64,000 nucleotides of DNA from positions 1 through 64,000 of the IMG/VR virus record IMGVR_UViG_3300049718_000055; one strand, written 5' to 3'. Numbering within the stretch: position 1 is the stretch's first letter; every line of letters begins with the position of its first letter. The notes below the pieces were generated by a model, which was given only the letters and a program-made list of their open reading frames with translations, was not told the DNA's origin and made no database searches. A program made the position numbers and the translations under genes. Positions 1-64,000 of the stretch are shown piece after piece. This stretch comes from a virus.

Positions 1-486
1 AGATCCGTGCGGGCTGCTGCTCTCCCTACTCACGATTCTCGGGCTGCTGCTCTCCCAACTCACGATTGTCGGGCTGCTGCTCCCCCAACTCTCGATTGTC
101 GGGCTGCTGCTCTCCCAACTCACGATTGTCGGGCTGCTGCTCCCCCAACTCTCGATTGTCGGGCTGCTGCTCTCCCTACTCACGATTCTCGGGCTGCTGC
201 TCTCCCAACTCACGATTCTCGGGCTGCTGCTCCCCCAACTCTCGATTGTCGGGCTGCTGCTCTCCCAACTCACGATTGTCGGGCTGCTGCTCCCCCAACT
301 CTCGATTGTCGGGCTGCTGCTCTCCCTACTCACGATTCTCGGGCTGCTGCTCTCCCAACTCACGATTCTCGGGCTGCCTGACGTGACCGTAAAAATACCG
401 GATCCAAGCAGTTCAATCTCACAACCATCTTCTTTCAAGGCCGCTTCAAATTCAGTCCGCGTTGAAACTTTAATGATTTTTCCCAT
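1..486 (-). CDS. Decapeptide-repeat protein, predicted beta-solenoid, truncated by window edge
   Basis: Reading starts at an ATG that overlaps the TGA of the upstream gene (TGATG) and stays open to base 1, so 162 codons are visible and the C-terminus lies outside. About 38 unique residues are followed by 12 ten-residue repeats of the type SPTIESWGSS or SPRIVSWESS. Alternating small/hydrophobic residues with Ser/Gly turns at a fixed 10-residue period are typical of solenoid-forming repeats seen in some phage and actinobacterial proteins. That is inference; no catalytic motif is visible. Translationally coupled to the macro-like gene upstream. Confidence 0.75.
   Translation of the reverse strand, partial: MGKIIKVSTRTEFEAALKEDGCEIELLGSGIFTVTSGSPRIVSWESSSPRIVSRESSSPTIESWGSSSPTIVSWESSSPTIESWGSSSPRIVSWESSSPRIVSRESSSPTIESWGSSSPTIVSWESSSPTIESWGSSSPTIVSWESSSPRIVSRESSSPHGS
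11..370. repeat. Twelve tandem 30-bp units with a 150-bp higher-order period
   Basis: Twelve back-to-back 30-bp units start with GGGCTGCTGC. Variants alternate in the order a-b-c-b-c over five units, and that order repeats, giving a 150-bp superrepeat. There are no unique spacers, so this is not a CRISPR array. The array codes in frame for the decapeptide repeats of the minus-strand gene. Confidence 0.95.
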
Positions 487-860
487 CAGAATGTCCCCCA
501 AAATATCGCGTTAGAAAGCCATGGTTGCCACGCCGAATCGAACAGGCAATTACTCGGCGTGTGTTTGAACATCGGCGCAATATCCTCATCCGCAAAGCCG
601 GCCAATCCACAGCCGATGCGCGTTACCTGGAATTCAAGGTCTGGATTCGCTACAGTGTATTCCAGAAAAGCCTCGACGCTACCGGCAACGTCCACCAAAG
701 AACGCGATGTGGACACATCAGCCTCTTTTGTCGGCAAAGCGTAACTGTCGCCAGTCCGCCCCTCACCGACACCCCACTCCGCTCCGTACTGCTTAAACGC
801 TACTCTCGCCGCGCCGCCACCATGGATACCGGCCAAATTACTGCCGAATACAAAGATCAT
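486..860 (-). CDS. Macro-domain-like protein
   Basis: 124 residues. The N-terminus reads IFVFGSNLAGIHGGGAAR, followed by a Gly-rich stretch and SYALPTKE; this resembles phage-encoded macro-like (ADP-ribose or nucleotide-derivative binding) proteins. The ATG at 860 was chosen because GGAGGGG lies 4 bases upstream; a TTG 12 bases earlier in frame lies within that ribosome-binding site. A role in ADP-ribose or nucleotide metabolism is inference. It overlaps the start of the decapeptide-repeat gene by one base. Confidence 0.7.
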   Translation of the reverse strand: MIFVFGSNLAGIHGGGAARVAFKQYGAEWGVGEGRTGDSYALPTKEADVSTSRSLVDVAGSVEAFLEYTVANPDLEFQVTRIGCGLAGFADEDIAPMFKHTPSNCLFDSAWQPWLSNAIFWGTF

Positions 861-872
861 TTTCCCCTCCAA

Positions 873-1061
873 TCAGTTGATTTGTGAACACCTTAGCTTG
901 CTCACTGCCTTCAGGTAAAGAGTGTGCCGGTAGTCAGATTCAAAAGCATGGCACTCGTCCAGGTTCTCTACGGCCGGCCCGTCGTACTTCCCAAGAGCCC
1001 GCACAAAGTCCTCGTCCTGCCGGTCATCGAGCATCTCAGTCAAGAGCTTATCGGCGGTCAT
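873..1061 (-). CDS. Small acidic hypothetical protein
   Basis: 62 residues starting MTADKLLTEMLDD, preceded by AAGGACGCCA. The N-terminal half is acidic and probably helical. Its start overlaps the end of the upstream gene. No family recognised. Confidence 0.6.
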   Translation of the reverse strand: MTADKLLTEMLDDRQDEDFVRALGKYDGPAVENLDECHAFESDYRHTLYLKAVSKLRCSQIN

Positions 1062-1291
1062 TGGCGTCCTTCTGCCGTTCCCTCAGAGTCATCGAACATC
1101 ACACTGTTAAACCCTCTCCCCGGAACTTCTTCCAAGTAAACTTCCGTGTGAAAACCGCCAACTTCTGTGCGTGAAACCGTGTATACCTCTCCCACTTTCA
1201 GGTATTCCGCGGCTTGCTCTTGATCGTGTTTGTATCCGTTGCCTGGGTGAGCAAATATAACCTTGCTTCCCGCTTTGCTGTAGATGTTCAT
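1058..1291 (-). CDS. Small phage protein of unknown function
   Basis: 77 residues. The ATG at 1291 follows GGAGGGGAA. The motif VIFAHPGNGYKHDQEQA then YLKVGEVYTVSRTEVGG looks like a compact beta-rich domain that recurs in phage genomes without assigned function. The stop overlaps the next start (ATGA). Confidence 0.65.
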   Translation of the reverse strand: MNIYSKAGSKVIFAHPGNGYKHDQEQAAEYLKVGEVYTVSRTEVGGFHTEVYLEEVPGRGFNSVMFDDSEGTAEGRQ

Positions 1292-1758
1292 TTCCCCTCC
1301 AGTTCCGGCATATCGCCGCCCCTCTCGTTGTTGCACTTCTTGTTGTAACACGCTTCGAGTATCCCGATTGCCTGTAGGCAGCGGTCGTCGTCCATCATAC
1401 CGAAATGGCACTCGCCTGTTGGTATCCCCATTTCCTTCGCCAGCCAAGCGTAAGCCGTATTTCTTGCATGTGACTTGCTCCAACCCCGGTGACGGATTGC
1501 CGCCCTCCAGAGAGCATCGAACAGAAAGTGGCAGCGGATCTTCAACTTCTGAAGTTGCGCGAACTTCTGAAGTTGCGCGTTTGCTAACCTGCCGAGCGGA
1601 GTCTTTCCCCCTTTGTGGCACCCAACTTTGGCCCCGCAGGTACGGCACAGATAAACATTCCCGCCATACGAACGCCCATGGTAGACCTCTGAATCCGGGA
1701 CCAGCACGGCGGGAATGTTGCAGTACGGGCAGATAACCGGAGGAATCTTTCTCCCCAT
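1288..1758 (-). CDS. DUF3268-like zinc-finger protein
   Basis: 156 residues. CPYC near the N-terminus and CRTCG about 25 residues later form a zinc ribbon; the C-terminal half (ARNTAYAWLAKEMG, ECHFGMMDDDRC) matches the zinc-finger-containing DUF3268 family of phage and plasmid proteins. Function unknown, probably nucleic-acid binding. The middle carries a duplicated AQLQK segment encoded by two 18-bp copies of an AACTTCTGAAGTT palindrome, which looks like a recent duplication. ATG at 1758 follows GGAGGTCG. Confidence 0.7.
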   Translation of the reverse strand: MGRKIPPVICPYCNIPAVLVPDSEVYHGRSYGGNVYLCRTCGAKVGCHKGGKTPLGRLANAQLQKFAQLQKLKIRCHFLFDALWRAAIRHRGWSKSHARNTAYAWLAKEMGIPTGECHFGMMDDDRCLQAIGILEACYNKKCNNERGGDMPELEGK

Positions 1759-1844
1759 CACGACCTCCGAACCAGCGGCCATACCCACCAAACCAGAACA
1801 GCCGCCAGCATCACAAAGCCCAACAGGTTCAGGAACGTGGCCAT
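1758..1844 (-). CDS. 28-residue single-span membrane peptide
   Basis: MATFLNLLGFVMLAAVLV is a single transmembrane helix followed by WWVWPLVRRS. A GGGGGTGCC precedes the ATG and the stop overlaps the next ATG (TGATG). It overlaps the tail of another small membrane protein. Small size and absence of motifs leave function open. Confidence 0.5.
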   Translation of the reverse strand: MATFLNLLGFVMLAAVLVWWVWPLVRRS

Positions 1845-1981
1845 CGGCACCCCCGGAATAGATCACGCCACCACCGCGCAATCTCTCCAAAAGCTCCCTG
1901 CTTCCATAAATCCACGTACACGGGGACCATAACGAACACAGCCACCGCTCCCATCACGATTGCGACAATAAGCGGCCCCAT
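1829..1981 (-). CDS. 50-residue membrane protein
   Basis: An N-terminal hydrophobic helix (PLIVAIVMGAVAVFVMVPVY) is followed by a basic, Trp-rich tail. The start overlaps the stop of the ParB-like gene (TGATG). Pairs with the 28-residue membrane peptide downstream; both could be holin or membrane accessory proteins, but nothing in sequence proves it. Confidence 0.55.
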   Translation of the reverse strand: MGPLIVAIVMGAVAVFVMVPVYVDLWKQGAFGEIARWWRDLFRGCRWPRS

Positions 1982-2808
1982 CACCGCCCCCGAGCCCGGA
2001 TGTAGGAATCAGCCGCGGCCACCACTTCATCCCGGTCCAGCGTCAAATCCATGGCAATGTCCGCCAGCGCGTCGGCCTTCTTCAGCCACTCCTCAACCTG
2101 CTTTGCGGTTGCTTCCTTGGCCTTGGTTGCCTCGCCAGCGCCCTTCTCGCGCTTCAGGGTGGTCTCACCCTTCTTCTTCGCTTCCGCAGCCGCCTTGGTC
2201 AGATTCTCTGCGGCCATGAGTGAGTTCTTCTTCGCCTCGGCTACCGCTCGGCCCTCGCTGACCTTGACGCCACCGATGCCTTCCTTGACGGCTTTCTTGA
2301 CCGCCAGGGGAGCCGCATTGAGGTCCAGAGCCTTCTTTGCGATGCGGATCGCCTTGGCCGGGTCCGTGGTGATCGACGGCGGGACGATCTTTGCCACCTG
2401 ATCCAAGGTCCAGCCGTAATCCATAAGCTGCTGGAGAGCTTTTCCGAGTTCCATCACTGTTGGCGGCAGCGCCGTGTTGTCGATGATGTTCTTGGCAAGC
2501 CGATTGGCCTCGTCTCCCTTCACAGGTACGCAGTCGATAAAGCCGTCCCACTTCTCCTTGCGGAGTTCCTGAGCGGCCGTCAGACGGCAGTAGCCGGCAT
2601 CCAGGTACACCTTGCCGCCGCTGAAAACGACATCGACGGGCTTCTTGACGCCATCCTGCCGGATCTCGTTCTTGAGCCATGCAATGTGATCCTGAGTCGC
2701 TTGGCTGTCCTTTTCGCGGTAGTTCTTGCTCCAGTCGATGATGATGATTTCAGGCCGCAACCGCGTGGCCCGAACTCCCGTTGTTCCCAAATCTTCAAGC
2801 CTTGGCAT
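1981..2808 (-). CDS. ParB-like DNA-binding/nuclease-domain protein
   Basis: 275 residues. The N-terminal third carries a ParB/sulfiredoxin-type fold signature: IIDWSKNYREKD, then VDVVFSGGKVYLDAGYCRLTAA, the equivalent of the GxxRxxA box. The middle resembles a ParB helix-turn-helix region (VMELGKALQQLMDYGWTLDQVA). The C-terminal 100 residues are a Lys/Ala/Glu-rich coiled coil. Phage members act in partitioning, transcription regulation or as nucleases; which applies is unknown. GGGAGGGAAC precedes the ATG. It heads a run of coupled small genes. Confidence 0.75.
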   Translation of the reverse strand: MPRLEDLGTTGVRATRLRPEIIIIDWSKNYREKDSQATQDHIAWLKNEIRQDGVKKPVDVVFSGGKVYLDAGYCRLTAAQELRKEKWDGFIDCVPVKGDEANRLAKNIIDNTALPPTVMELGKALQQLMDYGWTLDQVAKIVPPSITTDPAKAIRIAKKALDLNAAPLAVKKAVKEGIGGVKVSEGRAVAEAKKNSLMAAENLTKAAAEAKKKGETTLKREKGAGEATKAKEATAKQVEEWLKKADALADIAMDLTLDRDEVVAAADSYIRARGR

Positions 2809-2853
2809 TTCTTGTTCCCTCCCTTTTACTCCCCCACTACTCCGTGGGCGGTG

Positions 2854-3024
2854 CTACTCCACTGTTTGAGTCTTCACAGAGGCTTTTGGCAAATCCTGAC
2901 GCATCCATTCTTTCTCGCCAAGAACAAGGAAATAAATCTCCCCTTGATCCGTCAGAGCCCACAAAACAGCATGACTTTTCTTGTCCTCGTTCATTACGGC
3001 AATCTGAATAATTTTTCCCTTCAT
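2854..3024 (-). CDS. Small hypothetical protein
   Basis: 56 residues starting MKGKIIQIAVMNEDK. ALTDQGEIYFLV suggests a small beta sheet of a kind common in phage and plasmid regulatory operons. GGAGGGACTGGGA precedes the ATG. A CCAAA-N-TTTGG palindrome (3042-3056) lies just upstream of this ribosome-binding site. Confidence 0.6.
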   Translation of the reverse strand: MKGKIIQIAVMNEDKKSHAVLWALTDQGEIYFLVLGEKEWMRQDLPKASVKTQTVE

Positions 3025-3194
3025 TCCCAGTCCCTCCATTTTTCCAAATTTTGGAATCCTTGCCGTGCCTTTACGGCTCCTAGATGAATGCTCACGTGCC
3101 AGAACGTCGTTTGACGGTAGCAAGGGGAGCGGAGCCGTAAAGGAAGGGCATATCCTCCAGTTCGTTGCACAGGAGATATTACTAGAATCTCCAT
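3021..3194 (-). CDS. Possible 57-residue leader gene
   Basis: Opens with an ATG 8 bases after the -10 box of a strong promoter, stays open for 57 codons and ends in an ATGA overlap with the next start, which is how real genes are joined here. Composition (SPCYRQTTFWHVSIHLGAV) is not convincingly protein-like and the stretch also holds a 13-bp inverted repeat, so it may be an untranslated leader instead. Confidence 0.35.
   Translation of the reverse strand: MEILVISPVQRTGGYALPLRLRSPCYRQTTFWHVSIHLGAVKARQGFQNLEKWRDWE
3068..3143. repeat. 13-bp perfect inverted repeat in leader
   Basis: CCTTTACGGCTCC (3068-3080) and GGAGCCGTAAAGG (3131-3143) are perfect reverse complements 50 bases apart, downstream of the promoter. 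Could form a long stem in the leader RNA. Confidence 0.8.
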
Positions 3195-3202
3195 GACTAC
3201 CG

Positions 3203-3231
3203 ACTTTATACAGGAAAATGATTATTGTCAA
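3203..3231 (-). promoter_or_regulatory. Sigma70-type promoter TTGACA-N17-TAAAGT
   Basis: TTGACA at 3231-3226 and TAAAGT at 3208-3203 with a 17-base spacer, reading leftward into the 3194-486 operon. The spacer and flank (TTGACAATAATCATTTT) closely match the promoter at 53093. Confidence 0.75.
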
Positions 3232-3253
3232 GGGGCCTTCGTTGCACTATATA

Positions 3254-3526
3254 TTACGGGCATTCGGGGCATAAATTCGGGGCAATCCAGTTATGAGGGC
3301 AGCGCATCCCAAGCCGCAGAGAGTCCAAGTTCGCGGTCACAGAGGCGTCTTTGAGTGGGGAATCTCCATAAAGTCTCACCGACGCGACTTCTACGGCTCT
3401 GCCGGCAAGTCGGATCGTCACCGGGCCTGAGTAGTGGCGCCGGCATTGGGGGCAGACTTGCGGCGGGTCGTCTCGCACGAAGTCAAGGCCGCAGCGTTCA
3501 CAATGCCAGACGATCACGTTTTTCAT
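3254..3526 (-). CDS. Zinc-ribbon protein
   Basis: 90 residues with CERCG at 10-14, CPQCRRH at 25-31 and a second pair CPHNW/CPEC at the C-terminus, giving two treble-clef or ribbon-type metal sites. The start directly follows the TAA of the upstream gene. Function unknown; probably nucleic-acid or protein binding. Confidence 0.65.
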   Translation of the reverse strand: MKNVIVWHCERCGLDFVRDDPPQVCPQCRRHYSGPVTIRLAGRAVEVASVRLYGDSPLKDASVTANLDSLRLGMRCPHNWIAPNLCPECP

Positions 3527-3952
3527 TTAGGTCTCGTTTGGGATCAAACCGGCACCGGGTTCTCGCAAGCCCAACGGGTAAATTTGGAAGTACGCCTGCC
3601 ACCAGTCCTCAGCAGGTTCAATGATGTACCCAATGTAGCTGCACACGCTACAGCAGAGCAGGGCCGCTTGGACTTCGGCATATCCGTCGTACACTTGGAA
3701 AATTTCTGGCTCGTTGATCCAATGACCGCACGGCCACGCGAGAAACGCCGCGAAAACCGTTGGGTAGATCGGCTTGTAATCCGCATGTTTCCAGTTGCTC
3801 GGTGGGCTCGTCTGCGGCGGCAAGGGAACCACGGGAGTTCCCACGCCTCCAGGTTGGCGGTAAATCAACTGCCCGTTCTGGTAGCCGCCGTTGTAGAGAG
3901 CGCCAACGCGGAACGGGAACAGGGGACCGAACTGTGGCGTTACCTGCGGCAT
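3527..3952 (-). CDS. Conserved-looking phage protein, aromatic-rich
   Basis: 141 residues rich in Tyr, Trp and Pro, with ALLCCSVCSYIGYIIEPAED in the C-terminal half and AFLAWPCGHWINEPEIF before it. The pattern resembles an unassigned family in soil and gut phages. No catalytic motif. No clear ribosome-binding site precedes the ATG, so the start is less sure. Confidence 0.6.
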   Translation of the reverse strand: MPQVTPQFGPLFPFRVGALYNGGYQNGQLIYRQPGGVGTPVVPLPPQTSPPSNWKHADYKPIYPTVFAAFLAWPCGHWINEPEIFQVYDGYAEVQAALLCCSVCSYIGYIIEPAEDWWQAYFQIYPLGLREPGAGLIPNET

Positions 3953-4001
3953 GAACCCATTGTCACTCTAATGAGCCATAAAACACAACCGGGAAGTGCG
4001 A

Positions 4002-4274
4002 TCAGACAGGATTCCCTTCCCGGTCCCGAAACTGCCTCCACTGAGCCTTCCCGCGTCCCTGACGAGCTATGGACGCTGCCCCTGGATTCAGCCGCCGCTT
4101 CTTCTTCGTGATCCCCTTGCGGATGTACGTTGCATCTCGGATCTCCGGCGCCAACTCCCAGTCCTTGCTTCCACACAGCTTGCAGTTGGCCGGCGGGTCT
4201 TCGCCAAACTCCAAGTCAAAGGACTCGTGGCAAATCTCGCAAAACGCCCGCCGGACAATGACGATGATAATCAT
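4002..4274 (-). CDS. Zinc-finger protein
   Basis: 90 residues. FCEICHESFDLEF and NCKLCGSKDWE make a CxxC...CxxC zinc ribbon in the first 40 residues; the C-terminus is basic. The start overlaps the TAA of the upstream gene (TAATG) and GGGGCGG lies before it. Confidence 0.65.
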   Translation of the reverse strand: MIIIVIVRRAFCEICHESFDLEFGEDPPANCKLCGSKDWELAPEIRDATYIRKGITKKKRRLNPGAASIARQGRGKAQWRQFRDREGNPV

Positions 4275-4987
4275 TACCGCCCCTTGGCTGGCTCACCGTA
4301 GGTGCTGATGTACTCGTAGAGCCGGTCGGACAACCACTGCTCTACAGGAACACCATCGGCTTCGGCCCATTGTTGCACGGCCTCCCAGTAGCCTTCCTGA
4401 ATCGTCACGATGACTTTGGTGGTCCCGTCAGGTTGCGGTCCAGTCGCCAACCTGACCGCGCCATTTGGCTCCAACGAGACGCCCTCTGATCCGTGCTTGT
4501 TGAGGAGTTCTTCCAGTTCGGTTATTGTCGGCCGCTTCCCCCTTGGCTCTCCACCACACGGCGGCTGCAAGTCCTTGACCGTCTCGGTCCCTACCGCCAT
4601 TGCGGTTTCCAGATCGGCTGCGGCGTCATCATCGCCAACTGCGTGATGATCGCCTGCCGGCCGCGGCTCATCGACTTCAAGAAATTCGGCATCGATTACC
4701 TCGTTTCCCGACTCTTTCAAGGCCGCTTCGAGTCCTTCATCATGTGCAACAATCTTTTCCGGCGATTCCAAATTTTGGAAAGATTCTCCGCCGTTTTCAG
4801 GCTCTAGGTTACCGGGGGTTTCGTTCCCCTCTCGGACCTCTAAAACCGCCTCTGGAACAGGTATCTGCTGTCCCTCAACTGTGGATTTATCTGTCACCTT
4901 GCTTGCCTCCTTTTGCGGCTTAACTCGTTTGTTCCCACGCGCTTTCATGCCCTTCCCGATCTGCCTCTTCTTTTGTCCCTCAACCAT
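4274..4987 (-). CDS. Hypothetical protein with RHH-like C-terminus
   Basis: 237 residues. Basic N-terminus, then a long acidic low-complexity region, then PTITELEELLNKHGSEGVSL and a final VTIQEGYWEAVQQWAEADG segment that looks like a ribbon-helix-helix-type module. An in-frame dispersed palindrome encodes FQNLESPEK. ATG at 4987 follows GGAGGAAATTTATC; an upstream in-frame ATG (5008) has no such signal. Confidence 0.55.
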   Translation of the reverse strand: MVEGQKKRQIGKGMKARGNKRVKPQKEASKVTDKSTVEGQQIPVPEAVLEVREGNETPGNLEPENGGESFQNLESPEKIVAHDEGLEAALKESGNEVIDAEFLEVDEPRPAGDHHAVGDDDAAADLETAMAVGTETVKDLQPPCGGEPRGKRPTITELEELLNKHGSEGVSLEPNGAVRLATGPQPDGTTKVIVTIQEGYWEAVQQWAEADGVPVEQWLSDRLYEYISTYGEPAKGR

Positions 4988-5028
4988 GATAAATTTCCTC
5001 CCATCCACAGAATCATACTACGAAAACG

Positions 5029-5337
5029 CTACTGTTGTTGGGCTGCCTTCCCTATCTTTCTCTCAACCCATGCGTAGGAACCGTGCGCTGTGAGCCTCTG
5101 AGCCGTCCTGTGGTCTTTGCCGCATGGTCCCCAGCCTGTCACCGGCCCAGTGCTTGTGACGACGCGGCAGGCGGTAGCTGGGCGCACTGGAGGGGCGGTG
5201 TGGGGCGCGGTCTGGTGCTGTGGCGGCAGGGCCTGCTTGACGGTCTGCGCCTTGCATCGATAGGACAGAAGAAACAGGGCGATCAAAAAGAACAGCCAGA
5301 CGGCTGCGGCTATGCGGTGGAACGTGCGGTCAGTCAT
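5029..5337 (-). CDS. Membrane-anchored or secreted small protein
   Basis: 102 residues. Positively charged start then AAAVWLFFLIALFLLSY, a signal anchor; the rest is Pro/Thr-rich with two Cys. AAGGAGTCTC precedes the ATG at 5337, which overlaps the upstream gene by 8 bases. Could be a spanin-like or periplasmic factor; no firm motif. Confidence 0.6.
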   Translation of the reverse strand: MTDRTFHRIAAAVWLFFLIALFLLSYRCKAQTVKQALPPQHQTAPHTAPPVRPATACRVVTSTGPVTGWGPCGKDHRTAQRLTAHGSYAWVERKIGKAAQQQ

Positions 5338-5818
5338 GAGACTCCTTTGCTTGTGGAGCGTTGATGGGGCGGTAGTGCGTCCAAGAATGAGATAGCCATT
5401 GGCGGGCAGTTCTAAAAGGGCGCTCAAATTTGTGGATTACAGCCTCTACACCCTGTACAAATCCGTAAACTTCATACCCCTCGGGAGGCAGATGCTCTTC
5501 GTCAATTGGCACCCATACCGCCGCCTTCCGCGCCTCAGCAAGCTGGCGTTTGAGAGATTCGATTTCTTCCGCGCAGCACTCTTTGGCTAGCACGCGCTGG
5601 AGTTCATTTCGCGCTTCATTCGCGGAATCTTTCGCCTCGGCAAGTTGGCGCTCTAGCTCATCGACACGCTCCGCTGTCAGCACCCCTGTCTCAGGGATGG
5701 TGGCAAGAACACTTCGTACAGATTGCTCTGATACTCGCCGTATGTAAGTTATCTCAACTCCGGCCTTCTTCGCCTCTACTACACGCATGGCTTCCCATTT
5801 CTTCGGTGTCAGTTCCAT
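5330..5818 (-). CDS. Coiled-coil protein with DUF551-like C-terminus
   Basis: 162 residues. Residues 45-100 are a Leu/Glu/Ala coiled coil; residues 102-158 (VWVPIDEEHLPPEGYEVYGF, then WTHYRPI) match the phage DUF551 pattern of W-P-P-VTHW-P spacing. Function unknown. AAAGGAGAATCAC precedes the ATG. Confidence 0.65.
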   Translation of the reverse strand: MELTPKKWEAMRVVEAKKAGVEITYIRRVSEQSVRSVLATIPETGVLTAERVDELERQLAEAKDSANEARNELQRVLAKECCAEEIESLKRQLAEARKAAVWVPIDEEHLPPEGYEVYGFVQGVEAVIHKFERPFRTARQWLSHSWTHYRPINAPQAKESHD

Positions 5819-5830
5819 GTGATTCTCCTT

Positions 5831-5935
5831 TCAGTGTGTGAATACAAAAGCAAGCAAGTTCGGGCCGCAGGAATAGACAACGTACAAAACGGCCAGGATG
5901 AATCCGATGCGGGTAACGCGCTCTTCGCGGGTCAT
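5831..5935 (-). CDS. 34-residue membrane peptide
   Basis: MTREERVTRIGFILAVLYVV has one transmembrane helix. GAGGAGACTTAGTTCT precedes the ATG, which overlaps the stop of the 23-codon gene upstream. Confidence 0.5.
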   Translation of the reverse strand: MTREERVTRIGFILAVLYVVYSCGPNLLAFVFTH

Positions 5936-6003
5936 AGAACTAAGTCTCCTCGTTCGTAAGGCTTCGGCCCAGGCTTCATTTTGTGGTCAACTCTACGGGT
6001 CAT
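5932..6003 (-). CDS. 23-residue basic peptide gene
   Basis: MTRRVDHKMKPGPKPYERGD. The start overlaps the upstream stop and the stop overlaps the downstream start (ATGA at both ends), which is why it is listed despite its size. Confidence 0.4.
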   Translation of the reverse strand: MTRRVDHKMKPGPKPYERGDLVL

Positions 6004-6206
6004 TGCAGCGCCTCCGGCTTGATGCCCTGGCAGAGTTCGTCGAGGGCGGCTTGTCGTGCATCGAGGATGCGCCGTATACGCAGTTGCTCACGAATACACT
6101 CCACGTGGTCAGGGCAGATATGATTAGCGTATTCCCTCTCAAGCCAGCCAATCTCTTCCTTGACCTGCCTGATTTTCTCCATTTCAATGTACTCTCTGTC
6201 TGTCAT
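6000..6206 (-). CDS. Small coiled-coil protein
   Basis: 68 residues, mostly helical with Glu/Arg/Leu heptads and two Cys (HICPDHVECIREQL). AAGGAGGTAAGTC precedes the ATG. Unknown role. Confidence 0.6.
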   Translation of the reverse strand: MTDREYIEMEKIRQVKEEIGWLEREYANHICPDHVECIREQLRIRRILDARQAALDELCQGIKPEALQ

Positions 6207-6312
6207 GACTTACCTCCTTGATGCGGCGCAGGCGTAGTGCGTCAGCAAGGACCGCTCCGTGCCCCTTGCCAAACACCGTGTCAAAAATCCCATTGATTAT
6301 TGCGCGTTGCAT
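6184..6312 (-). CDS. 42-residue hypothetical protein
   Basis: MQRAIINGIFDTVFGKGHGA then a basic tail; overlaps the next gene in another frame. It is the first credible reading frame after the promoter at 6341. The ATG closest to that promoter (6329) opens only ten codons. No ribosome-binding site seen, so the start is uncertain. Confidence 0.4.
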   Translation of the reverse strand: MQRAIINGIFDTVFGKGHGAVLADALRLRRIKEVSHDRQRVH

Positions 6313-6326
6313 ATCCGCATAATCAT

Positions 6327-6341
6327 CATGTAGGCAATATA
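6327..6341 (-). promoter_or_regulatory. -10/start motif TATATT-GCCTAC-ATG
   Basis: TATATT at 6341-6336, GCCTAC, ATG at 6329-6327. One of the recurring start-site motifs of this genome. It lies just downstream of the SleB-gene terminator (6423-6450) and would drive the 6312-4002 genes. Confidence 0.6.
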
Positions 6342-6418
6342 CACCATTTTCATCAAAATGGGGCGGGGCGCCTTTTCTAGTTAGCGGCCGGCAAGAGATG
6401 TCCGAGATACTAACGCAG

Positions 6419-6450
6419 AAAACCCCGCCGACTCTTGCAGCCGACGGGGT
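6419..6450 (-). terminator. Intrinsic terminator after cell-wall hydrolase
   Basis: On the minus strand CCCCGTCGGC and GTCGGCGGGG pair (with G-U pairs) around a 9-base loop, followed by TTTT. Confidence 0.8.
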
Positions 6451-6468
6451 GCGTGGAGGGAAGCCTTT

Positions 6469-6924
6469 CTATTCGGTGAAGAAATACTGACCGCAGATCG
6501 TAGCCCGGTACGTCACCGCCGCCTCATTCCAGCTTGCCGGGAAAGGAACCACCGATCCATCAGGAAGCGTGTAGGGCTTAGTGGTGCCCTTTGCTAGGCC
6601 AGCAGGCGCGTAGTAAAGCGTCGAGCCATGGGTGATGTCCTCTAACTGCCCACAAGCGGCTTCTACGGCCAAACTCTTCGCGGCGTCCCATGCATCACCG
6701 TCAGGGCCATCAGCTTGTGTCGGATCAATACCGTATTCTGGATCGCTCTTGACGCTCATACTGGTGAACTGCTTTGGAGCCATGACGATGCTTTCGATAG
6801 TCGCATTGTGCTTTGCCGCCCGGTTCATCACCACATTGATGACGGAGGTCATCCCGGCTACGCCACCGCGCCGGTTCTCTTTCCACGCTACTTCCGCCAG
6901 TAAAAATCTTTCCTGACTCTCCAT
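6469..6924 (-). CDS. SleB-type cell-wall hydrolase (endolysin candidate)
   Basis: 151 residues matching the Hydrolase_2/SleB family: AEVAWKENRRGGVAGMTSVI near the N-terminus, with the conserved catalytic-type Glu after EVAW, and later a GSTLYYAP segment. These enzymes are glycan-strand hydrolases or lytic transglycosylases of peptidoglycan. No signal peptide, so it would rely on a holin or another release route. GGAGGGAATGA precedes the ATG. Next to several small membrane proteins, which fits a lysis cluster. Confidence 0.8.
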   Translation of the reverse strand: MESQERFLLAEVAWKENRRGGVAGMTSVINVVMNRAAKHNATIESIVMAPKQFTSMSVKSDPEYGIDPTQADGPDGDAWDAAKSLAVEAACGQLEDITHGSTLYYAPAGLAKGTTKPYTLPDGSVVPFPASWNEAAVTYRATICGQYFFTE

Positions 6925-6944
6925 TCATTCCCTCCAATGCTGCT

Positions 6945-6980
6945 AAAAATCCCCGGCTTCCCGCTGTCAGAGAAGCCGGG
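6945..6980 (-). terminator. Intrinsic terminator upstream of cell-wall hydrolase
   Basis: CCCGGCTTC and GAAGCCGGG form a 9-bp stem on the minus strand followed by GATTTTT. It separates the SleB gene from the membrane-protein genes to the right. The stretch 6981-7105 beyond it has no gene; it holds a tRNA-like remnant discussed under rejected items. Confidence 0.85.
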
Positions 6981-7105
6981 TTCCCCAGTGAAACTTGGAG
7001 CCGGTAGGACTCTCGCAACTGCACGTTATGACTGCCGTACACATTGCGGGGATAAACCCGATCCTATCACCCCTAAAGGCACCGGCAAACTCAATCTTAC
7101 TCCCA

Positions 7106-7462
7106 TCAGGTTTGGAGCCGTTCTGGGAAGCCGCGATAGGCTTTGCGTAGAAGCTGCTCCACTGCCCGGATTACCACCTCGAAAATCTTTTCCAGCCCCT
7201 TGGGAGCCTCTACAAGCCTGAGCGGGGTCCAATCCCATAGGCGAAGGTCCATCAAGGCGCTCAGACCGGCCATCCAGCGCCCCACGGGTGCCCACAGCGC
7301 CTTGGCTGCCTCCTTTGCCTGCGGAAGCATGATGAACAGGCCAGCCGCGATCAGGAGGGCGGTAAAGAGCCAACCGAGCAGGTCGGGAGAGTTGAGCAGG
7401 CCGTGACTCACCGTGACTTGCGGGGCGGTCGGCTGTAGGCTGGTTAGGGCGTAGTCGGTCAT
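7106..7462 (-). CDS. Membrane protein, holin-like position
   Basis: 118 residues with one transmembrane helix, LLGWLFTALLIAAGLFIML at residues 29-47, and an amphipathic C-terminal half. GAGGGAAAAGCA precedes the ATG at 7462. Its place just ahead of the cell-wall hydrolase suggests a lysis role (inference). Confidence 0.6.
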   Translation of the reverse strand: MTDYALTSLQPTAPQVTVSHGLLNSPDLLGWLFTALLIAAGLFIMLPQAKEAAKALWAPVGRWMAGLSALMDLRLWDWTPLRLVEAPKGLEKIFEVVIRAVEQLLRKAYRGFPERLQT

Positions 7463-7551
7463 TGCTTTTCCCTCTGCCAACCAACGTAGGCTAACGACAG
7501 CAAAATAATCGCCGCCGCCGCAAGAATGATTCCAAGGAATATGTAAATCAT
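7459..7551 (-). CDS. 30-residue single-span membrane peptide
   Basis: MIYIFLGIILAAAAIILLSL then a short basic tail. AGGAGGAACCA precedes the ATG and the stop overlaps the next start (ATGA). Confidence 0.6.
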   Translation of the reverse strand: MIYIFLGIILAAAAIILLSLAYVGWQREKQ

Positions 7552-7627
7552 TGGTTCCTCCTGATGGGTTTGCACTCCAGGCTGCGGCCTTTCACCGCCA
7601 GCGGGCCTCTCCCTGAAGTGAATTGCA

Positions 7628-7704
7628 CGGGAAGCAACGGATTTGAACCGTCTCGGCCACAGCAGCGTTCGCGTTCTCTGCAAATTCCGTGAAACGCGCT
7701 TCCC
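7628..7704 (-). other. tRNA-like element with intact acceptor and T arms
   Basis: GGGAAGC (7704-7698) pairs perfectly with GCTTCCC (7635-7629), and GACGG-TTCAAAT-CCGTT is a normal T arm with TTCAAAT loop. A D-side hairpin GCGTTT/GAACGC has a 15-base loop. No 5-bp/7-nt anticodon arm can be drawn and no CCA is encoded. Either a degenerate tRNA or a tRNA-like RNA. The whole gap 7552-7889 holds no coding frame; it also contains a CCCCGGC/GCCGGGG hairpin near 7727-7760. Confidence 0.4.
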
Positions 7705-7889
7705 GCGCAAACTTGTTAAAGGTCCCCGGCGGAGACCTTGCGAGTCAAGCCGGGGAGTTCTGCGCGGAAGAGCGTTCCCACTCCCGCCCTGATTGTGTTC
7801 CGTGGAAGCGTAATACAACCAGTCCGCGCATCTTGTTGGGGCAGCCGGGCCTTCTCCGGCCTCACGTTTCCTCTGTTACCGCCCCAAAG

Positions 7890-8066
7890 TTAGAAAATCT
7901 TTCCTTCGATCTTGATCGCCTTCGCCGCCGCTATAAGCTGCTTCGCATCCGGGTCCAGCGTCTTGATGAACGCCGTCGCCGCATCTGCCGTGTTCGTCCA
8001 TGCCACGATGAGCGTCTTGACGAGCGCCAGCAGACCGGGGGCGGGTTGGGATGAGGTGTCCGGCAT
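7890..8066 (-). CDS. 58-residue hypothetical protein
   Basis: MPDTSSQPAPGLLALVKTLI, Ala-rich and helical, ending AAAKAIKIEGKIF. The start overlaps the stop of the lipoprotein gene (TAATG). Confidence 0.55.
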   Translation of the reverse strand: MPDTSSQPAPGLLALVKTLIVAWTNTADAATAFIKTLDPDAKQLIAAAKAIKIEGKIF

Positions 8067-8683
8067 TAGAGTCCTGCCGCTTGCATCTGCGCGTAACCCA
8101 CGTTGACTCGCGCCGTTGCCTCGTCCTGGTCGATGCCGTAGTGCTCGGCCACGAGTCGGGCGGTCTGCGCGTCATCCCGGTAGGGCTTAATCATCAAGAG
8201 CGTCACTGCGGTAGTCGAAGCTGCAATCGTCACGCCCTTGACTCCCTTGATGAGGCTCACCATGATATTCACGATGCTGGAAACGCCGTTGAGAACAGCC
8301 AGCGCCAATGCTTGACTCTTGGGATTGACAATCTTCGCAGCCGCCAGGAGCGCAGAGTTTACGTTCTGCTGCAACGCTACCAGTTGAGCGGCCAGCGTGG
8401 AGGCGAAAGTTGTCGTTGGATTCTTCAGGTAGTCTTGCGCCTGAGAGACGGCCAAGTTCGAGGCCGCGTCAAAGCCAACCGTAACAGCGGCGAAGATCGG
8501 AGCGGCAGCTGGGTCAAGCAATGCGGCTGTCGAGTCCACGGTTGCTACAGCAGCCTGTAAAGACGGAACCCAGTTAACAATGTCCTGCGCCACGGTGACG
8601 CCGTTGCAGCCCGACAAGAACGGTGTCGCGCACATGACGGCCCAAAGCGTAACGACGGTAAACAATGCGGTGATTCGTTTCAT
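8066..8683 (-). CDS. Putative phage lipoprotein
   Basis: 205 residues. Signal peptide KRITALFTVVTLWAVMCATP then the lipobox LSGC, so Cys about 23 would be acylated and the protein anchored to membrane. The mature part is Ala-rich and helical with a hydrophobic stretch near 115-150. GAGGAGCAATAC precedes the ATG at 8683. Possible roles: superinfection exclusion or spanin-like; not decidable here. Confidence 0.7.
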   Translation of the reverse strand: MKRITALFTVVTLWAVMCATPFLSGCNGVTVAQDIVNWVPSLQAAVATVDSTAALLDPAAAPIFAAVTVGFDAASNLAVSQAQDYLKNPTTTFASTLAAQLVALQQNVNSALLAAAKIVNPKSQALALAVLNGVSSIVNIMVSLIKGVKGVTIAASTTAVTLLMIKPYRDDAQTARLVAEHYGIDQDEATARVNVGYAQMQAAGL

Positions 8684-8711
8684 GTATTGCTCCTCTCGGG
8701 TTGTGGTGCGG

Positions 8712-8933
8712 TTACTTGTTGACTGCGGCGATAGCAGCATCATTCGCCTGCACGGTTGCCACTTGGACCTGCGTCTCGGTGGAGTGCGTGTTGAAGTCTT
8801 TGGCAAGAAAGCCAAAAGCCGCAAGGCCGACAGCGATTCCATACCCCCACCAGCTTTTGCTTCCCTGGTAAGTGCTGAGAGCCTGAAAGATAGCCAAGGC
8901 ACATCCTACTGCGGTTGTTTTCCAATTGTTCAC
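8712..8933 (-). CDS. Small membrane protein, holin candidate
   Basis: 73 residues with two hydrophobic stretches (TTAVGCALAIFQALS and YGIAVGLAAFGFLA) and a polar C-terminus, a usual holin-like layout. Start is GTG at 8933 after AAAGGAGAAATC. Confidence 0.6.
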   Translation of the reverse strand: MNNWKTTAVGCALAIFQALSTYQGSKSWWGYGIAVGLAAFGFLAKDFNTHSTETQVQVATVQANDAAIAAVNK

Positions 8934-9151
8934 GATTTCTCCTTTGCGCGGCGCTCGGCCGTACCTTTCTCTGCCCCGTTCGCAATGGCCGTAGCCGTAA
9001 GAGGCAACGCTTGTGCGTAGCGCAAAGCAGAAACAGCCAAGTCGTTAAGCGACCAGCCGCCCTTCTTTGCCTTTGATGCAAGTGCCTCTTTCAGCTTTGG
9101 GTCAACCAATGGGTTGATGCGAACTTGGATGTACTGCCATTTCGTAGCCAT
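8930..9151 (-). CDS. Small RHH-like protein with leaderless start
   Basis: 73 residues starting MATKWQYIQVRINPLVDPKL, where an initial beta strand followed by two helices fits an Arc/CopG-like ribbon-helix-helix regulator. The ATG at 9151 has no ribosome-binding site; it lies exactly 6 bases after a -10 box, so translation is probably leaderless. A dyad over the -10 box could be its own operator (inference). Confidence 0.6.
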   Translation of the reverse strand: MATKWQYIQVRINPLVDPKLKEALASKAKKGGWSLNDLAVSALRYAQALPLTATAIANGAEKGTAERRAKEKS

Positions 9152-9186
9152 GAGTGCATTATGCACCCACGCTGCGAGCCTGTCAA
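9149..9186 (-). promoter_or_regulatory. Sigma70 promoter with dyad over the -10 box
   Basis: TTGACA (9186-9181), 17-base spacer, CATAAT (9163-9158), six bases, ATG (9151). The sequence GTGCATAATGCAC across the -10 box is a dyad and a candidate operator. Confidence 0.8.
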
Positions 9187-9190
9187 GCCC

Positions 9191-9325
9191 CTATTCCTCA
9201 GGCTCGTCCGGGTCCGGCTGCTCCTCGGCTGATGCTTCGGTTACGGGGACTTCATTTGCGCACGGCTGAGATGGCTTTGGTTTCGTGTGAGTAGGGTCTG
9301 TCGGATCGTCGTTTGGGTCTGGCAT
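9191..9325 (-). CDS. Pro/Asp/Glu-rich 44-residue protein
   Basis: MPDPNDDPTDPTHTKPKPSQ with an acidic, proline-rich, disordered composition. AAAGGAGATTCTA precedes the ATG, which overlaps the upstream stop (TAATG). Confidence 0.55.
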   Translation of the reverse strand: MPDPNDDPTDPTHTKPKPSQPCANEVPVTEASAEEQPDPDEPEE

Positions 9326-9774
9326 TAGAATCTCCTTTCAACTGCTGATGGTATTCCTGCGTCTTGCTGGTTGTGGGCGTTCTGTGTCTCGCTGGTTGGA
9401 TATTGCTTATTTGGCTGTTGCTGCGGGAAAACTCTAGTTCTGTGAATCTCATGAATCTCTTGTGCTACAGCTTTCATGTCAACAATGAAGGTGTAGGCGC
9501 TTGTTCCAACGTACCATAACGCTCCGGCGAGAAGTGGAGCAACAATCGCGGCTACGGAGATTTTCTGCGGACGTGTCCAGTGCCGTTGCTTGTCGTTCTC
9601 AAGGTATGCAAGAACTTGATGGACGAATCCGTTTTCGGGATGCTCAGGCGTTCCGTTGAGAATCTTGTCTATCTTCTCGAATTTGGTTTCGATGTCCACG
9701 AGTTTGCACCCCACCTTACCAGGATTGGTTACTTCAGGGCAAACGTCTATCGAGCACGGCGGCATGTCATCCAT
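9325..9774 (-). CDS. Single-span membrane protein
   Basis: 149 residues. Helical N-terminal half with Cys residues, then ISVAAIVAPLLAGALWYVG as a transmembrane helix, and a Gln/Asn-rich tail. GAGGGAAGATA precedes the ATG. Located in the lysis-type cluster. Confidence 0.6.
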   Translation of the reverse strand: MDDMPPCSIDVCPEVTNPGKVGCKLVDIETKFEKIDKILNGTPEHPENGFVHQVLAYLENDKQRHWTRPQKISVAAIVAPLLAGALWYVGTSAYTFIVDMKAVAQEIHEIHRTRVFPQQQPNKQYPTSETQNAHNQQDAGIPSAVERRF

Positions 9775-9850
9775 TATCTTCCCTCGCTCTCCGACATCCG
9801 GTCCGGTCCGATTTGCACGGCGCGATTACTGCACTTGCTGACCGTTTAAT

Positions 9851-10087
9851 TCATACTTCTTTGATCTTGTCTTTCTCTGCCTGCCCACCAGCAATGAAGT
9901 TCGCCGATGCGGTGATCTTTAACAGGGCATTCAACAGTTCCGTGTGACCACCGTCTACCTTGGTTTCAATCGAGTCTGCTTTTTTGTCGATCTTCTTAAG
10001 CCGCTGGTAGTTGTAGTATCCGACACTGAAGGCTGCCAGTGTGGGGGCTACAGATACAATCAAGGCCACTTCTATCGCGTCTGTCAT
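9851..10087 (-). CDS. Small membrane protein with coiled-coil tail
   Basis: 78 residues: ALIVSVAPTLAAFSVGYYNY is a membrane anchor, followed by a heptad-like helix (KKIDKKADSIETKV). GGAGGGCCG precedes the ATG. Confidence 0.6.
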   Translation of the reverse strand: MTDAIEVALIVSVAPTLAAFSVGYYNYQRLKKIDKKADSIETKVDGGHTELLNALLKITASANFIAGGQAEKDKIKEV

Positions 10088-10236
10088 CGGCCCTCCTTCG
10101 GGAATCTGTCCCTGATCGGCTTTCCAATCTCCGCATAGAGCCTTTCCAGCGCCTCGTCCTCTTCCTCTTCCGTCAGCTTGGGAATGCGGCGCGGCGCGGT
10201 TGTCTTCTTCTTCTCCGGCTTGGGTTCCTCTGGCAT
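10084..10236 (-). CDS. 50-residue charged protein
   Basis: MPEEPKPEKKKTTAPRRIPK then an acidic helix. GGGGGATGGTGAG precedes the ATG; stop overlaps the next start (ATGA). Confidence 0.55.
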   Translation of the reverse strand: MPEEPKPEKKKTTAPRRIPKLTEEEEDEALERLYAEIGKPIRDRFPKEGR

Positions 10237-10276
10237 CTCACCATCCCCCGTTCCTCGTGACCTGCACCGCTAATTC

Positions 10277-13030
10277 TTACTGCCCATAACACTGCACGTT
10301 GACATAATCGCCTGAACCCCACGGTGTTGCGACTGCCGATGAGTTGAAGTTGGTAATAGACACTGTTGTGCTGTTCGTCGCAGAAGCGCGGCACATGAAC
10401 ACACTCGTACTGAAGGTTGACATGTCTTGGCAGGTGCAGCCCCAATAGTGCGCAGCGGGAGGAAGTGTCAGGGTTCCGGTCGATGCCGTTCCGCCCGTGC
10501 CGACATTCACAGTGAAAAACCCTGTCCCGTTGGCATTAGTCATAAAAGGAGACGCACCAAATCCAGATGCGATTGTGGGGTTTGTCTGAGAAATGAGAAC
10601 TCCGGCAGGGCCGTTGATCTTCCCGGAGTAAGCTCCCGTAACCTCAAACTTCTCCGCATTCGTTGCAGGGTTCGTCGGCGTGATCGTCAAGCCAACAGAG
10701 TTCGCCGTACTGGTCGAGAAATTGATTCCCGCCTGCGAAGTGTTCCCGCTGCCGTTCGTCTGGATGGGAATTGTGCAGGTCGAACCAATCGCACACGTCT
10801 GTCCGTTAACTGCTGTTGATGCTCCAGAGTACAGCGCCTGTTGTCCATTGATTACTTGGCGTGGCTGAATCGGTGCGGCTGCCCCTAGTGCCGTAGTGCT
10901 CACATAGGGATGAATTGCGCTGCCTGGAGTGAACTGGGCACCATAAAGGTCAAGGCATTGCGTACCGGCCACTGAGCCAGCACCAATGGCCATTCCTACT
11001 TGAAATTGGGATGTGCCTGTTGTTTCTAGCGCAGTGGAATAAAGGCGCGTATAGCCGTTCGGACCTGTTCCCGCAGCGGGAACGGTGTATAAGCCAGCAT
11101 GGTTAATATTATCGCTGATTGCGAATGTGGCAGATGCACCCCCGGCATTGCACGATTTTGCGTAGATTGCCGTTGTATATGTTCCGCTACCCGGCGGTGG
11201 AGATATATTCTGCCGATATTCTGAGTAGCCTGTTGTGATTGAGAAAGTTACCTGCACGGCGCTTGTTCCGCCAATTGGATCTGAGATTCCAGTTACCGTA
11301 ACAGGTGCGCTGTCTCCAGAGCCATTCACTATGTACCATCCGGTAGTTAAGCCATCACTCCCGGTCGCCAGATTTCCTGTCACGCCTCCCCCGCTCAAAC
11401 CGTCCTTTGTAGCCCAAACACCCACAAACTCAGCATCGGTCTGCTGCGCGGGAGTGTAATCCAGATAATGCGAAGCGGGAAGGCTGCGCAGATCAAGAGG
11501 CACCCCACCAATAACAACTGCAAAGTATGAGTTATGAAACTCGCAAACACCCGTAGGGCAAACTAAATCAGGAACCAATAGGGTGCCATAAGTTGACGAA
11601 ACCGACTTAAATTCGACTTGACTTGACCCCGAACCGATTGTGATAAACGGCCCCGTAGGCGTAATTGGCTGATCATAGTTAGCTACATCATCGACAGACG
11701 CATTCCCTACATTATTCAGATTAAAACATCCAGCCGTTGCATATTCACAGAGCGAGTCGTGGATATGAACGTTACCCGCACTCCCGGAGTTTTGATTCAA
11801 CTCGAAAAGATAATGGGCAGAATATGCGCCGACCCCGTAAAGTCCTCTTGCAAAGAGAGCCATGTCTGCTATATCTATCACATTAATGGAGCCATCAAGT
11901 TGAATGCCAGGAACAGAGTTGCCACCTGCAACACGTCCAATAATATGATTCATTGTCATTTCTTGCATCCCGCCCGAGCCCACAATCCATGATTTCGCTG
12001 GATTGTTCTGGCTGAAAAGTATGTCAGTCATTTCAAAATCGACAACATAGGCACTGCTCCCAAAGTTAAATATATGTCCGCTGTTGGTTGCAGATGTCTC
12101 AGCCAGTTTAAGCCCCGATACACTAATAAATACACCACCTGTTGCAGTTGAGGGCATCGTAAACATATCGCCAGACGCGCATTGCAGCGTAGCCGCAAAA
12201 ATACCAGTATCACTAAGTCCGGATATATTCTGCCGCTGCCTGCTGTTAGCGGGACCAACAAGCATCATCGCGCCGAATGTATCGTTTACGAAAGGCTGCA
12301 AACCACATACATTGTAGACTCCAGGAGGGACAGAAATTTGCTCCCCGGTATTGATTGCCGCCTGAAACGCTGCCGTGCTCGACGCCACGCCAGTAGAGTC
12401 CACTGTTCCAAAAGCTGCGGGGTTCACTTGATTAGGAAGTACCGTAGTCCCGTCTTGCACTGGACCAGTAAACGTCGCGCCGGTCAGAGCCGCACCGCCC
12501 AAGTTCGCCAGCGCGCCCGCTGCCGTTGTCGCCGTGCAAGTCAACGTCCCAGAAACATTCTGGAGCAAAGTACAGTTTGATGTGATCCCCGCGCCAGAGA
12601 AGATATTCGTCCACGCCCCCGCTGCTGTAGTTGCGAACGTGCCACCTTGCGAAATCGGAACAGGGATTGAGATATAGCCCTGAGAAGCCGGCCCTGGAAC
12701 TACCCACGTGTAGGTCGTACCCAACTGCGGAACCGCGTTGACCACATAAAGATTTGGAGATGTAAGCGCCGCAGCATAGACAGTAAAATTACCGTTCGCG
12801 TCGGTTTGCGTCGGGTTCGGCGCCGGCAACGTCAAGCCATAGTCGTAGAAGATCGACGCCACTGGAGTGCAGGGCAACCCGCTCGACCCGGCCGCGGAAC
12901 AGATGTACACCTGAGCCCCGGCTACTGGCTGACCGTACTGTGAAATCACTTGGCCTGAAATGGGGGCAGCTTGGGACCACCCCAAAGGGCACAGGACTGC
13001 GGCGAGAGAGACGAGCCATAGACGCTTCAT
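10277..13030 (-). CDS. Beta-helix fibre or adhesin-like protein with signal peptide
   Basis: 917 residues. MKRLWLVSLAAVLCPLGWSQ looks like a Sec signal peptide, unusual for a phage structural protein. Residues about 22-120 resemble a carboxypeptidase-regulatory-like domain (ISGQVISQYGQPVAGAQVYI). From about 210 to 480 (AFGTVDSTGVASSTAAFQAA then PPGVYNV) it reads as a pectate-lyase-type right-handed beta helix, and the C-terminal 250 residues are Thr/Ser/Gly-rich beta structure like tail-fibre tips. It may be a tail fibre or depolymerase, or be exported. ATG at 13030 follows GGGGGGT. Confidence 0.7.
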   Translation of the reverse strand: MKRLWLVSLAAVLCPLGWSQAAPISGQVISQYGQPVAGAQVYICSAAGSSGLPCTPVASIFYDYGLTLPAPNPTQTDANGNFTVYAAALTSPNLYVVNAVPQLGTTYTWVVPGPASQGYISIPVPISQGGTFATTAAGAWTNIFSGAGITSNCTLLQNVSGTLTCTATTAAGALANLGGAALTGATFTGPVQDGTTVLPNQVNPAAFGTVDSTGVASSTAAFQAAINTGEQISVPPGVYNVCGLQPFVNDTFGAMMLVGPANSRQRQNISGLSDTGIFAATLQCASGDMFTMPSTATGGVFISVSGLKLAETSATNSGHIFNFGSSAYVVDFEMTDILFSQNNPAKSWIVGSGGMQEMTMNHIIGRVAGGNSVPGIQLDGSINVIDIADMALFARGLYGVGAYSAHYLFELNQNSGSAGNVHIHDSLCEYATAGCFNLNNVGNASVDDVANYDQPITPTGPFITIGSGSSQVEFKSVSSTYGTLLVPDLVCPTGVCEFHNSYFAVVIGGVPLDLRSLPASHYLDYTPAQQTDAEFVGVWATKDGLSGGGVTGNLATGSDGLTTGWYIVNGSGDSAPVTVTGISDPIGGTSAVQVTFSITTGYSEYRQNISPPPGSGTYTTAIYAKSCNAGGASATFAISDNINHAGLYTVPAAGTGPNGYTRLYSTALETTGTSQFQVGMAIGAGSVAGTQCLDLYGAQFTPGSAIHPYVSTTALGAAAPIQPRQVINGQQALYSGASTAVNGQTCAIGSTCTIPIQTNGSGNTSQAGINFSTSTANSVGLTITPTNPATNAEKFEVTGAYSGKINGPAGVLISQTNPTIASGFGASPFMTNANGTGFFTVNVGTGGTASTGTLTLPPAAHYWGCTCQDMSTFSTSVFMCRASATNSTTVSITNFNSSAVATPWGSGDYVNVQCYGQ

Positions 13031-13075
13031 ACCCCCCATCTTAGAGGAGGTCAAGTCCAACTTTCCACAGAAAAA

Positions 13076-13486
13076 TCAGCAAGTGTCGAGAGGATCTATG
13101 AACGTGCTCATTTTGCGGCTTCCCTGAAGGCTGTTGCACCATGGACACAGTGCGCGATTCTGAGGTTTCATTTTTCCTGTTTTAGGGTCAAGGACTTCAA
13201 TGCGATCATCCTGCTTGCCTCCACTCCTAGAGACCTCGTGCCCAAATTGAGACTCCGCCTTTGGGAGTCTGCCGCCGCGGGTCTTGCATTGCGGAGAAAT
13301 CTGGAGGCCGCACCTTCCACCCTGCCGGTCCAGCATGACAAATTTCCTCCGCTGATACTCGTCGGAGCCCTTCTTGGAGGTCAACTGACACACTTCTCTA
13401 CCGTCCGGGTAGCGGAATACCCCGTCATCGTCGAGGTACTTGCGTTTCTGCTTTTGCTGCGACGGCTTGGGGAAGGCGGGGATCAT
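13076..13486 (-). CDS. HNH-type endonuclease-like protein
   Basis: 136 residues. Residues 60-136 contain GRCGLQISPQCK, FGHEVSRSGG with a His at the HNH position, and NRALCPWCNSLQG with Asn and a CxxC knuckle, consistent with a divergent HNH nuclease with one zinc site. GGAGGAGTCCGC precedes the ATG at 13486. It sits in the replication cluster rather than near a terminase. Confidence 0.65.
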   Translation of the reverse strand: MIPAFPKPSQQKQKRKYLDDDGVFRYPDGREVCQLTSKKGSDEYQRRKFVMLDRQGGRCGLQISPQCKTRGGRLPKAESQFGHEVSRSGGKQDDRIEVLDPKTGKMKPQNRALCPWCNSLQGSRKMSTFIDPLDTC

Positions 13487-13899
13487 GCGGACTCCTCCGA
13501 TTCCAAATTTTGGAGTGGCTTCGGCTGGAACACAACCTGTTTCCATTCCTCCATCATCTTCTCTGCGGACTCTTGGCCGTATATTTCTCCAAAGGCTTCC
13601 CTTACGTCTGCGATGATTCTTCGCTCTCCCCATCCCGCCGATAGAGCATCGCTGCTAAACTGCCGAAGGCACGGAGAAACCGGCATCTTCCTCTCGTCTG
13701 CCAACTTCTGCAATCTATCGAAGATAAATGTCAGCGGCAGCCCGTAGGTATCTCGGAAGAAAAACGTCTTCGAGAAATAGATCATTCCTCTTGCCATCAA
13801 GAGGAAATCATTGATCCGCGCAAAGACAGTACCAAGGAATACCCCTACCGCAGTACCATCCTTATTCTCTTCGATTACAAAACCCGGTTCTTGATACAT
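13483..13899 (-). CDS. Phage protein of unknown function
   Basis: 138 residues with a helical C-terminal half (RIIADVREAFGEIYGQESAE). The C-terminus LQNLESEESA is encoded by one copy of the dispersed palindrome. GGAGGGATGAA precedes the ATG; the stop overlaps the HNH start. Confidence 0.55.
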   Translation of the reverse strand: MYQEPGFVIEENKDGTAVGVFLGTVFARINDFLLMARGMIYFSKTFFFRDTYGLPLTFIFDRLQKLADERKMPVSPCLRQFSSDALSAGWGERRIIADVREAFGEIYGQESAEKMMEEWKQVVFQPKPLQNLESEESA

Positions 13900-13900
13900 T

Positions 13901-14083
13901 TCATCCCTCCAATCCTGGATTCCGGCATGGCTTCGACTCGATCCGCTCGTACAGAACCGCATCGATCTCCCACACCTTCATAAAATAAGGAACTTCCTGC
14001 CGGGAATCGCTTACCCCAACAAAGAACCTTCGCCCATTCTTGAACGCCTCGACTCTAAGTTCTGTACCAATTCCTAAAATCAT
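13901..14083 (-). CDS. 60-residue hypothetical protein
   Basis: MILGIGTELRVEAFKNGRRF suggests a small beta domain. The start overlaps the stop of the upstream gene (ATGA). No family recognised. Confidence 0.55.
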   Translation of the reverse strand: MILGIGTELRVEAFKNGRRFFVGVSDSRQEVPYFMKVWEIDAVLYERIESKPCRNPGLEG

Positions 14084-14853
14084 TGCTCCGAACTCCCGTT
14101 TTGCAGATTCTCCAATGCCGCCCTGAAGTCTGCTACGATCTCGTCCAGACCCGTGTATGCCTTCTCCAATACCTCGTCAGAACTCAGGCCGCTATTACTC
14201 AGTTCTTTGATTGCCGCTATGCGGTCGATGGCCTTGGAAATCGTACCGACAAGGGACACGCCCTCTTTTCTTTCGGCCACCATCAACTCAAGAGTCTTTG
14301 CCTCATTCCCCTCGCAGCCAAGTTCCTTGGAGATTTCCTGAAGGCCAGAGTCTATCGACTTCTTCTGGCTCTTCGTCATCTTGATGCTGATACAGACCAC
14401 CCGCTCCCGGCCGTCAGATGCTTTGGCGTGACCGTCAAGCTCCGTGTCCACTAAGGCTTGGAAAGTATCAGTCGAGTCCGTTGCCGCTCGGCGTAACCAG
14501 TATTCCGTAAGCCGCTTCGATTCGGGAAGGTTCATCAGTGCCTCAGCGTTCGTTAATTTCTGAGCACAAAACAATTTTTCATCCACGTTCGGAAACGCCT
14601 CAGCTATTCGGAGAACATTAAACCAGGTAGCGGTCTTAACCCCGGACGCCTCTTGCGCCTCTTTCTCGTTCGCGTAGCCAAGGATTCCGAAGAGGTTGTC
14701 TCTCTTCAGAGCCGCGGCGTGGTATCCGATTCTGAGGCTGTTAGTCGATACCAGCGGCCCCGACTGTTGAATTGCTTTCCAATGGTCACGAGCTTCCTTC
14801 TTCCGAAACTCTGCATCTTCGCTGACTGGATTCAATACGCTTACTGTTGCCAT
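14080..14853 (-). CDS. Replication-region phage protein, unknown
   Basis: 257 residues, largely helical, with NLFGILGYANEKEAQEASGV and LTNAEALMNLPESKRLTEYW in the N-terminal half and RERVVCISIKMTKSQKKSID in the second half. It recalls an unassigned family that sits next to helicases in phages. AAAGGAATGTGACC precedes the ATG at 14853. Directly follows dnaB. Confidence 0.55.
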   Translation of the reverse strand: MATVSVLNPVSEDAEFRKKEARDHWKAIQQSGPLVSTNSLRIGYHAAALKRDNLFGILGYANEKEAQEASGVKTATWFNVLRIAEAFPNVDEKLFCAQKLTNAEALMNLPESKRLTEYWLRRAATDSTDTFQALVDTELDGHAKASDGRERVVCISIKMTKSQKKSIDSGLQEISKELGCEGNEAKTLELMVAERKEGVSLVGTISKAIDRIAAIKELSNSGLSSDEVLEKAYTGLDEIVADFRAALENLQNGSSEQ

Positions 14854-14855
14854 GG

Positions 14856-16241
14856 TCACATTCCTTTCAGTGGTTGAATTGGGTAGCAAAACCGTACATG
14901 ATCTCGGTCAAAGTAGCAGTTGACCTTTGTCCGCTTTCCCTCGCGTTGCTTGACAATCCTTATTGCCGCATCAAGCAAATCTTTTTCGTCACGTTTTTCT
15001 GGATCTTCGATTGAAATCATAAACACATTCTGAGCCGCATGGTGAATCACGGAGCCGCCATACAGAGAGTCTTTCGTTCGCCCTGCGGACTTCTTCACAA
15101 ATTTGTCGCCCTGAGAATACTGAGACAGCACTACCAGATGAACATCCGGCTCTTCTTTTGGAATGTCGCGGAGAGTGAAAAGTATATTGCTGAACTGCTC
15201 CAGAGGAGCCATCTTCGGCAACCCTTTTATCAACTGGAGGTAATCCACGATGACGAGGATTTTATTGCCGCCAGTTTCTTTCTTCCACTTGCGGCACATC
15301 ATCTTTATTCTGCCCTTCAACTTGTCGATCCGCAACGGGCTTGTCTCGTCTATGTCGATTGGGAGCCGCGCTAGTTCTTGGCTTATCCGATTCATCTCTG
15401 GTATGTGGGTATGGGAATTCATTAAACGAGAATCGCGTAAATGATTATTGGTGAGGATTTCGCTCATCGAAGAATAAAACCGTTGCGTCAGAGCTTCCTT
15501 TGACATCTCCATCGAAAACCAGACTACCGGAGTCCCTTCGCGGGCGTTGGCAATCGACAACTGAACACCAAGTCCGGTTTTCCCGCCACTCGATTCACCG
15601 CCGATTACCGTAAACTCTCCACGGAAGCATCCGTGCGTGGCGTTATCTAAACCCTCCAAGGCCCACGTCATTTCGAGCGCCGTCCGCTCGTTGCTGATAT
15701 TGCGGTTCTTGTTTATCCTCTCCTCTACCGCTGAGGTTACTTCGCCGATTCTTACGGCCCCGCTGGTTCCTTCACCTATAACTTCCGCCAACTGCTCTTC
15801 AAGTTCCCCAACAACCTTCAATGCTGGATCGCTTTGGTCTGCGGCCTGTGCAATGGCCTTTCCGCAGATGAGCATCAACTTCCGCAGCCGAGCTTTGTCC
15901 TTCACGATCCGTACATATTCATCAATCACCGGGCGCCGCGGTAGTCCTTCCGTGAGACTGGCAAGATAGGCCACGCCGCCGATGGATTCGATCTCCTTTC
16001 GCCGAGTCAGTTCATTGGCAAGAGTGATGATGTCCACGTGGATAGCACCCTCAACTAACCCAAAGAGGATGTCGTTGATCGCTGAGAAGATGCGCCGGTG
16101 GGAGTCGAGGGAGAAGTCTTCTGCTTTAAGGTCTAGGGTGTCATCGAAAAAGCATTCATTATCGAGGAGAAGAGCCCCGAGTATGGTTCGCTCTCCGTCA
16201 ACGCTGGCCGGTAGTTGAGAGTCTTCGTATGATTGCGTCAC
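14856..16241 (-). CDS. dnaB: Replicative DNA helicase, DnaB family
   Basis: 461 residues, the usual DnaB length. N-terminal helical domain (ERTILGALLLDNECFFDDTL), then a RecA-like motor with Walker A GGESSGGKTG near residue 215 and Walker B ILVIVDYLQLI near 330, plus the DnaB signatures VVWFSMEM and VVLSQ. It unwinds DNA 5' to 3' at the fork as a hexameric ring. Start is GTG overlapping the stop of the loader-like gene (GTGA), and both likely act together. Confidence 0.92.
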   Translation of the reverse strand: MTQSYEDSQLPASVDGERTILGALLLDNECFFDDTLDLKAEDFSLDSHRRIFSAINDILFGLVEGAIHVDIITLANELTRRKEIESIGGVAYLASLTEGLPRRPVIDEYVRIVKDKARLRKLMLICGKAIAQAADQSDPALKVVGELEEQLAEVIGEGTSGAVRIGEVTSAVEERINKNRNISNERTALEMTWALEGLDNATHGCFRGEFTVIGGESSGGKTGLGVQLSIANAREGTPVVWFSMEMSKEALTQRFYSSMSEILTNNHLRDSRLMNSHTHIPEMNRISQELARLPIDIDETSPLRIDKLKGRIKMMCRKWKKETGGNKILVIVDYLQLIKGLPKMAPLEQFSNILFTLRDIPKEEPDVHLVVLSQYSQGDKFVKKSAGRTKDSLYGGSVIHHAAQNVFMISIEDPEKRDEKDLLDAAIRIVKQREGKRTKVNCYFDRDHVRFCYPIQPLKGM

Positions 16242-16519
16242 GATAGGTCGCTCAGTTCAATGATTTCACGAGGCCAGGGGAAGCGGGTTCCCTCTTTCAA
16301 ATAGTTCTTCAGGCCGCGCTCCAATTCTTTCTCGTCAAGATCGCTCAACCCCTCAACGAAGATGCCGATGAGTTCTTCGTCTACTACGCGGTTTTTGTCG
16401 AGAGCCGCATACTTGTAGAGGTACACCCCAATCAATGCAGTCCGCTCTTGGCTAGGCGTTAGCGACTGCGGCTGCGACTGCTTCACGATTGCCTTGCCTG
16501 ATGGTAGCTGCCTCGCCAT
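16238..16519 (-). CDS. Possible helicase loader (G39P-like)
   Basis: 93 residues: disordered basic start, then RTALIGVYLYKYAALDKNRV and ERGLKNYLKEGTRFPWPREI, a small helical domain ending in an FP-W-P-xEI motif as in SPP1 G39P and DnaC-type loaders. Position immediately before dnaB with overlapping ends supports a loader role (inference). GGGAGGGGGC precedes the ATG at 16519; the first 68 bases overlap the previous gene in another frame. Confidence 0.5.
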   Translation of the reverse strand: MARQLPSGKAIVKQSQPQSLTPSQERTALIGVYLYKYAALDKNRVVDEELIGIFVEGLSDLDEKELERGLKNYLKEGTRFPWPREIIELSDLS

Positions 16520-17081
16520 GCTTGCCCCCTCCCTCTGCCGGCTTGTTGAACCTGTCCAAAGGCCCAGCCGCATATTCATCCAACCTTCCAACCCAAACCC
16601 ATAGCGGCTGAGTACGAGCGCCGGCACGGTGTACCACTATGCTCGTCTTACGATGATTCAAAGCCTTACGCCAATCTTCTTGAGTCCACCGCTGGTGCTC
16701 CGAAAGGAACCTGCGAATTTGTACCCCATCTTTCCCGCTCATCTCAAACGGTAGCGCAGGATTAAGGAAATTCCAAAATTTGGAAAGATCGTCTACGAAC
16801 AACCTGTACCTCTCCGATTCTAAATTTTGGAGTACGACCCCCTCGCCGGCCTTCACTACCCCACATCTCCACCTATTCTTCGGTGCCTTCGCTACAAGCT
16901 CAGGAGCCGCTACAGCCGCATCCTTTAGCCCATCCAGCATATTCCCTGTCTTGCAGCGCACAAGGCCAGCCAAGGCCGCTGTGGTAGCCTCTGACCCCTC
17001 TGCAATCTTCACGGCGACATAGGCTAGGACGCCGTTGGACGACAGCCGCTCGATGATCTCTGTGTTGATTGAAACTTCCAT
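16452..17081 (-). CDS. Putative replication initiator/DnaD-like wHTH protein
   Basis: 209 residues. SSNGVLAYVAVKIAEGSEAT and a following helix pair resemble a winged helix; the C-terminal part is disordered. Two dispersed palindromes are embedded (QNLESERYRLF and SKFWNFLNP). Place ahead of the loader and dnaB fits an initiator or primosome protein (inference). AGAGGATTTT precedes ATG 17081; an in-frame ATG at 17165 would add 28 residues and cannot be excluded. Confidence 0.55.
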   Translation of the reverse strand: MEVSINTEIIERLSSNGVLAYVAVKIAEGSEATTAALAGLVRCKTGNMLDGLKDAAVAAPELVAKAPKNRWRCGVVKAGEGVVLQNLESERYRLFVDDLSKFWNFLNPALPFEMSGKDGVQIRRFLSEHQRWTQEDWRKALNHRKTSIVVHRAGARTQPLWVWVGRLDEYAAGPLDRFNKPAEGGGKHGEAATIRQGNREAVAAAVANA

Positions 17082-17099
17082 AAAATCCTCTTCTTCCGT

Positions 17100-17140
17100 C
17101 CCCAACGGATGGAGAGGCGGCGTTGGGGACACCGCCTCTC
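17100..17140 (-). other. Leader hairpin before initiator-like gene
   Basis: GAGAGGCGG and CCGCCTCTC pair around an 11-base loop on the minus strand, without a T run, between the gene at 17236 and the ribosome-binding site at 17090. A promoter candidate TTGCGC-N17-TAGTCT lies upstream near 17200-17230. Confidence 0.5.
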
Positions 17141-17235
17141 TGAAGGGCGCCACGCTCAGTTTCATCACTGCGCGTCACTTCCCGGCCACCAGACCGAGCA
17201 CCCTTAGACTAGCAAAATCTGCCAACACGCGCAAC

Positions 17236-17781
17236 TCAGTTGATTGCGACAGCCGCGGTCTTGCCTTCAGTCGCTTCAAACAAAGGCCGCGAGTGCTTGT
17301 CCAGAAGAGCCTCGGCAAACGATTCGAGGTCTTTCTTGTAGCAGCCGTGATGAGCAACGACGCTCTGGAATTCCTCGATGTCGTGCTTCCGCAGGCGCCA
17401 TACTTTGCGGCTTCGAGAATCGACCACCTGTTCGCCGTCACCGTCAACCGCCTGAGCAACATGACACAGTTCGTGGTCCAAGAGAGCCTTCTTCTTGGCC
17501 GCATCGAATTCCTTGTCTCCCCAGGTTTCTGCGTTCAAGGTAATCACGAAGTCCCACTCGGAGAATTCTTTCTCCAGATCCGATGCTCGATGGCACTGTC
17601 CGAGAACGATGTGGCCGTCCGCGTCCGGCTTGGTATCCAACTTCCACGCCAGCGCGATCTTCGCTTGGATGGTGTCGGAGTGGTACTTCTTCCTGATCTC
17701 AGCCATCAGCCGATACGGTTCCAACTGCGGTTTTGCTTCGGGGTCGATCAACTCAACCTTTACCTGCTTTTCCTTTGCCAT
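17236..17781 (-). CDS. Putative phage metallopeptidase
   Basis: 181 residues with an HExxH-type motif in KALLDHELCHVAQA at about 100-113, preceded by DFVITLNAETWGD; this is the pattern of the putative phage metallopeptidase family found in replication/recombination operons. A zinc-dependent protease or protein-binding zincin fold is expected. AAAGGAGAAACTC precedes the ATG. Confidence 0.75.
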   Translation of the reverse strand: MAKEKQVKVELIDPEAKPQLEPYRLMAEIRKKYHSDTIQAKIALAWKLDTKPDADGHIVLGQCHRASDLEKEFSEWDFVITLNAETWGDKEFDAAKKKALLDHELCHVAQAVDGDGEQVVDSRSRKVWRLRKHDIEEFQSVVAHHGCYKKDLESFAEALLDKHSRPLFEATEGKTAAVAIN

Positions 17782-17792
17782 GAGTTTCTCCT

Positions 17793-18284
17793 TTAGAACA
17801 GCGTCCCGGCCAGTTCCGGTTTTGCTGCCGATTGATTTTCCAGTTCACCCTCAACAATCCTAACGCATACTTCAACCCGCTCCGGGGTGCCGTAGTGCTT
17901 ACGAGCTATCGACTCCACCACCTGCGCGTCATCCGCGTAAAGCAATCCAGTGAGAGAATCTTCCGTGGCCCGGACCAGCTTCGACACGTCCGGCCGAACC
18001 GACATCTCCGTTCTCTTTTTTGGAATTGACGGAGGCTTGGAGAAGTAAAAGTCCATGGTCATACTCACCGGAACCTGCTTGCCAGCCATCGGCTGCGGGA
18101 ACCCTGCGGCTTCCAACGCCACAACCGCTTCCCTTGTCACCTGCCCTCGATACGGCTTCAGATTCTTGTTGGTACTCGTGAGAATAGCCCGGTCCTTAGC
18201 TCCCCACTTGCCCTTCAGGACGAACCCCTTGACCGATCCCTGCGGCTCCGGGTGAACATACGCTGTGAATCTTACTTCGCTCAT
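17793..18284 (-). CDS. rusA: RusA-family Holliday junction resolvase
   Basis: 163 residues. FTAYVHPEPQGSVKGF at the start and RPDVSKLVRATEDSLTGL then YADDAQVVE carry the RusA Asp residues that bind metal for cutting four-way junctions. Expected to resolve recombination or replication intermediates before packaging. GGAGGGGCA precedes ATG 18284. Confidence 0.85.
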   Translation of the reverse strand: MSEVRFTAYVHPEPQGSVKGFVLKGKWGAKDRAILTSTNKNLKPYRGQVTREAVVALEAAGFPQPMAGKQVPVSMTMDFYFSKPPSIPKKRTEMSVRPDVSKLVRATEDSLTGLLYADDAQVVESIARKHYGTPERVEVCVRIVEGELENQSAAKPELAGTLF

Positions 18285-18388
18285 TGCCCCTCCATCGAAC
18301 AATACGGGCATGGATGCGAACTTGAATTCCACCCATGACGAGTGCAGATATACGGACACATCTTGAGTATGCGGATAATTGCCCTCAT
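18281..18388 (-). CDS. 35-residue zinc-binding peptide
   Basis: MRAIIRILKMCPYICTRHGW then CPYC, two Cys pairs with a His, enough for one zinc site. Both ends overlap neighbours (ATGA at each end). Confidence 0.5.
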   Translation of the reverse strand: MRAIIRILKMCPYICTRHGWNSSSHPCPYCSMEGQ

Positions 18389-19032
18389 GCCTTCGACCCC
18401 GCTTTCTTGCCGCGCTGGTAGGCTTCAAGGATCGCTGCCTGTACAGCCTTACCTTGAGGCTCAATAAAACTTGCGATTATCTCCGTAACCTCCTCAGGCA
18501 CTTCCGGCTCCGGCTCGTCGTACATCCGGCGAACCCACGCAACAGCACACCTAATTCCATATACGATTGCGGTTCCGCCCCACAATTCCGGCTCAGAAAG
18601 TAACGCTGACCACTGCTCCGCTGTCGGCACAGGTGGATTCTCTTTCTGCCAGCGAAGAGCCTCTTCAAGCATAGGCACCACTGATTGCGGATACCACTGC
18701 ATAATCTTCTTCTCGCGTTCGTATGAGATATATTCAGATGCCTTCAACGCCGCCTTCAGCATCCCTTCAGGTACTTTGATTTGTGTGTCGCTTATCCCTT
18801 CCTCCCCAGTATTCACGTTCCTCCAAAACGATTCTGCGCTAGAGAACCATTCCCTCTCCGGTGGCGGTGTTGTCTGGTCGTGGCAGATTTCATGAGGCAA
18901 ATCCGCAGGGTGCCCAACCCTCCATGTGCAATTCAAATAACCTCCCCCGTTAGGAGTGACATATGGACACTGCGTATCTCCTCTGCTCATATCGCAATTC
19001 CATAAGTGTTTCTGTTTCTCATCTGATTTCAT
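18385..19032 (-). CDS. Hypothetical protein with domain shared with the 59327-60088 gene
   Basis: 215 residues. An N-terminal Cys/His-rich segment (NCDMSRGDTQCPYV, CTWRVGHPADLPHEICHD) may bind zinc. The C-terminal part, VPEGMLKAALKASEY through AVAWVRRMYDEPEPEVPEEV, aligns by eye with the gene at 59327-60088 (IETVRRMYLAPEPEAAPEVV), so the two are partial paralogs. Function unknown. Confidence 0.6.
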   Translation of the reverse strand: MKSDEKQKHLWNCDMSRGDTQCPYVTPNGGGYLNCTWRVGHPADLPHEICHDQTTPPPEREWFSSAESFWRNVNTGEEGISDTQIKVPEGMLKAALKASEYISYEREKKIMQWYPQSVVPMLEEALRWQKENPPVPTAEQWSALLSEPELWGGTAIVYGIRCAVAWVRRMYDEPEPEVPEEVTEIIASFIEPQGKAVQAAILEAYQRGKKAGSKA

Positions 19033-19234
19033 CCCTCTTATCCCTCCTCAAGAATTGGGCATCCGTTTTGGTAACTCGCGACTTCCGAGTTGCCTGATTC
19101 AACGCTCGCTCCAGATCCCACCGGGTCACCTTCGCGGCCATCAGTACCTTCCGCCCCGCGCCGGCCAGTTCGTCCACTCTTTCCTCGCGCTTCCTGCGCC
19201 GCTCCGTGCTCCGTTTCCTCTCCCAAGCCCTCAT
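19019..19234 (-). CDS. Basic helical protein, 71 residues
   Basis: RKREERVDELAGAGRKVLMA and a highly basic composition throughout; possible DNA-binding accessory. The start overlaps the stop of the XRE gene (ATGA). Confidence 0.5.
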   Translation of the reverse strand: MRAWERKRSTERRRKREERVDELAGAGRKVLMAAKVTRWDLERALNQATRKSRVTKTDAQFLRRDKRDEIR

Positions 19235-19587
19235 CCCTTCTCGACCTCCACCAACTCCAGCGGCGAGTCCGTGCTCTTCACACGGAACGCCTTCCCCTTC
19301 ACTTCCACTACCAATGGCCTACGGTTTCCCGTATCGTCAAACATCCAACCAAACAATTCGTCCACCCTCACATCAAAGTACCGCCCAATCTGAAATGCCA
19401 ACTCCAGCGAAGGACTTGTCCGATGCTTCAAAACCGCTTCGGCATGGTTCCTCGATATTTTGAAGATGTCCGCAAACTCCCTGATGCTCAAACCGTGTAT
19501 CCGTGCCAACTGGTACAAGAGCGGCGTTGCCAGCGTTTCGTACACCGCCCGCTGCCGCTCTATCGTGCGCTGGAGGTTAGTGGGCAC
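19231..19587 (-). CDS. XRE-family HTH regulator
   Basis: 118 residues. LARIHGLSIREFADIFKISR with NHAEAVLKHRTSPSLELAFQ is a Cro/CI-type helix-turn-helix, followed by IGRYFDVRVDELFGWMFDD as in YgzD/XRE proteins. Start is GTG overlapping a TAG stop (TAGTG). Confidence 0.75.
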   Translation of the reverse strand: MPTNLQRTIERQRAVYETLATPLLYQLARIHGLSIREFADIFKISRNHAEAVLKHRTSPSLELAFQIGRYFDVRVDELFGWMFDDTGNRRPLVVEVKGKAFRVKSTDSPLELVEVEKG

Positions 19588-19727
19588 TACTCGTCTTCTT
19601 CCGTGTCGTCGTCTTCTTCATAGCAGACGCAATCGCAGTCGTCTACATTGCATTTTGACGAGCCAGGATATTCGGGGATGCCACCATGCTCGTCTTCGTC
19701 ATGTCCGCAAGTGCAAGTTGTTGGCAT
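19587..19727 (-). CDS. Cys-rich acidic 46-residue protein
   Basis: CTCGHDEDEHGG then CNVDDCDCVC; likely binds metal through its Cys/His. Strongly acidic tail. GAGGAGACT precedes ATG 19727. Confidence 0.55.
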   Translation of the reverse strand: MPTTCTCGHDEDEHGGIPEYPGSSKCNVDDCDCVCYEEDDDTEEDE

Positions 19728-19734
19728 AGTCTCC

Positions 19735-19911
19735 TCACTTCTTCGGCGCTTCGGCCGGTTTGGTTTCCAATTTTTGGAGCGGCTTCCGCGGCAAAGACTT
19801 CCTCTTCCCAAGCCAGATGTCCGCCAATATCGGACACCCCATGAAATGAACGCCGCGAGTCGCAGCATCGCCGCAAATCTTCTGGCAAGCAGCTTCCTTC
19901 TCGCCGTTCAT
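19735..19911 (-). CDS. 58-residue hypothetical protein
   Basis: [20 protein letters not shown] with a Cys pair, Lys/Pro-rich C-terminus. The start overlaps the stop of the acyl carrier protein gene. A dispersed palindrome variant (19765-19779) lies in its 3' part. Confidence 0.5.
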
Positions 19912-20144
19912 ATCTTCATATTCCTATTGATGCCGTCGATGACATCCTGCACGGTCTTGAAGTTCTCCGCTTCCTCGTCGGGGATCTCAAGATCAAAATC
20001 CTCTTCAATTTGCACGACGATTTCAACCACGTCAAGAGAATCGGCCCCGAGGTCGTCCACAAGGGTTGACTTTGGGGTCACTTCTTCTTCATCCACCATC
20101 AACTGTGTGGCGATGATGGCCTTCACTTTTGCTTCAACGTCCAT
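19908..20144 (-). CDS. acpP: Acyl carrier protein
   Basis: 78 residues, the typical ACP length. [20 protein letters not shown] then [20 protein letters not shown]: the DSL serine is the 4'-phosphopantetheine attachment site. An ACP would tether acyl chains, or serve as a protein partner as host ACP does for several enzymes. Phage ACPs are uncommon. GGAGGAAGGC precedes the ATG at 20144. The 184-base gap 20145-20328 upstream shows GC-rich hairpins but no gene. Confidence 0.9.
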
Positions 20145-20328
20145 GCCTTCCTCCAATCTTTAGTGCGCGGGAGCCTGTGCATACAGTTGCCTTTCAGCAA
20201 AGGAGCCCCTTAAAGTCCCGCGCCTCTCCCAGCCGGCCCCTTGCGGTCGTCTGCTGCCAACTCTTTCGAGTCCCCTTTCGGGTTCAAGGCGCTCGTCGCC
20301 GTTGTGAACCTTACCGGCTGGAAACCCG

Positions 20329-20526
20329 TTACGCCTCGATCTTGATGACCAGATCCTTCTTGCCAAACGTCCTGGTATCGCTCTTTACGGCGTTGACTAA
20401 CTCGCCGTTCTCGCCGCCATACAAAGCATAGGCGCTCGTTTTGGACTTCTTCTGGTAAGCCTGTGCGACCTCACCCCCGACCGCGCTGACGAACTTGTCT
20501 CCCACTTCCAACTCTTCAAATGTCAT
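20329..20526 (-). CDS. 65-residue beta-rich protein
   Basis: MTFEELEVGDKFVSAVGGEV resembles the small barrel domain found in phage single-gene cassettes that open with FxELxxGDxF. Function unknown. GAGAGGACAAGA precedes the ATG. Confidence 0.6.
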   Translation of the reverse strand: MTFEELEVGDKFVSAVGGEVAQAYQKKSKTSAYALYGGENGELVNAVKSDTRTFGKKDLVIKIEA

Positions 20527-20579
20527 TCTTGTCCTCTCTTTCTTTGGTTGCTACTACGTTAATGTTGATGGAAAAATCA

Positions 20580-21329
20580 CTAGCTGCGGAAATTGGTCGA
20601 TGATTGCTTGTCCAACCTGCATCCCGGCAACGAGAAACCTTCCTTGTCCAGAGCCGCTTTCTTGTCCAACCAACTTTGGTCGAGAGAAAAACATTGCATC
20701 GGAGCCGTCCCTGCTGCCACGGCCTTGAGCAATGCCTTCACGTCCGTCACCACACACTTGTACGCGGTCCTGCTGACCTGCCCAACCATCCGCACAGGAG
20801 CTTCCTGCTGAATCACAACCGGCGCCGCCTGAATCGGCTCATTCAAGAGTTGATCTGCGGCCTCTTTATCGCCAGCAGCCTCAAGTTCAACCGCCCTCGC
20901 CAAAGCCTCTTCCCGCGCAACCCGATCCGCTTCCTCACGGGCCAGACGCTCCGCTTCCTGCCGCTTGCGCTCCTGCTCTTGCATGAAGCCGGTGATGAGC
21001 CCACCAAGCCGCCGCTTCTCAGCATCAAGTGGAACTGTAAACTCCTTCTCGTGAAGCAACAGTGGAGCCTTGAAAGCGTCCACCTGCCTCTTCAGTGGCG
21101 TGTAAAAGCCCTCAACTTCTTTCGTTGCGGCCTGAAGCACCCTGCCGGCATTGTTGGCGTTCTCCAACTCTTCCGGTGTCTTCACTTGCTTGATTCCGCT
21201 GGCATCCAAAACAAGTTGGTTGATGTCTTTCTGGAGTGCGATTCTCCTGCGGTCGTACTCCCCACCCGGACCAAGAAGTTCGGCCGGAACCTTCAAAACC
21301 AATGCCGCTTCAATCGTTGCTGTTCCCAT
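20580..21329 (-). CDS. Coiled-coil recombination-region protein
   Basis: 249 residues. N-terminal helical part, a long Arg/Glu/Ala coiled coil (QEQERKRQEAERLAREEADR) at about 115-150, then AYKCVVTDVKALLKAVAAGT. Architecture resembles phage proteins encoded beside exonucleases and annealing proteins, role not known. GGAGGGTAATC precedes the ATG. The next upstream gene is a RecB-type nuclease. Confidence 0.6.
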   Translation of the reverse strand: MGTATIEAALVLKVPAELLGPGGEYDRRRIALQKDINQLVLDASGIKQVKTPEELENANNAGRVLQAATKEVEGFYTPLKRQVDAFKAPLLLHEKEFTVPLDAEKRRLGGLITGFMQEQERKRQEAERLAREEADRVAREEALARAVELEAAGDKEAADQLLNEPIQAAPVVIQQEAPVRMVGQVSRTAYKCVVTDVKALLKAVAAGTAPMQCFSLDQSWLDKKAALDKEGFSLPGCRLDKQSSTNFRS

Positions 21330-21364
21330 GATTACCCTCCAAATTAAATTTGCCTACATCCATA

Positions 21365-22012
21365 CTACCCCAACTTCGTCAAACCCGCATTCAGCTTCAA
21401 AATAGCCGCTGCCAACAAAATCTGGAACTCTCTCTGCGCTGGCAGCAAATCAATGTAGATCGGATGGACCTCCCCGAGTTTGTCGAACTGAAGGACTACC
21501 CCCATCCAGCCGCCTTCCACCTTTTCCTGACCTGATACATACCCGCCCAACTGCCAGCGCCACGTTGGACTGGCCTTCACGCCGCTCTTCAGATCGATAA
21601 TTGCCTTGCGCTCTTTCCCTTGATGGACGATGGTTCCACGCAAGTCAACTGTGAGTCCGTACTGCATCCCAAACAACGTGTGGACCCGCATATCCTCTGC
21701 GGCCTCGTACTTGAACTGCATCGCCTTCAGCTTCATCTCAAGCCCGGTTACGGCCGGGATGATCGCTTCGTCGAGCGAATCCCAATCCAGGTCCCCGGCC
21801 ACAAGAAATTCAATAGCCCGGTGAACCGCGATTCCGTAGTTTCGCTTCCACTCAAGAACGTCCGGAGGAACCCCATCAAAATCATTACAGCCGAGGATGC
21901 TGAATACCTGGGTCGTTGAGGGAACCCGCGTATGCCGCTCGTTGAAGTAGGCATGGTCCTTGTCCCGATAAGAACCTCCCGGTATTTCAACCCCCCACTC
22001 TCCGTTCCCCAC
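21365..22012 (-). CDS. PD-(D/E)XK nuclease, Cas4/RecB-like
   Basis: 215 residues. Motifs VHRAIEFLVAGD, YGLTVDLRGTI, AIIDLKSG and WRWQLGGYV reproduce the His, Asp, D-x-K and QxxxY series of RecB-family exonucleases. Probably a 5'-3' or recombination exonuclease working with the neighbouring proteins. Start is GTG at 22012 after GGAGGGTGAT; no Cys cluster as in true Cas4. Confidence 0.78.
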   Translation of the reverse strand: MGNGEWGVEIPGGSYRDKDHAYFNERHTRVPSTTQVFSILGCNDFDGVPPDVLEWKRNYGIAVHRAIEFLVAGDLDWDSLDEAIIPAVTGLEMKLKAMQFKYEAAEDMRVHTLFGMQYGLTVDLRGTIVHQGKERKAIIDLKSGVKASPTWRWQLGGYVSGQEKVEGGWMGVVLQFDKLGEVHPIYIDLLPAQREFQILLAAAILKLNAGLTKLG

Positions 22013-22021
22013 ATCACCCTC

Positions 22022-22399
22022 CTACCAAGGACTCGTTCCGATACGCGCCATCACCGGCCAGTTAAGATCACCGATAGCCCTCCGCTTCGACTCGGACATA
22101 AACCAAGGCTCATCAATGTACACCGGCCTCGATTCCTCCCCGCGTAGCCGCATCGGATCAGATGTGAAAAGAGGCATCGTGTCGTTCGGGTAGGCTTCCC
22201 TGTACCTGCGATAAATGCCTTCGGAAAGCATCTCGCTTGGACTGATTACCGCCGCGTTGCCGCCATGCTTCTCGTGAATGATCTGCATGATAGCTTCAGT
22301 CTTGCCTACCTGACGACGCACCCCAAGCGTCACCCCAGGGAACCATTCAATGACCTGCTTGATTCTAGCTACTCCCAATTCCATTTCTTCCCTGTCCAT
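22022..22399 (-). CDS. Minimal P-loop ATPase-like protein
   Basis: 125 residues with Walker A-like GVRRQVGKTEAIM at about 27-39 and Walker B-like RPVYIDEPWFMS at about 94-105, joined by NAAVISPSEM. The order resembles the front part of terminase or SF1-type ATPases but the arginine-finger half is absent, and it is far shorter than those enzymes. The ATG follows GGGGATGGCGGC. Confidence 0.6.
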   Translation of the reverse strand: MDREEMELGVARIKQVIEWFPGVTLGVRRQVGKTEAIMQIIHEKHGGNAAVISPSEMLSEGIYRRYREAYPNDTMPLFTSDPMRLRGEESRPVYIDEPWFMSESKRRAIGDLNWPVMARIGTSPW

Positions 22400-22411
22400 G
22401 CCGCCATCCCC

Positions 22412-22651
22412 TTACAACAAAAGAAACCGAAGTTCATTTACAGTAGTCCTGATCTCCCGCAGACGGTTCAGGTAAAACACCACTTCGCTGTTCGTCAGAT
22501 GGTAGAACCTCCGATAAGGATCATCCGCCTGCTGCCACTCGTGGCCCTCGTGTTCCTTCCCTTGATGCTCCATAATTTCATGCACGAAGAAGTATTTCTT
22601 ACACGCTCGGCACACTACGAAATCGCTCGGCTCGTGACTTTTGTCTTCCAT
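22412..22651 (-). CDS. C2H2-like zinc protein
   Basis: 79 residues. VCRACKKYFFVHEIMEHQGK is a C-x2-C...H...H finger. Its ribosome-binding site GGAGGGTGAG is the right arm of a dispersed palindrome (22658-22672). Confidence 0.6.
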   Translation of the reverse strand: MEDKSHEPSDFVVCRACKKYFFVHEIMEHQGKEHEGHEWQQADDPYRRFYHLTNSEVVFYLNRLREIRTTVNELRFLLL

Positions 22652-22675
22652 CTCACCCTCCAAAGTTTGGAATGC

Positions 22676-22921
22676 TTACGAGATACGACGGAAGGGCTTG
22701 GTTCCCTTCCACAATTGACCAAATGTTATCCCCACCGACCCGCCGATGGCGCCGCTGGCAATCTGCACTGCTTCCTCGCGTGTCGCCGAATCGTATTCGT
22801 AAAGCGCACCGTTCTTGATGAACAGAATTCGCCCTTGGCTGGTCTCTGCGTTGAACAACACCTGGTCGATCTGCGAACTCGACTGCGACGGAATTACTTC
22901 AAAACCGCTCTCATCTGCCAT
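22676..22921 (-). CDS. KTSC-like small protein
   Basis: 81 residues. SQIDQVLFNAETSQGRILFI then NGALYEYDSAT resembles the KTSC fold (a lysyl-tRNA-synthetase-tail-like module often in phages). Function unknown. GGAGGGAATAAGC precedes the ATG. Confidence 0.55.
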   Translation of the reverse strand: MADESGFEVIPSQSSSQIDQVLFNAETSQGRILFIKNGALYEYDSATREEAVQIASGAIGGSVGITFGQLWKGTKPFRRIS

Positions 22922-23069
22922 GCTTATTCCCTCCTTGAATTTTAGTTCGTTGATTGAATTCTCTCGTTTGCTGGATTGCCGTTAAGATTACTTCTCTGTC
23001 CTCCTCGTTCCCTGTGACCAGATAGACCATAACCAATTGCTGAACAGTGAGTTTGAGAGTTACTTTCAC
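22911..23069 (-). CDS. 52-residue hypothetical protein
   Basis: Start GTG at 23069 after GGAGGGGCA; the GTG overlaps the upstream stop (GTGA). One helix VQQLVMVYLVTGNEEDREVI, basic tail. Confidence 0.5.
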   Translation of the reverse strand: MKVTLKLTVQQLVMVYLVTGNEEDREVILTAIQQTREFNQRTKIQGGNKHGR

Positions 23070-23479
23070 TGCCCCTCCACTGGAATTCCAAGTTTGGCGC
23101 AAATAACACCGTAGTCGCCGATGATACGAAAATACCTTTGATTCCGCAGACTTATAACAACAATCAATCGGCGATTATCTATTGGGTCTACGCCTTCATG
23201 AACATCAACCACTTCCCCTTTGTCGAACACGACTCGCCTGTGATCCTCTGTAATGAAATTCACCCACAGTGATTCTGCATTGACCGTTATCAGCGGATTG
23301 GCGATCTTCGCTAGGTGCTCGTTGGCCTCGGCAATCTGAGCCGTCAACTCTGCCAGTAGCATCATCGTTATGCTCATCTGCATAACATCGCGAGGAACCT
23401 TCTTAGGATCTCCCCCTACTTCTTTAACTGCGGCTTCCGTGAGAACATTTGGATAGTTTCTGATCTCTTCAGCTTTCAT
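23066..23479 (-). CDS. Hypothetical protein, 137 residues
   Basis: Helical N-terminal half (DVMQMSITMMLLAELTAQIA) and a beta-rich C-terminal half (LWVNFITEDHRRVVFDKGEV). GGGAGGGAAG precedes the ATG. No family recognised. Confidence 0.6.
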   Translation of the reverse strand: MKAEEIRNYPNVLTEAAVKEVGGDPKKVPRDVMQMSITMMLLAELTAQIAEANEHLAKIANPLITVNAESLWVNFITEDHRRVVFDKGEVVDVHEGVDPIDNRRLIVVISLRNQRYFRIIGDYGVICAKLGIPVEGQ

Positions 23480-23489
23480 CTTCCCTCCC

Positions 23490-23732
23490 TCAAAGTTGAG
23501 TTACTGCTATTGGATAGTCTCCGGGTTCAACCTGAACCCGAAGCTGCTGATTACCGCGCTGGCTCGTCAGTGATTCAAAGCCCTCGTTAAGAAGAGCCAC
23601 TTGGTATGCTACTTCCATCATGGCTCGATACATGGCTACATCTGTTGTCTTATTTATAGCCAGCAGTGGACCTTCATCTCTCCAAACCTTATCCGCCTGT
23701 TCTATTACCCCGGCTATCTGATCGCTTGTCAT
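23490..23732 (-). CDS. Hypothetical protein, 80 residues
   Basis: MTSDQIAGVIEQADKVWRDE, helical. The ATG at 23732 follows GGAGGGCATGGGG; an ATG two codons upstream is also possible. A dispersed palindrome sits just upstream (23748-23762). Confidence 0.55.
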   Translation of the reverse strand: MTSDQIAGVIEQADKVWRDEGPLLAINKTTDVAMYRAMMEVAYQVALLNEGFESLTSQRGNQQLRVQVEPGDYPIAVTQL

Positions 23733-23818
23733 CCCCATGCCCTCCATTTCCAAATTTTGGAATCTGCGACGTTCCCGGTTCGGCGGATGCGCCACCCCGC
23801 CAACTGCACGGCCTTCAC
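23729..23818 (-). CDS. Possible 29-residue GTG-start peptide
   Basis: Fills much of the gap 23733-23864; starts GTG (23818) and ends in an ATGA overlap. The palindrome is read as DSKIWKWR. Weak signal, listed because of the coupled end. Confidence 0.25.
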   Translation of the reverse strand: MKAVQLAGWRIRRTGNVADSKIWKWRAWG

Positions 23819-23864
23819 TGAACCGTTCCGGTATTCCAGCACTCTCGCTCAAGGTGCCGGAGTC

Positions 23865-25235
23865 TTATTCAAATACATCCGACCACGCCTCTTCACCAGT
23901 GCAAAGTTTCTCAAACCACTCATACTTGGACTTTTCGAGATCCGAAAGATGATACTCCGCCAGCCCTGGATACATAGCCGCTAATACCTTCTTGATGTTC
24001 TCTTCTGTGAAGCCGGTCTTCTTCACATTCTGTGTGGCGATAGCATAAAGCCGCTGCGCCCTTCCTTTGCCGATAGTTCCCGCCTTCGCCGCCGGCAGGT
24101 TCGCTGCCGTTGTGACCGCCCCATTCTTCTTCAAGTCCTCGATTGCAGCATTGCCGGCCGCGGGATCTCCAGCCGCTTTCTCCTTGCCAAACATCTCATC
24201 AGCCACAGCCGATGCGTCCGGCGCCAGCTTCCCATCTTCAACCTTTGTCGCCTCTGCCTCTTGCACTGGAGACAACTCAATCAACGCCACGAGGGAATAG
24301 AAATCCCCATGCGGGTTCTTGTCAGTCTTCAGCTTCTCGCTCCACTTGAGCAAGCCGCGGAACTTGATGAAGTTCCCAACCACCATGTCTCCGTCGATGT
24401 TCTTCTCGTCCACTACCGCGGCTAAGGGCTCACCCTTCACCGTAATCCACAGACTGCCGGCCTGAGATTGCTTTGCGCCTTCAATGATGCCGGAGATGAC
24501 CTTCTCCCCCGGCTTCTCTGCGGCTTGAGTGGTCTGCTGCTGGACGGCCTGCTGCGCTTCCGGCTTCTTCTCGCTGGCGCGGGTGGGTTGCTGGACTGGA
24601 GGCTTCTTGTCTCTGTCTTCGTGTTCCTCGAATTGCTCATTGCCGGTCATCTCCTCGGCGGGTGTGGGCTGATAACCGGCGAGGACAACAACCCAAGAGA
24701 ATACGCCCTTGAGAGCCTTCGCTTCAGCGCGGGTTGCCGCCATAGATCGAAGCTGGAAGAGCGGTTTAGGAGTCGTCCCAACCTTAACTTTCTGCGATTT
24801 GTAGCCGCCCTTTCCATTGCGGAGATTGGCATCCCAAATCTTTTTCCCGTTATCGTCGAGGACATCCTTCCACTCGTACTTTGCGACCTCTCCCCATTGT
24901 TCCTCGTCCGAAAGGCACATCGACTCTGCGCGACCAACCTCACTCATATTGCGGTCGATCACAACAGCCACAGCCTCCCATCCACGAGCGCCGCCAAACT
25001 CCACATAGCGAGTCTCGATTGTTTTGGCCGTGCATCCGTAGAACTTTGCGACTGTTCCCCAATCTTCACGCTCCAGATATTGTTCTCCGCCAAACATGAC
25101 CGGAGATTTCTTCATGGAGACAACTTTCTTGAGAGCAATGGCAGCTTTCGTTGCCTCAGCGAGAACCTCTTCCGGTTCCCGCCACTGCGTCAAGTACGCG
25201 CCCGGTTCATAATGCGTGAGTGCTGTGCTGCTCAT
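23865..25235 (-). CDS. Conserved phage protein in recombination cluster
   Basis: 456 residues. Residues 1-190 form a conserved-looking domain (EREDWGTVAKFYGCTAKTIE, AVVIDRNMSEVGRAESMCLS, PLFQLRSMAATRAEAKALKG) of a kind often found near phage recombination genes; a Pro/Gln/Lys-rich linker follows; residues about 245-320 look OB-like (GSLWITVKGEPLAAVVDEKN). The C-terminal 70 residues are helical. A role in single-strand DNA handling is only a guess. GGAGGGATTTGGT precedes ATG 25235. Confidence 0.6.
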   Translation of the reverse strand: MSSTALTHYEPGAYLTQWREPEEVLAEATKAAIALKKVVSMKKSPVMFGGEQYLEREDWGTVAKFYGCTAKTIETRYVEFGGARGWEAVAVVIDRNMSEVGRAESMCLSDEEQWGEVAKYEWKDVLDDNGKKIWDANLRNGKGGYKSQKVKVGTTPKPLFQLRSMAATRAEAKALKGVFSWVVVLAGYQPTPAEEMTGNEQFEEHEDRDKKPPVQQPTRASEKKPEAQQAVQQQTTQAAEKPGEKVISGIIEGAKQSQAGSLWITVKGEPLAAVVDEKNIDGDMVVGNFIKFRGLLKWSEKLKTDKNPHGDFYSLVALIELSPVQEAEATKVEDGKLAPDASAVADEMFGKEKAAGDPAAGNAAIEDLKKNGAVTTAANLPAAKAGTIGKGRAQRLYAIATQNVKKTGFTEENIKKVLAAMYPGLAEYHLSDLEKSKYEWFEKLCTGEEAWSDVFE

Positions 25236-25879
25236 ACCAAATCCCTCCAATTTTCCCTTCTGTGAATACTACCTATTGTCCCCTTTTCGACACCATAAAT
25301 CTCGCCTATTTCCCTCTGCGACAAATGTCCCACACTGCAAAGATCGCGTATGTCTAGCACTTGTTCTTTGGTTAATTTTGCCGCACCGTTCGATTCTCCC
25401 CTACAGTCATGAACTCCATAGGAACGACGCCCCTTCCGTGCCATGTCTTCGTTGTTTTCGGCAATCGTTCCGAGCGAGAGGTGCCACGGATTAACGCACG
25501 GCGGAGTATCGCACTTGTGCATCAGACACATATCGTTGATAGTCTCCGTATTTCTCGCAATCTCTTTTCCAAAGAACAAAAGAAACGACACTCGATGCGC
25601 TAAAGTAGAACGGTTGTTAAGATTGAACAGTCCGTATCCAGCCGCATTTCTCTTCGCTGTCCAAATCCAGCATCCAAACCTTTCTGGAGGCATTTTTACC
25701 TTGGAGAAGAATCTAACAATCAACCTCTCCGCCGTCATCGCTTGAGGCCGACCAGCCAGCCTGGAGAGCGTTTCAAAGGATGGGCACACATCAACTAGCC
25801 TCTTGCCATTCCACGCCTCTACCCGCTCAGCTTGACTACGCCATGCCTCATGTATCGACTTCTCGTAGAGGTTCATCAT
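25232..25879 (-). CDS. HNH homing-type endonuclease
   Basis: 215 residues. CWIWTAKRNAAGYGLF, then CLMHKCDTPPCVNPWHLSLG is an HNH_3 core with His and CxxC-type zinc ligands, and LTKEQVLDIRDLCSVGHLSQ plus GEIYGVEKGTIGSIHRRENW is a C-terminal HTH as in many phage homing nucleases. Both ends overlap neighbours by ATGA-type junctions, so it is integrated in the operon rather than a crude insert. Confidence 0.8.
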   Translation of the reverse strand: MMNLYEKSIHEAWRSQAERVEAWNGKRLVDVCPSFETLSRLAGRPQAMTAERLIVRFFSKVKMPPERFGCWIWTAKRNAAGYGLFNLNNRSTLAHRVSFLLFFGKEIARNTETINDMCLMHKCDTPPCVNPWHLSLGTIAENNEDMARKGRRSYGVHDCRGESNGAAKLTKEQVLDIRDLCSVGHLSQREIGEIYGVEKGTIGSIHRRENWRDLV

Positions 25880-26169
25880 GCTCCCCTCAATTGCCGAACA
25901 GCCTCGATTTCGTCTTTTGTGAGGACCGCTTTACCGTTAAGCCTTACGAAGTCGTAGGTGCCCAACAGGTCCACCAGTTTCCAAAGCCTCTCGCTTGAGG
26001 GCGAAAGAACTCCCTGCTCCCATCGGCTGATCGTGCTTTTGTTGCAGCCGTGGAAACCCTGCACCAAATCTTCCATAGAAAGCTGCGACTTTATCCTAGC
26101 CCGCGTCAAAGCCGCACCATCAATGGTTAGCAGGTTGTTTGCGCTGTACTGTCGTGTCTTGTTTCCCAT
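25876..26169 (-). CDS. XRE-type repressor-like protein
   Basis: 97 residues. ARIKSQLSMEDLVQGFHGCN then KSTISRWEQGVLSPSSERLW is a helix-turn-helix of the Cro/CI class. ATG at 26169 has no ribosome-binding site and lies close to a TTGACA element (26206-26201), so a leaderless start is likely. It faces plus-strand genes and may control the switch. Confidence 0.7.
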   Translation of the reverse strand: MGNKTRQYSANNLLTIDGAALTRARIKSQLSMEDLVQGFHGCNKSTISRWEQGVLSPSSERLWKLVDLLGTYDFVRLNGKAVLTKDEIEAVRQLRGA

Positions 26170-26260
26170 GCACACTATCGTTGCACAGTCGTTTTAAGAT
26201 TGTCAACCCCCCTGTTTTTTAGATAATCATTTTCAGTGGCAAACCGCTGCAAACATGAGA

Positions 26261-26275
26261 GATAATGCCTACATG
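26261..26275 (+). promoter_or_regulatory. -10/start motif GATAAT-GCCTAC-ATG
   Basis: GATAAT at 26261-26266 followed by GCCTAC and the ATG of the basic protein at 26273, with no ribosome-binding site. A second candidate, TTGTCA-N16-GATAAT, lies at 26200-26227. Confidence 0.65.
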
Positions 26276-26521
26276 AAGACGCAAACCGTAAAGAAGCCCA
26301 AAGCCGTTACCCTCAAGAAAGTCCAGAAGGCCCAACCTGTCAAACCGAAGTTGAGCAAGAAAGACCCCGACTACTATGCGAAGATCGGAGCCATCTCCGC
26401 GGCGAAACGGAAGCTGTCGAAAGAGTATTTTTCTTCTATGGCGGCCAAAAGCCACGGCGCCGGCTCTCGTCCAGACGGATACCACGGTGGCCGCAAGCCA
26501 AAGTCTACGGATTCCGAATAG
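26273..26521 (+). CDS. Lys-rich basic protein, leaderless
   Basis: 82 residues: MKTQTVKKPKAVTLKKVQKA, then AKIGAISAAKRKLSKEYFSS and a Gly/Arg tail. Histone-like composition suggests nucleic-acid binding. Start codon sits 6 bases after GATAAT. Plus strand, against the flow of the region. Its 3' end overlaps the convergent Fic gene by 17 bases. Confidence 0.6.
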   Translation: MKTQTVKKPKAVTLKKVQKAQPVKPKLSKKDPDYYAKIGAISAAKRKLSKEYFSSMAAKSHGAGSRPDGYHGGRKPKSTDSE

Positions 26522-26963
26522 GCTCTCCAAATAAATCGTTTGGCGGAAAGATCGGGTTGAGCAGTGTTCCGTTCTTCCAGTTGAGAAGGATTTTACCTGT
26601 GCGCCCGTTGCCGTCTACGAACGGGTGTATCTCCTCGAATTCCTTGTAGAACTCAAGCGGAGTCATCCCTTCTTCCGCCTCCCAAAGACGCTTCAACCGT
26701 GGTTCCACTTCTTCTGGGGGTGGACAGACACGCCACCCAACCCGAACGCCGCAACTTCTTTGCCCATGAGGATTCTTTCCAGGCTCCACAAATGTTCCAA
26801 GTTTAAGCGCGTCGTCAACCGTAAGTTTCTCGCCGCTGCCAAACCAGTTGAGAGCCCACGCCCAAGCGTCTAGCATCCATCCAACACGTTCTATGCCGTC
26901 TTGCATGGTAACATCATGCCCTTGCCGGCTAACCTCTTCACGCACGTAGTCGATTACATTCAT
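26505..26963 (-). CDS. Fic/DOC-family protein
   Basis: 152 residues. EIHPFVDGNGRTGKILLNW at about 115-133 is the Fic core HPFxDGNGRTxR-like motif (Lys in the final position here), used to transfer AMP or other phosphate-linked groups to target proteins. No clear S/TxxxEG inhibitory helix is seen. It may modify a host factor or act as a toxin. Ribosome-binding site AAGGATAGG; transcribed from the divergent promoter at 26981-26988. Confidence 0.82.
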   Translation of the reverse strand: MNVIDYVREEVSRQGHDVTMQDGIERVGWMLDAWAWALNWFGSGEKLTVDDALKLGTFVEPGKNPHGQRSCGVRVGWRVCPPPEEVEPRLKRLWEAEEGMTPLEFYKEFEEIHPFVDGNGRTGKILLNWKNGTLLNPIFPPNDLFGEPIRNP

Positions 26964-26980
26964 ATCCTATCCTTGTAGGC

Positions 26981-26988
26981 AGTATACT
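26981..26988. promoter_or_regulatory. Divergent promoter with shared palindromic -10 AGTATACT
   Basis: AGTATACT is its own reverse complement, so TATACT is read on both strands: on plus, 7 bases before ATG 26996; on minus, followed by GCCTAC and the Fic gene. The two promoters would exclude each other. Confidence 0.65.
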
Positions 26989-26995
26989 TCAGATT

Positions 26996-27631
26996 ATGAA
27001 TTCTCTACCTCAACGCTGGCTCTCCATCCACGGAATATGCACTGTTCTCGGATTGACTCCAAACCAAGTTCAACACTTGGCTCGAAAGAAATACCTCGTC
27101 CGAATCGGAGATCAGGCTAGACACTACCGCTACCTCGATCCCACCCCCGAGTACGCCGAACGCCTGCGGCTTGCGGCCGTCATGCTCTCCAAAAACAATG
27201 AGGTCAACATCGACCTGCCCTTGACGTTCCTGCTCACCATTAGGGAAGTTGCGGAGATCATGGGGTGGGGATTGAGTCATGCAAGATCGTATTTAGCTGA
27301 GAACAAAATCCCGTGCTATAAAAGCAAGAACAAGGCTTGCCTATTTTCTGTCTCGACCGTGCGCGACCTTATATTCGCCCGTCAAGGCCGGCATCTCGCC
27401 AAACAAAAAGCCCCCTTTTTACTGCCTGAGATTATCGCCTTTCAACGCAAGTTCCAAGCCGCAGAGGAATCCATCGTTCCCACCGATGCAGCCTTTTCCG
27501 AAGACGCGGCTTTGCAGAAAAAGATTGTCTGGATGATGAAGCAGCCGAGTCGAGACGTTCTATTGGCCGATTTTATTTCGAAGATGGAGTTGGCGAAGCA
27601 GGTTGCGACTGCAATTCGTAAACCTGAGTGA
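26996..27631 (+). CDS. DNA-binding regulator with two excisionase/MerR-like HTH
   Basis: 211 residues. SIHGICTVLGLTPNQVQHLA and, about 75 residues later, TIREVAEIMGWGLSHARSYL are two helix-turn-helix units of MerR/excisionase type, each followed by a wing-like strand. Start codon 7 bases after TATACT, no ribosome-binding site. Probably a transcription factor of the switch region; overlaps the convergent gene at 27573. Confidence 0.7.
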   Translation: MNSLPQRWLSIHGICTVLGLTPNQVQHLARKKYLVRIGDQARHYRYLDPTPEYAERLRLAAVMLSKNNEVNIDLPLTFLLTIREVAEIMGWGLSHARSYLAENKIPCYKSKNKACLFSVSTVRDLIFARQGRHLAKQKAPFLLPEIIAFQRKFQAAEESIVPTDAAFSEDAALQKKIVWMMKQPSRDVLLADFISKMELAKQVATAIRKPE

Positions 27632-27848
27632 GTAGTTCGCGCCTCTTGCCAGTGTGATCTAAAAAGTTATTCACGGCGCAGCAGACAGCACCTATCGAAT
27701 TATCGCTCCGTGGGAGTCCGATTTCGTCTGGATAAATCTCAGTGAGTGCGATGTCGAATTCGTCTTCATCGACGTGGCAGCTTCCGCAGCATGAGACCTG
27801 ATCCTTTGTGATTCCAGCGTCCCACAGAGATTTGCACGTGATGTACAT
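27573..27848 (-). CDS. Cys-rich hypothetical protein
   Basis: 91 residues. QVSCCGSCHVDEDEFDIAL and GAVCCAVNNF carry paired Cys. GGAGGCGTA precedes ATG 27848. The last 58 bases overlap the convergent plus-strand gene. Confidence 0.55.
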   Translation of the reverse strand: MYITCKSLWDAGITKDQVSCCGSCHVDEDEFDIALTEIYPDEIGLPRSDNSIGAVCCAVNNFLDHTGKRRELLTQVYELQSQPASPTPSSK

Positions 27849-28150
27849 TACGCCTCCTTTTTTGGAAACGGTTGCCCGCGATGAATCGGACACACGTCAA
27901 TAGTATCACCAAGCCGCTTCAATCCTGATCCCGCATCGGTTTCCTGAGCGCCTAGAGGGTGAGCGCAACTCCTGCACATTGCGGCATCGCACGTCTTGCC
28001 ATTGCCCACAGGAAAGTCGCAGAGTTTGCCTTCATTCTCACGGTAGTTGTAGTTGCAGAATTTGCACTTCATCAACCGTCCGGGTGAGGCTCCTCTGCGG
28101 TTGACGTGGACTACGACTCCATCAGCAGTCTTGTACCATTCGCAAGGCAT
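27848..28150 (-). CDS. Multi-zinc-site protein
   Basis: 100 residues with CKFCNYNYRENEGKLCDF, CDAAMCRSCAHPLG and DVCPIHRG: at least three Cys/His pairs, arranged as in a widespread phage zinc protein (C..C..CD.pv..CD..CR.CA..C..H). Function unknown. Confidence 0.65.
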   Translation of the reverse strand: MPCEWYKTADGVVVHVNRRGASPGRLMKCKFCNYNYRENEGKLCDFPVGNGKTCDAAMCRSCAHPLGAQETDAGSGLKRLGDTIDVCPIHRGQPFPKKEA

Positions 28151-28152
28151 CG

Positions 28153-28347
28153 CTACTCAGCTACTTTCATGACTATCACGTTGGGACCGTTTGGCTCTCT
28201 AGTGGTTGGCTCTTCCACAACACGCCTAATAGAATCGCACAACTTAATCGCATCGCCGTCAGTGAGGGCACAGGCAAAGCCGTTGAGGATAGTTCCAAAC
28301 CTGATTAGGACGGGACCGGCGATGCTTCTCTCTACCCTTATGTCCAT
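28153..28347 (-). CDS. 64-residue protein, leaderless
   Basis: MDIRVERSIAGPVLIRFGTI, beta-rich start and VEEPTTREPNGPNVIVMKVA at the end. ATG is 6 bases after TAAACT. Confidence 0.55.
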   Translation of the reverse strand: MDIRVERSIAGPVLIRFGTILNGFACALTDGDAIKLCDSIRRVVEEPTTREPNGPNVIVMKVAE

Positions 28348-28359
28348 GTACGCAGTTTA
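28345..28359 (-). promoter_or_regulatory. -10/start motif TAAACT-GCGTAC-ATG
   Basis: TAAACT at 28359-28354, GCGTAC, ATG 28347. One base different from the GCCTAC form. Confidence 0.6.
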
Positions 28360-28361
28360 CC

Positions 28362-28553
28362 TCAGCGCGACGTTTTGCGGGTCTTCACCTTGCGCTTCGA
28401 CTTCTTGACAACACCGTTTGCAGCCCTCACCGCGGCAGCGTCAGATCCGGTACGCTTCAGCACTGAGTTCGCTACATGACTCCACATCCGACGCTTCTTC
28501 GGAGTGTTCGCCTTTCGGTCGTGTTTCTTCGCTTCACGCGATGTCCACGGCAT
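28362..28553 (-). CDS. Small basic protein (MPWTSREA family)
   Basis: 63 residues: MPWTSREAKKHDRKANTPKK then WSHVANSVLKRTGSDAAAVR. This is a recognisable phage/bacterial family with ChaB-like short basic helices; function unknown. AGGAGGTAAACCGCA precedes the ATG. Confidence 0.65.
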   Translation of the reverse strand: MPWTSREAKKHDRKANTPKKRRMWSHVANSVLKRTGSDAAAVRAANGVVKKSKRKVKTRKTSR

Positions 28554-28600
28554 TGCGGTTTACCTCCTACTTAGGTGGTGGCTTGATGCCGAATACATCC

Positions 28601-28819
28601 TCAAATGGTGGGAACTGCCTCAATGTTGATTTGATACCAGCGTCCAACTTCCAGTTTCTCGAAGGTTTCTTCGTCACATTCCATCGTGCATTTTTGACTA
28701 TATTTCATTGAATTACCAGTACCAAATTCAATCTTTCGATTAATCCTCTTGTCCTGTCCATACACTTCATCCTCTTTCGTCTTTCGGATTAGATGATACG
28801 CCATATCTTTTTCCTCCAT
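28601..28819 (-). CDS. Small hypothetical protein
   Basis: 72 residues. First ATG (28819) lies 6 bases after TATACT, but a GGAGG follows it and a second ATG (28804) could be the real start. C-terminal half has two Cys and FEKLEVGRWYQINIEAV. A 36-codon frame in another register (28567-28677) ends GIKPPPK. Confidence 0.5.
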   Translation of the reverse strand: MEEKDMAYHLIRKTKEDEVYGQDKRINRKIEFGTGNSMKYSQKCTMECDEETFEKLEVGRWYQINIEAVPTI

Positions 28820-28831
28820 GTACGCAGTATA
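28817..28831 (-). promoter_or_regulatory. -10/start motif TATACT-GCGTAC-ATG
   Basis: TATACT at 28831-28826 just after the stop of the giant gene, then GCGTAC and ATG 28819. Confidence 0.6.
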
Positions 28832-28837
28832 GCGCAA

Positions 28838-31800
28838 CTACTTCGGGGGTGGTTGGATCTTCTTCGTGCCGGACCATTCGTTTACCTTCGGGATCGTCCC
28901 AAGAGGCCATGCAATCCGCTTCGCCTCTTTTGCTGATTCCTTTTCCAGATTCTTCCCGAACTTCTTTACCGTGGGGTTCTTCAATTTGCTGGTGTCATCT
29001 GCGGCTTTGGGAACAGTCGAACCGGCCATGAAAATATCCTTGTAGATGCTTCCCACCAAACGATCCAATTCGTCGGTTGCCATGTACCCCATCATCTTAT
29101 ACAGCTTCTTCTCTTCTCCCTCTGCGGCCATCATGCCAATATCTGTCCACATCTTCATTCTGTCGTTCGCCATGCCGATGAAGAGGCTATCCAGACAGAT
29201 TTTAAGGGCTCCGGACCATGGATGCTTCTCTAAGTCCCTGTAATCTTCCAGTAAATTATCCCAACTGTCCCTCGTGTGAGATTGTCCCGTTGCTCCCTCA
29301 AATGCTTTCTGAGCCCCGTGCTTCACTCCCGCCTTCAGATTCATTAAGGCAAATCCAGCGGCCGGATAAAGCAAGAAAAACGGCAACAGTGGTCTGAAGT
29401 TGCGATGATGGAATACCTCATCAAAATACCATTCCTTGATCCCCGAATAACTCTTGATCTGGAATGACTGAAGGTTGTAAGCTGCGTGTGCTACGGCATG
29501 GAGATTCTTTTCCGCATCTCCAAGACCTTCAGACATACTCAGTTTTGCCATTCTCGGCATCTGTTCCGGCTGCTCTGTGAATGCAACTTTGTTGGCAAAC
29601 ACCCTTTCGGCCTTCCACTTCGATTCTTCGTCCCAGCGGTTGTTTGCCACGGCCTTATTGATCTCGTCGTCGCTCAATAGCATACGATCTTTCAATAAAC
29701 GCCTTGAAGTCTCTGCCCGCTTTCCCCCAGCTTTCAAATCGCTGAGAACGTCAAGGTCCATCCATGCCCAAGCAATCTCTCCAACGGTAGCCCGCTGCCA
29801 GTTGTAAACATCGCTAAATCCTGTTGCTTTTAGCATTTCCTTGGCTACACCAAAGTTCTTTCCTTCAATCAGCGCAGGATTCATTCTCGGCGTTACAACC
29901 CCGACATAAAACTTTTCACGCATTCTCTCCTTCGGATGACGAAACATCCTATAATTTCCGACAAACCACGGCTTGAGACCGAGTTGTCCGGCATGAACAT
30001 TGTGGAATGCAACCGAGATCGGAGACAGGCTCATCTTCGTGATGACCTCGAAAGGCTGCATGAACCGATACATTCTTCCAACCCTTGTGTTCCAGTCTTG
30101 ATACTCAAAATACAGCTTCAAGTTTTCTGTCAAATCTTTTCTCAATGCAGAACTAGGAACGTCGGCAATCAAACTGCCAACCTTGCCCATGTCGTGACCG
30201 AGCGTGGACTCTAACGCTACTGCGCTTCCAAGCTGGTCGAAATACTTATTCAATGCCCAAATATCTTTCTTATAGAACGGATGATTAACCGTCCTTTTCG
30301 TGGTTACATTCGGGTTTCTAGGACGCTTCAAGCGGCGCTCACGGTCTCTGCTTAACTCCCCAAGCCAACGATGCGCATCTCCCGTTCCTACTTTCAATCT
30401 CTGTCTCTCCTTTTCGAGATAGCGCAACTTTGCTACATCGTCGAGAGTTTTATCGTCGCAAACTTCCGAAAGAGTCCTTATCTCTCCTGTCTCCGAGTCC
30501 GTCAATTCCATGTCCCAGTCTGTTTCATGGGGCATATAATGCGGGTTGTTTGGAACATCATATATGCTGCCGTCTTCCCGATGTACACCTTCTTTAGTTG
30601 CCAACTCGTTCGCTTCATCCATCAACAGACGCAATTCCTCTGCGGCTTTGTTGATACGAGGATCGTTCGATGCTACACGCCCCTCTTTAACATCCCACAC
30701 TTCGCGTACATCGTCATGACCCGGCCTACGCAGCCACTCCTTAACCTTCCCTTCCACTGGACCGTCTGAATTCCATTCCAATTTGTTCTCTTTGAAAATA
30801 TCAATCAAACGCATCTGGAAGTTTCCAGAGATTCCCATTTGTTTCTGCTGATAGTCGTCAAGTTTGTCAAAAACCGCTCCGGTCTTTTCTAAGTACCCGC
30901 TCTTTCTCGATACGCCCAAAGCCCTCATCCTGAAGTTCATGCCAAGAGTACGCTTCTGATAGTTTGCATATTCCTTGTCAAACCAGCGCCTCACCTTGTC
31001 TTGCATACCGATTTTTCTAGCCGCATTGATAGCAGGAATCCTGATCTTTTCTTTGATTCTCTGACCGAAAGTAGGCTCTTCCGACTCTCCAAGCCTGCGC
31101 TCTTCAAGGCCGCTCGTGTCTCTGCCAAGCATCTTCTTTGCATGATAGAGAGGGCCAGACCACTCGCCCGTTTCGGGATCATAGGTAAAACCGTGACTCT
31201 GAAGTTCGCCCTTCATTGCGTAGCTTCCAGCTTCGGCAGGGTCAATGCCCTCTGGGGTTATACCGGCCACTTCTGAGGCGTGTGCAGCCCCAAGAGCGAT
31301 GGTTTCCTTTGGGATGTCTGGATTCTTCGCCGCGGACTCGGCTATGTCGTTGATTGCCTTTTCCGCTTTCACGTTCGTCGGAGGCGGAGTAAAGGCTCTT
31401 TCCTTGTCCTGGTACATATTGGTCCAGTCCGCCCCCTCCTGAGCCCCAGTCCTCAAGCCCTTGTTCATTGCCTCCGATGCCGGCGGAATCTGGATTGCAT
31501 CCCAACTGTCGATTCCTACCACTCTGCCGGCGTGACGCACTCCAAAGTCTGCGGCCTTGACCTCGATTTCGTTGCCGTTCGCAAAATTCAATGTGTCCTG
31601 CTCGGCCCGCGTCCTCTCCACGTCGCTGTAGTTCTCCATTGCCGTAGCAAGAGAGTCCTTTATGCCATGCACGGCCGCACGAATAGACCGCATCCTCGGA
31701 GCCACAAGTTCCTTCATAATCCTGACCTGCGGCGCCGCGTCGGTCCCAAGGAAAACTACATGGACATCGGACTTGGTTCCGTCTCTCCACGGCCTGCCAA

Positions 31801-34800
31801 GGGTCTGCTCTAACAGCACTCCAGAGTAAGGCGGTCCCAACACATACATCAATCTCGGCTTGTCACCTTTCGTGTCGTTCCAGTCGCTTCCGATACCTCC
31901 AGCCGGGATGCTCAGGTAGGCCATCGGAAGTTTCCCGTCTTGGAAGTCTTTTCGCACCTTTTCACGCCCGGTATCCGACTGGTTGACGCCGCTGTAGTTT
32001 CCAATCTTATCCCCGAATTCTGCCTGCAACGCATCGAAGACGTTCGGAAGTCTTGGAAGCAATCGGCTAAACTGGCCGTTCATGGCGTCATCCATCTGCT
32101 GAAATGCAGTTGGTTCACCGCTTCTCTCTTTCCTGAACAAGTCCTCATCTGTGGTCGGAGACGCGATGATTATGCTGTACCCCTTCTCTATGTCCCTCTT
32201 TGCCATTTCAATGACATTAGGAATCATTTCGCGCTCAAGAAACGCCTTCGTGAACTGCGCTTCGTATGCGGAAATACTTTTTGGAGATAGCCCCTCGGTA
32301 AGTTTTGTACGTGTCCGCGCTCTTTCCATCAGACCGGAAATCGTGTCAAGGCCGCGCTTCATGGCGCTTGTCATCGGCACAAATCCAAAGTGGACATTGA
32401 ACCCCTCGTAGGAGAGAGTCTGCGATACCATCTGGCCGCGTTGGATCAACTGCTGGCGCAACTTTGCCATCTTTACAGGATCGAGTTCGGCTACCAGCGT
32501 CTTGTCTTTGTAGTAAGTCTTGAAATTGCTCTTCAGGAATTCCTCGTATCCGCCCTTCTTCCAGAGTCCTAACTTCTCAAGGTATCCAACCTCCAGCGGA
32601 GTGTGGAATGGAGTTGCGCTCATGTACACGCCCTTCTTGGCGTTTTGCATGATCGCCATGAGCATTTGACCTTGGCTCATGCCCTTCTTATTCTCTGCTT
32701 TCTTGAACCAGTTCCTTGCCTCTCCTGCCTCATCCGCAATCACCATATCCCACTTGATGTTCTGGTACACGGGGTTTCTTAGAGCCGTCTGATAGCTCAC
32801 TCCATACGTTCCGTTCTCGATTCCAAATTTTGGAGTATCGAGACTGAGGTCAACGCCAAATGCTTTTGCCGGTTCATCTGCGGTTTTCTCCAATAATGGA
32901 CGGTTGCGGGTTATGTATAGGGTCAACGGCTTATCGCCGGCCTCTCGGTCTCGTCCAAACTCGCTGATAATCCCCATCGCTGTCCAGGTCTTGCCCGTTC
33001 CTGTTCCGCTGGCAACCAACGCTCCGTCGCCGCGCTGCAATGCCGACATAACGATCTGTACCGTAGGTGCCTGACCGGGATGCTTGTCTTCGTCGAGAAT
33101 CCTTGCCGTCCGCTCAGTAATAGCCCAGATCGGAAGAGGAGACTCTGTAGACATCCCCGCTTTGCCAGTCCGCTTCTTCCACGATTCTTCCGTTTCAGGG
33201 GCATCGTCCGCCGTCTTGCCGACAACCGGATCGTTCGTCTCCCTCAACGGAAGCATTCTGATCGGCTCAACGCGGTCTACACCGAATCCTCGTATGGCGG
33301 GACTTCCTCCGGCTCCGTCATGTCGTGGCATCCCCAACTCGGTTTTGCCAGAAACTCTGTCAACTGTTGGAGGTCTTTGAATTCCAGCAGCCTCATGAGT
33401 TCCTTCTCGTACTCGGTTGGCTCTCTCATTTTTTCTTTCCTCCATCACCTTATGCGCTAACTCAGGATCGGTCTTCGGAGCACGTTCTTCCGTTCCGTAT
33501 TCCGCTGCGATTTTGTTTTCAAGGTCGTCAATCTGCATCTGCAAAAACTGCTTGTCGAGAATCTTGTGGCGCGGCAATGCGGAAAGTTCTCTCTTCAATT
33601 GGTTTCGACGTGCTCCCATCTCTCCGCGAGTTTCAGGCTGTGATTCTTGGAACATGACGGTCGGCGGAACATTCCCTTTAGTGTTGAACTTTACACCCCA
33701 ATTGCCATCGTCCATCTCTATCAACTGCGCTGCATCAGCCTGAATTCCCGACGATCCATACCTCGTCTCTCGGCCTATAGGAGTGAAAGCCATAACAGCC
33801 TTCGCGTAATCGTCAAACGCAAAAACTACGGTTTTACCTGGGATGTTCTTTACATCCTTCGCGCCTTCGTGAGTACGGGCCTCAATCACCCCTTTCACAT
33901 CACGGCGGACAAAGATTGCCCCTGTATCTTTTCTTGCTTGCTCAATCGGATCTACAACATCCGAAGGATTCTTTATCCTCTTCTTGGCTTTTTCAGCCGC
34001 TTCGGTTTCGGTCAGAAACTCATCTGCCGGGTCCATGCCCGTAACATGGTAGATGCGGTCTAGTGTCTCCTTGGCATCGTCCGTCACTCTAAACGGACGA
34101 AGCGGGTCTTCACGCCACTTCTTGTAGACCTGCTGGAATATCTCCTTCAACTTCGCAAGAATCTTCCCGGTCTCAGCAGAGAACAACTTTGGATTCTCGT
34201 CGCGGTTATATTTCTCAATACCCCCAATAGCTCTTTCGCTGAATTCTTCAAGAACTTTCCCAACTAAATCTGCCCTGCTTTTTCCATCCCAAAGCGCCTT
34301 CGTCGGTCCCGTGATCGTATTCAAGGCGCGAAGGTCTTCATCGCTCAAAAAAGGCAAGAATGCGTGCCATAGTTCATGCGTGACAGTCGTCTTGTCAGCC
34401 TTCTCGTGGAGATACACACGCGATGTTTTACCGATTTCGTCCCACTCGGTTCGTCCCCTGCCTCTCTCGAAGTATTTGTCGCGCTCTATGCTGCTGAGAA
34501 TCTTTTTCCTCTCAAGAACCCACTTCAGAGCGTCTTTGCGTTCAACCCCCTCCGGTTTCTCAAACTCCCAAATTGCCTCTGAAACCAGATGGAAGTTCTT
34601 CATGTGCCATTTTGCGTTTTCCTTCGTTGATTCATCAGCGTAGACAAACGTCTTCAATCCTTCGTAATCAACATAGCCCTGCTCGCGCACTTGATTGAGC
34701 AACACATCCTTGGCAACTTCTTTTTCGCTACGAGTCTTCGGCGGCGGCTTGATTCCCTTTTCCGTTTCGGCCTTCGGTTCGGCTGGTGGCTCGATTCCAA

Positions 34801-37800
34801 TTTTTGGAATCTCTTCTGCTTTTACCTCTGGCTGCGGTTCTGGCTTCTTCTCCTCTTTAGGAGCCTCATAACGGTTTTGCAGAGCCGCTTCAAATTCCTC
34901 CTGCGTTACCGGCTCAAACTTCTTCCCCTGTGATTTTGCGATCTTCTCCAACTCTGGACGAAAAGCAACATTGAAATAGTCCGCGGCGGTGTGGAGTTCT
35001 TGCCCTTCTACTTTCGGAGCAAACAACATTTCCATCCCCGGCTCACCAACAATCATGTCATTCAAGGCGCCATTGAGACGTGTCGTTTTTGAATCAAGAA
35101 GAGCGACATAGACAGCTTGCGTAACGCGGCTCGGCTCGTCTGGTTTACCTAAGAAGAAATCTCCGTTCCCATAGACGTGATTCCATGCCGGTATCGGCTT
35201 GTCGCCTTCTCTCCTGAATCTTCGAGTCTTTGCCGCCGCCGAAACAGCCTCAGTAACTTTCTCTGTGAGACCTGGATAATAAGCTCTCAGTGCTGTTACC
35301 GATCCAATTGCCTTTGTCAGAGAGGATTCTGCATCAGTTCCGCTTATCAGCCGCACAGACTCTACATCTAGAATATGAGATCCGACAAGAGCGAGAACAA
35401 ACTTATCCTTCCCCGCCTTGTTGAGAGTGGCATCCTCCCCAACGCTATCGAACCATGCCGCATTTTCGGTAGGTGGAATATGGAAATACTCTCTAGCTTT
35501 TTTGGCAAACCAATACGGATCATCGTCAATCGCCGCTCTTACGGTCGAGATGTCGTTGCCAGCTATTTTACTGGCAATCTCACTTAGGATTCCATCCTTC
35601 CCATCCAAACGCTCTTGATGGTCGGCATCGGAAAGTAGTTTCCCGTTGCTTAACGCCTCTACGTTTTCTCCTACCTGGGCGGAACTGCGGTCGTTGAATA
35701 ATCTTCCAATTCTAGCCGCTTCACCCACGGTGTCTATCGGCTTATCCAAGACCCGTACAGGGATGTAGGTTCTTCCATCATCGGGAACGTGTTTAATACC
35801 TACCTTAGCGGAGAACTTTGCTACGGCATCATTGAAAACAATCATTTCCGCATCGCGGGCCTTCGTATCCCCCATCCGAGAAATGTTCTCAAGCCACTTC
35901 TTGAGCCGTAGAAGTCTTGTGTTCCCTCCAATTACACGGCCATACGAATCGAGAATCGCTGGACCATTCTCCGGCCCATATCCTGTATCAAAATAAAGCC
36001 GATGCGTGAAGTTTTCAGGCTGAGCTTCCCCTAAGACATCTTTCGTCCGATTCTCATCGAAATCTCTGTACTGCATTTCCTTTGGAACATACTCTTCGTT
36101 GTCCTCCAGATTGTTTCCATTCCACCTGTGAGAGACAATAGGAGCTTCAATGTCCATAAGAGCGTACTGCCCCGGGTGAGATTCCTTCCCTTTGTTGACC
36201 TGGGTAGGATCGCCACGACGGGCTATAAGAATTCCCCCTCCACTTGGATAATCGCCCTTACCTGCGGCTTTCCCTACCGCATCCGCGGTTTGCTGCACTG
36301 CACGATGAAGCGTGTCCGTTGCCTCTTTTACGGCTTGTGCCCTCTTGTCAATATCCTGTTCCGTAGTGCCGGCGTTGACATCAAACGCATCACCTATCGA
36401 CCGAACAACCTCAGCAACAGCGGCCTCCTGCCGACCCTCTGCCGCCTGAACGTACTCCTTTGCCTCTTCCGCGTTACGAGGTTCCGGCGCGGGACTTCCC
36501 GCCCTGTCATTGACCCCTTGAGTCGCTTGCCGATTGTTCTCAACCCACACGGATTTAGATGCGGCCTCCGCTAACTGCTCCGGCTTATTGAAAACGATGC
36601 TGTCTCCCTTGCCAACAATCCTGCGCACTACATCGCTTGGGTTTAAGGGATTGAGGTCGTGCTGTGCGCCTCCAGAGGAAAGATACAAGTCTCCGTTTTT
36701 CCTCTCGCTTACGGTCCAAGTGCGCCCCTTCCAGTTAGCGTCTTGAACTGTGTTCCCCGGCTGCAACTGAGCGATCCTCGCCAGAGGATCTTCGCTGCCA
36801 GAGAGTTTCTGACGAACCAATGCTTCGACCGGAACACCTTCCCTGTCGGCTACCTCTTGAAGTCTTCCGGCCGCATATTCAGGATTGCTTGCCCAACCAG
36901 CGTCTCCGACCTGGGTGAGAAGATTTATAAGTGACTGCTCGGTGTCTGGCGCCGGACCCTGCTCTCCCTCTTGCGGATTTGTGCGCTCTGCGCGGCTCTG
37001 CCGGCGCCGGTTCGAGTAATCCCTCACACGCGCCAGTTTCTCTTCAGGAATAGGCTCTGCCCCTGTCGCCAGCAACTCTTGGTCAATCGAAGCAACCGCC
37101 CGCTGTGCGTCCCTGTCCCGCTCTTCCCGAGACAACCTTTCTTCTCTTGTCATCTCCCCGTAGCGGATACGTCCATAAGCCGCTAAATTCATTGCCAGAT
37201 TAGAGTAAATTCCATCCTTCTTCAAAGGAATTTTTTGTCCATCTGGACCATGAAGAAGCCCGTCGGCCCCAAGTTCCCAAACATTGCCTCTGCGGTCAAC
37301 AATCCTGTCTCCAGACCGCGTGAGCATATTCAGGTTTTCGTTGGTCAGATCCCATGCAGACGCTTCAGCCTGGGAGAGAGTCGCATCTTTCTTCTCGTAG
37401 TCCACTCCAGACTTTTCAAAGGCTTCATCGAATTCGTGGTTGAATTGCTCTCTTCCATTTGCGAACGGACCTTCTACGCCCTCACCACGAGCAGCGTCAT
37501 GCTCGTCTGGTAGACGCTCATCACCGCCAATCCCGGTCATGTCTTGAGCGTGGCGAGAATCAATTTCCTTCGCAATCAACTGCTCTGTGACATTTCCTAG
37601 ATGATCTTCCTTTGCGGCATCTTCGGCTGTTGTGGTCCTGAGAGCTTGAATCTTGGCAAGCGTTCTCGCCGACTCCTCATCCTCAACACTCGCGGCCGTC
37701 TCTGCTGATCCGAAGTACCCTGTGGAATTTAGATACTGCTTCTCCCCTGTTTCCTCGTCTTGGACATAAACCCCAAACCCGCTGCCGACTGGCTCGACGC

Positions 37801-39679
37801 CGATATACGCTTTCTGCTCAAGACGGGTTACGGGGCCATAAACCTCTTCGCCATCAACAACCGTCTTCGGAATTACTTCCGTGGCTTGTGGGCGCGGAGT
37901 CTCTTTCTCACGCTCCTCTCTAGCCTTTACGTTCCGCTGCCTTGCGGCCTCGTTGTCGGAAATGATTTTCTCGCGCTTTACTGTCTCCGCCTTTTTGTTC
38001 TCCTCTACGGCTTTGCGGATTGACTCCTGAACCGCGCTCTCATGCTGCCTTGCAACAAGCTCTTCCCGGTCTGCATGGATTTTCCTTACAGCCCGTTCCG
38101 CCGCAATCGGATTCCAGGATTCTCTTAATGCTGTGCTGTGACGATATTGAATCCGTTTCAGGTTTCTTTCGTCTGCCTTCCCTATGAGATCATGCGCTCT
38201 CTGGAAATAAGGGTCATCGTTCCATACCTTGTCGAGTACAATCGACTGCTCTTGCGGAGTTTTTAATTGCCCAAATTTCTTCCCGTCAAATAGTTCCTTA
38301 GAGGCATCATCAAGATGGCTCGTGACTACCGCCTTGGCAGCATCTTCTTTAATTCCATGCGCCAGCATTGCAAGATTGCCAAGACCGGAAAGGCCAAATT
38401 CAAGCGTTTCTGAAATATCCCCCTTCTTTGCCGCTTCCATTGTCTGCTGATAGTCCTGCCCTACTCCAGCGGCCATCTGAATCTTGAAGCCATAATCAGC
38501 AAGAGTGGAGACGGTTCTGACTGTTCTCGCAACAGCAATAGGAGCTTCCCATCCCATTTGTTCTGGAAGGCTTGCGCCCCGTGAGGCCACGATAATAGCC
38601 ACCATTGCAGGATTGGTTAGAGTTTCCCCAAGCCGCATCGAGGCATTTGAAATTCCGGCATTACCTTTTGCTACTATTCCTTTCCACTTACTTGTCTCTC
38701 CAACCCTGTCGGCCCATGTATTGTTTTTTGCCCTGATAAGGTCTGTGTCCCCTCCTTCAATACCTACGGATTTTGATGCGAGAGAGACTAGGTTGGGATG
38801 CTCCGCGTGTGGCTCTGGAATGCCCAGCAGTCTAGCGGTATTCGCTATTCCTCCCTTGATTTCATCCCACCAATTTCCGCCGGCAACTTCGAGCCTCTTC
38901 GTTGCTCTGGCAAGATCGGTAAGTCCTGCGTATTCCTGCTTTCGCTCCTCATTCCACCCTTGCTCACTGGCATAGGCATACCCTTCAGCATAGTGCTTCG
39001 CATACTCCTCTGGGGTAGAAAATGAGTGATACGCTATCTCCGCCGGGTCCGCAATTGTACGAGAGGTGTCAAAGCGATGATTTTTAAGGTCTGATTCTTC
39101 TTTTGCCTTGTGATCTTGCGCCCTCTTCAATGCGCTCTGGTATACGCCTCCCTGCTCATCTGGCGTGAGGGTTTTCTTCTCTGCATCTTCCCACTGCAAA
39201 GACATAGCATATTCTTCACCCCTTGCGGGATTTAGATGATGCAGTTGCACACCATCCCTGTATCGGCTGACTCTTTCAATTGCCCTGTCTTTGCTTTGCC
39301 CTTCGTTTATAGTGCGGGCATAGATTCTCTGCTCGGGTGTCATCCACGAATCGTCATACGTTCCGCTCTGCATACTGCGGGCATTTTCCGATTCGACTGA
39401 CGAAGGCCCAATTGTCGCATGGTGAGGGCCGGCGCCTGTCGCTTGGAGAATCTTTTCCTGTGGGGTCTGAACAGCGGTTGCACCGTGCTTTTCAGCCAGT
39501 GCCGCGAAGTCTGTCTTTGGGGTCTTACTTACATTTTGAATAACAGGTTGGGCAGCTTGAGACTTCGACGAACCTCCAAATTGCTTGGCGAGACTCTGGT
39601 AATCGACGTTTGGGCCTTCCTTCTTTTGCCCAACTACGCCACCAAATTGTCCTGCGAGTTTTTCATAATCAGTCGGCAT
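28838..39679 (-). CDS. Giant polyvalent phage protein (helicase, ParB-like, zincin)
   Basis: 3613 residues, one frame. Three N-terminal copies of DYxxLAxQFGG (residues about 4-65). Long helical region to about 1150. ParB/DdrB-like domain about 1230-1430 (IPVRVLDKPIDTVGEAARIG). HELWH zincin motif near 1770. SF2 helicase about 2200-2650: SGTGTGKTW, MVIADEAG, YMSATPFHTP, and C-terminal motor with LEQTLGRPWRDG. The last 900 residues are helical with a hydrophobic segment LLPFFLLYPAAGFALMNL near 3440, and the chain ends in IQPPPK. This mix is typical of polyvalent proteins packaged in virions and ejected with DNA to protect it or remodel host DNA. The start overlaps the upstream stop (TGATG). Confidence 0.85.
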   Translation of the reverse strand: MPTDYEKLAGQFGGVVGQKKEGPNVDYQSLAKQFGGSSKSQAAQPVIQNVSKTPKTDFAALAEKHGATAVQTPQEKILQATGAGPHHATIGPSSVESENARSMQSGTYDDSWMTPEQRIYARTINEGQSKDRAIERVSRYRDGVQLHHLNPARGEEYAMSLQWEDAEKKTLTPDEQGGVYQSALKRAQDHKAKEESDLKNHRFDTSRTIADPAEIAYHSFSTPEEYAKHYAEGYAYASEQGWNEERKQEYAGLTDLARATKRLEVAGGNWWDEIKGGIANTARLLGIPEPHAEHPNLVSLASKSVGIEGGDTDLIRAKNNTWADRVGETSKWKGIVAKGNAGISNASMRLGETLTNPAMVAIIVASRGASLPEQMGWEAPIAVARTVRTVSTLADYGFKIQMAAGVGQDYQQTMEAAKKGDISETLEFGLSGLGNLAMLAHGIKEDAAKAVVTSHLDDASKELFDGKKFGQLKTPQEQSIVLDKVWNDDPYFQRAHDLIGKADERNLKRIQYRHSTALRESWNPIAAERAVRKIHADREELVARQHESAVQESIRKAVEENKKAETVKREKIISDNEAARQRNVKAREEREKETPRPQATEVIPKTVVDGEEVYGPVTRLEQKAYIGVEPVGSGFGVYVQDEETGEKQYLNSTGYFGSAETAASVEDEESARTLAKIQALRTTTAEDAAKEDHLGNVTEQLIAKEIDSRHAQDMTGIGGDERLPDEHDAARGEGVEGPFANGREQFNHEFDEAFEKSGVDYEKKDATLSQAEASAWDLTNENLNMLTRSGDRIVDRRGNVWELGADGLLHGPDGQKIPLKKDGIYSNLAMNLAAYGRIRYGEMTREERLSREERDRDAQRAVASIDQELLATGAEPIPEEKLARVRDYSNRRRQSRAERTNPQEGEQGPAPDTEQSLINLLTQVGDAGWASNPEYAAGRLQEVADREGVPVEALVRQKLSGSEDPLARIAQLQPGNTVQDANWKGRTWTVSERKNGDLYLSSGGAQHDLNPLNPSDVVRRIVGKGDSIVFNKPEQLAEAASKSVWVENNRQATQGVNDRAGSPAPEPRNAEEAKEYVQAAEGRQEAAVAEVVRSIGDAFDVNAGTTEQDIDKRAQAVKEATDTLHRAVQQTADAVGKAAGKGDYPSGGGILIARRGDPTQVNKGKESHPGQYALMDIEAPIVSHRWNGNNLEDNEEYVPKEMQYRDFDENRTKDVLGEAQPENFTHRLYFDTGYGPENGPAILDSYGRVIGGNTRLLRLKKWLENISRMGDTKARDAEMIVFNDAVAKFSAKVGIKHVPDDGRTYIPVRVLDKPIDTVGEAARIGRLFNDRSSAQVGENVEALSNGKLLSDADHQERLDGKDGILSEIASKIAGNDISTVRAAIDDDPYWFAKKAREYFHIPPTENAAWFDSVGEDATLNKAGKDKFVLALVGSHILDVESVRLISGTDAESSLTKAIGSVTALRAYYPGLTEKVTEAVSAAAKTRRFRREGDKPIPAWNHVYGNGDFFLGKPDEPSRVTQAVYVALLDSKTTRLNGALNDMIVGEPGMEMLFAPKVEGQELHTAADYFNVAFRPELEKIAKSQGKKFEPVTQEEFEAALQNRYEAPKEEKKPEPQPEVKAEEIPKIGIEPPAEPKAETEKGIKPPPKTRSEKEVAKDVLLNQVREQGYVDYEGLKTFVYADESTKENAKWHMKNFHLVSEAIWEFEKPEGVERKDALKWVLERKKILSSIERDKYFERGRGRTEWDEIGKTSRVYLHEKADKTTVTHELWHAFLPFLSDEDLRALNTITGPTKALWDGKSRADLVGKVLEEFSERAIGGIEKYNRDENPKLFSAETGKILAKLKEIFQQVYKKWREDPLRPFRVTDDAKETLDRIYHVTGMDPADEFLTETEAAEKAKKRIKNPSDVVDPIEQARKDTGAIFVRRDVKGVIEARTHEGAKDVKNIPGKTVVFAFDDYAKAVMAFTPIGRETRYGSSGIQADAAQLIEMDDGNWGVKFNTKGNVPPTVMFQESQPETRGEMGARRNQLKRELSALPRHKILDKQFLQMQIDDLENKIAAEYGTEERAPKTDPELAHKVMEERKNERANRVREGTHEAAGIQRPPTVDRVSGKTELGMPRHDGAGGSPAIRGFGVDRVEPIRMLPLRETNDPVVGKTADDAPETEESWKKRTGKAGMSTESPLPIWAITERTARILDEDKHPGQAPTVQIVMSALQRGDGALVASGTGTGKTWTAMGIISEFGRDREAGDKPLTLYITRNRPLLEKTADEPAKAFGVDLSLDTPKFGIENGTYGVSYQTALRNPVYQNIKWDMVIADEAGEARNWFKKAENKKGMSQGQMLMAIMQNAKKGVYMSATPFHTPLEVGYLEKLGLWKKGGYEEFLKSNFKTYYKDKTLVAELDPVKMAKLRQQLIQRGQMVSQTLSYEGFNVHFGFVPMTSAMKRGLDTISGLMERARTRTKLTEGLSPKSISAYEAQFTKAFLEREMIPNVIEMAKRDIEKGYSIIIASPTTDEDLFRKERSGEPTAFQQMDDAMNGQFSRLLPRLPNVFDALQAEFGDKIGNYSGVNQSDTGREKVRKDFQDGKLPMAYLSIPAGGIGSDWNDTKGDKPRLMYVLGPPYSGVLLEQTLGRPWRDGTKSDVHVVFLGTDAAPQVRIMKELVAPRMRSIRAAVHGIKDSLATAMENYSDVERTRAEQDTLNFANGNEIEVKAADFGVRHAGRVVGIDSWDAIQIPPASEAMNKGLRTGAQEGADWTNMYQDKERAFTPPPTNVKAEKAINDIAESAAKNPDIPKETIALGAAHASEVAGITPEGIDPAEAGSYAMKGELQSHGFTYDPETGEWSGPLYHAKKMLGRDTSGLEERRLGESEEPTFGQRIKEKIRIPAINAARKIGMQDKVRRWFDKEYANYQKRTLGMNFRMRALGVSRKSGYLEKTGAVFDKLDDYQQKQMGISGNFQMRLIDIFKENKLEWNSDGPVEGKVKEWLRRPGHDDVREVWDVKEGRVASNDPRINKAAEELRLLMDEANELATKEGVHREDGSIYDVPNNPHYMPHETDWDMELTDSETGEIRTLSEVCDDKTLDDVAKLRYLEKERQRLKVGTGDAHRWLGELSRDRERRLKRPRNPNVTTKRTVNHPFYKKDIWALNKYFDQLGSAVALESTLGHDMGKVGSLIADVPSSALRKDLTENLKLYFEYQDWNTRVGRMYRFMQPFEVITKMSLSPISVAFHNVHAGQLGLKPWFVGNYRMFRHPKERMREKFYVGVVTPRMNPALIEGKNFGVAKEMLKATGFSDVYNWQRATVGEIAWAWMDLDVLSDLKAGGKRAETSRRLLKDRMLLSDDEINKAVANNRWDEESKWKAERVFANKVAFTEQPEQMPRMAKLSMSEGLGDAEKNLHAVAHAAYNLQSFQIKSYSGIKEWYFDEVFHHRNFRPLLPFFLLYPAAGFALMNLKAGVKHGAQKAFEGATGQSHTRDSWDNLLEDYRDLEKHPWSGALKICLDSLFIGMANDRMKMWTDIGMMAAEGEEKKLYKMMGYMATDELDRLVGSIYKDIFMAGSTVPKAADDTSKLKNPTVKKFGKNLEKESAKEAKRIAWPLGTIPKVNEWSGTKKIQPPPK

Positions 39680-41361
39680 CACTTAATCCCGGCTGCTTGC
39701 TTGAAGGCGTCAGCCGATTTCTGGTCTGGGAATGTGTAGGTATTTCCGTCTGGAGCTTGAATCGCTATGGTCCCCTGCTGCTGTCCCCCTGTTGTCCCAC
39801 CAATCGACTTTACGGCAGAGTCGTACTCTTCCGCAACGCTTTGCTTTGCGCCGTCAAGAAACTTCTTCGCTCTGGTGTAGGCCGCATCTTTGGCCTGTTG
39901 AGCAGCCTCGAGAATCGACGGGTCGCCAGTAGCCGCCGTCTTTTGAGCCGCTGCAAATGCCTTGTCCGCAGCGGCAAGGTCGGCCTTGTATTGATTCTCA
40001 GCCTTCCGGTAGCCTTCCTTCTGCTTCTGAGTAGCCTGCCGGGTTACTGAGGCTGTGAGAGCCGTCTGCTTGCCTCCCGGCGGCGGGGTGATTCCAGCCT
40101 TTGCGGTCTTGCCAGCCTGCGGTGGACGGCCAATCCCTTGCGCTCCCTGCCCGGTAGGAGACGCCTTTGCCGTTGGAGGCTTACTGATCCCTGCCGAAGC
40201 GGGAGAAGCCTGCCTCGAAGCCGCTGGAGGTGGCTGTATGGCCACCGGAGTGGCCTTGCGCGTCGCTGTGGTCTTCCTGTCTCCCTGCGGGGTGGTAGAG
40301 GACGTACTCGTGGTGGCTGTCTGAAGAGTTTTATCCGCCCTCGCTTGCTGCCTTGCTGCCGTCAGTTGCTCTGTGGTGGCGTTTTCTCTCGTTACCCCAA
40401 ACTTTTCCTTTAGAAACTTATCCTCTGCTTCGGCGTCGGAACCGGCCTTTGGCGCCGCGCTCCCTGCCGTTGCGTTCCATCCCTCCGGCTGTCTCCCAGG
40501 AACATACCAACCCCTACGGCTTCCGTCTGGAGAGGAGTATTCCTTCGGAGTACCCCTTCCAGATTCCCGCTCCCTTTGCTCGATTCTTCCCTTTGCCGCA
40601 TCGATTGGCTTGACGCCGGTCTCAGGGTCTACGTCAAACACCTGCTTCTTTACTTCGGGCGGGAGAATAGCCTGTTGTTTTTCATCAAGGCTGCCGTATA
40701 GAGCAACCATATTGGAGTCCGCAGCGGCTTGCTGCTTGCTCTGGACTTCCTGTTGTTGTTCCTGCAACTTAACATTTTGTTCTTTCCCTTGCTGGGTCTG
40801 ACCTAGCGGCCTTGCCTGCATGGTCATCAAAGCAAGTTGGGGAACGATATGCTGGTTCGCCGCAAGAAAATCTCGAATGTTGCTGAATCCCGCGCTGGCT
40901 TGTTTCTTGTCTTTGCCGCCCGTTGAACCAGAGCCTCCCGATGCGCTCTTCTTCCCCTTCTGTGTCTTATCAGGAATCATTATCGAACTGATCCCAGCTA
41001 GAGCCGTGTCTGTTGTTCCCTTATATGCAATGAAAGCAGGGTCTTTTTCGTCGTTCGGCTTCGCTTCTCCAGAGTCGATTTTCTGCTGGTACTGATCCCT
41101 CGCTGCCCCTATCGCCGCTTGCGCAGAATTGTACATTGCCTCTGCTTGAGCTTGCTTCCGCTGTTCTTTTACCTTGTGCCCCTGCATGAAACCCTTGAGC
41201 ATGGCATCGCCGATTGCCAGAGCACCTGTTCCACGTCTTCCAAATTGGCCATTTAGAGGTTGCGCAGGCCCGCCGCCGCCGGTATTGTTCATGGGCAGTT
41301 GAACAAGCGGAATCGTACTGACATACGGCTTGATCTCGGTTTGGGGAGTATTTACTGGCAA
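39679..41361 (-). CDS. Disordered virion-associated protein
   Basis: 560 residues, Gln/Ala/Lys/Pro-rich. Helical segments at 55-105 and 440-500 flank low-complexity linkers containing repeated short motifs (AIQPPP, GISKPP, GIGRPP, GITPPP). The C-terminus DGNTYTFPDQKSADAFKQAA looks like a small folded module. Starts TTG (41361) after GAGGTAAGACG. Coupled to the giant gene, so probably an internal virion partner (inference). Confidence 0.6.
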   Translation of the reverse strand: MPVNTPQTEIKPYVSTIPLVQLPMNNTGGGGPAQPLNGQFGRRGTGALAIGDAMLKGFMQGHKVKEQRKQAQAEAMYNSAQAAIGAARDQYQQKIDSGEAKPNDEKDPAFIAYKGTTDTALAGISSIMIPDKTQKGKKSASGGSGSTGGKDKKQASAGFSNIRDFLAANQHIVPQLALMTMQARPLGQTQQGKEQNVKLQEQQQEVQSKQQAAADSNMVALYGSLDEKQQAILPPEVKKQVFDVDPETGVKPIDAAKGRIEQRERESGRGTPKEYSSPDGSRRGWYVPGRQPEGWNATAGSAAPKAGSDAEAEDKFLKEKFGVTRENATTEQLTAARQQARADKTLQTATTSTSSTTPQGDRKTTATRKATPVAIQPPPAASRQASPASAGISKPPTAKASPTGQGAQGIGRPPQAGKTAKAGITPPPGGKQTALTASVTRQATQKQKEGYRKAENQYKADLAAADKAFAAAQKTAATGDPSILEAAQQAKDAAYTRAKKFLDGAKQSVAEEYDSAVKSIGGTTGGQQQGTIAIQAPDGNTYTFPDQKSADAFKQAAGIK

Positions 41362-41365
41362 CGTC

Positions 41366-41737
41366 TTACCTCGATGAATCCTTGCGTTCCTTCTTCCGCT
41401 TCTTGTCGGGCTTCTTTCCGCCCACTGTGCTCATTCCAACCTTATGAACGCCAACACGCTTCGCCTTCTTCCGTTTCGGGATGATCCGGTCCTCGGCCTT
41501 AGTGCGTTTCGCTTTGCGAATTTTACCGCCGGTCCTATACTCGACAGGGTGAATGTGCTCTGCGTATTTCCCCGCAGATTCCGTCTCCGAACGACCACCC
41601 GCGGCCATAGCCTTGCCTACCTGCTGGAGAACAATTCCCCCTGGGCTTGATGGCTTTCCGCCGCCGGCGCCGCCCTTCGCGCCGCCTTTTCCCCCACCCT
41701 GAACCATGCTCATTATGCCGCTTGCGCTGTCTCCCAT
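41366..41737 (-). CDS. Basic-tail virion-region protein A
   Basis: 123 residues: Gly-rich N-terminal half, then RTGGKIRKAKRTKAEDRIIP and a Lys/Arg tail (KKPDKKRKKERKDSSR). Shares the GGKxRKxK element with the two following genes. GGGGAGGTAGTT precedes the ATG. Confidence 0.6.
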   Translation of the reverse strand: MGDSASGIMSMVQGGGKGGAKGGAGGGKPSSPGGIVLQQVGKAMAAGGRSETESAGKYAEHIHPVEYRTGGKIRKAKRTKAEDRIIPKRKKAKRVGVHKVGMSTVGGKKPDKKRKKERKDSSR

Positions 41738-41739
41738 AA

Positions 41740-49269: not shown

Positions 49270-49340
49270 TCAGCGAGGGGAGAATTGAACTCCCACCACA
49301 AGTTCCCAAGACTTGGATGCAACCATTACACCACTCACTG
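49270..49340 (-). tRNA. tRNA-Pro(TGG)
   Basis: CAGTGAG/CTCGCTG, CAAGT-CTTGGGA-ACTTG anticodon arm, T loop TTCAATT, encoded CCA. Confidence 0.92.
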
Positions 49341-49348
49341 ATTAAAAG

Positions 49349-49517
49349 TTATGCGTGACGGAATCAAACCGTCTCCACCCGCTCCAATGCGGGAGTGCTA
49401 TCCGTCCAGAGTCGTGTCGATCTTGAGCCGCTACGTATCGCCCCAAAACGCATTCCACTGTACTGCCTTCGCTACGCTCCGTCGAGCTTCACTTTGGCTT
49501 CATTACACCAACGCATA
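49349..49517 (-). tRNA. tRNA-like gene with about 97-nt insertion in the D loop
   Basis: TATGCGT (49517-49511) pairs perfectly with ACGCATA (49356-49350). GTGT-AATG at the 5' side and GATA-GCAC before the anticodon arm would form a normal D arm if about 97 nt between them were removed. Anticodon stem CCCGC/GCGGG encloses only 6 nt (ATTGGA), so the anticodon is not assigned. T arm GACGG-TTTGATT-CCGTC. No encoded CCA. Could be a disrupted pseudogene. Confidence 0.4.
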
Positions 49518-49522
49518 CTTGG

Positions 49523-49595
49523 TGCCGACTACCCGTATCGAGCGGGTTTCCATCGCTCTTCAGGCGATTGCTATGACCTCATCAGCTAAGTCGGC
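49523..49595 (-). tRNA. tRNA-Phe(GAA)
   Basis: GCCGACT/AGTCGGC, ATCGC-CTGAAGA-GCGAT anticodon arm, ACCCG T stem with CTCGATA loop, encoded CCA. Confidence 0.9.
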
Positions 49596-49603
49596 AAAAC
49601 TGG

Positions 49604-49676
49604 TGGACCTAGAGGGGCTTGAGTCCTCGACCTCCCCGGTGCAAACGGGGTGCTACTCCATCTGAGCTATAGGCCC
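49604..49676 (-). tRNA. tRNA-Ala(TGC)
   Basis: GGGCCTA/TAGGTCC, CCCCG-TTTGCAC-CGGGG anticodon arm, encoded CCA. T loop CTCAAGC is divergent. Confidence 0.88.
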
Positions 49677-49687
49677 GTAAAACTTGG

Positions 49688-49760
49688 AGGGAAAGGTGGG
49701 AGTTGGACCCACTAGAACCTGTTCCACAGACAGGCGCCGCACCGTTTGGCTTCAGTCCCC
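49688..49760 (-). tRNA. tRNA-His(GTG)
   Basis: CCTGT-CTGTGGA-ACAGG anticodon arm, GTGGG-TCCAACT-CCCAC T arm, encoded CCA. Acceptor stem GGGGACT/CTTTCCC has two mismatches. Confidence 0.78.
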
Positions 49761-49773
49761 ATAAAGCTGTTGG

Positions 49774-49842
49774 GGCCGGATGTGGGAATCTAACCCACCG
49801 CGCAGGCCGTACAAAGGGCTGCTGCTACTCAGAGCATCCGGC
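49774..49842 (-). tRNA. tRNA-Thr(TGT)
   Basis: GCCGGAT/ATCCGGC, reduced D arm, anticodon loop TTTGTAC with one stem mismatch, GTGGG-TTAGATT-CCCAC T arm, encoded CCA. Confidence 0.78.
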
Positions 49843-50391
49843 TCAGTTAAACGCATACCTCTTATCACCTTCGGAGTCCGTGAATAAAAACGGACCCCAC
49901 TCATTTACCTCGGCGCCGAGAGACCTCAACAAAAATCGCGGCGTGTGAATCGACTGCGGCAGCGGCCGGCGAAGCAACTTCATTCCAGCTTCCTCCGGCG
50001 TCCGGTCGGCCTTGCGGTGATTATCTTTGGCGCAACATGAAACCAAGTTGCTCCACGATGGCGATCCTCCTCTTGACTTTGGAATTATGTGGTCAAGAGT
50101 TAGTTCGCTAGTCTTGAACCTTTCTCCGCAATACATACACCTTTCTCCGTCACGAAGAAAAATGTTCTTGCGGCTTACAACTTGAAGCCTAATTGGGACG
50201 TGGCGATAAGCGCGAAGCCTGATTACCGATGGAGCATAGATTCCAAGTCCGCGATGGATAAGTACATCGGTAGGAACCTCAACCAGAGCAACACCTTTCG
50301 TAATAAGAGTCAGAGCCTTCTTAACTGAAACTATGCGAAGCGGCTCATACGATGCATTGAGAAGAAGTGTTGCGCTTTTTCCTATTGTCAT
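49843..50391 (-). CDS. HNH endonuclease
   Basis: 182 residues. RDGERCMYCGERFKTSELTL, DHIIPKSRGGSPSWSNLVSC and CAKDNHRKADRTPEEAGM give the McrA-type HNH core (CxxC, DHIxPxSRGG, W-N, CCxxxNxxK). The N-terminal 85 residues match the common phage/bacterial HNH family starting with LLLNASYEPLRIV. It lies in the tRNA array and is probably a free-standing homing nuclease. The stop is next to tRNA-Thr(TGT). The start overlaps the GIY-YIG gene. Confidence 0.85.
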   Translation of the reverse strand: MTIGKSATLLLNASYEPLRIVSVKKALTLITKGVALVEVPTDVLIHRGLGIYAPSVIRLRAYRHVPIRLQVVSRKNIFLRDGERCMYCGERFKTSELTLDHIIPKSRGGSPSWSNLVSCCAKDNHRKADRTPEEAGMKLLRRPLPQSIHTPRFLLRSLGAEVNEWGPFLFTDSEGDKRYAFN

Positions 50392-51163
50392 AGTCACCAC
50401 GCTCCCAACGTTCTTTCAGTAAAGCAGACATCTTCGCCTTAGTTTCTTCCTTGTGCTTCATACCTTTGTTTCCAGGTACTCTGCCTTTCCTGATTGCCGA
50501 CTGTTTAGCCCGTGTTTCTTCGGAAGCCTTTTTACCTGTCAGAGAGCGAGAAATCTTTGCTTTACTCTCTTCTGAAAGTTTCCTTCGTCTGTTCGCCGCA
50601 GAAATCTTCTCACTAAATCCCTGCGGTTTAGGTCTCCCCTTCAAAGCAGCAGATCGTTTTGCTTTTTCTTCCTCCGACATTGGGCCTAATTTCCGGCCCC
50701 TAAATGATGCCGACATACGCGCTTTGGTTTCTTCCGAACGCTTTGAACCAGTCCTAGATTTAATCATCTTGGCTATCGCCTCTGCTGTGTGTCTCAATCC
50801 CTTATGCACAGCAGATACTTTCGCTTTCATTTCGGCTGTTCTAACCGCTCCTGATCCTCCCTCGCCCCCATCTGTTCTATTTCTCAAGCATCCAGTTCCA
50901 AGGTTAATTCTCCCATGGAATTTTATTAGCTGCTTCTCCATGAAAAACGCTTCGTCCTCTGACAAATCTTTGGCAATAATTACAATCATCGATTTATCTT
51001 TTGGAGTACGTATCGCTTCAATAGGATTTTTCTTATAGGCTCTTAACCCGTGTCCTTTCCCTATGTAATAAGGAGAACCCGCTGGGCCGTGTTCGGAGGC
51101 AAAAGTCCTCACGTATTGGTATACGTAAAACCCAGAGATTACAGGTCTCCTATAGTTACTCAC
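50345..51163 (-). CDS. GIY-YIG-type homing endonuclease with NUMOD3 repeats
   Basis: 272 residues. GFYVYQYVRTF then YYIGKGHGLRAY is a GIY-YIG core variant; EAFFMEKQLIKFHG and LRNRTDGGEGGSG follow as in segment-type phage nucleases. Residues 125-265 hold several SEETKAKMSxxxxG-like NUMOD3 units that wrap DNA. Start taken at GTG 51163 just after tRNA-Thr(CGT) and a 53-residue gene. A homing nuclease between tRNAs is a known phage arrangement. Confidence 0.8.
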   Translation of the reverse strand: MSNYRRPVISGFYVYQYVRTFASEHGPAGSPYYIGKGHGLRAYKKNPIEAIRTPKDKSMIVIIAKDLSEDEAFFMEKQLIKFHGRINLGTGCLRNRTDGGEGGSGAVRTAEMKAKVSAVHKGLRHTAEAIAKMIKSRTGSKRSEETKARMSASFRGRKLGPMSEEEKAKRSAALKGRPKPQGFSEKISAANRRRKLSEESKAKISRSLTGKKASEETRAKQSAIRKGRVPGNKGMKHKEETKAKMSALLKERWERGDYDNRKKRNTSSQCIV

Positions 51164-51167
51164 TGTC

Positions 51168-51329
51168 TTACTCTCTTTCCTTAAAAGTGGAGCCGGGTAG
51201 CGAAATCGAATCGCTGTCTGTGGGATACGAATCCACTGCTCTGCCATCTGAGCTAACCCGACTATGTTTTTCTGCTAACCTCTTCCACACTTCTCGGAGA
51301 TCGGCATTCAAATGAAACCTGTGCGGCAT
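51168..51329 (-). CDS. 53-residue gene running through a tRNA
   Basis: MPHRFHLNADLREVWKRLAE looks protein-like for 24 residues; the frame then continues through the whole tRNA-Thr(CGT). A strong GGAGG lies 5 bases before the ATG but is part of the palindrome CTCCAAATTTTGGAG (51336-51350), which could mask it. Perhaps a gene truncated by tRNA insertion. Confidence 0.4.
   Translation of the reverse strand: MPHRFHLNADLREVWKRLAEKHSRVSSDGRAVDSYPTDSDSISLPGSTFKERE
51191..51262 (-). tRNA. tRNA-Thr(CGT)
   Basis: GTCGGGT/ACCCGGC, D arm GCTC/GAGC, anticodon loop TTCGTAT with one stem mismatch, GCGAT-TCGATTT-CGC-type T arm, encoded CCA. Confidence 0.85.
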
Positions 51330-51348
51330 GTCAACCTCCAAAATTTGG

Positions 51349-51419
51349 AGCGGTTTGCCGGATTTGAACCGGCGCTTTCGCCCTGGCAAGGCAACGTCTT
51401 ACCACTCGACTAAAACCGC
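51349..51419 (-). tRNA. tRNA-Gly(GCC)
   Basis: GCGGTTT/AAACCGC, TTGCC-TTGCCAG-GGCGA anticodon arm, GCCGG-TTCAAAT-CCGGC T arm, encoded CCA that forms part of a dispersed palindrome. Confidence 0.9.
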
Positions 51420-51427
51420 TTCACTGG

Positions 51428-51498
51428 CTCCGAGAGTAGGAGTCGAACCTACACAGCGAGCTTCAAAGACTCGCGGCCTACCGTTAACCGATCTCGGA
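51428..51498 (-). tRNA. tRNA-Gln(TTG)
   Basis: TCCGAGA/TCTCGGA, CGAGT-CTTTGAA-GCTCG anticodon arm, encoded CCA. Confidence 0.92.
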
Positions 51499-51508
51499 TC
51501 AAACTTGG

Positions 51509-51581
51509 CTGGGAAGGCAAGTCTCGAACTTGCTACCTTCCGGGTCAGAGCCGGACGTTCTACCCGTTGAACTTCTTCCCA
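51509..51581 (-). tRNA. tRNA-Gln(CTG)
   Basis: TGGGAAG/CTTCCCA, TCCGG-CTCTGAC-CCGGA anticodon arm, encoded CCA. Confidence 0.92.
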
Positions 51582-51593
51582 ACTTCAAACTGG

Positions 51594-51665
51594 CTGTGCA
51601 GGTGGGAGTCGGACCCACATCCTCTCGCTTAACAGGCGAACGCTCGACCATTGAGCTACCGCACA
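51594..51665 (-). tRNA. tRNA-Asn(GTT)
   Basis: TGTGCGG/CTGCACA, anticodon loop CTGTTAA, GTGGG-TCCGACT-CCCAC T arm, encoded CCA. First tRNA after the hairpin at 51668-51703. Confidence 0.9.
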
Positions 51666-51667
51666 TC

Positions 51668-51703
51668 AAAAAGCCCCTAACCGCTTATTCTCGGCTAGGG
51701 GCT
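51668..51703 (-). terminator. Terminator-like hairpin abutting a tRNA block
   Basis: AGCCCCTAGCCG and CGGTTAGGGGCT form a 12-bp stem with one mismatch, followed by TTTTT; tRNA-Asn starts 2-3 bases later. Confidence 0.85.
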
Positions 51704-51749
51704 TTTCCTCATTTGCTACGTTGTAGCAGTTGAATCTTTGCGCCCAAGC

Positions 51750-51812
51750 CTACACGGGATTACCGAACGCTTGTGGCGTTGTCGGCTGTCCGGTATGGGC
51801 TCGGTTCATCAT
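51750..51812 (-). CDS. 20-residue leader peptide, leaderless
   Basis: MMNRAHTGQPTTPQAFGNPV starts 7 bases after the -10 box of a perfect promoter and ends before the terminator-like hairpin. The rest of 51704-51860 shows no other gene. Confidence 0.45.
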   Translation of the reverse strand: MMNRAHTGQPTTPQAFGNPV

Positions 51813-51819
51813 GTTTCCT

Positions 51820-51848
51820 ACTTTACCGCCGTTCGCAATTTCTGTCAA
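51820..51848 (-). promoter_or_regulatory. Promoter TTGACA-N17-TAAAGT
   Basis: TTGACA at 51848-51843, TAAAGT at 51825-51820, 17-base spacer, inside the tRNA array. Confidence 0.8.
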
Positions 51849-51860
51849 ATCATTTTCTGG

Positions 51861-51934
51861 TAGGGTTGGTGGAACTCGAATCCACTAGGACATGATTGAA
51901 GGTCATGGTGCTCGTCCGCTTTGCATTCAACCCC
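51861..51934 (-). tRNA. tRNA-Glu(TTC), C33
   Basis: GGGGTTG/CAACCCT, anticodon arm CATGA-CCTTCAA-TCATG with C at position 33, encoded CCA. Confidence 0.82.
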
Positions 51935-51942
51935 ATAACTGG

Positions 51943-52016
51943 CGCGGTAGACGGAAATCGAATCCGTGTACACGATCTTGAGAGAATCGCTGGAGAACCA
52001 GCACCCCTGCTACCGC
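51943..52016 (-). tRNA. tRNA-Glu(CTC)
   Basis: GCGGTAG/CTACCGC, D arm GGGG-TGCTGGTT-CTCC, CGATT-CTCTCAA-GATCG anticodon arm, encoded CCA. Confidence 0.88.
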
Positions 52017-52020
52017 ATGG

Positions 52021-52092
52021 CGGTCCCACGGGGAGTTGAACCCCGAACGCCTCTTAGACAGAGAGGAATCATTGCCGTTAGACCATGGGACC
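52021..52092 (-). tRNA. tRNA-Asp(GTC)
   Basis: GGTCCCA/TGGGACC, CCTCT-CTGTCTA-AGAGG anticodon arm, CGGGG T stem, encoded CCA. The 132-base gap 52093-52224 beyond it shows no tRNA; it contains the palindrome CGGACTCGAGTCCG. Confidence 0.92.
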
Positions 52093-52224
52093 AAAAGTTC
52101 CGTTTTGTTTGCCTAGCGGCCCAGTCTCCCATCGCATTAGCAGAATTCCGACTGAGGTTCATCCACTGCGGACTCGAGTCCGTTTGCTAGACTCTTGCCA
52201 GAACGGTACTGGCCTTTGGATTGG

Positions 52225-52296
52225 TTGCGTGGGGAGGACTCGAACCTCCGGTCTCCAGCTTATGAGGCTGGCGAGATGCCGCTTCTCTACCTCGCC
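52225..52296 (-). tRNA. tRNA-Met(CAT)
   Basis: D arm GAGA/TCTC, CCAGC-CTCATAA-GCTGG anticodon arm, GGAGG T stem, encoded CCA. Acceptor GGCGAGG/CCACGCA is mismatched at 1-72 and one inner pair; a 1-72 mismatch is a feature of initiator tRNAs, but the anticodon stem lacks the initiator GGG/CCC. Confidence 0.8.
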
Positions 52297-52336
52297 ATTT
52301 CAGTATGCCACTACTCTTTCATGTTGGCAAGTATGG

Positions 52337-52419
52337 TGCATCGCCCCAGGCTCGAACTGGGCTGCTCCGAAGAGCGGCAGGTTTACAGTCTGCTGGCCGT
52401 CCACCCGACCATGCGATGC
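52337..52419 (-). tRNA. tRNA-Tyr(GTA)
   Basis: GCATCGC/GCGATGC, anticodon loop CTGTAAA, class II variable arm GCTC-TTCG-GAGC as expected for bacterial Tyr, encoded CCA. Confidence 0.9.
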
Positions 52420-52426
52420 AAAATGG

Positions 52427-52513
52427 AGGAAGGTGGAGTAATCGAAACCCTACGCCATCGCTGACGCACCACGGTTTTCAGGACCGTTCGCCGACCATTC
52501 AGCGGCACCTTCC
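52427..52513 (-). tRNA. tRNA-Ser(TGA), C33
   Basis: GGAAGGT/ACCTTCC, D arm GCCG/CGGC, ACGGT-CCTGAAA-ACCGT anticodon arm with C33, long variable arm. Confidence 0.82.
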
Positions 52514-52520
52514 AAACTGG

Positions 52521-52605
52521 CGGAGACGATCCGATTTGAACGGATGGAACCTTGCGGTTCGGAGGTTTAGCAAACCTCTGGATTAGACCGCTCTCCCACG
52601 TCTCC
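52521..52605 (-). tRNA. tRNA-Ser(GCT)
   Basis: GGAGACG/CGTCTCC, GAGGT-TTGCTAA-ACCTC anticodon arm, variable arm GAACC-GCAA-GGTTC, encoded CCA. Confidence 0.92.
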
Positions 52606-52613
52606 AAACTTGG

Positions 52614-52686
52614 TGCCGATGGTCGGGTACGAGCCGACAAGCCTGAAGGTTTGAGCTTCAGAGGTATTCCTTCCCATCACATCGGC
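52614..52686 (-). tRNA. tRNA-Leu(CAA) with short variable loop
   Basis: GCCGATG/CATCGGC, TGAAG-CTCAAAC-CTTCA anticodon arm, variable region about 5 nt instead of a class II arm, GTCGG-CTCGTAC-CCGAC T arm, encoded CCA. Confidence 0.82.
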
Positions 52687-52694
52687 AAAACTGG

Positions 52695-52767
52695 TGCGGG
52701 TGGAGGGACTCGAACCCCCATGAGACTGATCCTAAGTCAGCCGCGTATTCCATTCCGCCACACCCGC
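52695..52767 (-). tRNA. tRNA-Leu(TAG) with short variable loop
   Basis: GCGGGTG/CACCCGC, Leu-like D arm (GGCGGAATGGAATACGC), CTGA-CTTAGGA-TCAG, variable region about 6 nt, encoded CCA. Confidence 0.85.
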
Positions 52768-52781
52768 ACATCTCAAACTGG

Positions 52782-52851
52782 AGTACCGGGCCGGACTTTA
52801 ACCGGCTTCAACGGTTTTGCAGACCGTCCGCTCGCCCTTCGCTTCCGGTAC
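52782..52851 (-). tRNA. tRNA-Cys(GCA)
   Basis: GTACCGG/CCGGTAC, ACGGT-CTGCAAA-ACCGT anticodon arm, GCCGG-TTAAAGT-CCGGC T arm, encoded CCA. Confidence 0.9.
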
Positions 52852-52855
52852 ATGG

Positions 52856-52930
52856 TGCGGGTGAACGGTGTCGAACCGATCCTAAACTGGGCTTAAACCA
52901 GTTGCCTCTTCCAACGTGGGCTACACCCGC
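52856..52930 (-). tRNA. tRNA-Leu(TAA) with short variable loop
   Basis: GCGGGTG/CACCCGC, ACTGG-TTTAAGC-CCAGT anticodon arm, variable region about 5-6 nt, encoded CCA. First tRNA after the hairpin at 52937-52966. Confidence 0.82.
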
Positions 52931-52936
52931 ACAAAA

Positions 52937-52966
52937 CAAAGCCGCCGATCTCTTCGACCGGCGGCT
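52937..52966 (-). terminator. Terminator-like hairpin abutting a tRNA block
   Basis: AGCCGCCG/CGGCGGCT stem followed by TTTGTTTT on the minus strand, ending 6 bases before tRNA-Leu(TAA). Confidence 0.85.
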
Positions 52967-52992
52967 CGTGAATTCCAAACTTTGGAATCAGT

Positions 52993-53058
52993 TCACATAA
53001 GCCCCCGGCCCGTCAATGGCAGGCAATACGAGGATAGCGAACTGAGTAAAATTCTCAT
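52993..53058 (-). CDS. 21-residue leader peptide, leaderless
   Basis: MRILLSSLSSYCLPLTGRGL starts exactly 6 bases after a -10 box, and is followed by a dispersed palindrome (52973-52987) and the terminator-like hairpin. Confidence 0.45.
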   Translation of the reverse strand: MRILLSSLSSYCLPLTGRGLM

Positions 53059-53064
53059 ATCCAA

Positions 53065-53093
53065 ATCTTCCCACAGATAATCATTATTGTCAA
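53065..53093 (-). promoter_or_regulatory. Promoter TTGACA-N17-GAAGAT
   Basis: TTGACA at 53093-53088 and GAAGAT at 53070-53065, 17-base spacer; the element TTGACAATAATNATTATCTG is nearly shared with the promoter at 3231. Confidence 0.72.
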
Positions 53094-53156
53094 TCGGTCA
53101 TTCCGGTACAGTTAAATTCCCCTCTTCGTCCTCCAATTGAGGCTGAGGTGTACACC

Positions 53157-53372
53157 ATGCCACTAAGTTTGTTTTGGATCATCGCCGTTGTAATCATTGC
53201 CGGAGTAGTTCTTTGGGCTCTAAACTCGTTCCCTGCCATTGACCCCACCATGAAGCAGATCGCCAGAGTGCTTATCATCGTGCTCGTGGTTATCATGGTT
53301 CTCTACTTCCTGTTTGGATTGCTTGCAGGTGGTGGTGCGGGATTCCATAGCTTCCCCGGTCCTTGCCGCTAA
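53157..53372 (+). CDS. Thivi_2564-like small membrane protein
   Basis: 71 residues with two hydrophobic spans (LFWIIAVVIIAGVVLWALNS and ARVLIIVLVVIMVLYFLFGL) separated by FPAIDPTMKQI; the spacing and the DP-M-K element match the Thivi_2564 family of small membrane proteins. Plus strand, preceded by GAGGTGTACACC. Function unknown. Confidence 0.65.
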   Translation: MPLSLFWIIAVVIIAGVVLWALNSFPAIDPTMKQIARVLIIVLVVIMVLYFLFGLLAGGGAGFHSFPGPCR

Positions 53373-53384
53373 TCTTGCCGGCAC

Positions 53385-53414
53385 AAAAAAGCGGCAGACC
53401 CGAAAGCCTGCCGC
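53385..53414 (-). terminator. Intrinsic terminator after tail gene
   Basis: GCGGCAG/CTGCCGC with loop GCTTTCGGGT and TTTTTTG on the minus strand, downstream of the 53483 stop. A weaker bidirectional role for the convergent plus gene is possible. Confidence 0.85.
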
Positions 53415-53482
53415 ATTCCCCATGATTTGATCTGCGTTGTTATGAATAAACTCTACATCCGGTCGTAGAAGTTGTCAACCGC

Positions 53483-56400
53483 TCATGGCTCCACAAACAA
53501 TACTTTCTCGTAGCCTCTCCCTTGGCACTGGACCTTGTACCACAAATTAGAATCAGGCCAAAGAATAAAGTCCTCCGTACTTGTTCCGACCATTCTCAGT
53601 GTACGGAACGAGATTGCCGGTAGTCGGGTCCGCAATGGATTGCGAAAGCCGCCAGCTTGCGGCATTACAAATGTGAATCCAGCCGTTGGATTATCGTCGT
53701 AGAACACGTTGACAATGATCGGCGCACCCGCTGAGTAAATCCAGAAAACGTCGCGCGCAAATTTGGAAGATGCCTCCGAAATATTGATCTTGTAAGTGTC
53801 GAACGTCTTCCTCGTCCTCGGCAGTACCAGAGCCTCTACAGCGGCTTGGTACAGGTACGCGAACGTGGACAGATTCCCGACGATCTGGAGACTGATTTTG
53901 TAGGCTTGCTGGCCGAGTCCGTTGAGCAACGGCAGGTTGATCTTGCCGCGAGTCGAGTTGCTGATCGTTCCGAGTGGGACCGTGATTGCGCCGTCATTAA
54001 ACAAGGCGTTGACGGTCAAGGTCTGCCCCCCGAGGTTGCAGTCAACCACAATCGCGTTGTACTGTTTCTGGTTTGCCGGCGAGCTTTGGAATGAGTAAGC
54101 AGTCTGGAGATTGATTGCAATCGGCCCCGCGGCCAGTACGCCCCCGCTTGATACTTGATCGTAGGGAAGGTTTTGCCGGTCAATGTGTACGAGCCCGTTT
54201 GAATCGCCGTAGAGCAACTGATTCGTATCGGCCTCAAGCATCAAGCATTGCGCGTCAACGTCATCATTCCTGAATCGCTTGTACTGAGCGTGGTATACCA
54301 ACCGATGCCGGTTTCCGTCCGTACCGATGTAACTGAAAAATACCATTGAGTTCCAGTACGAAGCCACCGTCTGCGACAACTTCGTTTGGTCCGCTTCGAC
54401 AATCGGAGTGGAACCTACGCCCTGGAAAAGGAACTCAACCTGGAGACTCATGTACACCGACTCCCCACCAGTAAAAGCACGTAGACCATCTGCGGCTTGG
54501 TAGGCAATCATCTCTTCGGTCGCCACGTACCCAAATGGCGCCACACAACCATGCGCACAAGACGTGGGATATGGTGCCTGTTTTGCCGGACTGTCCGGTG
54601 GAACCATCCACCATCCGCTTTTGATACAACTGACCATGATATTTCCCTTGAAAGGCACCACGGCCGTAATGTAATCATCCGGCGTAGAGATGATGATGTT
54701 GTTCGCTTCACCCACGTACTGCGGAGCGTTTCCGGTGCTGAAGTAAAGCGTTGACGGGTTGTTCGGATCTCCCCAATACCATGCCTTGTTGAAAGCTATG
54801 ACCATGCCGTAGACCGGCTGGCCTACCTTAATACTCGCCTGGACCTGCTCTCCAGCCGCATGATAATTCTGGACAAAGGCAGTGAAAGAACTCACTCCGA
54901 CTGTCAATACCACTACGGTTTCAAAGTTGTTTGCTTGAGCCGTTGGATTCCCCAACAAGACTTGCTGGCGCACTGAGATGTTCGCCATGCTTGCCGGGTT
55001 TATCGTCACTACAGAGCCCACCGGAATATCTGGCAGCGTGTAATAGATCGTGACCACTAGATTGTTGACATAGACGGTTGCCGCTGATGATCCTAAGTTG
55101 TCTCCGCCTACAAGCGTCTGAGTAAAATCAGCATTGACGATTGCAGGAGTAATCGTAGTGCCCCACAAATTTCCACTTCCACCAAAGACATAAGTCTGCG
55201 GAGCTAGTGTCAAGGAAATCTCTGCCGGAAGGGCGGCTCCGGGAATATTTATACTTGCGGTCATCTTAGGACCGAGCACGCTCGTATAAGCATCAAAGCT
55301 GACTTTAATTCCGGTGATGGTCGCGGTTAAGGGGATGCTCGGAAGACTGAAGTCTCCCTGCAAGGCCCCAATCCCTTGCGAAGCAGGTGCCGACACGGAC
55401 GTATAAAGTGATGAAGATGTAGCGTTGGTTGGATTTACCCAAGTAGACCCGACCGGATTCGATCCTGTGATTGACGGAGAAACCTGTAATGTTCCTACAA
55501 TAGCAGCGTTCAGTGTAGTATTCACCGGAACCGGAAGAAGACTCGGAACCGGAACATCGTTCGTAAACGAAACCATATCCGCTCCGGCTATCAGGTAGTC
55601 CGGTGCCGTGTCGGTATACTGGACTATCCCCCCGCCCTCTATGCTGATCGGGATTTCGTCTATTCGCCTGAAGTTATCTCCGTAGGTTCCCCCTCTTCTA
55701 TAGATTCTCAGATACCCGATCTGACCATCCTGCAACTGTCCTGCGGGTCCGTAAGTCTTAGTGTTGATTTTTAACAACACCGGCTGGCGCCGCGGGTAGA
55801 CCCAGTTCGTATGGTTAGGCGGGTTCTGATTCGTCATTATCGGAGATGGATTCGATTCCGTTCCATCCACGTCATTTAAGAACGTCGCAACATAGTCATA
55901 GGCTACTCCACCAAGAGTATCTGGACCTGCCCCTCCAAACAGTACCAGAGAAGAAAGTTTAATCGTCGAGCTTGAGTTGTCATTCATCACAATCGTGATC
56001 TGATAGCCGTTGACGTTTGACCAGTTGTAGACCGCATCTTTATAGTCCGCCATCCCTGCTCCAGAAAAATCTGACAACTGGAAGAGAAGCGGCGTCCAGA
56101 TATTTTTCCCTGTATCCAGTTCTCCGATAGACCCGGCTCCATTTCCGTAAAGGCTGAGACTATCCTCAAGAACAGCTTCCGTTAGAAGAGTAGTTACGCT
56201 ACTTGTCCCAGAGGCAGAAGATGTTGCTAAAGTAGTCAACTCCTGCAAAGGTCCTTGGGAAATTACTTTATAGAAATAGTCGCTCTCGAATGATCCGTCT
56301 CCGCAATCAAAACTTAGCGTTATGCTCTGGATTTGCGTTTGGTCGCTGACAAACATATAGAGACCAATGTAATCAGATTGGTTGTCGGATACAGTCTCGC

Positions 56401-57319
56401 TAGAGGGGATAGGATATGGACCTATCGGAAGCCCACTAAACGGCGCTGTGATCGTTGCGGTTGTGGACGCCGGCACGATAACCGAAAGAGAGAGGCTTGA
56501 TATTGACGCCCCAACAGAGTGAGTCTTTGTAAAATCTGCAACAAACCCGGTTGGCGTCACCAAGAGGACTAAAACTGTTTCCTGATTTGATCCTGTATCG
56601 ATGGTCAAATGCTGAAACAAATAGATTGCATTATTGTCTGCGACTGCCGTGGAAACTGGGTACGTCACCTCCTGAATCCCAATTGCCTTCACCGCAGAGG
56701 AAAGATTCGTGTTTACATAGGTTTCGATTGAATCGCTGCTTGTTGCTGAAAACGTGTATGGCGTCGTGTCGCTCACATAGTCGTCAAGTACGACAAGCGT
56801 CGTTGGAGATTGAGACTGAGCGGTGACCGGGAACTGTGGAGGAAAAATTCCTCCCTGCTGGGGAGCAGAGAATGTTCCGTCGTCCTTCCAAAAACCGTTT
56901 GAATCCGAGAAAAACGCACTCACGGTGCTCGTAAAATCAGTATTAGAGAACGATTGAATCGAACATGGGTTTCCGCTGAATGACGTGGATATTTTTGTGA
57001 ATGCGCCCGGAGTAAGCGCCCCCCGGCGCCATAGAGACCCGTCTGCCGTCACGCAGTATCTTGCGTATGCTCCGGCGAGTTGCCCGAGCTTGAAGAGACT
57101 GACACATTTTCCTGATAGCGGGTAGACCTCCCCACCCAACACGCCAGTGCTGTTTACGATTACGCTGCCCAATTTTTGGGCATAGGCTCCTTCCGCCAAC
57201 TCTTCGACGTTGCACTCGTTTAGCAGACCTTGGGGGTCCACGAGGTCATCTACCTGACGGGCAAAGATTCCCTTGCTTTTGAACAGCAAAACACTCTCGG
57301 CATAGTGCGGATCGGGCAT
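53483..57319 (-). CDS. Large tail-tip or spike-type protein
   Basis: 1278 residues, beta-rich. FARQVDDLVDPQGLLNECNV near the start, several fibronectin/jelly-roll-like stretches in 250-860, then QYVGEANNIIISTPDDYITA and KGNIMVSCIKSGWWMVPPDS as in a propeller-like domain, and a C-terminal EDFILWPDSNLWYKVQCQGR. No enzyme motif seen. ATG chosen at 57319 because it is 6 bases after TATTCT with no ribosome-binding site; a GTG two codons earlier is possible. Single-gene transcript ended by the 53385 terminator. Confidence 0.7.
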   Translation of the reverse strand: MPDPHYAESVLLFKSKGIFARQVDDLVDPQGLLNECNVEELAEGAYAQKLGSVIVNSTGVLGGEVYPLSGKCVSLFKLGQLAGAYARYCVTADGSLWRRGALTPGAFTKISTSFSGNPCSIQSFSNTDFTSTVSAFFSDSNGFWKDDGTFSAPQQGGIFPPQFPVTAQSQSPTTLVVLDDYVSDTTPYTFSATSSDSIETYVNTNLSSAVKAIGIQEVTYPVSTAVADNNAIYLFQHLTIDTGSNQETVLVLLVTPTGFVADFTKTHSVGASISSLSLSVIVPASTTATITAPFSGLPIGPYPIPSSETVSDNQSDYIGLYMFVSDQTQIQSITLSFDCGDGSFESDYFYKVISQGPLQELTTLATSSASGTSSVTTLLTEAVLEDSLSLYGNGAGSIGELDTGKNIWTPLLFQLSDFSGAGMADYKDAVYNWSNVNGYQITIVMNDNSSSTIKLSSLVLFGGAGPDTLGGVAYDYVATFLNDVDGTESNPSPIMTNQNPPNHTNWVYPRRQPVLLKINTKTYGPAGQLQDGQIGYLRIYRRGGTYGDNFRRIDEIPISIEGGGIVQYTDTAPDYLIAGADMVSFTNDVPVPSLLPVPVNTTLNAAIVGTLQVSPSITGSNPVGSTWVNPTNATSSSLYTSVSAPASQGIGALQGDFSLPSIPLTATITGIKVSFDAYTSVLGPKMTASINIPGAALPAEISLTLAPQTYVFGGSGNLWGTTITPAIVNADFTQTLVGGDNLGSSAATVYVNNLVVTIYYTLPDIPVGSVVTINPASMANISVRQQVLLGNPTAQANNFETVVVLTVGVSSFTAFVQNYHAAGEQVQASIKVGQPVYGMVIAFNKAWYWGDPNNPSTLYFSTGNAPQYVGEANNIIISTPDDYITAVVPFKGNIMVSCIKSGWWMVPPDSPAKQAPYPTSCAHGCVAPFGYVATEEMIAYQAADGLRAFTGGESVYMSLQVEFLFQGVGSTPIVEADQTKLSQTVASYWNSMVFFSYIGTDGNRHRLVYHAQYKRFRNDDVDAQCLMLEADTNQLLYGDSNGLVHIDRQNLPYDQVSSGGVLAAGPIAINLQTAYSFQSSPANQKQYNAIVVDCNLGGQTLTVNALFNDGAITVPLGTISNSTRGKINLPLLNGLGQQAYKISLQIVGNLSTFAYLYQAAVEALVLPRTRKTFDTYKINISEASSKFARDVFWIYSAGAPIIVNVFYDDNPTAGFTFVMPQAGGFRNPLRTRLPAISFRTLRMVGTSTEDFILWPDSNLWYKVQCQGRGYEKVLFVEP

Positions 57320-57331
57320 GACCACAGAATA
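57317..57331 (-). promoter_or_regulatory. Promoter -10 TATTCT directly before ATG
   Basis: TATTCT (57331-57326), GTGGTC, ATG 57319. Confidence 0.55.
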
Positions 57332-57355
57332 CCGCTGTCTAAGCTGTAGATGCCA

Positions 57356-57478
57356 CTATTTTCCCCACATAAACCGAAACCCGTTCAAAACGCCCAGAAC
57401 AAACAGCAGACTAACTGCCATCAAAAAGTATTCCTGCCATTCGAATTTTAGGTTTCTCTTTGCGTTCCTGTGTCGCAT
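57356..57478 (-). CDS. 40-residue membrane peptide
   Basis: MRHRNAKRNLKFEWQEYFLM then SLLFVLGVLNGFRFM, a basic start and one membrane helix. AGGAGGCGTG precedes the ATG, which overlaps the upstream stop (TGATG). Confidence 0.55.
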   Translation of the reverse strand: MRHRNAKRNLKFEWQEYFLMAVSLLFVLGVLNGFRFMWGK

Positions 57479-57657
57479 CACGCCTCCTGCCGAACCAGCG
57501 GCCTTCTGGACGCTTCCCGCATCCGCCTGATGATCTCGTTCAAACATTCCTCTTCCCGGCGCTTCGCGTAGTTGTTTCCCTCGTCCAAAGCCGCAGACTC
57601 CAACGATTCCGTCCACTCGTTGAATAAATCATTGTTGCTGATCTTCTGAAGGTTCAC
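57478..57657 (-). CDS. 59-residue helical protein
   Basis: NLQKISNNDLFNEWTESLES, charged helices rich in Glu/Arg. Start GTG 57657 after GGAGAGTAAGAC. Confidence 0.5.
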   Translation of the reverse strand: MNLQKISNNDLFNEWTESLESAALDEGNNYAKRREEECLNEIIRRMREASRRPLVRQEA

Positions 57658-57660
57658 GTC

Positions 57661-58083
57661 TTACTCTCCGGTCCAGAGCTTCTCAAGCACTTCCTTGACC
57701 CCAAGCATCACCATCCCGTAAGGGGTTCTATAAATCCCCCCTTTACCTGGACGCAAAAATTCCGAGAAATCCTGCTCAAGTAAATGGCCGTTCGCGGATC
57801 TTATCTGCTCAAGCGCCCTGCCTGCCATCATCAAGTTCTGCTTGCGGTGGTATTCTTGATTTTCTTGACTCTCCATCTCCCTTTCCAGTTCATCCTCGAA
57901 GTCTTGGCCGATGATTCGTTCGAGGATAGACATAGCAGCATTCATGCGCTTATGAATAAATTCCTCTTCAGGGTCATTCTCCGGCTGTCTCGTGATTCCT
58001 GCGTAGGTTTGCATGGCCCTCTCCAAGTGCGGTTTAACGAATTGGATATACTCTCTGGTTCCGCAAATAACGTCCGGTTGCAT
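57661..58083 (-). CDS. Hypothetical protein, 140 residues
   Basis: Helical, with EEEFIHKRMNAAMSILERII and a C-terminal GIYRTPYGMVMLGVKEVLEK. The ribosome-binding site TTTGGAGTAACC is the right arm of a dispersed palindrome (58089-58103). Confidence 0.55.
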   Translation of the reverse strand: MQPDVICGTREYIQFVKPHLERAMQTYAGITRQPENDPEEEFIHKRMNAAMSILERIIGQDFEDELEREMESQENQEYHRKQNLMMAGRALEQIRSANGHLLEQDFSEFLRPGKGGIYRTPYGMVMLGVKEVLEKLWTGE

Positions 58084-58105
58084 GGTTACTCCAAATTTTG
58101 GAATC

Positions 58106-58570
58106 CTACAATTGCTTGAGGCTAATCTTGCCGCCGTTTTTATCGATGAGCTTCGCCTGATTCAAAGCGGCCACCACGTTCGTCACTGTTCGAGTAGCGC
58201 ATCCAAGGATGATGCGAAGTTGGGTTTGGTTCATCTCTCCATGAACCATCAAGGCGTCGATTGCCCTTGCCGTCGCGCCCCCGAGCCTCTGCTTCCACTG
58301 CTCCCATGCGGCGCTATTTCGAGGACTTGCCGCGCTGGTTGAAGTCCCATCCGAAACACCCATCGACTCGATCTCACCAAACACCTGCCTGAGTGCTTGA
58401 TAAAGTGGGTTGAGGGCACTGCGCAATTCACGAACCCCATCCTCAACCGAATTCGCCCTTCCTTGCTCAACCAGACGAGCCGATTCACTTTCCCGTAGTT
58501 GAGATTTCAATCGGATAATCGTTTCGTCGCGGTCGTCAACCGCACCTTCAAGCAGTAGTGGTCGCAGCAC
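58106..58570 (-). CDS. Coiled-coil protein with C-terminal HTH
   Basis: 154 residues. Residues 15-40 are coiled coil; residues 100-150 (AIDALMVHGEMNQTQLRIIL then TRTVTNVVAALNQAKLIDKN) form a winged helix-turn-helix as in MarR/IclR-type domains. Likely a regulator. Start GTG after AGGAGGATCAA. Confidence 0.6.
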   Translation of the reverse strand: MLRPLLLEGAVDDRDETIIRLKSQLRESESARLVEQGRANSVEDGVRELRSALNPLYQALRQVFGEIESMGVSDGTSTSAASPRNSAAWEQWKQRLGGATARAIDALMVHGEMNQTQLRIILGCATRTVTNVVAALNQAKLIDKNGGKISLKQL

Positions 58571-59165
58571 TTGATCCTCCTGTCAACTTCGCCCGGAATG
58601 CTCCGAGGGTTTGCGTAAGAATCGCCGGAGCCCCAACCCTCTCAAGGCCGCGGATATAAGAGAAGGCTAGCCGTAGAGCGCATAGATTCAGCCGCGCCTC
58701 GCTGTATTGGTCAATCCCCATCACAAATTCGTGAGCGTGAGCGTGAGATCCGGTAATCCAGTTCTTTGCTTGAGTCCGCCATTCTGCTAGGCGCTTGAAT
58801 GCTTCTGGGTCGCCACCATCAGAATTATCGGGATGCACCTTACGAGCTTTTAGTTTGAAAGCAGAGTCAATTTCGCCAAAGGTCGGCATGGGCGTTTCCA
58901 GCCCTAATCCCTGCTGCCAACCAAAGTCTTCTTTCTTCATCGTCCACCATACCGCCACTCCAGGGTCCAGACGATCATCCCCGGTACGGGTTATTAGAAT
59001 CGAGGTAGCTCCCATTTTGTCCAGTTCGCCGGCAAGCATGTTCTGGTACTCTTGACGAGTTTTCTTCCAAGCGTGCTGCGGACGGCGTTCCCTGATGCGG
59101 GTCCGCTCACAACCATCCGGCCAGCGCAGTTTCAGTTCTTCTGCTACTTCAATCTTCTTCGCCAT
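58548..59165 (-). CDS. DnaJ-domain protein
   Basis: 205 residues. Residues about 95-140, PTFGEIDSAFKLKARKVHPD then NSDGGDPEAFKRLAEWRTQA, contain the HPD loop of J domains, which stimulate Hsp70 ATPase. The N-terminal part (RRPQHAWKKTRQEYQNMLAG) and the C-terminal helices are not recognised. Could recruit host DnaK. AAGGAGATGAAG precedes ATG 59165. Confidence 0.75.
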   Translation of the reverse strand: MAKKIEVAEELKLRWPDGCERTRIRERRPQHAWKKTRQEYQNMLAGELDKMGATSILITRTGDDRLDPGVAVWWTMKKEDFGWQQGLGLETPMPTFGEIDSAFKLKARKVHPDNSDGGDPEAFKRLAEWRTQAKNWITGSHAHAHEFVMGIDQYSEARLNLCALRLAFSYIRGLERVGAPAILTQTLGAFRAKLTGGSSAATTTA

Positions 59166-59334
59166 CTTCATCTCCTTCGGTAAACCGCTCACCGCATTCC
59201 AAACATTCGTACACAGCGTTTCCGTCATCGTCCTCGCCAAGAGATTCTAGTTCGTCGCTGCCGCATTCAGGACACACAACGGTTTCTTCTATCTCTTCGT
59301 CGTCGTAAAATTCGTCGTCAAGGTCTTCAGGCAT
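59149..59334 (-). CDS. Acidic zinc-ribbon protein
   Basis: 61 residues: VVCPECGSDELESLGEDDDG then YECLECGERF, a classic four-Cys ribbon with strongly acidic flanks. AAGGATAGCC precedes the ATG. Confidence 0.65.
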   Translation of the reverse strand: MPEDLDDEFYDDEEIEETVVCPECGSDELESLGEDDDGNAVYECLECGERFTEGDEDGEED

Positions 59335-60088
59335 GGCTATCCTTCCCGAGAAGGTGAGCTTCGTGCATCATGCGAAAGAACTCCATGCCTCGATCATCAG
59401 AACTTTTGTCTAGAACAGAATAGGTTGTCGCAAATCCGCACGAACAAACAACCGCCCTAGATGAACCGATATTGTTTGAGAACACTTCCTGACGGCATTC
59501 TGGTACGGATGGTTGCGGCATAACTTTTATGCGTGGGTAAAACTCCCCAACCTTCGGTTGCTCAGGGTCAGATTCAGTGAATTGCTGTATGCGGGTTACG
59601 CTGTGAATAAGGACTGCACCTGATTCCTGTTTCAGAAGAGTGCATTTGTAGGCTCCACCAGGAGTATAGATGGTGACGACTTCCGGCGCAGCTTCCGGCT
59701 CTGGGGCAAGGTACATCCGGCGAACCGTTTCGATAGCCTCACTAGACGCCAATCCCCACCACCCTGGACTTGAAACAAGACTCAATGCTAAAGCAACTAG
59801 CTTTTTGTCCTGCCAGAGGATGAAGGCTTCGAGAGCCTTGGGGAGTTTCTGCGCGATGATATGGACAATCACCGGACTATCGTGATAGACCCCATTAGAA
59901 GGTTGCAGAAACGCTTCCTTCGCCACCTTCAACCCCTCTTCAGGTACTGCGTAGTGTTGCTCGGTCATCACTGTCTCCCTCATTTCTTTTGCGTTGCAAG
60001 GCGAACTGTATTTTCCTTGACCCCGCCGCCGCATCTTCTCTTTGAATCCAGGCGGGCATTTCACATAACCTTTAAACACTCTTCCCAT
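59327..60088 (-). CDS. Hypothetical protein, partial paralog of the 18385-19032 gene
   Basis: 253 residues. N-terminal basic segment (GFKEKMRRRGQGKYSSPC), then a helical region ending ETVRRMYLAPEPEAAPEVV that resembles the 215-residue protein at 18385-19032, then a beta region VTIYTPGGAYKCTLLKQESG and a C-terminal CSCGFATTYSV metal-like site. GGAGGAATTCTG precedes the ATG. Confidence 0.6.
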   Translation of the reverse strand: MGRVFKGYVKCPPGFKEKMRRRGQGKYSSPCNAKEMRETVMTEQHYAVPEEGLKVAKEAFLQPSNGVYHDSPVIVHIIAQKLPKALEAFILWQDKKLVALALSLVSSPGWWGLASSEAIETVRRMYLAPEPEAAPEVVTIYTPGGAYKCTLLKQESGAVLIHSVTRIQQFTESDPEQPKVGEFYPRIKVMPQPSVPECRQEVFSNNIGSSRAVVCSCGFATTYSVLDKSSDDRGMEFFRMMHEAHLLGKDSHA

Positions 60089-60110
60089 CAGAATTCCTCC
60101 AGTTCCACTC

Positions 60111-60254
60111 TCATGGCCTACTCCATCCTCTCGCTCGTGACTTGTGACTTCGAGAATTACTCTTGTGATGCCTTCGAGGAGTACCGCACTGCGTAGCCGC
60201 GAAGAACAGTCCTATAACAACCACAACGGCAATCACTACTCCCAGTGCGTTCAA
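60111..60254 (-). CDS. 47-residue membrane peptide
   Basis: NALGVVIAVVVVIGLFFAAT is one membrane helix, then a His/Arg/Ser-rich tail. Starts TTG 60254 after GGAGGAAC. Confidence 0.5.
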   Translation of the reverse strand: MNALGVVIAVVVVIGLFFAATQCGTPRRHHKSNSRSHKSRARGWSRP

Positions 60255-60451
60255 AGTTCCTCCAGTTCTACGGTAGCCACCTTGAACCGCTTCCCGGCGT
60301 TGGGACAAGAAATGTCGGTAGGATGCGGATAATAGCGGCCCGTTCCTTCAATCCTTGCGTTCTTTGATGTTGCCCACATCTCAACTCCGCATCCTTCGCA
60401 ACAAATGGAGCGCGGGTACGCCGTCGCCTTCCCTGCCTTGTCCTCTGCCAT
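60251..60451 (-). CDS. Small zinc-binding protein
   Basis: 66 residues: SICCEGCGVEMWATSKNARI and DISCPNAGKRF give three or four Cys ligands. GGAGACCGTG precedes ATG 60451. Confidence 0.55.
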   Translation of the reverse strand: MAEDKAGKATAYPRSICCEGCGVEMWATSKNARIEGTGRYYPHPTDISCPNAGKRFKVATVELEEL

Positions 60452-60555
60452 CACGGTCTCCGTTTATGGCGGAACTTTTTCTTGCCGCCATTAGAACTCA
60501 AAAACATTCCAACGAAAAACAACGCGAGTAGTCCCACAAAAATCCATCTAGCCAT
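60451..60555 (-). CDS. 34-residue membrane peptide
   Basis: MARWIFVGLLALFFVGMFLS then a basic tail. GAGGAGAGTTGAAGTG precedes the ATG; the stop overlaps the next ATG (TGATG). Confidence 0.5.
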   Translation of the reverse strand: MARWIFVGLLALFFVGMFLSSNGGKKKFRHKRRP

Positions 60556-60591
60556 CACTTCAACTCTCCTCTCCCAATCCGGCAGACCGGC

Positions 60592-60894
60592 CTACTTCTC
60601 CCTCACCCACCAGCAGTTCTCAACATTGTCCCGAAGATGCGTACCTGCGGCATTCAACACAAACCGCGAATCCAGCGTTCCAGGCGCCACAATCTCCAAG
60701 GACCGCGACCGGTTGCGAGAATCCTTCAGCAAACCCTTCTCCTTCAGATGCCCGATATGCTTGGAAACCGTTGCTAATGATTTCAGCCCGAGTCCGTCCG
60801 CAATTTCATCGAACGATGGAGAGTAGCGATTTGTCTCAATGAACCCCTTTATGAAGTCGAGAACTCGTCTTTGACTCTTCGTGACAGCCGCCAT
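60592..60894 (-). CDS. LexA-like DNA-binding domain protein
   Basis: 100 residues. AVTKSQRRVLDFIKGFIETN, SPSFDEIADGLGLKSLATVS and KHIGHLKEKGLLKDSRNRSR reproduce the winged-helix N-terminal domain of LexA, but the autoprotease domain is absent. It could occupy SOS-type operators without being cleaved. GTGGAGGGGAATAA precedes the ATG. Confidence 0.8.
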   Translation of the reverse strand: MAAVTKSQRRVLDFIKGFIETNRYSPSFDEIADGLGLKSLATVSKHIGHLKEKGLLKDSRNRSRSLEIVAPGTLDSRFVLNAAGTHLRDNVENCWWVREK

Positions 60895-60914
60895 TTATTC
60901 CCCTCCACTTGATT

Positions 60915-60942
60915 AGCGTACCACGTTGGCAGTTTCCGTCAA
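60915..60942 (-). promoter_or_regulatory. Promoter TTGACG-N16-TACGCT
   Basis: TTGACG at 60942-60937 (overlapping the stop of the upstream gene) and TACGCT at 60920-60915. The spacer contains ACTGCCAACGTGG, a relative of the GCCTACATG motif. Confidence 0.6.
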
Positions 60943-61217
60943 GGGGTAGAGGTTTTCAAATCTTCATCGGACCAAATTTTCACCCTCCCGCAAGGCATAG
61001 TGAAACTCTTCGGGTCTGATACGGACTTCTCTACGTTCACTAAAGCCCATGCCGCACAATGCTTACACTCGATCTTCCATGAACCTTTGTCGGGAGCCTG
61101 CGGGAGTTCTACTGTACAGGAATCTCCCGAGCATACTGAAGCCGCTGGAGGAAAACCCCTCCAACTCTTGCGTTCTTTCGCGTTCTCTGGAATAAAGAAG
61201 AGATAGTGTTCGCTCAT
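60939..61217 (-). CDS. Zinc-binding hypothetical protein
   Basis: 92 residues: MSEHYLFFIPENAKERKSWR, then CSGDSCTVEL and WKIECKHCAAWALVNVEKS, two Cys pairs. Palindrome at 61223-61237 lies just upstream; its GGAA may serve as a weak ribosome-binding site. Confidence 0.55.
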   Translation of the reverse strand: MSEHYLFFIPENAKERKSWRGFPPAASVCSGDSCTVELPQAPDKGSWKIECKHCAAWALVNVEKSVSDPKSFTMPCGRVKIWSDEDLKTSTP

Positions 61218-61237
61218 AGATTTTCCAAACTTTGGAA

Positions 61238-61969
61238 TCAGCCCTTCGGGAATTCCTTCCACTCGCGGCCGTCGAGCAGCGGAGAATGAACCAGCTTACC
61301 GTTGACCTTCATCTGCTTCAGAAAATAAGGAACGCCGGCCGCAGAGCATTGGTCTCTCAGTGAACGGAAAGCATTATCGTCCACGTCACGCGAACCGACG
61401 CCGCTCTCACAACCTCCAATCACCCAATTTATCCCAGTTGGAGGATGGAGCCAAGATTCAACGTGGATCTCTTCGAGAAGAGGCTCTGCGCTAATTCCGT
61501 GGACCACCGCTGGAATTCTCGTGATAAGAGGTATCCTCTTGTTCGCAGATTCTTGATTCTCCGTGGAAGTCATCAACCACACATTCTCATAGCCGCCACC
61601 CCAGTCCGGCGGCAAGCAATCCGCAATCCTCTCAGCCCTCTTCGTGCAAAGCTGGTAGATGAACTGCGGAGTCCGCCGCATAATATCCCACGCTTCCTCT
61701 CTCCACGGGTCCGCTTCCTCGATAAAGAAGTCAGACCATGAATCAACGAAAATGTACTTGATGTCGGGATATTTCTCAGTGTTCTTCGCCCACCGCAGAG
61801 GCGCGTTAAATGTGACCGGGTTTGATCGCACGACCACGTTCGGATTCTGTCCGTAGCGCGTCTTCTCCGAAAACATATAGCAGTTCTTGCAGCCGGCGCT
61901 TACCTTGTGGCATCCCTGCCAGCAATTCCAAGTTGCGTCGGTCCACGCGATTCCAGTTTTGCTTCCCAT
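61238..61969 (-). CDS. DUF5131 (phage Gp37/Gp68-type) protein
   Basis: 243 residues. IAWTDATWNCWQGCHKVSAG then CKNCYMF gives a Cys cluster like radical-SAM-type sites; FVDSWSDFFIEEADPWREEA and GGCESGVGSRDVD also fit the DUF5131 family of phage proteins. Enzymatic role unknown. GGAGGGTAATTCT precedes the ATG. Confidence 0.8.
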   Translation of the reverse strand: MGSKTGIAWTDATWNCWQGCHKVSAGCKNCYMFSEKTRYGQNPNVVVRSNPVTFNAPLRWAKNTEKYPDIKYIFVDSWSDFFIEEADPWREEAWDIMRRTPQFIYQLCTKRAERIADCLPPDWGGGYENVWLMTSTENQESANKRIPLITRIPAVVHGISAEPLLEEIHVESWLHPPTGINWVIGGCESGVGSRDVDDNAFRSLRDQCSAAGVPYFLKQMKVNGKLVHSPLLDGREWKEFPKG

Positions 61970-61973
61970 AGAA

Positions 61974-62774
61974 TTACCCTCCGTTTTCCAAAGTTTGGAG
62001 TTCGCGCGGATCTGTACCTTTTACGTGCGAGAGAGTTCCATCTTCAGATCTCGTCCACTGACGCGCTTCATTGATGTCCATTTTCTTACTGACCTCAGTG
62101 TGCAAGTCGCATCCAATCGAGTCTGCAATCACACTCAAGCAAATAGCCACGTCCGCCAATTCTTCCTTAGCGTGTCCATGATTCCCGCAATAAAGATCAA
62201 CCTCAAGCTCGTCTAGTTCTTTCCGTAGACGCCTCAACCTATCCATAGGGAAACCTCCGCCATCGTTTTTCTTGTACCAAGTTCCAATACGGCGTTGCTC
62301 TGCCGAACGAAGACGGGGAGAGGTCTTATTCAACTGGCTTCGGATTTCTCCCAAGTCTGCTGTGACTAAATCAGCCATCTTCACCATGAGGTCCGGTTCT
62401 CTCATTCCAGGGATGTAGACATACACGTGGCAGTTTGCGCCTACAGCCCAGCCCATTTCCATCGAAGCACTAGGACCGCACGGCATGACCATCACGCAAG
62501 CGTCTGCCTGTTCGAGAGCATCCATGTCTCGATGAAAACCCTCAATAGCTCGTGGATTTTTCAGGCCATCAATGTACTTCTGAATATCACTCGGCCATTT
62601 CTGCCAATCAGGATCAATCTCCGACCAGTGGAATCCTCCCGGCCCGTGGATTCCTTCACCCCAACCGTCACCATCTTCTTTGAAGTCATAGACTCTGTGA
62701 CCGTCTTTTCTTAGAACCTTTACAACCTCTGGCTGGAAATCATTTCTCCAAGAACTCGCAACGTAAATGTTCAT
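61974..62774 (-). CDS. Nucleoside deoxyribosyltransferase-like/MazG-like fusion
   Basis: 266 residues. Residues 1-140 read as a nucleoside 2-deoxyribosyltransferase fold: MNIYVASSWRNDF, then DMDALEQADACVMVMPCGPS and MEMGWAVGAN, with the S-x-x-x-E-x-G-x-A-x-G catalytic pattern. Residues about 185-250 (DRLRRLRKELDELEVDLYCG then KEELADVAICLSVIADSIGC) match MazG-like nucleotide pyrophosphohydrolases. Suggests base exchange coupled to nucleotide hydrolysis, for nucleotide-pool control or modified bases. GGAGGGATA precedes the ATG. The C-terminus QTLENGG is encoded by a dispersed palindrome. Confidence 0.75.
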   Translation of the reverse strand: MNIYVASSWRNDFQPEVVKVLRKDGHRVYDFKEDGDGWGEGIHGPGGFHWSEIDPDWQKWPSDIQKYIDGLKNPRAIEGFHRDMDALEQADACVMVMPCGPSASMEMGWAVGANCHVYVYIPGMREPDLMVKMADLVTADLGEIRSQLNKTSPRLRSAEQRRIGTWYKKNDGGGFPMDRLRRLRKELDELEVDLYCGNHGHAKEELADVAICLSVIADSIGCDLHTEVSKKMDINEARQWTRSEDGTLSHVKGTDPRELQTLENGG

Positions 62775-62840
62775 TATCCCTCCATATTAGGAATCTTACC
62801 ATGTTGGCAGATATTTATGTGAGGGGTCTTTTCCATCTAC

Positions 62841-62890
62841 AAAAAAGAATAAAAGTCCCCACTGACCGCTCGTACTTTGAGCGGACAGTG
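62841..62890 (-). terminator. Large hairpin with T-rich 3' flank
   Basis: CACTG-A-CCGCTC and GAGCGG-A-CAGTG pair around a 7-base loop; the minus strand continues GGGACTTTTATTCTTTTTTG. Probable 3' end of a minus-strand transcript. Confidence 0.7.
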
Positions 62891-63190
62891 AACAAGCCGT
62901 AGGCGCGTTAGACACACTTCGTCCTTGGGGAACAATACCCCAAAACAGAAAATTCAAGCCGAGAATGCCTACGCCTATGCGTGAACGATATTCATCGCTC
63001 CGTCGCACCGTACCGAGCTCTCGCCCCCCGCGTTTTCGCCGGAGCGTAGGTCTTCCCTACGGGTAATGCGGTCCAAGTCGCCACCAAAACCATTTGACTC
63101 AGCATCCTTGCTCGTGCTTTTGGATTGAATTGAGGATTTGGGGCGAAAATACGCGCCGTCGATCTTCTTTTCCTAAGCGAACTAAGAATA
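62891..63190 (-). ncRNA. Structured intergenic region, possible ncRNA
   Basis: No convincing gene over 400 bases. CGTAGGC (about 62900) and GCCTACG (about 62968) enclose a TTGGGG/CCCCAA hairpin. A promoter candidate TTGTAT-N16-TATATT reads leftward from about 63220 and the hairpin at 62890 could end the RNA. Not a recognised tmRNA, 6S or RNase P RNA. Confidence 0.35.
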
Positions 63191-63203
63191 TACATAAAAC
63201 CGC

Positions 63204-63231
63204 TTGCAATACAACAGAATTCTGATAATCT
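63204..63231 (+). promoter_or_regulatory. Promoter TTGCAA-N16-TAATCT with TG extension
   Basis: TTGCAA 63204-63209, TGA then TAATCT 63226-63231. A CAGAATTCTG palindrome (about 63215-63224) in the spacer is a candidate operator shared with the divergent minus promoter. Confidence 0.6.
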
Positions 63232-63237
63232 GATGAT

Positions 63238-63372
63238 GTGGGCGGATGGCCAGACCGTCCTCGCGTCTCTCTTCGATTCCTAAGCAGCTTCGCCCTGTAG
63301 ACGCCGCCCACACCTTTTACCTCGTTGCTCCAACCTATCCTCCAAGCCCCGGCCCCACCGGGGCTCTTTTTT
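63238..63372 (+). ncRNA. Small structured RNA with tRNA-like stem and anti-SD stretch
   Basis: GTGGGCG (63238-63244) pairs with CGCCCAC (63305-63311) followed by ACC. Inside are GATGG-CCAGA-CCGTC and a GCGTCT/AGACGC stem. An unpaired pyrimidine stretch with TATCCTCC (about 63336-63343) is complementary to GGAGGATA-type ribosome-binding sites, and a strong terminator ends the unit. No reading frame of note. Confidence 0.55.
63346..63372 (+). terminator. Intrinsic terminator of the small RNA
   Basis: GCCCCGG-CCCCA-CCGGGGC then TCTTTTTT. Confidence 0.92.
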
Positions 63373-63402
63373 GCCTGTTTTCCACAAATTCTCAATCCGT
63401 GA

Positions 63403-64000: not shown

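What the first reader, a model, noticed from the sequence alone, without database searches (positions are those of the whole stretch)
63204..63372. Small RNA with tRNA-like closing stem and unpaired anti-Shine-Dalgarno stretch
Seen: promoter, GTGGGCG/CGCCCAC stem ending in ACC, internal hairpins, single-stranded TATCCTCC and a textbook terminator, with no frame. Most genes here use GGAGG, so the RNA could bind their start regions or mimic the 16S 3' end.
Basis: partly seen in the sequence, partly recalled or inferred. Interest (0 to 1): 0.62.

Follow-up and report, generated by a model that had tools for sequence, protein, structure and literature searches.

The report
Conserved phage small RNA, C-rich linker
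A soil phage, probably of Acidobacteriota, carries a small RNA gene of about 135 bases that is also kept in at least three related phage lineages and probably pairs with messenger RNAs through an exposed C-rich stretch; it is a real but fairly ordinary kind of regulator whose targets are unknown.

Summary
The feature is real. At 63204-63372 a weak sigma-70-like promoter, a 7-bp closing stem (63238-63244 with 63305-63311), an exposed linker holding CCUCC, and a strong terminator form a stand-alone unit of about 135 nt. Comparison, not shape, makes the case. Homologues sit at the same place, beside the end of the head-gene block, in three other phage lineages: L080/L085/L086 (one sequence), L106 and L108. 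All keep a promoter, a GGGCG..CGCCC stem, a CUUUU..GUUG-like linker and a terminator whose pairs covary. Two lineages lack the 60-nt inner domain. In L106 no gene follows, so the RNA is not a leader there. The tRNA-like reading fails: ARAGORN and Rfam find nothing, and two relatives have only a 5-bp hairpin. CCUCC beside the terminator is conserved and unpaired in three of four lineages; L108 lacks it. Best reading: a phage-encoded trans-acting sRNA pairing through its CU-rich linker with ribosome-binding sites, built like RF02278 and mmgR RF00519 but below both Rfam cut-offs. No target stands out. 'Most genes use GGAGG' is overstated (30 of 117 predicted starts). Existence is well supported, mechanism inferred.

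The parts
63204..63231 (+). promoter: TTGCAA (63204-63209), 16-nt spacer, TG-extended TAATCT (63226-63231)
   Evidence: Sequence; weak match to consensus and not listed by the scan; better promoters at the same place in L108 and L086
63238..63372 (+). the small RNA, about 135 nt
   Evidence: Start inferred 7 nt after the -10; end at the T-run; homologues in L080/L085/L086, L106, L108
63238..63311 (+). 5' structured domain: closing stem 63238-63244/63305-63311 around two predicted hairpins (63244-63260 and 63263-63304)
   Evidence: same closing stem and similar-sized insert in L108; reduced to a 5-bp hairpin in L086 and L106
63312..63344 (+). single-stranded linker ACCUUUUACCUCGUUGCUCCAACCUAUCCUCCA; conserved CUUUU, GUUG, UCC; CCUCC at 63339-63343
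   Evidence: Alignments A4, A7; accessibility
63345..63372 (+). intrinsic terminator AGCCCCGG-CCCCA-CCGGGGCU + U-run
   Evidence: three of seven pairs changed on both sides among four lineages, none broken
63403..63849 (+). downstream neighbour, not part of the RNA: GATACTGCCTACATG promoter/start and stand-alone receiver-domain protein (63415-63849)
   Evidence: Pfam Response_reg 1.9e-17; motif recurs in the window; in L086 the same motif precedes a different 68-aa ORF

Best explanation
A stand-alone, phage-encoded small RNA. Transcription starts at about 63238 from a sigma-70-type promoter and ends at the intrinsic terminator near 63372 (supported by sequence and conservation, not by a transcript). 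The RNA has a 5' hairpin domain, a ~33-nt single-stranded CU-rich linker and a terminator hairpin. Most likely it works in trans: the linker, above all CCUCCA and the CUUUU..GUUG..UCC segment, pairs with G-rich ribosome-binding regions of phage and/or host mRNAs and lowers their translation (inferred). The large inner domain is an accessory: two lineages lack it. I put about 0.9 on a real small RNA gene and about 0.5 on action through the linker at ribosome-binding sites.
For: Synteny and homology: blastn of the 646-nt intergenic region against related phages finds this RNA and one other short leader, nothing else. Same anatomy in L080/L085/L086 and L106 and L108 (fold z -4.6). Terminator covariation: 3 pairs changed on both sides, 100% paired, 11 of 500 shuffles as high. 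L106: the RNA's terminator abuts the 3' end of the convergent head gene and no gene follows, so the RNA acts on its own. CCUCC unpaired about 1.0, 0.98, 0.97 in the window, L086, L106; in a scan of these phages only 18 distinct terminators were found, 4 with CCTCC within 30 nt upstream, 3 of them this RNA. Known RNAs with this build act on ribosome-binding sites: RF02278 RNAs have CU-rich unpaired stretches complementary to ribosome-binding sites, and one of them attenuates growth when overexpressed (PMC5688073); NfeR1 silences mRNAs through CCUCCUCCC motifs (PMC10746234).
Against: No transcript evidence. L108 lacks the CCUCC by the terminator. No phage target stands out: mean duplex energy at 117 starts is only slightly better than shuffled linkers (4 of 60 as good) and the best site is within the shuffled range once the antisense self-hit is set aside. 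The conserved 5-bp stem never varies, so it gives no covariation. Four lineages is a small sample, and most hits of the viral pattern scans turned out to be chance.
Confidence: 0.5

Rival explanations
1. A 5' leader with an attenuator: the structured RNA and terminator control read-through into the downstream + strand genes (receiver protein in the window, membrane protein in L108).
For: Genes follow on the same strand in the window, L086 and L108; in L108 no clear second promoter is seen before the next gene.
Against: In L106 nothing follows but the antisense of the head gene; in the window and L086 the next gene has its own conserved promoter-like TAnnCTGCCTACATG start; downstream genes are unrelated between lineages; no clear antiterminator pairing was seen.
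Confidence: 0.17
2. A small RNA that acts by another route than ribosome-binding sites: protein sponge, polymerase binding, OOP-like regulator or replication-linked RNA next to a replisome-organiser-like gene.
For: L108 lacks CCUCC; the CUUUU..GUUG segment is conserved in all four; in L106 the divergent neighbour resembles a replisome organiser N-terminus (E 0.0068, below cut-off), as lambda OOP lies beside O.
Against: That neighbour is missing beside the RNA in the window and L108; unlike OOP (52 bases overlap cII, PMC5869508) the RNA does not overlap a coding gene.
Confidence: 0.22
3. The conserved bases belong to the other strand: GGAGG is the Shine-Dalgarno sequence of a very small gene.
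For: GGAGG followed by a start codon at 5-6 nt in the window (17 aa) and L106 (28 aa).
Against: Peptides and lengths differ, L086 has poor spacing, L108 has no such frame; minus-strand frames score as non-coding in the window; it does not explain promoter and terminator on the + strand.
Confidence: 0.05
4. A functional tRNA-like RNA (acceptor-stem mimic).
For: 74-nt domain closed by 7 bp in the window and a like one in L108.
Against: Not called by ARAGORN or Rfam; no T-arm; no CCA; two lineages keep only a 5-bp hairpin.
Confidence: 0.02

Closest known systems
Betaproteobacteria toxic small RNA, RF02278 (double-hairpin sRNAs of Burkholderia)
   Same: 5' hairpin, CU-rich unpaired stretch complementary to ribosome-binding sites, terminator hairpin, own promoter
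   Different: 15.6, 21.3 and 12.2 bits for window, L086, L106 against a cut-off of 50; phage-borne, other phylum; large inner domain in window and L108
mmgR / suhB sRNA, RF00519
   Same: hairpin, exposed CUCCCU stretch, GC-rich terminator; L106 scores 28.7 bits, E 2e-4
   Different: Below cut-off 41; unrelated Acidobacteriota terminators reach about 20 bits too, so most of the score is the terminator
alpha-r14 / 'cuckoo' sRNAs (NfeR1)
   Same: exposed anti-Shine-Dalgarno motif, trans silencing (PMC10746234)
   Different: three hairpins each with CCUCCUCCC in the unpaired region; here one CCUCC in a linker between hairpins
lambda OOP RNA
   Same: short phage RNA with its own promoter and terminator, opposite to the main operon
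   Different: OOP is antisense to cII (PMC5869508); this RNA overlaps no gene in L106 or the window

Membership tests
RF02278 Betaproteobacteria toxic sRNA | score at or above Rfam gathering cut-off (50 bits) | tested here: not met
   15.6, 21.3, 12.2 bits
RF02278 Betaproteobacteria toxic sRNA | CU-rich unpaired stretch complementary to ribosome-binding sites | tested here: met
   CCUCC unpaired in window, L086, L106; not beside the terminator in L108
RF02278 Betaproteobacteria toxic sRNA | inhibits growth when expressed | not testable with these tools
   needs an expression experiment
RF00519 mmgR/suhB | score at or above cut-off (41 bits) | tested here: not met
   16.8 (window), 14.8 (L086), 28.7 (L106); control terminators 19-20 bits
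tRNA | cloverleaf called by ARAGORN or Rfam RF00005 | tested here: not met
   24 tRNAs called elsewhere in the window, none here
intrinsically terminated small RNA gene | promoter, terminator, no ORF, conserved above flanks | tested here: met
intrinsically terminated small RNA gene | detected transcript | not testable with these tools
   no RNA data available here

The most novel reading that the evidence does not exclude
The phage makes a decoy of the ribosomal anti-Shine-Dalgarno sequence to depress translation of host mRNAs broadly during infection, while phage genes with weak or leaderless starts escape.
Probability: 0.06. Interest if true: 0.8.

Novelty: new member of a known kind. Interest (0 to 1): 0.42.

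Why it matters
To my knowledge few small RNAs are known from phages of uncultivated soil bacteria. A conserved one, with an exposed complement of ribosome-binding sites and no Rfam family, is a defined candidate for RNA-level control of infection, and the alignments and covariance model made here allow it to be sought in metatranscriptomes.

Tried and rejected
Rfam at gathering cut-off: only tRNAs. Similar DNA in known phages: chance matches only. Closing-stem pattern in viral contigs: 66 loci, inside open frames without terminator, rejected. Two tail patterns in viral contigs gave the true relatives plus hits in coding sequence. L091 hairpin 7597-7657 (20.9 bits): no T-run, no promoter seen, not at the same place, left out. 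L121: rejected on reading. L201 4940-5010 (14.4 bits, hairpin + CUCC + terminator at the right place): possible fifth member, unproven. RNA model in 396 Acidobacteriota genomes: the six matches are GC-rich terminators at chance level for that many genomes. Relatives by the receiver protein: none. Phage target search: no specific target.

Full report
Setting. The window is bases 1-64000 of an 88,632-base IMG/VR virus record. Nearly all genes run on the minus strand; the RNA lies on the plus strand in a 640-nt intergenic region between a minus-strand deoxyribosyltransferase/MazG-like gene (61974-62774) and a plus-strand stand-alone receiver-domain gene (63415-63849). The head-gene block follows, also on the minus strand; its nearest gene is an SU10-adaptor-like protein (L002:2004-2894). 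A relative of the major capsid protein (50% identity) occurs in a contig of an Acidobacteriota MAG, a weak hint at the host.

Observation. Taken singly they are weak: 389 seven-base inverted repeats of like spacing occur in the window, and the promoter is not listed by the consensus scan. The fold as a whole is unusual (z -3.4). ORFs that cross the region score as non-coding.

Relatives. The capsid protein fetched 64 related viral loci. blastn of the intergenic region against the loci fetched found matches in L080/L085/L086 (one sequence) and L106. Read out in full, they show the same order: promoter, GGGCG hairpin, CGCCCAyAyCUUUU-GUUGC linker, CCUCCA, terminator, at the same place next to the end of the adaptor-like gene. 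A covariance model of the three gave a weak hit in L108 that is a clear homologue on reading: TTGCAA-17-TATACT, the same GUGGGCG/CGCCCAC stem round a 60-nt insert, linker AACCUUCUUAGUUGUCCUGCAAG and a 12-bp terminator. Alignment of the four to the model keeps every pair; three of seven terminator pairs are changed on both sides (the alignment was fitted to the model, and four sequences are few). A search by the adaptor-like protein returned the same phages plus L201, a doubtful fifth case. Phages about 50% identical in the adaptor protein (L094-L100) have other genes there.

What is constant and what varies. Constant: promoter, five GC pairs of the first stem, CUUUU or CUUCUU then GUUG, a terminator. 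Varying: the 60-nt inner domain (present in window and L108, absent in L086 and L106), the terminator's sequence, the flanking genes, and CCUCC next to the terminator (window, L086, L106 but not L108). That L108, the most distant, has the insert suggests that the long form is older and that the short forms lost it; this is inference from few sequences.

Leader or independent RNA. In L106 the terminator lies against the 3' end of the convergent adaptor-like gene and no gene follows. In the window and L086 the next gene carries its own conserved start region TAnnCTGCCTACATG, and the genes differ. An independent RNA fits best.

Mechanism. The linker is predicted single-stranded, and CCUCC fully so in three lineages. 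RNAs of this build are known to pair with ribosome-binding sites: the RF02278 double-hairpin RNAs (PMC5688073) and NfeR1 (PMC10746234). I therefore favour translational repression in trans. Against it: L108, and the lack of a target above background in the phage itself. GGAGG precedes only 30 of 117 predicted starts, so the RNA would not touch most phage genes by this core alone; host mRNAs could not be tested, as the host is unknown.

Classification. Not a tRNA. Below cut-off for RF02278 and RF00519; control terminators from Acidobacteriota give similar partial scores, so no membership is claimed. No homologue was recognised among 396 Acidobacteriota genomes, with stricter filters that may lose weak matches. 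The RNA is best called a new phage small RNA family of a known kind.

Noticed in passing
window 63403 (+), 26974 (-), 6329 (-), 28819 (-), 28347 (-): A recurrent promoter-like motif TAtnCTGCCTACA, at 63403 and 26974 directly before or near a start codon (leaderless?); 14 matches against 6.7 expected at three mismatches. The same motif precedes a 68-aa ORF in L086.
   Followed up: partly
window 63415-63849 (+): Stand-alone CheY-like receiver domain in a phage, in a slot that holds an unrelated 68-aa ORF in L086.
   Followed up: partly
window 63846-63998 (+): Small ORF MIVQICSIKRGIINPPEPLE..., with a homologue (MIVEVWSLKRGIIDPPEPLE...) at the same place in L086.
   Followed up: partly
window 62775-62815: Leader before the minus-strand gene 61974-62774, conserved in L086 before an unrelated DUF5131 gene (35 nt, 89%), with CTGCCAACATG; may be a shared promoter or operator.
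   Followed up: partly
window 46729-52930 (-): Array of at least 24 tRNA genes with a gene of 409 aa that looks by eye like an RtcB-type RNA ligase inside it (47906-49135).
   Followed up: no
window 60592-60894 (-): 100-aa protein with only a LexA-type DNA-binding domain (Pfam 3e-16), conserved in L106 18159-18464; candidate phage repressor.
   Followed up: no
L096 about 17000-17600 (-), also L099 and L100: A peptide-deformylase-like frame near the place where the RNA lies in the window's relatives (read by eye).
   Followed up: no
window 28838-39682 (-): Single 3614-aa reading frame, by eye a polyvalent phage protein with helicase-like motifs.
   Followed up: no
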